A DNA stretch of 25,122 nt from a virus. Both the position numbers and the translations under genes were made by a program. Where the stretch lies: positions 1-25,122 of IMG/VR virus record IMGVR_UViG_3300032087_004140. One strand, given 5' to 3'. The notes under the pieces are model-generated. The model was not told the DNA's origin and did not search any database. It saw only the letters and a list, made by a program, of their open reading frames with translations. The first letter of the stretch is position 1. Every line of letters begins with the position of its first letter. This document shows positions 1 to 25,122 of the stretch, in pieces.

Positions 1-1455
1 AAACTCACAAGGCGTAAACTCGACCAAGGCGAAACGCCAGAGGAAATCGATGGACTTGACACGACGATTGACTGGAAGAACACAGGTGACAACTCGTATG
101 ACGGTGAGAAACTCAAACTTCTCGCCCACGACGAATCAGGTAAGTGGGAGCGTCCGGATAACATTTTAAATAACTGGCGAGTTACAAAAACAACATTAAG
201 ATTAGGTAGCAAGATTGTTGGTAAGTGTATGATGGGATCAACGAGTAATGCTCTTGACAAAGGTGGTGATAACTTTAAAAAATTATACTATGCATCAGAT
301 GTCACACAAAGAAACCGCAATGGACAGACTAGCTCGGGATTATATAGTTTGTTCATACCTATGGAATGGAACTACGAGGGATTCATCGATTCTTATGGCG
401 TACCTGTATTCGACTCACCGAAAGACGTCGTTAAGGACACGCAGGGTGATTTAATTATTAATGGTGTTATAGAACACTGGGAAAACGAAGTTGAGGGTCT
501 TAAAAATGATCAAGACAGTTTAAATGAATATTACCGCCAGTTTCCAAGAACAGAGAAACACGCATTTAGAGACGAAGCGAAGTTATCTTTATTTAATCTA
601 ACTAAAATTTACGAGCAAATAGATTATAACGAAGATGTAAAAAATAAAACCATGATTACCAAAGGTAATTTTCAATGGGCAAATGGTATAAAAGATACGT
701 TTGTAAGTTTTGTGCCAGATAACAATGGTAGATTTTTAGTTTCATGGATTCCACCTACAAATCTACAAAATCGTGTGATAATAAAAAATGGAGTGAAGTT
801 TCCAGGTAATGATCATATAGGAGCTTTTGGTTGTGACAGTTACGATATATCAGGAACAGTAGACAAGCGAGGTTCAAAAGGATCTTTACATGGTTTAACT
901 AAATTTAGTATGGAGCAAGCTCCTTTTAATATGTTCTTTTTAGAATACATATCAAGACCTCCAACTGCTGAAATATTCTTTGAAGATGTTTTAATGGCGT
1001 TGCATTTTTACGGCATGCCTATACTAGCAGAAAATAATAAACCTCGACTATTGTACTATTTAAAACGTAGAGGTTATAGAAAATTTTCAATGAACAGACC
1101 AGATAAAATATATAATAAACTGTCTGTTGCAGAAAGAGAAATAGGTGGTATACCTAACTCAAGTGAAGATATTAAGCAAGCTCACGCCGCTGCTATAGAA
1201 TCTTACATAGAAAACCATGTTGGATTTTTAACTAATACTTATGGTAGTATGTATTTTCAAAAAACACTAGAAGACTGGGCTAAGTTTAATATAAACAATA
1301 GAACTAAACACGATGCAAGTATTAGTTCTGGTTTAGCGATAATGGCTTGTAATAGAAATTTGTATAAACCTGTAGCTGATAGAACAATTAAAACTATAAA
1401 CTTAGGTATTAAAAAATATAATAATAAGGGAGATATATCAAAAATAATAGAATAA
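1..1455 (+). CDS. Phage terminase large subunit (TerL), 5' end cut by window edge
   Basis: This is the ATP-driven DNA-packaging motor with its headful/cos nuclease. The frame is open from base 1 (484 codons visible), so the ATG at 229 is internal and the gene begins left of the window. Seen: a Walker B-like LLAHDE (codons 40-45) and a coupling motif GSTSN (79-83), which belong to the ATPase. These are followed by an RNase H-like nuclease with FGCDSYD (acid D279), an acid in ILAENN (E344) and the final acid in KHDASISSG (D438). Walker A must lie upstream of the window. The portal ATG follows the TAA with no spacer, the usual terL-portal order. Oddity: the first 180 bases are about 48% GC with CTC/CGT/ACG codons, against roughly 25-33% further on. 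Family assignment is firm; the exact phage lineage is inference. Confidence 0.92.
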   Translation, partial: KLTRRKLDQGETPEEIDGLDTTIDWKNTGDNSYDGEKLKLLAHDESGKWERPDNILNNWRVTKTTLRLGSKIVGKCMMGSTSNALDKGGDNFKKLYYASDVTQRNRNGQTSSGLYSLFIPMEWNYEGFIDSYGVPVFDSPKDVVKDTQGDLIINGVIEHWENEVEGLKNDQDSLNEYYRQFPRTEKHAFRDEAKLSLFNLTKIYEQIDYNEDVKNKTMITKGNFQWANGIKDTFVSFVPDNNGRFLVSWIPPTNLQNRVIIKNGVKFPGNDHIGAFGCDSYDISGTVDKRGSKGSLHGLTKFSMEQAPFNMFFLEYISRPPTAEIFFEDVLMALHFYGMPILAENNKPRLLYYLKRRGYRKFSMNRPDKIYNKLSVAEREIGGIPNSSEDIKQAHAAAIESYIENHVGFLTNTYGSMYFQKTLEDWAKFNINNRTKHDASISSGLAIMACNRNLYKPVADRTIKTINLGIKKYNNKGDISKIIE

Positions 1456-3864
1456 ATGATTTATACTAATTCAAACAGTTCATTTCCTGATCAGGTAGTA
1501 CCAGATGCAGAGAAACAAACATTAGAGTATGGTAAATTAGTTGGTCAAGCTATAGAATACGAATGGTTTGGTAATAACAACAATGGTTCATATAATAGAT
1601 ATGGAAGTAGATTTTCAACTTACTACAACGACTTTCATCAAAGAAGATTATACGCTAGAGGTGAGCAATCAATAAAAAAATATAAAGACGAATTATCTAT
1701 AAACGGTGATTTATCTTACTTAAATTTAGACTGGAAGCCAGTTCCTGTTATACCAAAATTTGTAGATATAGTTGTTAATGGTATGTCTGATAGAGTATAT
1801 GATATAAAAGCTTATGCTCAAGATCCAGTTTCATTAAAGAAGAGAACAGATTACGCAGAAATTTTACATAGAAATATAGTACAGAAACAATATTATCAAG
1901 CTGTACAACAACAAATGGGTATAGATATATCTGATGTACCAGATCCTGAAAATGCACCACTAACAGAAGAAGAGCTTTCAGTACACATGCAACTTGATTA
2001 TAAACAAGCTATAGAAGTTGCAGAAGAGGAAGTTATTACAGATATATTAGATAGGAATAGATTTGATTTAGTAAAGCGTAGAGTTAACTATGATTTAACT
2101 GTATTGGGTATAGGTGCAGTTAAAACTTGTTTTAACAAAGCAGAAGGTATAAAAGTTGAGTACGTAGATCCAGCAAATTTAGTTTGGTCATACACTGAAG
2201 ATCCAAACTTTGAGGATATGTATTACGTTGGTGAAGTTAAATCAATAACAATACCAGAGTTAGTTAAAAGGTTTCCACACTTAACACCAGCAGAAATAGA
2301 AGTAATACAAAAATATCCTGGTAATACAAACTATACTAGAAACTGGAACGGTAGAGACAGTGAGAATACTGTACAAGTTTTATTTTTTGAATATAAAACA
2401 TACACTAATCAAACATGGAAAATAAAACAAACACCTTACGGTTTAGAAAAAGCATTAGAAAAACAAGACACATTTAATCCACCTGAATCAGATGGATTTA
2501 AAAAGATAGACAGATCTATCGAAGTATTATATACAGGAGCGAAGATATTAGGCTTTGATAACATGTTAGAGTGGAAGATGTCTGAAAATATGACTAGACC
2601 TTTTGCTAACAGTGTTAAAGTTAATATGAATTATAATCTTTGTGCACCAAGAATGTACAAAGGTAGAATAGAATCTCTTGTAGGTAGAATGATGAGTTTT
2701 GCTGATATGATACAAATAACTCATTTAAAACTACAACAAGTATTATCAAGAATGGTACCTGATGGTGTTTATCTTGACGCAGATGGTTTAGCAGAAGTTG
2801 ATCTTGGCAATGGTACTAATTATAATCCAGCAGAAGCATTAAATATGTATTTCCAAACTGGTAGTATAATTGGTAGATCAATGACTCAAGATGGTGATAT
2901 GAACCACGGCAAGGTACCAATACAAGAAATGCAAACTTCTAGTGGTGGTGCTAAAATACAATCACTAATACAAACCTATCAGTATTATCTACAAATGATG
3001 AGAGATGTTACTGGTTTAAATGAAGCGAGAGATGGTAGTATGCCTGATCCTGATTCTTTAGTTGGATTACAAAAAATAGCTGCTGCTAATTCTAATACAG
3101 CAACTAAACACATATTACAAAGTAGTTTATATCTTACATTAAGGACATGTGAAAACATAGCATTAAGAATAGCTGATTGTTTAGCTTTCCCAACATTAAG
3201 AGAATCAATACAATCTAGTATATCAAGGTTTAACGTACATACATTAGACGAATTAACTACTTTAAATTTACATGATTTTGGTATATTCTTAGAGTTAGAA
3301 CCTGATGACGAAGAAAAACAATTAATAGAACAGAATATACAAATAGCTTTACAAAGCGGACAAATATACTTAGAAGATGCTATAGATGTAAGAGAAGTTA
3401 AAAACTTAAAGTTAGCTAATCAAGTATTAAAGAAAAGAAGAAAGAAAAAATTAGAACAAGATCAACAAGCTCAACAAGCAAATATACAAGCGCAAGCTCA
3501 AGCTAACGCTGAACAAGCTGAAAGAGCAGCTATGAACGAAGTTCAAAAACAAGAAGCTATAGCTCAAACAACATTGCAAATAGAACAAGGTAAGTCTCAG
3601 TTTGAAATACAAAGAATGCAGCAAGAGGCAGATATCAAAAAGCAATTACTAGAGTTAGAGTATAAATATAAAATGGATTTAGCTAAAGTAGAAAGTGAAG
3701 CTAAAGCTAATTTTGAAAAAGAAAAAGAAAATAGAAAAGACGAAAGAACCAAAATACAAGCAACTCAACAAAGTGAGTTGATAGACCAAAGAAACAATAA
3801 ATTACCACCAAAGAATTTTAGTGACGATCAGACAATGATTGATCTAGACAGCTTTGGTATTTAA
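1456..3864 (+). CDS. Portal protein
   Basis: 802 aa. Portal proteins form the dodecameric ring at one capsid vertex through which DNA enters and leaves. The call rests on position directly after terL and before scaffold and capsid, on length (crAss-like portals are also long), and on recalled resemblance of the body (for example the region around KFVDIVVNGMSDRVYDIKAY, about residues 108-127). The C-terminal part starts with a basic run KKRRKKK (659-665). A Q/A-rich stretch and a long charged coiled coil follow to about residue 775, probably the barrel/crown tail that projects into the capsid. ATG abuts the terL stop (TAAATG) without a Shine-Dalgarno sequence, so translation is likely coupled. 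Ile is mostly encoded by ATA. Function is fairly sure; the coiled-coil tail could alternatively interact with scaffold or internal proteins. Confidence 0.85.
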   Translation: MIYTNSNSSFPDQVVPDAEKQTLEYGKLVGQAIEYEWFGNNNNGSYNRYGSRFSTYYNDFHQRRLYARGEQSIKKYKDELSINGDLSYLNLDWKPVPVIPKFVDIVVNGMSDRVYDIKAYAQDPVSLKKRTDYAEILHRNIVQKQYYQAVQQQMGIDISDVPDPENAPLTEEELSVHMQLDYKQAIEVAEEEVITDILDRNRFDLVKRRVNYDLTVLGIGAVKTCFNKAEGIKVEYVDPANLVWSYTEDPNFEDMYYVGEVKSITIPELVKRFPHLTPAEIEVIQKYPGNTNYTRNWNGRDSENTVQVLFFEYKTYTNQTWKIKQTPYGLEKALEKQDTFNPPESDGFKKIDRSIEVLYTGAKILGFDNMLEWKMSENMTRPFANSVKVNMNYNLCAPRMYKGRIESLVGRMMSFADMIQITHLKLQQVLSRMVPDGVYLDADGLAEVDLGNGTNYNPAEALNMYFQTGSIIGRSMTQDGDMNHGKVPIQEMQTSSGGAKIQSLIQTYQYYLQMMRDVTGLNEARDGSMPDPDSLVGLQKIAAANSNTATKHILQSSLYLTLRTCENIALRIADCLAFPTLRESIQSSISRFNVHTLDELTTLNLHDFGIFLELEPDDEEKQLIEQNIQIALQSGQIYLEDAIDVREVKNLKLANQVLKKRRKKKLEQDQQAQQANIQAQAQANAEQAERAAMNEVQKQEAIAQTTLQIEQGKSQFEIQRMQQEADIKKQLLELEYKYKMDLAKVESEAKANFEKEKENRKDERTKIQATQQSELIDQRNNKLPPKNFSDDQTMIDLDSFGI
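3466..3525 (+). repeat. Low-complexity Q/A-rich coding repeat in portal C-terminus
   Basis: Repeated CAAGCT/CAACAAGC-type hexamers encode alternating Gln and Ala (QQAQQANIQAQAQANAE). It sits between the basic run and the coiled coil of the portal and is likely a flexible or helical extension prone to length variation. Confidence 0.6.
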
Positions 3865-3888
3865 TCATTAATTTTATAATATTATATT

Positions 3889-5076
3889 ATGTCAGAAGAA
3901 AAAATAGTAGACAATAAGTCTGAAAGTTTAAAAATCAAAAAGAAACCTAAAAAGTTAACTAATAAAACAAAACAAGTTACAAAGGTAGATTTATCTAAAA
4001 AAGAAGAGGATGCCGTTCAAGAGCCAACAACAACGAAAGTTGTGTTACAGTCTAATGAGCAAAGCGAAGAGACAGGGAAAGAGAGCGAAGTGGGATTGCA
4101 AGAAGTGGGAGAAACACACAACGAACAAGAAAAACCTACCGAAGAGGGTAAAAAAGAAGAAATAGATGTAATACAAGAGATTAAAGAAGAAGGTGTTAGT
4201 GAAACATCAACTCTTGAAAACATAAACAAAGATATTGAAAATAATCCGCAATTAAATTTACCAGAAAATGTCGAAAGTTTAGTAAACTTTATGAATGAAA
4301 CTGGAGGTACTATTGAAGATTATATTCGACTAAATGCTGATTATTCTAATGTGAGTGATGATGCATTACTAACAGAGTATTATAAGAATACTAAACCTCA
4401 TCTTGATGCTGACGAAATTAAATTTATCATGGAAGATAATTTTGAATTTGACGAGGATTATGATGATGAAAAAGTTATACGTAAGAAAAAGCTTGCGTAT
4501 AAAGAAGAAGTTGCAAAAGCCAAAAACTTTTTAGAAGATCTTAAAAGTAAGTACTATCAAGAGATTAAATCTCGACCTGGTACTACTCAAGAACAACAAA
4601 AAGCAATGGACTTTTTCAATAGATATAATGAGGATCAACAAAGAGCTAAACAGAATCATGAGGATTTTAAAGCTAAAACTAAAAACTTTTTCACAAACGA
4701 ATTCAAAGGTTTTGATTTTAATTTAGGTGAAAAGAAATTTAGATACAGTGTGCAAAATCCAAGTGAAGTTGCAGATGTTCAAAGTGATATCAACAATTTC
4801 GTTAAGAAGTTCTTAAACGAAGATGGTAGAATAAATGATCATCAAGGTTATCATAAAGCTCTTTATGCTGCCCGTAATGCTGATACAATAGCTAGACATT
4901 TTTATGAGCAAGGCAAAGCCGATGCTACTAAAGATATAGCTGCTAAATCTAAAAATATAAGTAATGAACCAAGAGCAACGTCTACTGGTGATGTTTATAT
5001 TAATGGTTTAAAAGTAAAAGCAATAAGCGGTGTAGACAGTGACTCATTAAAACTAAGAATTAAAAAATCAAAATAA
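3889..5076 (+). CDS. Probable capsid scaffolding protein
   Basis: 395 aa, very acidic. It lies between portal and major capsid genes, the classical place of a scaffold. Residues 1-110 are low-complexity Lys/Glu-rich and probably disordered. Residues about 120-330 are predicted helical and charged (for example EDYIRLNADYSNV and AKAKNFLEDLKSKYYQEIK). The C-terminus is a basic tail (LKLRIKKSK), the kind of element that binds coat protein in P22-type scaffolds. No protease motif was seen, so a separate or fused maturation protease is not evident here. The start is preceded by a pure A/T leader (TAATATTATATT) and no Shine-Dalgarno sequence. A G/C-richer patch of about 120 bp lies in the disordered N-terminus. 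The role is inferred from position and composition; a minor head protein is the alternative. Confidence 0.55.
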   Translation: MSEEKIVDNKSESLKIKKKPKKLTNKTKQVTKVDLSKKEEDAVQEPTTTKVVLQSNEQSEETGKESEVGLQEVGETHNEQEKPTEEGKKEEIDVIQEIKEEGVSETSTLENINKDIENNPQLNLPENVESLVNFMNETGGTIEDYIRLNADYSNVSDDALLTEYYKNTKPHLDADEIKFIMEDNFEFDEDYDDEKVIRKKKLAYKEEVAKAKNFLEDLKSKYYQEIKSRPGTTQEQQKAMDFFNRYNEDQQRAKQNHEDFKAKTKNFFTNEFKGFDFNLGEKKFRYSVQNPSEVADVQSDINNFVKKFLNEDGRINDHQGYHKALYAARNADTIARHFYEQGKADATKDIAAKSKNISNEPRATSTGDVYINGLKVKAISGVDSDSLKLRIKKSK

Positions 5077-5087
5077 AAACATAAATT

Positions 5088-6530
5088 ATGAGTTTTGTAA
5101 ATGGTGGGTCTTTTCCCGCGTCTCTCGCTCCTGCTCAAAGTCAGATAGCTCTAACGTCTAACTATTTAAGTTTTACGGATGCTACTGGTGGAAACTTTGC
5201 GCAACAATACTTACCTGAGCTTTATGAAGCTGAGGTTGAAAGATATGGTAACAGAACTGTATCTGCTTTCTTAAGGATGGTTGGTGCTGAAATGCCAATG
5301 ACATCTGATCAAGTTGTTTGGTCTGAACAAAATAGATTGCACGTTGCTTATGACGATTGTGTTGTAGCTAATGCTGGTGCTGATATCACGGTTAATATAC
5401 CAGGTGGTACTGGTACTTCTACTTTAGCTATTAGACAAAACCAAACTATCTTGGTTTCTAATGGAGTATTAAGTGTACCATGTTTTGTTGACGCAGATAC
5501 TTCAGCGTTAACAGGTGCTGCTATTACTTTTAGTGTTGAACCTTACACATCAACTGACTTAGTTGCTGCTGGTTTTGGTGCTACAGAAGCTGTTAAACTA
5601 TTTGTTTACGGTTCTGAGTTTGCTAAAGGTACTAGAGGTATGAATGGTGCTATTGAACCTGAGTTCACTCAATACAATAACAAACCAATAATCATCAAAG
5701 ACAAATACGAAGTATCTGGTTCTGATGCTGCTCAAATTGGTTGGGTTGAGGTTGCTACTGAAGATGGTACAACTGGTTATTTCTGGTATTTAAAAGCTGA
5801 ATCTGAAACAAGATTGAGATTTGAAGATTACTTAGAAATGGCAATGGTTGAATCTGAAAGAGCTACTAACGTTGCTTTAACAGGTGCTAACATCGAAGGT
5901 TCTGAAGGTATGTTTGCTGCTATTGAAAACAGAGGAAACGTTTACAACGATTTCGCTGGTGCTGCTGCTCCTGGTTCAGGTGCTATGGCTGATTTCGATG
6001 ACATCCTTAAGCATTTAGATAAGCAAGGTGCTATAGAAGAAAACATGTTATTTTTATCAAGAAGAACAGCTCTTGATTTTGATGATATGATTGGAGCTAT
6101 GGCAGGTGGAGGTTATTCTTCTACTCAAGCTGCTTCTTACGGTTTATTCGATAACGAAGCTGAAATGGCGTTAAACTTTGGTTTCTCTGGTTTTAGAAGA
6201 GGTTCTTATGACTTCTATAAAACTGACTGGAAATATCTTAACGATGCTTCTACAAGAGGTTTAACTGAGGATATTGATGGTGTTTTAGTTCCTGCTGGAA
6301 CTTCAACTGTTTATGACCAAATTCTTGGTTCAAACATTAGACGTCCTTTCTTACACGTAAGATATAGAGCTTCTCAAGCAGATGATAGAAGAATGAAGTC
6401 TTGGATCACTGGTTCTGTTGGTGGTGCATACACTGATGATCTTGATGCTATGGAAGTACATTTCTTATCTGAAAGATGTTTATGTGTACAAGCGGCTAAC
6501 AACTTCGTATTGTTCAAGTCAACTGTATAA
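5088..6530 (+). CDS. Major capsid protein, HK97-fold, crAss-like type
   Basis: 480 aa. It is the building block of the icosahedral head. The C-terminal third carries stretches I recognise as strongly conserved in capsid proteins of crAss-like and related marine phages: ALDFDDMIGAM, FGFSGFRRGSYDFYKTDW, VPAGTSTVYDQ, and IRRPFLHVRYRASQADDRRM. An inserted beta-rich region (about residues 90-175) probably forms the E-loop/insertion domain. No large N-terminal delta-domain is apparent, consistent with a separate scaffold. Codon use differs from neighbours: of 20 Ile codons only 4 are ATA (7 ATC, 9 ATT), typical of a very highly expressed gene. It ends with tandem stops (TAATAA) and is followed at once by an intrinsic terminator. 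ATG is preceded by AAACATAAATT, without Shine-Dalgarno. Confidence 0.92.
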   Translation: MSFVNGGSFPASLAPAQSQIALTSNYLSFTDATGGNFAQQYLPELYEAEVERYGNRTVSAFLRMVGAEMPMTSDQVVWSEQNRLHVAYDDCVVANAGADITVNIPGGTGTSTLAIRQNQTILVSNGVLSVPCFVDADTSALTGAAITFSVEPYTSTDLVAAGFGATEAVKLFVYGSEFAKGTRGMNGAIEPEFTQYNNKPIIIKDKYEVSGSDAAQIGWVEVATEDGTTGYFWYLKAESETRLRFEDYLEMAMVESERATNVALTGANIEGSEGMFAAIENRGNVYNDFAGAAAPGSGAMADFDDILKHLDKQGAIEENMLFLSRRTALDFDDMIGAMAGGGYSSTQAASYGLFDNEAEMALNFGFSGFRRGSYDFYKTDWKYLNDASTRGLTEDIDGVLVPAGTSTVYDQILGSNIRRPFLHVRYRASQADDRRMKSWITGSVGGAYTDDLDAMEVHFLSERCLCVQAANNFVLFKSTV

Positions 6531-6540
6531 TAACTAATTT

Positions 6541-6568
6541 AGCAGGGTGGTTCGCTGCCCTGCTTTTT
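6541..6568 (+). terminator. Intrinsic terminator after the capsid gene
   Basis: The inverted repeat AGCAGGGTGG / CTGCCCTGCT closes on a TTCG loop: 10 pairs, two of them G-U, with a G-C closing pair. A run of five T follows. It starts 10 bp after the capsid stop and probably reduces, rather than abolishes, read-through into downstream genes. Confidence 0.88.
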
Positions 6569-6592
6569 ATAAATATTTAAAAATAAGAAATT

Positions 6593-6922
6593 ATGGGATT
6601 AATTAGATTAACAGCAAACGATGGCGTAGCTCCTGAAAACGCAGGAGATAAGCAATTGGTTAATGGTACTTATAACGTTAGAACAACTGTAGCAAGTGGT
6701 GTTGTTTCAATACAACTTGACGCTGTTGATACAACTTTGGACGTAATGACATTAACTTACACTGCTACCGGACCTGCTACAATTCCTTCAGATGCAGATA
6801 TTTATGCTGCTTGGGAACCTGTATTAATTGCTGCTCAGGGGTCAGACTGTAGCGTTTTTAATGCACCACAGCTTGAAAATAGCGATGGAGCTATAATATA
6901 TCCAGCTATCGCTATAGGATAA
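6593..6922 (+). CDS. Small beta-rich protein after capsid; possible head decoration protein
   Basis: 109 aa, Thr/Val/Ala/Gly-rich with alternating hydrophobic residues, suggesting a compact all-beta fold. I do not recognise a family. It is flanked by intrinsic terminators on both sides and follows the major capsid gene directly, a common place for decoration or head-fibre proteins. Its Ile codons (4 ATT, 4 ATA, 1 ATC) lie between the capsid gene and the ATA-rich neighbours, hinting at fairly high expression. The start ATG is preceded by AATAAGAAATT, sharing AAATTATG with the capsid start; no other in-frame start is near. No signal peptide or membrane segment is seen. Decoration is inference only; a head-tail joining accessory is the alternative. 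Confidence 0.6.
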   Translation: MGLIRLTANDGVAPENAGDKQLVNGTYNVRTTVASGVVSIQLDAVDTTLDVMTLTYTATGPATIPSDADIYAAWEPVLIAAQGSDCSVFNAPQLENSDGAIIYPAIAIG

Positions 6923-6928
6923 AATAAT

Positions 6929-6960
6929 TAAGATCCCACTTCGGTGGGGTCTTATTTTTT
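6929..6960 (+). terminator. Intrinsic terminator with cUUCGg tetraloop
   Basis: AGATCCCAC and GTGGGGTCT pair (9 pairs, one T-G) around a TTCG loop closed by C-G, the extra-stable UUCG tetraloop. Two flanking A/T pairs extend the stem, and a T-run to 6960 follows. It lies 6 bp after the stop of the 109-aa gene. Confidence 0.92.
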
Positions 6961-6979
6961 AATTATATTATATTATATC

Positions 6980-7756
6980 ATGGAAGAAACAAAAACAAAA
7001 TCTCCTAAAGTAAAAAAAGATACTTGGGAGTACAAAGATAGATATTACTATCTAACTAATGGAAAATCTCCATTAACATTTACTATATCATCTAGGCATT
7101 CATCTAGAAAACCTTTACTTTACTTTGATGAAGAAAAAGGTTATAACAGAGAACTTAGATACGCAACAAATCAAAAATCTCCATTTGTTGACGAGCAAGA
7201 CGGATCAGTAACTCTTGGTCGTATAGTATTTCAAGATGGTACTTTATTTGTACCTAAATCAAACGTTCAACTCCAAAAATTATTATCACTATATCATCCA
7301 AATAAAAACAAACTATATAGAGAAAAAGATGAAGTGGTTGAAGCTACAGATGAACTTGATTTCTTATATTTAGAAGCTGAAGCAATGAATGCAGCTATGA
7401 ATATGGATATTGATCAAGCTGAAGCAATACTAAGAGTTGAGGTTGGTACTAAAGTTGGAGATTTAAGTTCTAAAGAACTAAAAAGAGATTTAGTAATATT
7501 TGCTAAAAGAAATCCAGGTTTATTCTTGGAATTAGCTAATGATGAAAACGTTGAGTTAAGAAACTTAGCAATAGTAGCTGCTGAAGCAAATATTATAAAG
7601 TTATCACCAGATCAAAGAACATTTACTTGGGCAAGTAATGGTAAAAAGTTAATGACTATACCGTTTGATGAAAATCCATTCTCAGCAATGGCAGCTTTCT
7701 TCAAGACAGATGAAGGTGTAGAAGTTTTCAAGTCTATACAGAAAAAGCTCAAATAA
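6980..7756 (+). CDS. Conserved structural-module protein of unknown function
   Basis: 258 aa from the ATG at 6980. An in-frame ATG at 6944 lies inside the preceding terminator hairpin and would add a hydrophobic extension (GSYFLIILYYI), so I reject it. The N-terminus is Lys-rich (MEETKTKSPKVKK), followed by an aromatic, beta-type part (about residues 15-100: WEYKDRYYYL, SSRKPLLYFDEEKGYNRELR) and a helical acidic half (about 120-250). I recall similar proteins in the same position, between capsid and neck genes, in uncultured marine phages, but none with a known role. It has its own terminator on each side. It could be a head-completion or minor virion protein. The upstream leader is all A/T (ATTATATTATATTATATC), like that before the scaffold gene. 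Confidence 0.62.
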   Translation: MEETKTKSPKVKKDTWEYKDRYYYLTNGKSPLTFTISSRHSSRKPLLYFDEEKGYNRELRYATNQKSPFVDEQDGSVTLGRIVFQDGTLFVPKSNVQLQKLLSLYHPNKNKLYREKDEVVEATDELDFLYLEAEAMNAAMNMDIDQAEAILRVEVGTKVGDLSSKELKRDLVIFAKRNPGLFLELANDENVELRNLAIVAAEANIIKLSPDQRTFTWASNGKKLMTIPFDENPFSAMAAFFKTDEGVEVFKSIQKKLK

Positions 7757-7771
7757 TATGTAACTATATAT

Positions 7772-7800
7772 AAGGCGGCAATTACGCCGCCTTTTTTTTT
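7772..7800 (+). terminator. Intrinsic terminator, GC-rich stem and nine T
   Basis: AAGGCGGC pairs perfectly with GCCGCCTT around a six-base loop (AATTAC), followed by an uninterrupted T-run. It begins 15 bp after the stop of the 258-aa gene and ends 11 bp before the next start. Confidence 0.93.
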
Positions 7801-7811
7801 AAACTATTATT

Positions 7812-8546
7812 ATGGCAATAAGCGTAGACGATGTATACAAGACTGTATTGCTAATATTAAACAAAGAGCAAAGAGGTTATATAACACCTGCTGAGTTTAA
7901 TAAATTAGCTACACAAGTACAGTTAGAAATATTTGAAAACTATTTTCAATATGAAAATAAGCAATATCGTATACCGGATAATGAGTCTGAGTATAGCGAT
8001 AGATATAAAAACGTGGATGAAAAAATTGCCATATTTAAAGAAACTTCAAGTTCAAGCACCAGCCCTGTAACTATTGCATCTCAGACTGGTTCTAATGAAT
8101 TTTATAAGTTAGGTACAGTTATATATAATAATAATACTGAAGTACAAAAAGTACAACCTAACGATCTACTATATGTTAACAACTCTCCGTTAACAGCTCC
8201 TACTTCTAAATATCCAGTTTACACTTTAGCTAATGGAGTTATTACAACTTCTCCTCAACTAAACGTTAATTTTACATATCTTAGAAAACCAGCTAATGTG
8301 GTATGGAGCTACTGGATAGACAACAATACTGGTGGTTATATATACAACGACAATGGTCCTCAACCTCCTGGAACCACTGGTCCTTTTCCAGCTAGTGGAT
8401 CTCAAGATTTTGAACTACATAAAACAGAACAAACTGAACTTGTTATAAAAATATTAATGTACAGTGGTGTAATAATACGTGATCCGCAGATAGTTCAAAC
8501 AGCTGCTGGTATGGATCAACAAGAAACAGCACAAGAAAACTCTTAA
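7812..8546 (+). CDS. Neck/ring (head-tail connector) protein candidate
   Basis: 244 aa. The N-terminal helical block (about residues 1-50: VDDVYKTVLLILNKEQRGYITPAEFNKLATQVQ) resembles, from memory, small structural proteins between capsid and tail genes of crAss-like phages, which build the stacked rings below the portal. The middle (about 85-180) is polar and probably beta. A Gly/Pro/Asn-rich loop at about 178-197 (NNTGGYIYNDNGPQPPGTTG) looks flexible. The last 50 residues are helical (ELVIKILMYSGVIIRDP). It begins a run of tightly coupled genes: tandem stops TAATAA abut the next ATG. The start follows AAACTATTATT, no Shine-Dalgarno. The exact ring position cannot be told from sequence. Confidence 0.65.
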   Translation: MAISVDDVYKTVLLILNKEQRGYITPAEFNKLATQVQLEIFENYFQYENKQYRIPDNESEYSDRYKNVDEKIAIFKETSSSSTSPVTIASQTGSNEFYKLGTVIYNNNTEVQKVQPNDLLYVNNSPLTAPTSKYPVYTLANGVITTSPQLNVNFTYLRKPANVVWSYWIDNNTGGYIYNDNGPQPPGTTGPFPASGSQDFELHKTEQTELVIKILMYSGVIIRDPQIVQTAAGMDQQETAQENS

Positions 8547-8549
8547 TAA

Positions 8550-9668
8550 ATGGCACTACTAACAGAATCAAACGCTCAATACTATTCAGGACAAAAAAGC
8601 TTTGTTGCTCAATTTACAGCACCATTTCAAGACTTTGATTGTAGTGATTTTAATACTACACTTTTAGACACTGTAGCTAATGTAAGCAATACTAACTACT
8701 CTGTAACAGTTGACAACGTACTACTTAATCCTAGTGATTACAGTTTAAATGGTGAAAATATAGTTAATATATCAATTGTTGTTAATGCTAATAGTATAGT
8801 AGTTGTACAATTAAATCAACCGGCAATAAATAATAACTATGGAAGTTATGAGTATATATCTTTACACGATGTTATTAATAACTTTATTGTTGCTTATATA
8901 GGTAAAGATAAATTAATACCTGATGCTAAAAGAACTGATGTAATGTTTCACGCTAAGCGTGGTTTACAAGAATTTAGTTATGACACGTTAAAAAGTATTA
9001 AATCTCAAGAGTTAACAGTTCCACCGAGTTTATCAGTAGTTATACCTCAAGATTATGTCAATTACGTTAAATGTTCTTGGGTTGACAGCGTTGGCGCTAA
9101 ACACATTATATACCCAACTAGAGTAACTTCTAATCCTACAGAATTACCTATACAAGATGACGAAGGTGTACCAACACAAGATAGTTTAGAAGAAAATTTA
9201 GAAGCTCAACAATCTTTTACTGAAGAAAGATGGGCTACTCAAGACAATACATTATACAGTGACTTTGATGATTATAGACTACCAGAAGGTCAATGGAATT
9301 TTGGTCAAAGATATGGGCTGCAACCAGAAGAAGCTCAAATAAATGGTAAGTTTACTATAAATGAAAGACTTGGTAAAATGTCTTTTAGCAGTGATCTTGC
9401 CGGTAAGCTAATTATACTTGAATACATATCAGATGGTTTAGCTGTAGACGAAGATATGAAAATACCTAAATTTGCAGAGCAAGCTATGTATATGCATATA
9501 GCTCATGCTATACTTTCAACAAGAATTAATATACCTGAGTACATAGTACAAAGATTTAAAAGAGACAGAAGAGCTGCACTTAGGAATGCTAAAATTAGAC
9601 TATCTAATATTAAGATAGAGGAAATAGCACAAATATTCAGAAACAAATCTAAAATAATTAAACACTAA
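8550..9668 (+). CDS. Neck adaptor / ring protein with N-terminal beta domain
   Basis: 372 aa. The first ~90 residues form a beta-rich domain (SVTVDNVLLNPSDYSLNGEN), of a type also seen at the start of podovirus tail proteins. From about residue 100 there is a helical adaptor-like part (YEYISLHDVINNFIVAYIG, KRTDVMFHAKRGLQEFSYDT), and the C-terminus is basic and helical (YIVQRFKRDRRAALRNAK), similar to gp4/gp11-type adaptor proteins that bind portals. I recall such proteins as crAss-like neck or 'tail tubular' proteins. The ATG follows the previous tandem stop directly, and the TAA overlaps the next ATG by one base (TAATG), indicating translational coupling with the tail proteins. Structural role fairly sure, exact ring uncertain. 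Confidence 0.7.
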   Translation: MALLTESNAQYYSGQKSFVAQFTAPFQDFDCSDFNTTLLDTVANVSNTNYSVTVDNVLLNPSDYSLNGENIVNISIVVNANSIVVVQLNQPAINNNYGSYEYISLHDVINNFIVAYIGKDKLIPDAKRTDVMFHAKRGLQEFSYDTLKSIKSQELTVPPSLSVVIPQDYVNYVKCSWVDSVGAKHIIYPTRVTSNPTELPIQDDEGVPTQDSLEENLEAQQSFTEERWATQDNTLYSDFDDYRLPEGQWNFGQRYGLQPEEAQINGKFTINERLGKMSFSSDLAGKLIILEYISDGLAVDEDMKIPKFAEQAMYMHIAHAILSTRINIPEYIVQRFKRDRRAALRNAKIRLSNIKIEEIAQIFRNKSKIIKH

Positions 9669-12600
9669 TGCCAGAAGTTAAAAATAATTTCCTCAAGTCT
9701 AAAATGAATAAAGACTTAGATGCGAGGATATTACCTAACGGTGAATACAGAGATGCTCAGAATGTTAACGTAAGTAAATCTGAAGGTGAAGATGTTGGAT
9801 CATTAGAAAATGTTTTAGGTAACGTTTTACTTAGTGATTTTGGCTTAAGTGATGAGTGTGGTTTAGAAATTATAGGTAAATACATGGATGTTGATAACAA
9901 CCGTATATTTGCTATGTTAACTAATTATACAGATACGTCAGCAGATAAGTTAAGTAATCACGCTGTAAAGATACAAGGTACACCAATTAATGATCACATT
10001 AAATGTTATATTTGTGTTTATAATATTAGTACTGATACTGGATCTGTAATAGTTGAAGGTCCTTTCTTAAACTTTTCTAGAACACATCAGATATACGGTA
10101 TAGATCTTATAGAGGATCAATTATTTTGGACTGACAACAGAAATCAACCTAGAAAAATAAATGTTACTACCGCAATAAACGATCCAAGTTATTACTATAC
10201 TGAAGAACATATTTCAGTAGCAAAGTATGCTCCTTTTTTACCTATTCAATTTGTTACTACTACAAGTAATGTTAGTACGATGCTAGATACTGTTAGAGAG
10301 TTTTTACCTGACGGCACTACAGCAAATCCAACTAAAGTACCCAACTGGGATGGTGATGAAGATTTTTTAGAAGATAAGTTTATTAGGTTTAGTTATAGAT
10401 TAAAGTTTGACGATAATGAATATTCATTAATAGCACCATTTAGTCAAATAGCTTTTATACCACAGGAAGATGGTTATTTTATAAGAAGAGGTGATGGTGT
10501 TACTAAAGTTATTGATAAAGATAATTTATCTTCCACTTATAGATCTACTGAGGTTTCGTTTATGCAAAACAAAGTTACTCAGATAGGTATTAAAATACCA
10601 CCAATAACAAATGGTATAGATCCAGTTAATCCATTAGGTTTAAGAGGGTGGGATAATGTTGTTGACGAGTTTAAAGTAAAACAAGTAGAAATACTTTATA
10701 AAGAGTCTAATTCTAACGCTATAAAAATTGTAAAAGTTATAGACGCTATAGATTTAGCTAAAACACCTACAAAGTTAATAGATAGTTCTGGTAATTTGAA
10801 TTACGTTTATAAAAGTGAAAAGCCAATTAAAACTTTACCAGCTAACCAAACAACAAGAGTTTCTGATATTACACCAGTAAAAGCTTTAGCACAATCTGTT
10901 AGTGGTAATAGAGTTATATATGGCAATTACCAAGACAAGCATTCATATCCTTCATCTTTAAATTATCAAGCGAGTGTTGTTGATAAAGCATATAGCGATG
11001 CTGTGGAATATCCAAATCACACATTAAAACAGAATAGATCTTATGATGTTGGTATTATATTATCAGACATATACGGTAGACAATCTGGTGTTATAACAGC
11101 TTCTCTTGAAGGTTTTTCTACAGTATTTAATAATTATAAAGAAAGTGGTTTTTCTGAAGTTTCTCCATTAGGTGATATAACAACTTGGGTTGGTGATATG
11201 TTAAATGTAGATTTTTTTGAAACAATACCAACAACATCGAATTTACAAGGTTACCCAGGTCTTCATTCGGAGTTAAATCCTTTAGGTTGGTTTAGTTATA
11301 AAGTAGTTGTTCAACAAAAAGAACAAGAATATTATAATGTTTATTTGCCAGGTATATTAAGTGGTTATGTTGTAGATGATGGAAGTGGAAATCCTCAAGC
11401 GGTTGAAAACTCAGAAATTAATCCAACTTGTCACGTAGTTATACATGGTGACAATATAAATAAAATACCAAGAGATTTAAAAGAAGTAGGTCCTAATCAA
11501 TTCTTATTTAGATCATCCAAACAAATACTTGGTAATGATGAACCAATAGCAGATCAGTTTCAAGAGTTTAGAGATTTAATAGCTAGAGGTGTAGATTTTG
11601 CTGGTACTGTAGAAAACTCTAGCGTAAAGCTTTTTGGTAGAGTTACCAATTTTAATTACACTTCAACTCAAGCTGGTGGCACTGTACCTGGATTAAGAAA
11701 TAGTAGACAATTTTATCCTTATACGACAAATGGAACAATAAGAGATGAAGTTGTTACAATAGCTAAATTAACAGACTTAGGTTTGTTAGCTGATGACGCT
11801 AGCGGTTGGGCTTTAGATGGAGACACAACAGATCCTTTAATTGGTAAATTAATAGTTAAAGATATAACAATAGGTGCTACAGGAACTGGAGCTGCTGGTA
11901 ATATGTTACCAACTATATCTATATATGAAACAGAACCATTCGAGTCTCAATTAGATATATATTGGGAGACTACTACAACTGGCTTAATAGAAGAGTTAAA
12001 TAACAATATAATTGCTAATACTACAGAAACTGTAAACTTACTTAGAAGAGGTCCTTCTAGTTCTGGCGTTTGGAACTCACAACTGTTTAAAACAAACGTC
12101 TCAGAAGGGGTTAACCCTATATCTTCTCCAGTAAATATTATTATTGATAACGAATTATTAGGAGCTTTTTATAGTTTTACTGCAACTACACCTGATATAG
12201 ATACTTCAGCACCTGGAAGTATGTCTTTAGTTGAAGCGAAAGATAACGCTGGTAATACTGTTACAAATAAATTTAACTTAACTTTAGGTAGTGCTTTAGG
12301 TTATTATAGATTAGATTTAGTTGATTATGTTACTTTTAGTGGCAATCAAAGTGAAAATGAATTTTATTTTACTATTGAAGTAACAGAAGCTCTAACCCAA
12401 ATATCTAGTCAAATAGTAATAGGTCCTTTTGTAATACTTAATATATTACCAAGCTTTTTGAGTCCATTCCCTACTCTTGGTACTGGTTCTATAAGTGGTG
12501 GTAGTATTACATTTAACAATCCTGTTAAAGCAATAAATGGTAGCGCTGATCCAGTTAACAATACTAATGGGTTAACATTTACTGTAGAGTCACAAACAGA

Positions 12601-12772
12601 TTCATCAGCAAACCCAGTAAATTACTTCTATACTACATCATCTGGAATTAATGGGCAAGCTGCGCTAGCGAATAATCCAGCGCCTCAAGATAGTTATAAA
12701 GTAACATTTAGAGTTACAGATGCTGGTGGCGCTTTCGCTATTTCATTAACAACAACAGTAAATATATCATAA
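9668..12772 (+). CDS. Large tail protein, 'stabilization'/muzzle type
   Basis: 1034 aa. The N-terminus (about residues 5-55: NNFLKSKMNKDLDARILPNG, then GEYRDAQNVNVSKSEGEDVG) is the signature I recall for the crAss-like 'stabilization' or muzzle protein, which closes the distal end of the short tail. A large beta-rich body (propeller-like blocks such as GSVIVEGPF and FWTDNRNQPRKINVT) runs to about 700. A further conserved block (ETEPFESQLDIYWETTTTGL, about 756-775) leads into a helical EELNNNI segment. About residues 780-1034 are Thr/Ser/Asn-rich beta sandwiches, probably Ig/cadherin-like and possibly surface-exposed. It overlaps both neighbours by one base (TAATG). The next gene may be the C-terminal half of the same ancestral protein. 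Function is inferred from family recall. Confidence 0.75.
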   Translation: MPEVKNNFLKSKMNKDLDARILPNGEYRDAQNVNVSKSEGEDVGSLENVLGNVLLSDFGLSDECGLEIIGKYMDVDNNRIFAMLTNYTDTSADKLSNHAVKIQGTPINDHIKCYICVYNISTDTGSVIVEGPFLNFSRTHQIYGIDLIEDQLFWTDNRNQPRKINVTTAINDPSYYYTEEHISVAKYAPFLPIQFVTTTSNVSTMLDTVREFLPDGTTANPTKVPNWDGDEDFLEDKFIRFSYRLKFDDNEYSLIAPFSQIAFIPQEDGYFIRRGDGVTKVIDKDNLSSTYRSTEVSFMQNKVTQIGIKIPPITNGIDPVNPLGLRGWDNVVDEFKVKQVEILYKESNSNAIKIVKVIDAIDLAKTPTKLIDSSGNLNYVYKSEKPIKTLPANQTTRVSDITPVKALAQSVSGNRVIYGNYQDKHSYPSSLNYQASVVDKAYSDAVEYPNHTLKQNRSYDVGIILSDIYGRQSGVITASLEGFSTVFNNYKESGFSEVSPLGDITTWVGDMLNVDFFETIPTTSNLQGYPGLHSELNPLGWFSYKVVVQQKEQEYYNVYLPGILSGYVVDDGSGNPQAVENSEINPTCHVVIHGDNINKIPRDLKEVGPNQFLFRSSKQILGNDEPIADQFQEFRDLIARGVDFAGTVENSSVKLFGRVTNFNYTSTQAGGTVPGLRNSRQFYPYTTNGTIRDEVVTIAKLTDLGLLADDASGWALDGDTTDPLIGKLIVKDITIGATGTGAAGNMLPTISIYETEPFESQLDIYWETTTTGLIEELNNNIIANTTETVNLLRRGPSSSGVWNSQLFKTNVSEGVNPISSPVNIIIDNELLGAFYSFTATTPDIDTSAPGSMSLVEAKDNAGNTVTNKFNLTLGSALGYYRLDLVDYVTFSGNQSENEFYFTIEVTEALTQISSQIVIGPFVILNILPSFLSPFPTLGTGSISGGSITFNNPVKAINGSADPVNNTNGLTFTVESQTDSSANPVNYFYTTSSGINGQAALANNPAPQDSYKVTFRVTDAGGAFAISLTTTVNIS

Positions 12773-14571
12773 TGGCGTTTTCAGTAAAGATAAAATATTA
12801 TAATTCTTTTTGGTTAAAAAAAGTTACAGCTGAAGCTGTTGATCCAGCTACTGATCCGGAGTTAGAACAAGATCCAGAATGGTGTGATTGGCCTGGCTTG
12901 CCTTGGAATCCAAGTGGTTGGCCAACTTATCCATTTGGAGCAGATAGAACATGGAATACTGACACTGGCGATCCAAATAAAGTAAGTGCTTATTATTGGT
13001 ACGTTGAAGAATCTAGAATAAGAGGAGGATATAATAATACGAGTGTTGATTTAGGTGCTAAAGCTTATTTAAAAGAAGAAGATACAACAGCTGATAATAG
13101 AGACGCATCGTTAATCTATTCTGGTATATATAACTCTAGAACTGGTGTTAATAACACCAATCAATTCCCATCAGGTCAAGAGATAACAAGAAGCTTAGAT
13201 CCGCTACAAGGGTCAATACAAAAGTTACATGCTGAAAATACGGACTTAACTATATTTCAAGAAAACAAAACAAGTAAAGCGTTAATAGATAAAGACGCAG
13301 TTTACTCAGCTGAAGGAAGCGCGTTAACAACTTCAGGTAGACTGGTTATAGGGCAAATTATACCTTACTTAGGTGAGTATGGTATAAGTAAAAACCCGGA
13401 AAGCTTTGCTGTGTTTGGTTATAGAAAGTATTACACTGACAGGTATAGAAATAAAGTATTAAGATTATCTAGAGATGGTATAACTGAAATATCTAATTAC
13501 GGTATGCGTGATTATTTTAGAGATCAGTTTACTGAGCTATCCGATGATTATCAACAAGTGTTGTTAGGACCATACACTTTTGATAACACTGCTACTGGAT
13601 CAGATAATATATTTGATGTTGGAATAAACGATTGTTGTGAAGCGATACCGGGTGCATCAGTTGCTGTTATTGACGCTACAGATGGTTTTCAAATTTTAAA
13701 TGTTGGAGACGGTAGTGGTTTCAATGGTAATGGTAATCAGCAAAGCGCAATACAAGATTGTAGTACAACTTTTAATGGAGAAATAGTAGTAGATGTTCAA
13801 AATGACTGGACGGATGAATCTATTTCTTATTTAAATAACGCTACAGAAGTTTATTTTGTTATATACCAAAAACAAAGAATAGTTGGTGGTTATGATAATT
13901 ATAACGATGAATATGTTTTATCTATACAAAAAGATCCACCTAATTCTTCACAAGATGTAGATACTTACGATACTTTAGTATATGACGAAGGAGCTAAAGG
14001 CTGGGTTAGTTTTTACACTTATAAACCACAGTTTGTAGATAGTTTAAGAGGCAGTTACTACAGTTTTTATGATGGTAAGCTGTGGAAACACCACGACTTA
14101 AATCAAGGTAGAAATACATTTTATAATACATACAATGATTCAACTATAAGTTTAGTATTTAATCCTAGTCCATCTATGACTAAAAACTTTAATACTCTGT
14201 CTTATGAAGGTAGTAATGGTTGGGAAGCTTTTACAGGTATATCTGACCCACAAGAGTTTGATGATTTAAACGGAGTACCAACATCTTATGAAGACGTAAT
14301 ATTGCTAACTAAAAGTTATGATGAAGGTAAATATACCGATGGAGGTGTGATTTATAGATCTGGGTTCGATCGTAAAGAAAATAGATATGTAGCCAGTATA
14401 ATTAATAATAATAGAGAGCAAAGAATTGGTGAAATAGTGTTTGGTAATCAAATGAGTGGCATAAAAGGTTATTATGTAACTGTTACTCTTAGAACAGACA
14501 GCTCAACAGATCTAGCTGGACCAAAAGAACTATTTGCTGTTTCATCTAACTTTGTAATGTCATCATACTAA
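12772..14571 (+). CDS. Tail protein, C-terminal partner of the muzzle-type protein
   Basis: 599 aa. It starts with a beta strand (SVKIKYYNSFWLKKV), then a Trp/Pro-rich segment (residues 37-55, WCDWPGLPWNPSGWPTYPF), which is unusual and probably packs against another tail protein. The block SGIYNSRTGVNNTNQFPSGQ, followed by SLDPLQGSIQKLHAENTDLT, and later GEYGISKNPESFAV and VLRLSRDGITEISNYG matches, from memory, the distal half of tail proteins in related marine phages, where it can continue in the same frame as the upstream muzzle part. The ATG lies in TAATG at the end of the previous gene, so the two are surely co-translated. No protease or glycan-degrading motif is seen. Likely part of the tail hub or nozzle. 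Confidence 0.7.
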   Translation: MAFSVKIKYYNSFWLKKVTAEAVDPATDPELEQDPEWCDWPGLPWNPSGWPTYPFGADRTWNTDTGDPNKVSAYYWYVEESRIRGGYNNTSVDLGAKAYLKEEDTTADNRDASLIYSGIYNSRTGVNNTNQFPSGQEITRSLDPLQGSIQKLHAENTDLTIFQENKTSKALIDKDAVYSAEGSALTTSGRLVIGQIIPYLGEYGISKNPESFAVFGYRKYYTDRYRNKVLRLSRDGITEISNYGMRDYFRDQFTELSDDYQQVLLGPYTFDNTATGSDNIFDVGINDCCEAIPGASVAVIDATDGFQILNVGDGSGFNGNGNQQSAIQDCSTTFNGEIVVDVQNDWTDESISYLNNATEVYFVIYQKQRIVGGYDNYNDEYVLSIQKDPPNSSQDVDTYDTLVYDEGAKGWVSFYTYKPQFVDSLRGSYYSFYDGKLWKHHDLNQGRNTFYNTYNDSTISLVFNPSPSMTKNFNTLSYEGSNGWEAFTGISDPQEFDDLNGVPTSYEDVILLTKSYDEGKYTDGGVIYRSGFDRKENRYVASIINNNREQRIGEIVFGNQMSGIKGYYVTVTLRTDSSTDLAGPKELFAVSSNFVMSSY

Positions 14572-14575
14572 TTTA

Positions 14576-15037
14576 ATGAAAGATAATTTAATTTTAAATA
14601 AAAGAAAAACTATACAAACTCTTCAAGATATATTAATACATAACAGTGAAAAATATGATATTAAAGGTGACGGTAAACACATCGTTCACACAGAAGAGTT
14701 TCCATTAAAACATACTTTTGCAGATGGTATATATGTAAGACAAATGAATATGGACAAAGGTTCCACTGTCATTGGTGCTATACATAATCATCTGCATGTA
14801 TGGTTTCTACTAACAGGTCATTTAATCGTTGCAACAGAGGACACAACAGAAGAGTATATAGCTCCATGTTATAAGCTAGCAAAACCTGGTAGTAAAAGAG
14901 TTATATACGCAGTTGAAGATTCAATATTCGTAAACATACACAAGAACCCAAACAATAATGAAAATCTAGATGAGTTGGAAAGCGAAATAGTTTCATTGAA
15001 TTTTGAAGATTATGAAGAATACATTAAAAATAAATAA
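14576..15037 (+). CDS. Cupin-fold protein in the tail operon
   Basis: 153 aa. A small single-domain beta-barrel: the cupin motif 1 is visible as G-A-I-H-N-H-L-H...G (H70, H72, H74, G81), and motif 2 as PGSKRVIYAVEDSIFVNIHK (about 105-124). The clustered histidines could bind a metal such as Mn, Fe, Zn or Ni. An N-terminal helix (about 8-25) and an acidic C-terminal tail (130-150, LDELESEIVSLNFEDYEEY) flank it. I recall similar cupins in the same tail-gene neighbourhood of uncultured marine phages, without a known function. It sits 4 bp after the tail gene and 3 bp before the ejection-protein gene. Ile is mainly ATA (10 of 16). It may be a virion or chaperone-like protein, or act on sugars; which one cannot be told. 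Confidence 0.75.
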   Translation: MKDNLILNKRKTIQTLQDILIHNSEKYDIKGDGKHIVHTEEFPLKHTFADGIYVRQMNMDKGSTVIGAIHNHLHVWFLLTGHLIVATEDTTEEYIAPCYKLAKPGSKRVIYAVEDSIFVNIHKNPNNNENLDELESEIVSLNFEDYEEYIKNK

Positions 15038-15040
15038 GTC

Positions 15041-15691
15041 ATGAGTTTTGTATTAGTAGGATTAGGTGCTGTTAGTGTAGGTATGAGTACATATCAAGCT
15101 ATTAGCCAGAACAAAAAAGCAAAGCAAGCTGAAGCCGATGCTCGTGATCATGAGTTAGAAATAGAACAATTAGAGGCAAATAGACAAGCCCTTATAAATC
15201 CTTATGAGAACATGTCTAATGAATACGCTAATTTAGGTGTAGCAACTCAAGCTGCAGAGTTTCAAGCTCAAGAAGCTGACATTGCTTTAGCTAATACTTT
15301 AGATACATTAATGGCAACAGGAGCTGGCGCCGGTGGAGCTACAGCTTTAGCACAAGCAGCGTTAAAAAGTAAAATGGGTATATCTGCTAGTATAGAACAA
15401 CAAGAAGCTAATAATGAAAAACTAAGAGCTCAAGGTGCTATGGAGGTCCAAAAATTAAAAGCTGGTGGTGAACAATGGAAGTGGGCACAACAAGAAGAAA
15501 GAGAAATGCAGAAACTAGATAGAGAGCAAGCAATGATGGATAACGACTTACAGCAGCAACAGATGCATCAACAAAATGTTTATAATGCAATGGGTGATAT
15601 AGCTGGAACATTAGGTAGTGTTGCAGGTGGTATTACTAGCTCAGAAGGATATGAGTTTGATCCATCAAATCCATTTTGGAAGCAAGGTTAA
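15041..15691 (+). CDS. Internal virion (ejection) protein, T7 gp14-like by position
   Basis: 216 aa. The N-terminus is hydrophobic (about residues 2-20, SFVLVGLGAVSVGMSTY). A long Ala/Gln/Glu-rich coiled coil follows (25-80), then a Gly/Ala-rich hydrophobic patch (about 93-118, ATGAGAGGATALAQA), a second coiled coil (118-180) rich in Gln and Met (DLQQQQMHQQ), and a short Gly-rich hydrophobic C-terminus. This architecture is typical of small podovirus internal proteins that leave the head first and insert in the outer membrane. Position at the head of a trio of increasing size (216, 492, at least 2,642 aa) mirrors T7 genes 14-15-16. No sequence-level homology can be claimed. It ends with tandem stops TAATAA. 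Confidence 0.65.
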   Translation: MSFVLVGLGAVSVGMSTYQAISQNKKAKQAEADARDHELEIEQLEANRQALINPYENMSNEYANLGVATQAAEFQAQEADIALANTLDTLMATGAGAGGATALAQAALKSKMGISASIEQQEANNEKLRAQGAMEVQKLKAGGEQWKWAQQEEREMQKLDREQAMMDNDLQQQQMHQQNVYNAMGDIAGTLGSVAGGITSSEGYEFDPSNPFWKQG

Positions 15692-15696
15692 TAATT

Positions 15697-15704
15697 AATA
15701 CAAT
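15697..15704 (+). promoter_or_regulatory. Shared translation leader AATACAAT
   Basis: The eight bases directly before the ATG of the 492-aa gene are identical to those before the giant gene (17187-17194). No Shine-Dalgarno sequence is present; an A/T-rich leader with A at the -3/-6 area is the usual initiation context in Bacteroidota. The shared octamer may simply reflect A/T richness. Confidence 0.35.
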
Positions 15705-17183
15705 ATGGGAACTTATAGACAACCTGGACAAATAAAAGTAGCAGACACTTCTGTAATAGGTAAAGGCATACAGAGCGGTATGGCTGCTGTTGTTAAGTCA
15801 ATGCAAGCAAACGCTGCTGAGCGAAAAAAGAAAAATAATGAGCTAATAAACCAAACTAATAAAGACTTTCAAAGCTGGCAAACATCTATTGGTGATGTAA
15901 AAAATACTGGTATGTTGGCTTATGATGAGAATGGTCAAAATGTTCTTAGAGCTGGTGGAGATGAGTATTACAAGATAGCTAATGAAATAAATAAAGGTAA
16001 TATACCGTATTCTGAAGGTAAAAACATGTTAAATAATCTTGAAAAAATACCATCAACAATTGCTAATTTTAACGCTTCTGCTAAACTAATTTATGATGAA
16101 ATAAGTGCAGGAATGAAATTGCAACCAGGAACTCCAGGCTTTATAGATGTTGACAATTTAGACACTAAAATAAATGAGCTGTATAAAGAATTTAGAGATA
16201 ATGGTGGTGCTAATATAATATACGAGCCAGATTATAAAACTGGCAATGTTATGTATAGAATACCAGGAGGTGATGGACAAGAAGACGTTGTTTTGAACGG
16301 AGCAATGTTCAATAAAACTTCTTACGAAGGTACTAACATGGTGCCTTTAGTACCAGATTTTAATGCATCTATAGGCGAGCTAATCAAAGGTACTAAAAAA
16401 CAAATAAAATACGATTCTGGAGTAAAAGAAATAATCAAAGGAGACACTAGATCAACTCAATACCAAAATCTTACAGGTAGAGATGGTTTGCTTTTAGATT
16501 CAATTAGAGCTAATCCAAATTATTTTGACAAGTACATGTTAAGAAATGATTTCAAAAATAGTTTTGGTTCTTTAGTAGATTTATATGGTGACCAATTAAG
16601 TGAAGAAGATTTAAACTACGGTGATATACCTTTAAGTAATGAATGGTTCTATGGTACTAGTCAAGGTTATGAAAACGGTAAACTAACACCAGAAGCTTTA
16701 AAGCAAAAACAATTAGGTGACAAACTATTAAGAATGTATGTTGAAGATCCTAATAGTGGTTATTTAGATCCAGGTTCTGGTAGAATTAAAACAGCTGTTA
16801 CTTATGATAGAACCACTAAAGATGCTGGTGGTACTGGTAGCTCTAAAATAGTAGAATCTGATTTTAATAGACTGTGGGATGAAGGTAAAGGTGGTTTACC
16901 TAGACTACTAGAGTATGTAAATAATTTCCAACCAGTTGGTGGTAAGCAATATCTTAGTGGTGCAGAAATGGTAGCAAAAGTGAGAGAATTAAAAGATCAA
17001 TATAGTTCTGATCCAGTAGCACTTGAACAAATAGAGTCGTACGTTATTCCTGTAGAGGACTTTATTTACGAATATGACCCTGGTGTTATAATAGATGTGG
17101 AATCAAAACCTTTCAAAGCAATAGGTAATATAAATAAAACGGAAGACAGAGCGAGTGTGTTAAAGGTAATTAAGAAAAATTAA
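15705..17183 (+). CDS. Internal virion (ejection) protein, T7 gp15-like by position
   Basis: 492 aa, mostly helical and charged, without membrane segments. The start (GTYRQPGQIKVADTSVIGKG) is followed by a helical region with a Lys-rich stretch (AAERKKKNNELINQTNK, about 37-53) and a mixed middle part (150-230, beta-type with EPDYKTGNVMYRIPGGDGQE). The C-terminal half is again helical. I do not recognise a family. Its place, between the small hydrophobic ejection-like protein and the giant protein, suggests the middle component of the DNA-ejection apparatus, forming a periplasmic tube or cargo inside the head. It shares the leader AATACAATATG with the giant gene and ends in TAATAA, 11 bp before it. 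Alternative: an internal cargo protein of the crAss-like type. Confidence 0.6.
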   Translation: MGTYRQPGQIKVADTSVIGKGIQSGMAAVVKSMQANAAERKKKNNELINQTNKDFQSWQTSIGDVKNTGMLAYDENGQNVLRAGGDEYYKIANEINKGNIPYSEGKNMLNNLEKIPSTIANFNASAKLIYDEISAGMKLQPGTPGFIDVDNLDTKINELYKEFRDNGGANIIYEPDYKTGNVMYRIPGGDGQEDVVLNGAMFNKTSYEGTNMVPLVPDFNASIGELIKGTKKQIKYDSGVKEIIKGDTRSTQYQNLTGRDGLLLDSIRANPNYFDKYMLRNDFKNSFGSLVDLYGDQLSEEDLNYGDIPLSNEWFYGTSQGYENGKLTPEALKQKQLGDKLLRMYVEDPNSGYLDPGSGRIKTAVTYDRTTKDAGGTGSSKIVESDFNRLWDEGKGGLPRLLEYVNNFQPVGGKQYLSGAEMVAKVRELKDQYSSDPVALEQIESYVIPVEDFIYEYDPGVIIDVESKPFKAIGNINKTEDRASVLKVIKKN

Positions 17184-17186
17184 TAA

Positions 17187-17194
17187 AATACAAT
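17187..17194 (+). promoter_or_regulatory. Shared translation leader AATACAAT
   Basis: Identical to the octamer directly before the preceding gene's ATG. It fixes the start of the giant gene at 17195, because the next in-frame ATG would lose the conserved-looking N-terminal motif. No Shine-Dalgarno sequence. Confidence 0.35.
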
Positions 17195-20100
17195 ATGCCA
17201 ATTTATAAAACTGAAGATGGTACAGTATACAATGTTTCTGAAGAAAACATAGACAAATTTGTTCAAGAAAATCCTAGTGCTACTGATGTATCTGCATTGC
17301 CTTACGATGCTGCTAGTGTAGGTATTGATCAAACATATAGTAGTGTAGTTGAACCTGCTCCAGTTCAAGTGAGTCAAGACGTTCAGCAAGAAGAGTTATC
17401 TAGTTTAGATATAGCTGGAGGTTCATTTGAACCTTCATATTCTTTTGATCCAGAGCTTACAAAAAAGACTGAAAAGAAAAAAGAAAGAGAAGATGAAAAG
17501 AAAGAGTGGGAAGAAGAAAATAAAACTAAGCTAGAAGATTTAGAAGCTAAGTATAAAAAGCTATCAGTAGATTACGGTGGTGATGGAGATGAAATAGTTG
17601 AACAAGTTTACGGTGATTACTTAAACGAAAAGAAAGATTTATCTTACGAGCAAAGCGTACAAAATAGATTAAACAATATAGGTGTTCAAGCAGAAGTAAA
17701 TGACACATACCTTAAAATAAAAGAAAAGTATGAGTCTGGAGAAATAAGTGACGTTGAAGCTGCTATGAACTTAAAAGATTTAGGATTTGAAGATACTGAA
17801 TTATATGCTAAAGTTAAAAAAGGTAAATTAACAAAAGAAGAATTAGCTGTTCAGGATATACCAACATATAAAATGGATGATCAAGATTATGTTGGAGGAT
17901 CACCTATGGCTGATTTATTTTCTTACGCCACGGAAGCTGCGTCACCTGATTATATAGAAGGTGATGCTAAAACGGATGAGATGGATCCGTTAAGAAGATT
18001 TACTGCTGTTGTTAGACCTGACGGTCAACTAGTTAATTGGGCTAATTACAATAGTGGTGATCCAGTTGTTGGTCAAGAAGCTTCTGATATATTAGAAAAA
18101 TTTCCAGGTTCTTATTTAATTGACAGTCCGCAAGCTTTAGAACAATTTGCAGAAGCTAATAACTTAAGTACAAAAGAGGCTATTAAACAAATAGAGGACA
18201 ATGCTAAGAGTTTTGATCTACATCAAAAACTAACTCAACAGGAATATTGGGATAATGCTGGCTTAAGTAAAGAAGATGCTAAGGCAATATCTATGACTAT
18301 TGGTGGAGAGGAAGAATTAGCAAGAACAAGGTTAGAATCTGGTTTAAGCAGTAAAAGACCTAAATTAACAGCTGCTGAAAATGAGCAATATGAATTAGAA
18401 AAAAATATATTTAACGAATTAATAAGTGGTAGAATCGCTACAGCTGTTGAAGAACTACCTAAAACAATAGAGACAGGAGAGTATAGAAATTATTTATCAG
18501 ATTTGTTTAGTAACTTTAGTAATGAAGAAATTGGAAAAGCTAAAGTGAAAGCAAAAGATATTACTGACTTAGGTATAAGCGAATGGAGTATAGATGAGTT
18601 TGAAAAAGAAGATATCATAGAAGAAAAGTTAGTAGGTGTTGGAGAAACTATCACTGAACTTAAAGATTATTTTAAAGTAGAAGACAGTCAAAGTGAAGTA
18701 CAACAATATCTTTATAAACAAATTAACAAAGGATTAGATAAAGCTCAAGGTTGGACTGAAGAAAAAATAAAAGAGTTTGCTCCAACAGATCAAGAGTTAG
18801 CTGAAGCAATGGTACAAATTCAAAAAGCTTCTTTAACTAGAGGTACTACCGAAGAAGAGATGAAGGCATTGTGGAATAACTACAATGGTATGTGGGAAGC
18901 TTGGAATAAAAATGGAGTTGATAAATTATACGATGTAAATACTGGTAAGTATTTATTTAAAACAGAAGCTTCTGAAGAAGTAAAAAAAGACAATAAATTA
19001 ATTGATGCTGGAGCTGTAGAATTAACAGCTAATAATTCTTTTGAAGATATAAAAAATATTAGAAGAAGAGCGTACTATGAATTAATGTCATCTATAGAAT
19101 ACCTACAAGATGAAGGTTTATATGGTACGTGGTCTCAATCTGGACTTACTGCTTGGCTTAGAAAATCTCAATATCAAGATTTAGAAGTTAAAGATGGTAA
19201 GTTACCAAAAAATTTGATTAAAGTTCCTAATGAAAGTACTCCTGGTTTTAGACGGTATAATAAAGCACTACAAGAGTTTAGAATAGCTAATAAAGCTTTT
19301 ATGCTTAACATGGATCCTGTTACGCTAAGTAGAGATGCTGGTAATGCTGCTTTTGGACAAGGTTTAGCTAATGGATTTGGATTTAATGATCTTCAAACTA
19401 ATGATGAAATGGCTAGAGCTTATGTTACTTTAGTTAAAGAACATGGTGGACAGTTAAATCCAGAATATGAAAAAAGAGTAGAGCAAGGTACTTCTGACTA
19501 TATTAGAGAAGCTGGTGGTCTAACTAGCTTTATGGTTGAATTTGGTTTAACTAAAAAACTATTAAAAACTCCTTTAAAAGGTTATGACCAAATGGTTAAA
19601 GGTTATACCACTAATATGAATAATAGGTTTCTTAAATTTACCACAACTGCTGGAGCTATGGGTATGAGAGAGATGGCCATAGGTGCTGTTTATGATAAAG
19701 CTAAGAAACAATTGGTCATGGATCATCAGGAGTTTGGTAACGATATGTGGTTCATGATGGGAGCAGGTGGTTATATGGGAGGTATGTTTGTCAATGGTAT
19801 AACTGGTTTAACTAAAACCTCAACTAAAGGCGCTCAAGGTTTTCAAAAAAGATTAATTCAAACTAGAAACGCTGCTGCTAGAGTTAGTCAAGCTGCTGTT
19901 GGTGGACCATTAAGAAAGTATGCTGTTGAAACTGGATTAGGTGTTACTGCTAGTACAGCAACAATGATTGGTTCTGAAATAATAGCAAATAAACTAAATA
20001 ACGATAGGACTTGGGGTGAGGCAATTGACGAAGTGTTGTTTATGACCGACCCGTACTTAAGCCCTGGTGATGAGGGTTATGGTGAACAACTACCATGGTA

Positions 20101-23100
20101 TCACAAGGTATTGCACACTGGTTCTATGATGTTGTTCGGTCACTTTTCAAATGCAAAACCTTTTAAAGATTTAAGTTCTGCTTTAAAGTCAACTGCTAAA
20201 AACTATAGACCGTCTAGAACTATAAATAGAGATTATGAATATTTAGCTACAAGTGAAAAAGAAGTATCTAAAAGCATAAACGAAGGAACTGATCAAGCTT
20301 TAGCTTTAGATCTTAAAAGAAATAAAATAGCTAACTTACGTATGGAAAAATATGGTACAGCAGATCCAAGTGCTGGACCTATTACTAAGGCTGAATTAGC
20401 GAAAATAGATAAGTCTATTGAAAACATAATGGAAGCTAATTGGATGTCTCAGTTTAAACAAGTAATGAAAGCGATTGAGTTTCAAGAGACTACAGATAGA
20501 AACTTCGATAAGCAATTCTTTTTGTTGCAACAAAGATTAGAAAACAATATTCAGCAGGGTAAAAAAATGTCATTTGAAGACGCTCAGCTTTTAGGTGAAT
20601 TACCTCCAGCTTATAAAGATTATCTAGGTCATTTACTAGCAAGTAATCCTAACATGCAAGGTAGTAACGCTCAGTCATTAACTAGAATTTTAGACAACAG
20701 TTCTAAAGTGATGAATCAAGTTAGAGATTTTACCACCGAATATGTTTATAATGATCCACAAACTTTTAAAAAAGTATACAATAAATACTCTGATTTTTTA
20801 GAAACCAATAATAAAATAGAAGTAACTCAAGAAAAATTAAGAGAAGCTGAAAGATCAAACAACTTATTAGAAAGAGATTACCTACAAAAAGAACTAGAGA
20901 AACAAGAGGCTAAAAGCGAAAAGCTTTATAACGAGATTAATGAAATATCTAGTGGTCAAGAGAAACAAGTTAAAGATTTAAAAGTTGCTATAGAAGCGGC
21001 TACTGCCACTGGTAAACTAGCATTACCACTATCTGACGTAGAATATAGACAAAGACTAAAAGAATTAGGTATTGAGCCAGAGGGTAGTAACGCAGCTTTT
21101 TTTGAAACTGAAACAGAGATATTTATAAATCAAGAGAGATCTTTATTATCTGGTAATATATTTTCAGGCACACATGAAATTCCACACGCTTTATTTGATT
21201 ATAAAACTAAAGGAAAGATACTTAGTGACTTTAATCACCTTCCAGAAGGTCAAAGAGAAAAAGCTCTGGAAAAGCATAATGAAGAAGTTTTAAGAATAGC
21301 AGAGGAATTTGAAAAAGCTATGGAGCCAGAGGAGTTTGCGGAAATTCAAAGAATTATTGATCAAGCTTATAGATTTGAAGATAAAGCGGTAGCTGAAAAA
21401 AGGGAAAATAAAGAGGAGTATTTTATTACCGATAGCGAAGGTCAAGTTATATATAAAAATGGTAAGGCTGAATACAGAAAACAGCATTATGTACATGAAT
21501 ATGCTCCGCAATTAAAAGATATTATTCAAGGTAAAGTAGTTGACATTAGTCCTTCAACCACCAAAAAACTTAAAAACTTTTTTACAGATGCTTTAAGATC
21601 TATGGTACCAAAAGCTGAAATAAAAGAAGGTAAACAACTATATGATTTCATTAGAAGATTTGCTAGTGCTGCTGAAAGAGGAAAGGTTAGTAAAGAGTTT
21701 AAAAAAGTTGCAGCACAATCTATAAAAGAAAAAGAAGCTGTTAAGCCTACTGAAGAAGTTTCTCTTTCTAAAGATATAATGTCTGATCAAGTAAGAGAGA
21801 TCCAAGATAAAGCTATTGCTAAAACTAAAGAATGGAAAGCTGCTGAGGGTGAAAAGAAAGCAGAACTACTTGCCGAGTTAAAAGAAATCAATGCTGAAAA
21901 ACAAGAAGTAATTCAAGCTGAAAACAAAGCGACAGAGGAGTTTAACGCAAAGGAAAGAGATAAGCTAGTAAAGAAATTTGGTAAAGACAAAGGTAATAGG
22001 TTAGCAGATCAAAATGAAATTGTAAATGAACTAGTTGAAGGCGGTAGAGATGTAGATGGTAATTATAAAATGACCAAAGAACAGTGGAATAATACTGGTA
22101 TTAAAAAAGCTTATGAAGCTTTAAATAAAGGTAAATTAGATCCTTTGTTTAAAGGAGATTTAACCGGTGATAATGTATTTGGTAAATCTTTCGAAGAGTT
22201 TAACGCTGAGATGAGGGATAAAATAACCAATGAACTTATTAAGTTTAATCCAGAGAAGAACAATAGTTTGATAGGTTATTTAAACCCTTTAATTAAGTTT
22301 AGAAGAGGCGATGTTATAAAAGAGTTTAAGAAAACAGAATTTACTAAATCGCTAGATGTTGCTGCTGGAGAAGCTGGAGCTGTAAAAGAAGCTGGAGCTG
22401 AAAGTGGTGTTGAAGCTAGAATTGATGCTGAAGCTAGACAAAAAGTAGTTAAGTCTACAGCTAAGAAAGTTGTAAATCTAAGCGGTGAAAAGCAAGCTGA
22501 AATAATGGATGCTGTTGCTGACATCGTAAAAGAGCAACTACCAAATATTAAAAAAGGTGATTATACTTTCTTTCAAAGAAAAAGAAAAGGAGAAAAACCT
22601 GGTCCAAGATTTACTGAAGTTGTACAAGAGAAACTTAAAAAAGATATACTAGAAAATATACCTAAAAGTGGTGGAGCTGGTAAAATTAAACCAGAATATA
22701 GAAAGTTCTTAGAAGATAAGTTAGCGCCAGAACTTCTTAAAATAAATAAAGAAAATCCTGAGTTATTAAGAAATAGAAAGTGGGATATATTTTATGAAGA
22801 GGTTGGTAAGTATACTTTTGCTGAAGCTAAAAAAGCTCCAGCGCGAGAGCGTATAACTGATATAGCTTCTCAACGAGCTAAGTATAAACAAAAAAATCCT
22901 ACACCAAGAGAAATAGCTGATTATTTAACTACTAAAGGTAGACCTAACGAAATGAGATTAGCTGTTGGAAAACTGTTAGCAGAAAAGATAGCTAAAGACG
23001 CTTTATCCACAGCTCTTGTTGAGAGCAAAAGATTAACTGAAGTAGAGAAAATGTTAATTGAAGGTGAAAGCGCTATTAATAAAATAGCGGATAAAATTGG

Positions 23101-25122
23101 GGTTGATCCAACAGTTAGTTTTTCTAAAGAAATAGCCTTATCTAAAACCAAAAATTTTAGTGAGTTAGTAAAAGGTGTAGAGAATCAAAGAGAGAACTTA
23201 GGTAAAATTGTAAGTAAAATAAAAACTTTAAAGAACTCTGAAGAAAATTTAAAAATATATACTGAAAATGTATATGAATTTATGCATGCTTTATCTAATG
23301 ATGTTGCGCCTATAGAAACACTAACTAATAAACTGTTTGGAGAAAAAGGAATACAGAAAGGTATATTAGATCTTATAAATAAAGAGTGGTCAAAAGTTAT
23401 TAAACAAGCACCTATATTAAAAGAAGGTCTTAAAAAAGTTACAGCAGAAGATTTACAAAGGTATTTAGAAAACTCTTATATAGAACAAACGTTTAAAGAA
23501 GGAAATACTAGTGAACTACTTGGTAACACAGAGACTGATATGTTTAATAGTAAGGAGAGAGTATATAGTTTTACTAATTCACTTATTAAACTAAACAGAA
23601 ATAGATACGAAAACTATAAAAACAATTACGACTTTGTACAAGATATTTTACAAAGATATAAAAACGGTTTAGCTGGCAATGCTAGGCTTGGTAATGCTAG
23701 TTTAAACTGGGTTGATGGTTTGTTAGTTGCTACTGGTATAAAGAAAAGTAGTTCCAGAGATGGTATATTTTATAATCAACAACAGCTTCTTGATGTCTTA
23801 GTTAAGCCAATACTTGGTGAGAAAGTTTTTAACGAGTCTGTTAAAATAGAAAGAGGCCCTAAAGGTGATATAAAAAGTGTAACAGTTGATGGTAAAAAAG
23901 TTGAAACAAAAAGCTTTGCTCAATCTTCGCAAGCTACTAAAAAGTTTCTGAAAAATTTTGAAGGTCAATCAATTAAAGAAGGTGCTAAGTTAAACGATAA
24001 ACTAAAGCAAGATTTAAAACTAAGTAAAGAGTACGCTGATTTAAATAAAGAAATAATTATAGAAGATGTTTCAGGTTTAAAAGAGTTATTGGACAAAGGA
24101 GAAGTAGATATTAGAGATATTGACATATACATGAAAACCCTTGTTAGTAATATGAACTCTCCATTAAGAGCAGCTTATCATGTAGATAGTTTTATACCAG
24201 GTAAATCTAAAAACTATAAAGACTATGTTTATGAACATAACCCACCTGTTAGAACTATTCAAGTTGAACTTGCTAGATTTGTCAAAGGTGAAATAACAGA
24301 AGCACAATTAAGAGATATATTTAAAGATACTTCAGCTAGTATAATACCTGAAACTGTAGATAAGATAATAAACTTAAGATATCAAGAAAGTAAACCTTTA
24401 GAATATACATCAAGATGGGATAGGTATTTAAATGAGTTTACTTACGGAATGTTTAAAGAACCTATTATTACTTTTGAAAATGGAAAAGTTAAAAAAATAG
24501 GAGAGTATCAAGCTAACGCGTATGCTGAAGTACAAAAAGCTATTAAAGCCAACTTAGAAGTTCAACCTTCGTTTTCTAAAGATATACCAAAAAATGCAGC
24601 ATCTCAAACCAAAAACGCTGAGATGTTTGACAAAGCTTTAGATAATGCTAGAAAAAGAAATCAACCACCTAAAAAAGCTAGAGTGTTTGATTTTGATGAC
24701 ACATTAGCTAGAACAAATAGTAGAGTTATATATAGTAAACCTAATACTACAGGTAAACCGTCACCTCAACTTAAAGCAGTTGTATTAGCTGGTGGTCCTG
24801 GTAGTGGTAAATCTAGTATTGTAAAAGGTTTAGGTTTAGAAAAGCAAGGTTATAAAATTGTTAATCAAGATATATCACTTGAGTGGGCTAAGAAATTAGT
24901 TGGATTACCTGAGATCGAAGCAGATTACGATGCTGTACAGAGATCCGTGAGATCTGAAATGGGTGCATTAGCTAGGAAAATAGCTGAGAAAAAACTAGAT
25001 CAATACACAACACAAGGTAAAGGTGTAATACTAGATGGTACTGGAGCTTCATTAAAAGCTACGAGAGCTAAGATAGAGGCACTTAAGGATCAAGGATATG
25101 ATGTTAAGATGGTTTATGTTGA
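17195..25122 (+). CDS. Giant multidomain virion/ejection protein, 3' end cut by window edge
   Basis: At least 2,642 codons without a stop; the frame runs off the right edge. Order: a short N-terminal domain (IYKTEDGTVYNVSEENIDKF, then a P-S-A end, residues 2-30) of a kind I recall at the start of other marine-phage virion proteins; charged helical region (90-780); hydrophobic segments (about 810-930); coiled coil (1195-1275); metallopeptidase-like domain (about 1285-1500) with HEIPH at 1327-1331; S-L/F-S-K-D/E motifs at 1523, 1975 and 2459; Ala/Glu/Gly linker (1722-1748); HAD motif DFDDTL (2499-2504); P-loop kinase from 2529. It follows gp14- and gp15-like genes, the place of T7 gp16, so it is probably packaged and ejected with DNA. 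No lysozyme or transglycosylase motif is evident. It could be a polyprotein or a 'polyvalent' effector carrier. Enzyme assignments are motif-based. Confidence 0.85.
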   Translation, partial: MPIYKTEDGTVYNVSEENIDKFVQENPSATDVSALPYDAASVGIDQTYSSVVEPAPVQVSQDVQQEELSSLDIAGGSFEPSYSFDPELTKKTEKKKEREDEKKEWEEENKTKLEDLEAKYKKLSVDYGGDGDEIVEQVYGDYLNEKKDLSYEQSVQNRLNNIGVQAEVNDTYLKIKEKYESGEISDVEAAMNLKDLGFEDTELYAKVKKGKLTKEELAVQDIPTYKMDDQDYVGGSPMADLFSYATEAASPDYIEGDAKTDEMDPLRRFTAVVRPDGQLVNWANYNSGDPVVGQEASDILEKFPGSYLIDSPQALEQFAEANNLSTKEAIKQIEDNAKSFDLHQKLTQQEYWDNAGLSKEDAKAISMTIGGEEELARTRLESGLSSKRPKLTAAENEQYELEKNIFNELISGRIATAVEELPKTIETGEYRNYLSDLFSNFSNEEIGKAKVKAKDITDLGISEWSIDEFEKEDIIEEKLVGVGETITELKDYFKVEDSQSEVQQYLYKQINKGLDKAQGWTEEKIKEFAPTDQELAEAMVQIQKASLTRGTTEEEMKALWNNYNGMWEAWNKNGVDKLYDVNTGKYLFKTEASEEVKKDNKLIDAGAVELTANNSFEDIKNIRRRAYYELMSSIEYLQDEGLYGTWSQSGLTAWLRKSQYQDLEVKDGKLPKNLIKVPNESTPGFRRYNKALQEFRIANKAFMLNMDPVTLSRDAGNAAFGQGLANGFGFNDLQTNDEMARAYVTLVKEHGGQLNPEYEKRVEQGTSDYIREAGGLTSFMVEFGLTKKLLKTPLKGYDQMVKGYTTNMNNRFLKFTTTAGAMGMREMAIGAVYDKAKKQLVMDHQEFGNDMWFMMGAGGYMGGMFVNGITGLTKTSTKGAQGFQKRLIQTRNAAARVSQAAVGGPLRKYAVETGLGVTASTATMIGSEIIANKLNNDRTWGEAIDEVLFMTDPYLSPGDEGYGEQLPWYHKVLHTGSMMLFGHFSNAKPFKDLSSALKSTAKNYRPSRTINRDYEYLATSEKEVSKSINEGTDQALALDLKRNKIANLRMEKYGTADPSAGPITKAELAKIDKSIENIMEANWMSQFKQVMKAIEFQETTDRNFDKQFFLLQQRLENNIQQGKKMSFEDAQLLGELPPAYKDYLGHLLASNPNMQGSNAQSLTRILDNSSKVMNQVRDFTTEYVYNDPQTFKKVYNKYSDFLETNNKIEVTQEKLREAERSNNLLERDYLQKELEKQEAKSEKLYNEINEISSGQEKQVKDLKVAIEAATATGKLALPLSDVEYRQRLKELGIEPEGSNAAFFETETEIFINQERSLLSGNIFSGTHEIPHALFDYKTKGKILSDFNHLPEGQREKALEKHNEEVLRIAEEFEKAMEPEEFAEIQRIIDQAYRFEDKAVAEKRENKEEYFITDSEGQVIYKNGKAEYRKQHYVHEYAPQLKDIIQGKVVDISPSTTKKLKNFFTDALRSMVPKAEIKEGKQLYDFIRRFASAAERGKVSKEFKKVAAQSIKEKEAVKPTEEVSLSKDIMSDQVREIQDKAIAKTKEWKAAEGEKKAELLAELKEINAEKQEVIQAENKATEEFNAKERDKLVKKFGKDKGNRLADQNEIVNELVEGGRDVDGNYKMTKEQWNNTGIKKAYEALNKGKLDPLFKGDLTGDNVFGKSFEEFNAEMRDKITNELIKFNPEKNNSLIGYLNPLIKFRRGDVIKEFKKTEFTKSLDVAAGEAGAVKEAGAESGVEARIDAEARQKVVKSTAKKVVNLSGEKQAEIMDAVADIVKEQLPNIKKGDYTFFQRKRKGEKPGPRFTEVVQEKLKKDILENIPKSGGAGKIKPEYRKFLEDKLAPELLKINKENPELLRNRKWDIFYEEVGKYTFAEAKKAPARERITDIASQRAKYKQKNPTPREIADYLTTKGRPNEMRLAVGKLLAEKIAKDALSTALVESKRLTEVEKMLIEGESAINKIADKIGVDPTVSFSKEIALSKTKNFSELVKGVENQRENLGKIVSKIKTLKNSEENLKIYTENVYEFMHALSNDVAPIETLTNKLFGEKGIQKGILDLINKEWSKVIKQAPILKEGLKKVTAEDLQRYLENSYIEQTFKEGNTSELLGNTETDMFNSKERVYSFTNSLIKLNRNRYENYKNNYDFVQDILQRYKNGLAGNARLGNASLNWVDGLLVATGIKKSSSRDGIFYNQQQLLDVLVKPILGEKVFNESVKIERGPKGDIKSVTVDGKKVETKSFAQSSQATKKFLKNFEGQSIKEGAKLNDKLKQDLKLSKEYADLNKEIIIEDVSGLKELLDKGEVDIRDIDIYMKTLVSNMNSPLRAAYHVDSFIPGKSKNYKDYVYEHNPPVRTIQVELARFVKGEITEAQLRDIFKDTSASIIPETVDKIINLRYQESKPLEYTSRWDRYLNEFTYGMFKEPIITFENGKVKKIGEYQANAYAEVQKAIKANLEVQPSFSKDIPKNAASQTKNAEMFDKALDNARKRNQPPKKARVFDFDDTLARTNSRVIYSKPNTTGKPSPQLKAVVLAGGPGSGKSSIVKGLGLEKQGYKIVNQDISLEWAKKLVGLPEIEADYDAVQRSVRSEMGALARKIAEKKLDQYTTQGKGVILDGTGASLKATRAKIEALKDQGYDVKMVYV
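21047..21694 (+). other. Metallopeptidase-like domain in the giant protein (atypical HEIPH)
   Basis: Residues about 1285-1500. A beta hairpin (AAFFETETEIFINQE) precedes GTHEIPHALFDY, matching the layout of phage polyvalent-protein metallopeptidases, where a strand ending in I-N is followed by H-E-x-x-H. H1327, E1328 and H1331 would be two zinc ligands and the catalytic acid; E1435 in HYVHEYAPQLKDI is a candidate third ligand. The Pro at 1330 is not normal for an active zincin helix, so activity may be lost or altered. Confidence 0.5.
21761..21778 (+). other. S-[FL]-S-K-[DE]-I motif, copy 1
   Basis: Encodes SLSKDI (residues 1523-1528), immediately after the metallopeptidase-like domain and before a Lys/Glu-rich helix. 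One of three near-identical hexapeptides that lie between apparent modules of the giant protein. Confidence 0.5.
22369..22400 (+). repeat. Short direct repeat in Ala/Glu/Gly linker
   Basis: AGAAGCTGGAGCTG occurs at 22369-22382 and again at 22387-22400 (18-bp period, in frame). It encodes the low-complexity linker AAGEAGAVKEAGAESG of the giant protein, probably a flexible joint between modules. Confidence 0.7.
23117..23134 (+). other. S-[FL]-S-K-[DE]-I motif, copy 2
   Basis: Encodes SFSKEI (residues 1975-1980), followed by ALSKTKNFSEL. The downstream T-K-N element recurs after copy 3, making a chance match less likely. Confidence 0.5.
24569..24586 (+). other. S-[FL]-S-K-[DE]-I motif, copy 3
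   Basis: Encodes SFSKDI (residues 2459-2464), followed by PKNAASQTKNAEMF and then, 35 residues on, the HAD motif. Spacing to copy 2 is 484 residues; copy 1 to copy 2 is 452. Confidence 0.5.
24671..25122 (+). other. HAD motif plus zeta/PNK-like P-loop kinase domain, right edge of the giant protein
   Basis: ARVFDFDDTLART (residues 2495-2507) is HAD phosphatase motif I (DxDxT, D2499 and D2501). Only 28 residues after it comes Walker A, GGPGSGKS (2533-2540, K2539), then VNQDISLEW (D2559) and VILDGTGAS (D2614), the pattern of zeta-toxin or polynucleotide-kinase-like kinases that phosphorylate a nucleotide or nucleic-acid hydroxyl. The domain is cut by the window edge. HAD motifs II-IV are not seen, so they must follow the kinase or be missing. 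Confidence 0.75.

Follow-up and report, generated by a model that had tools for sequence, protein, structure and literature searches.

Conserved predicted terminators behind the capsid gene and its neighbour in podoviruses related to Elemovirus and Pervagoviridae

Three strong hairpins with T-runs stand one after another behind the capsid gene, a 109-aa gene (g109) and a 258-aa gene (g258) of a viral structural operon, and it was asked what such a series does to genes that all read in one direction. The original prediction had described a stepwise attenuator giving very high capsid mRNA, less of the next two genes and little tail mRNA, or alternatively a protection of processed 3′-ends. The window, i.e., the whole stretch of DNA analyzed (25.1 kb, 33% G+C), is a partial record with mechanical gene calls and covers the structural region of a podovirus in the order terminase, portal, g3 (395 aa), capsid protein, g109, g258, two probable tail-ring genes (R1 and R2) and muzzle. 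The major capsid protein gene (480 aa, 5088–6530, plus strand) was identified by PHROG 13704 (head and packaging, 3.9e-94) and by capsid or structural homologues in named phages, the one in Calle_1 being annotated as ‘major capsid protein’. R1 (244 aa, 7812–8546, plus strand), the first gene of the putative tail unit, matched PHROG 14543 (virion structural protein), and its counterpart in phi40:1 is structural by MS. The P22_portal match was just over the cut-off, and the crAss_MUZ match, also over the cut-off, covered residues 8–198 only, with crAss_MUZ_C found in the next gene. A giant open frame of more than 2642 aa (17195–25120), with a zeta-toxin/AAA_33 domain at its cut end, may be compared with the 11-kb structural gene of the elemo phages.

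No match was obtained when the window was searched against phages at near identity or scanned with Rfam, or when the capsid protein and g258 were searched by sequence against solved structures. The phage is a podovirus with ties to Elemovirus and Pervagoviridae and a more remote one to Crassvirales, the order outside which its nearest named relatives are classed. It is marine and its host is probably a member of the Bacteroidota; the named genome bins were mostly of this phylum, which is only a weak indication because mis-binning (Pelagibacter, archaea) was obvious.

All three hairpins lie on the plus strand. T1 (6541–6572, stem-loop 6541–6564) has a predicted energy of -15.6 kcal/mol and the T-rich tail TTTTATAAAT, T2 (6929–6960, stem-loop 6929–6954) one of -15.4 kcal/mol and the tail TTTTTTAATT (TTTTTT), and T3 (7772–7800, stem-loop 7772–7793) one of -14.4 kcal/mol and a long T-run, nine consecutive T if the last bases of the stem are included. 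In each of them a G+C-rich stem-loop is followed at once by the T-run. They were the three strongest plus-strand hits both in a terminator scan of positions 1–20000 and in a second scan of the whole window, exactly where the original prediction had placed them, and the next-best hit on this strand (17416–17437, -11.2 kcal/mol) lay within a coding frame. Termination strength was estimated with an E. coli-based score, which is a guide only for this host. The two TTCG loops that had been noticed are those of T1 and T2; the extra-stable C(TTCG)G form occurs in T2 only, T1 having G(TTCG)C. It was also true that no other gap carries such a signal, partly since no gap except those occupied by T1 to T3 exceeds 25 nt and the remaining ones (24 nt at most) have no room for it.

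The original prediction had proposed looking for the same hairpins at the same gaps of related genomes. We collected 290 related viral loci and named phages, of which 193 remained once redundancy was removed at 95% capsid identity, and counted a terminator wherever a hairpin of -9 kcal/mol or lower with a T-run was found no more than 90 nt past the stop codon. Such a terminator followed the capsid gene in 140 of 187 non-redundant relatives and g258 in 134 of 169, numbers that come from related phages and do not count independent events, and it followed the terminase, portal, g3, R1 and R2 genes in 0 of 771 cases in total. When these stretches were dinucleotide-shuffled, a terminator appeared in 0.4% or less. 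About one quarter of the relatives had no detectable terminator at the capsid or the g258 site. The stem was kept at its site in relatives while its arms diverged highly, pairing being retained among hairpins that had been chosen for pairing; for T2, both sides were changed in five of eight pairs. A consensus fold of the T3 gap was not obtained, stems with different arms being misaligned. Capsid-gene terminators were present in elemoE, Calle_1, phi40:1, Panino, MW202828, phi19:3 and crAss001, and the corresponding hairpin of phi14:2 had a poor T-run. A mere tendency of longer gaps to contain hairpins was ruled out by the portal-g3 gap of the wider relatives, which has a median of 49 nt and contains promoter elements and almost no terminators. 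Since conservation at both sites is far above chance, we regard T1, T2 and T3 as genuine, selected and conserved intrinsic terminators, as far as sequence can predict them.

The genes around T1 and T2 differ between the window and most of its relatives. In the wider family the layout is capsid gene, terminator, g258, with the terminator near the capsid stop codon in 90 of 100 short gaps. Within the window's own clade (capsid identity of at least 58%, a working cut), a majority of phages carry small inserted genes that separate the capsid gene from the terminator. When this gap measured 150–600 nt, the terminator before g258 was retained in 24 of 26 members, and only the window and locus L001 had one between the capsid gene and the insert. 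The terminator predicted ahead of the 109-aa gene is thus real in the window, and most relatives have none before their small gene. The inserted genes, mostly of 90–130 aa, form several BLAST-unrelated clusters of similar style and would fit exchangeable capsid decoration proteins. For g109 itself (6593–6922, plus strand) this function is a guess; its homologues were found in only four loci, the slot of other clade members holds unrelated clusters, and its AlphaFold model (pLDDT 42) was unusable. The capsid-g109 gap is 62 nt in the window; in locus L011, some 30 nt precede a g109 homologue of 74% identity, with a similar leader before the ATG and no T1. Because of this short gap without T1, we consider T1 an extra terminator, probably a later addition of about 33 nt; T2 is the ancestral capsid terminator, equivalent to the single capsid-gene terminator of the relatives.

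Sigma-70 consensus scans say little about promoters here because the -7 box of Bacteroidota is different, namely TAnnTTTG (PMC6847099, PMC9723704). Among the wider relatives this box was found before g3 in 99 of 109. Before the capsid gene TAnnTTTG was found in 0 of 193 relatives, and before g258 TAHHTTTG was present in 21 and lacking in 98 of 119 wider relatives, the elemo group being exceptional with a TAnnTTTG element there in 10 of 11. Directly after the g258 terminator, TAHHTTTG was found in 106 of 109 wider relatives, and whenever both were present (102 of 102) the box was downstream of the hairpin. The units of the wider relatives would therefore run promoter-g3-capsid-T-g258-T and then promoter-rings-muzzle. 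As a promoter is mostly absent after their capsid terminator, expression of g258 probably needs readthrough. The terminator-promoter junction likewise suggests that transcription of the tail genes probably starts from a separate promoter and that T3, standing ahead of the tail-ring genes, probably marks the border of a transcription unit, not a third step of attenuation. The stepwise attenuator thus finds support from the capsid gene to g258 and loses it for the tail genes; with T3 as a boundary, little tail mRNA does not follow.

On balance, we favor with moderate confidence a reading in which T1 and T2 are partial terminators passed by readthrough, T3 ends the capsid unit, and the tail unit is transcribed from a promoter of its own. 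Many polymerases that pass the capsid gene would stop at T1 and T2, so that capsid protein, needed in hundreds of copies per particle, would be made most, and g109 and then g258 in decreasing amounts. T3 would close this unit and insulate the tail unit, whose promoter would be of the Bacteroidota type after the hairpin in the wider relatives and, probably, a phage-specific element 5′ of the hairpin in the clade. We count for this reading that the slot genes sit with the capsid gene, upstream of T2. The hairpins very likely set the amount of capsid protein against those of other structural proteins; in crAss001 the capsid protein has nine copies per asymmetric unit, and the tail rings are dodecameric, their proteins being needed in dozens and not hundreds (PMC10172136).

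The gene that would depend on readthrough of T2, g258 (6980–7756, plus strand), is conserved beside the capsid gene. Its start is the ATG at 6980, the mechanical ORF beginning at a GTG inside T2, and all 43 of 43 aligned members matched PHROG 34748 (unknown function). The AlphaFold model (pLDDT 88) matched the fold of a phi14:2 protein, and nothing significant was obtained from the PDB. Because of its place beside the capsid gene, this fold match and a phi40:1 counterpart that carries no virion protein label, g258 is perhaps an assembly factor, which seems plausible. Directly before its ATG stands the motif TAATTATATTATATTATATC (6960–6979, plus strand), shared in the clade; throughout the clade the TATTATATTATAT motif abuts the start codon of two genes only, g3 and g258 (3865–3888 and 6960–6979 in the window), and in the wider family a different leader, AAATCAAATCAAA, is common to the same two genes. 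The motif may be either a translation leader or a leaderless promoter. The ATTATATTATAT motif there could be a phage promoter; we did not adopt it as a -10 box because it abuts the ATG.

These motifs bear on a rival reading that we consider unlikely, in which T1 to T3 are complete unit boundaries, every downstream gene has a phage-specific promoter, and no attenuation by readthrough occurs. A motif common to g3 and g258 and placed directly before each is what such promoters might look like, and the box of the elemo group before g258 points the same way, as does the lack of host-type promoters in the clade: TAnnTTTG was not found in the intergenic regions of the window, and among upstream gaps TAHHTTTG was found in 0 of 156 when six long records of the clade were scanned and in 46 of 146 for six wider records. 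A sigma factor encoded by clade records also counts in favor of this reading: record G001 has a 243-aa sigma70-like factor with regions 2 and 4 (L303:1958-2689, minus strand). All 38 of the 38 long sigma-bearing records tested had a capsid protein 54–69% identical to that of the window, and 0 of 24 long wider-family records had the factor; of the clade records retrieved with the capsid gene, most of which are fragments, 2 of 14 showed it, and the window, itself partial, did not. Against complete boundaries stand the 98 wider relatives without the box before g258, the position of the g258 motif, which would place a normal transcription start within the coding sequence, and the lack of any candidate element between T1 and g109.

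Relatives of the sigma factor occur in at least 126 viral contigs, with homologues in loci L337–L416. An early-type motif, A[CT]ACGA-N7-10-GATAATA, was found in the clade; as TTACAA..TAAACACGA-N7-10-GATAATA it is repeated before small genes of G001, G036, G043, G061 and G056 (e.g., L451:14303-14325), and it was absent from six wider-family records. A family search for a phage single-subunit RNA polymerase gave no match, and neither did its control. The clade seems to lack host-type promoters genome-wide and to use others, so it cannot be concluded that there is no promoter between the hairpins. The original statement that none is evident is correct for sigma-70 and for intergenic TAnnTTTG, but it overlooks the conserved elements at 6960–6979 and 7757–7771.

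The second of these, a clade-specific non-coding element on the plus strand (TATGTAACTATATAT in the window, clade consensus CAAGTGATTATAAT), has a GTRAY core and was found directly after the g258 stop codon, just 5′ of T3, in 51 of 56 clade members vs 5 of 115 wider relatives. Elements resembling it were also found at a small number of further intergenic positions in genomes of the clade, in one case directly next to an ATG. The element is a candidate phage-specific promoter. With a -10-like hexamer placed hypothetically behind the GTRAY core, transcription starting 7 nt downstream would begin inside the 5′ arm of T3 in 47 of 48 members. We propose only tentatively that the clade swapped host-type promoters for promoters of its own sigma factor and fused promoter and terminator at the capsid/tail border, with the start in the 5′ arm of T3; if true, polymerases of the capsid unit would be stopped at T3, and newly started ones could not form the hairpin and would escape.

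The same junction weighs on the idea of a pure attenuator, where a single upstream promoter serves three partial terminators and the tail genes are reached by readthrough only. Just 18 nt separate the stem of T3 from the start codon of R1, too short for a standard promoter, and TAnnTTTG precedes R1 in only 2 of 53 clade members; the promoter element at the g258-R1 junction of nearly all wider relatives and the conserved clade element immediately 5′ of T3 nevertheless make this reading improbable. That the hairpins mainly mark or protect processed mRNA 3′-ends without terminating transcription is very improbable: a strong stem near a stop codon would also block 3′ exonucleases, and some relatives (L052, L058) keep the stem with a poor T-run, but at least six T in the 10 nt after the hairpin, counted on wider-family hairpins found without requiring a T-run, were present in 106 of 115 cases behind the capsid gene and 72 of 75 behind g258, which points to termination, and the promoter element of the wider relatives comes right behind the g258 hairpin, as expected for the end of a unit.

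Partial termination followed by a unit boundary, the reading we prefer, may be compared with several known systems. The order portal, upstream gene, capsid, g258-like gene, rings and muzzle is similar in the Crassvirales phages crAss001 and phi14:2, and Crassvirales late genes are probably transcribed by the host RNA polymerase (PMC8375218, PMC10136315). Like the window phage, crAss001 has a strong terminator after the capsid gene, and also one after the auxiliary capsid gene; unlike it, crAss001 has none after gp33, the gene that follows the capsid gene, where the gap is 7 nt. Strong terminators of crAss001 (L086) lie at 33345–33373 and 41885–41918, after auxiliary capsid gp36 and muzzle gp44. 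RNA-seq of crAss001 is published, with coverage given in a figure only (PMC8375218); in the literature we found no terminator analysis for Crassvirales, no readable expression profile for phi14:2/phi38:1-type phages and no published RNA map for the present group. In Flavobacterium psychrophilum, also of the Bacteroidota, 3′-PT transcripts revealed transcription beyond predicted intrinsic terminators, which was read as partial termination (PMC9723704); this resembles our model and differs in that it concerns host genes and no phage capsid operon.

A terminator behind the capsid gene appears as a widely conserved design in a common marine and freshwater phage group, with a changeable slot for small genes located between the two, and one clade provides a natural experiment, having a sigma factor and no recognizable host-type promoters while still keeping the terminators. 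In T7, a terminator stands behind gene 10 (capsid), and downstream expression relies on readthrough. In LUZ100, a T7-like phage, the capsid gene is immediately followed by a strong terminator (PMC10134795). The present group is like T7 T-phi and LUZ100 in that an intrinsic terminator immediately follows the capsid gene inside a structural operon whose genes all point one way and whose low-copy tail genes come later, the arrangement found in the 140 of 187 relatives above. It differs from T7 in that a slot for variable genes separates the capsid gene from its terminator and that the next gene is followed by another conserved terminator, and the window phage differs in having up to three terminators in a row and in probably using the multi-subunit RNA polymerase of its host instead of a T7-type enzyme.
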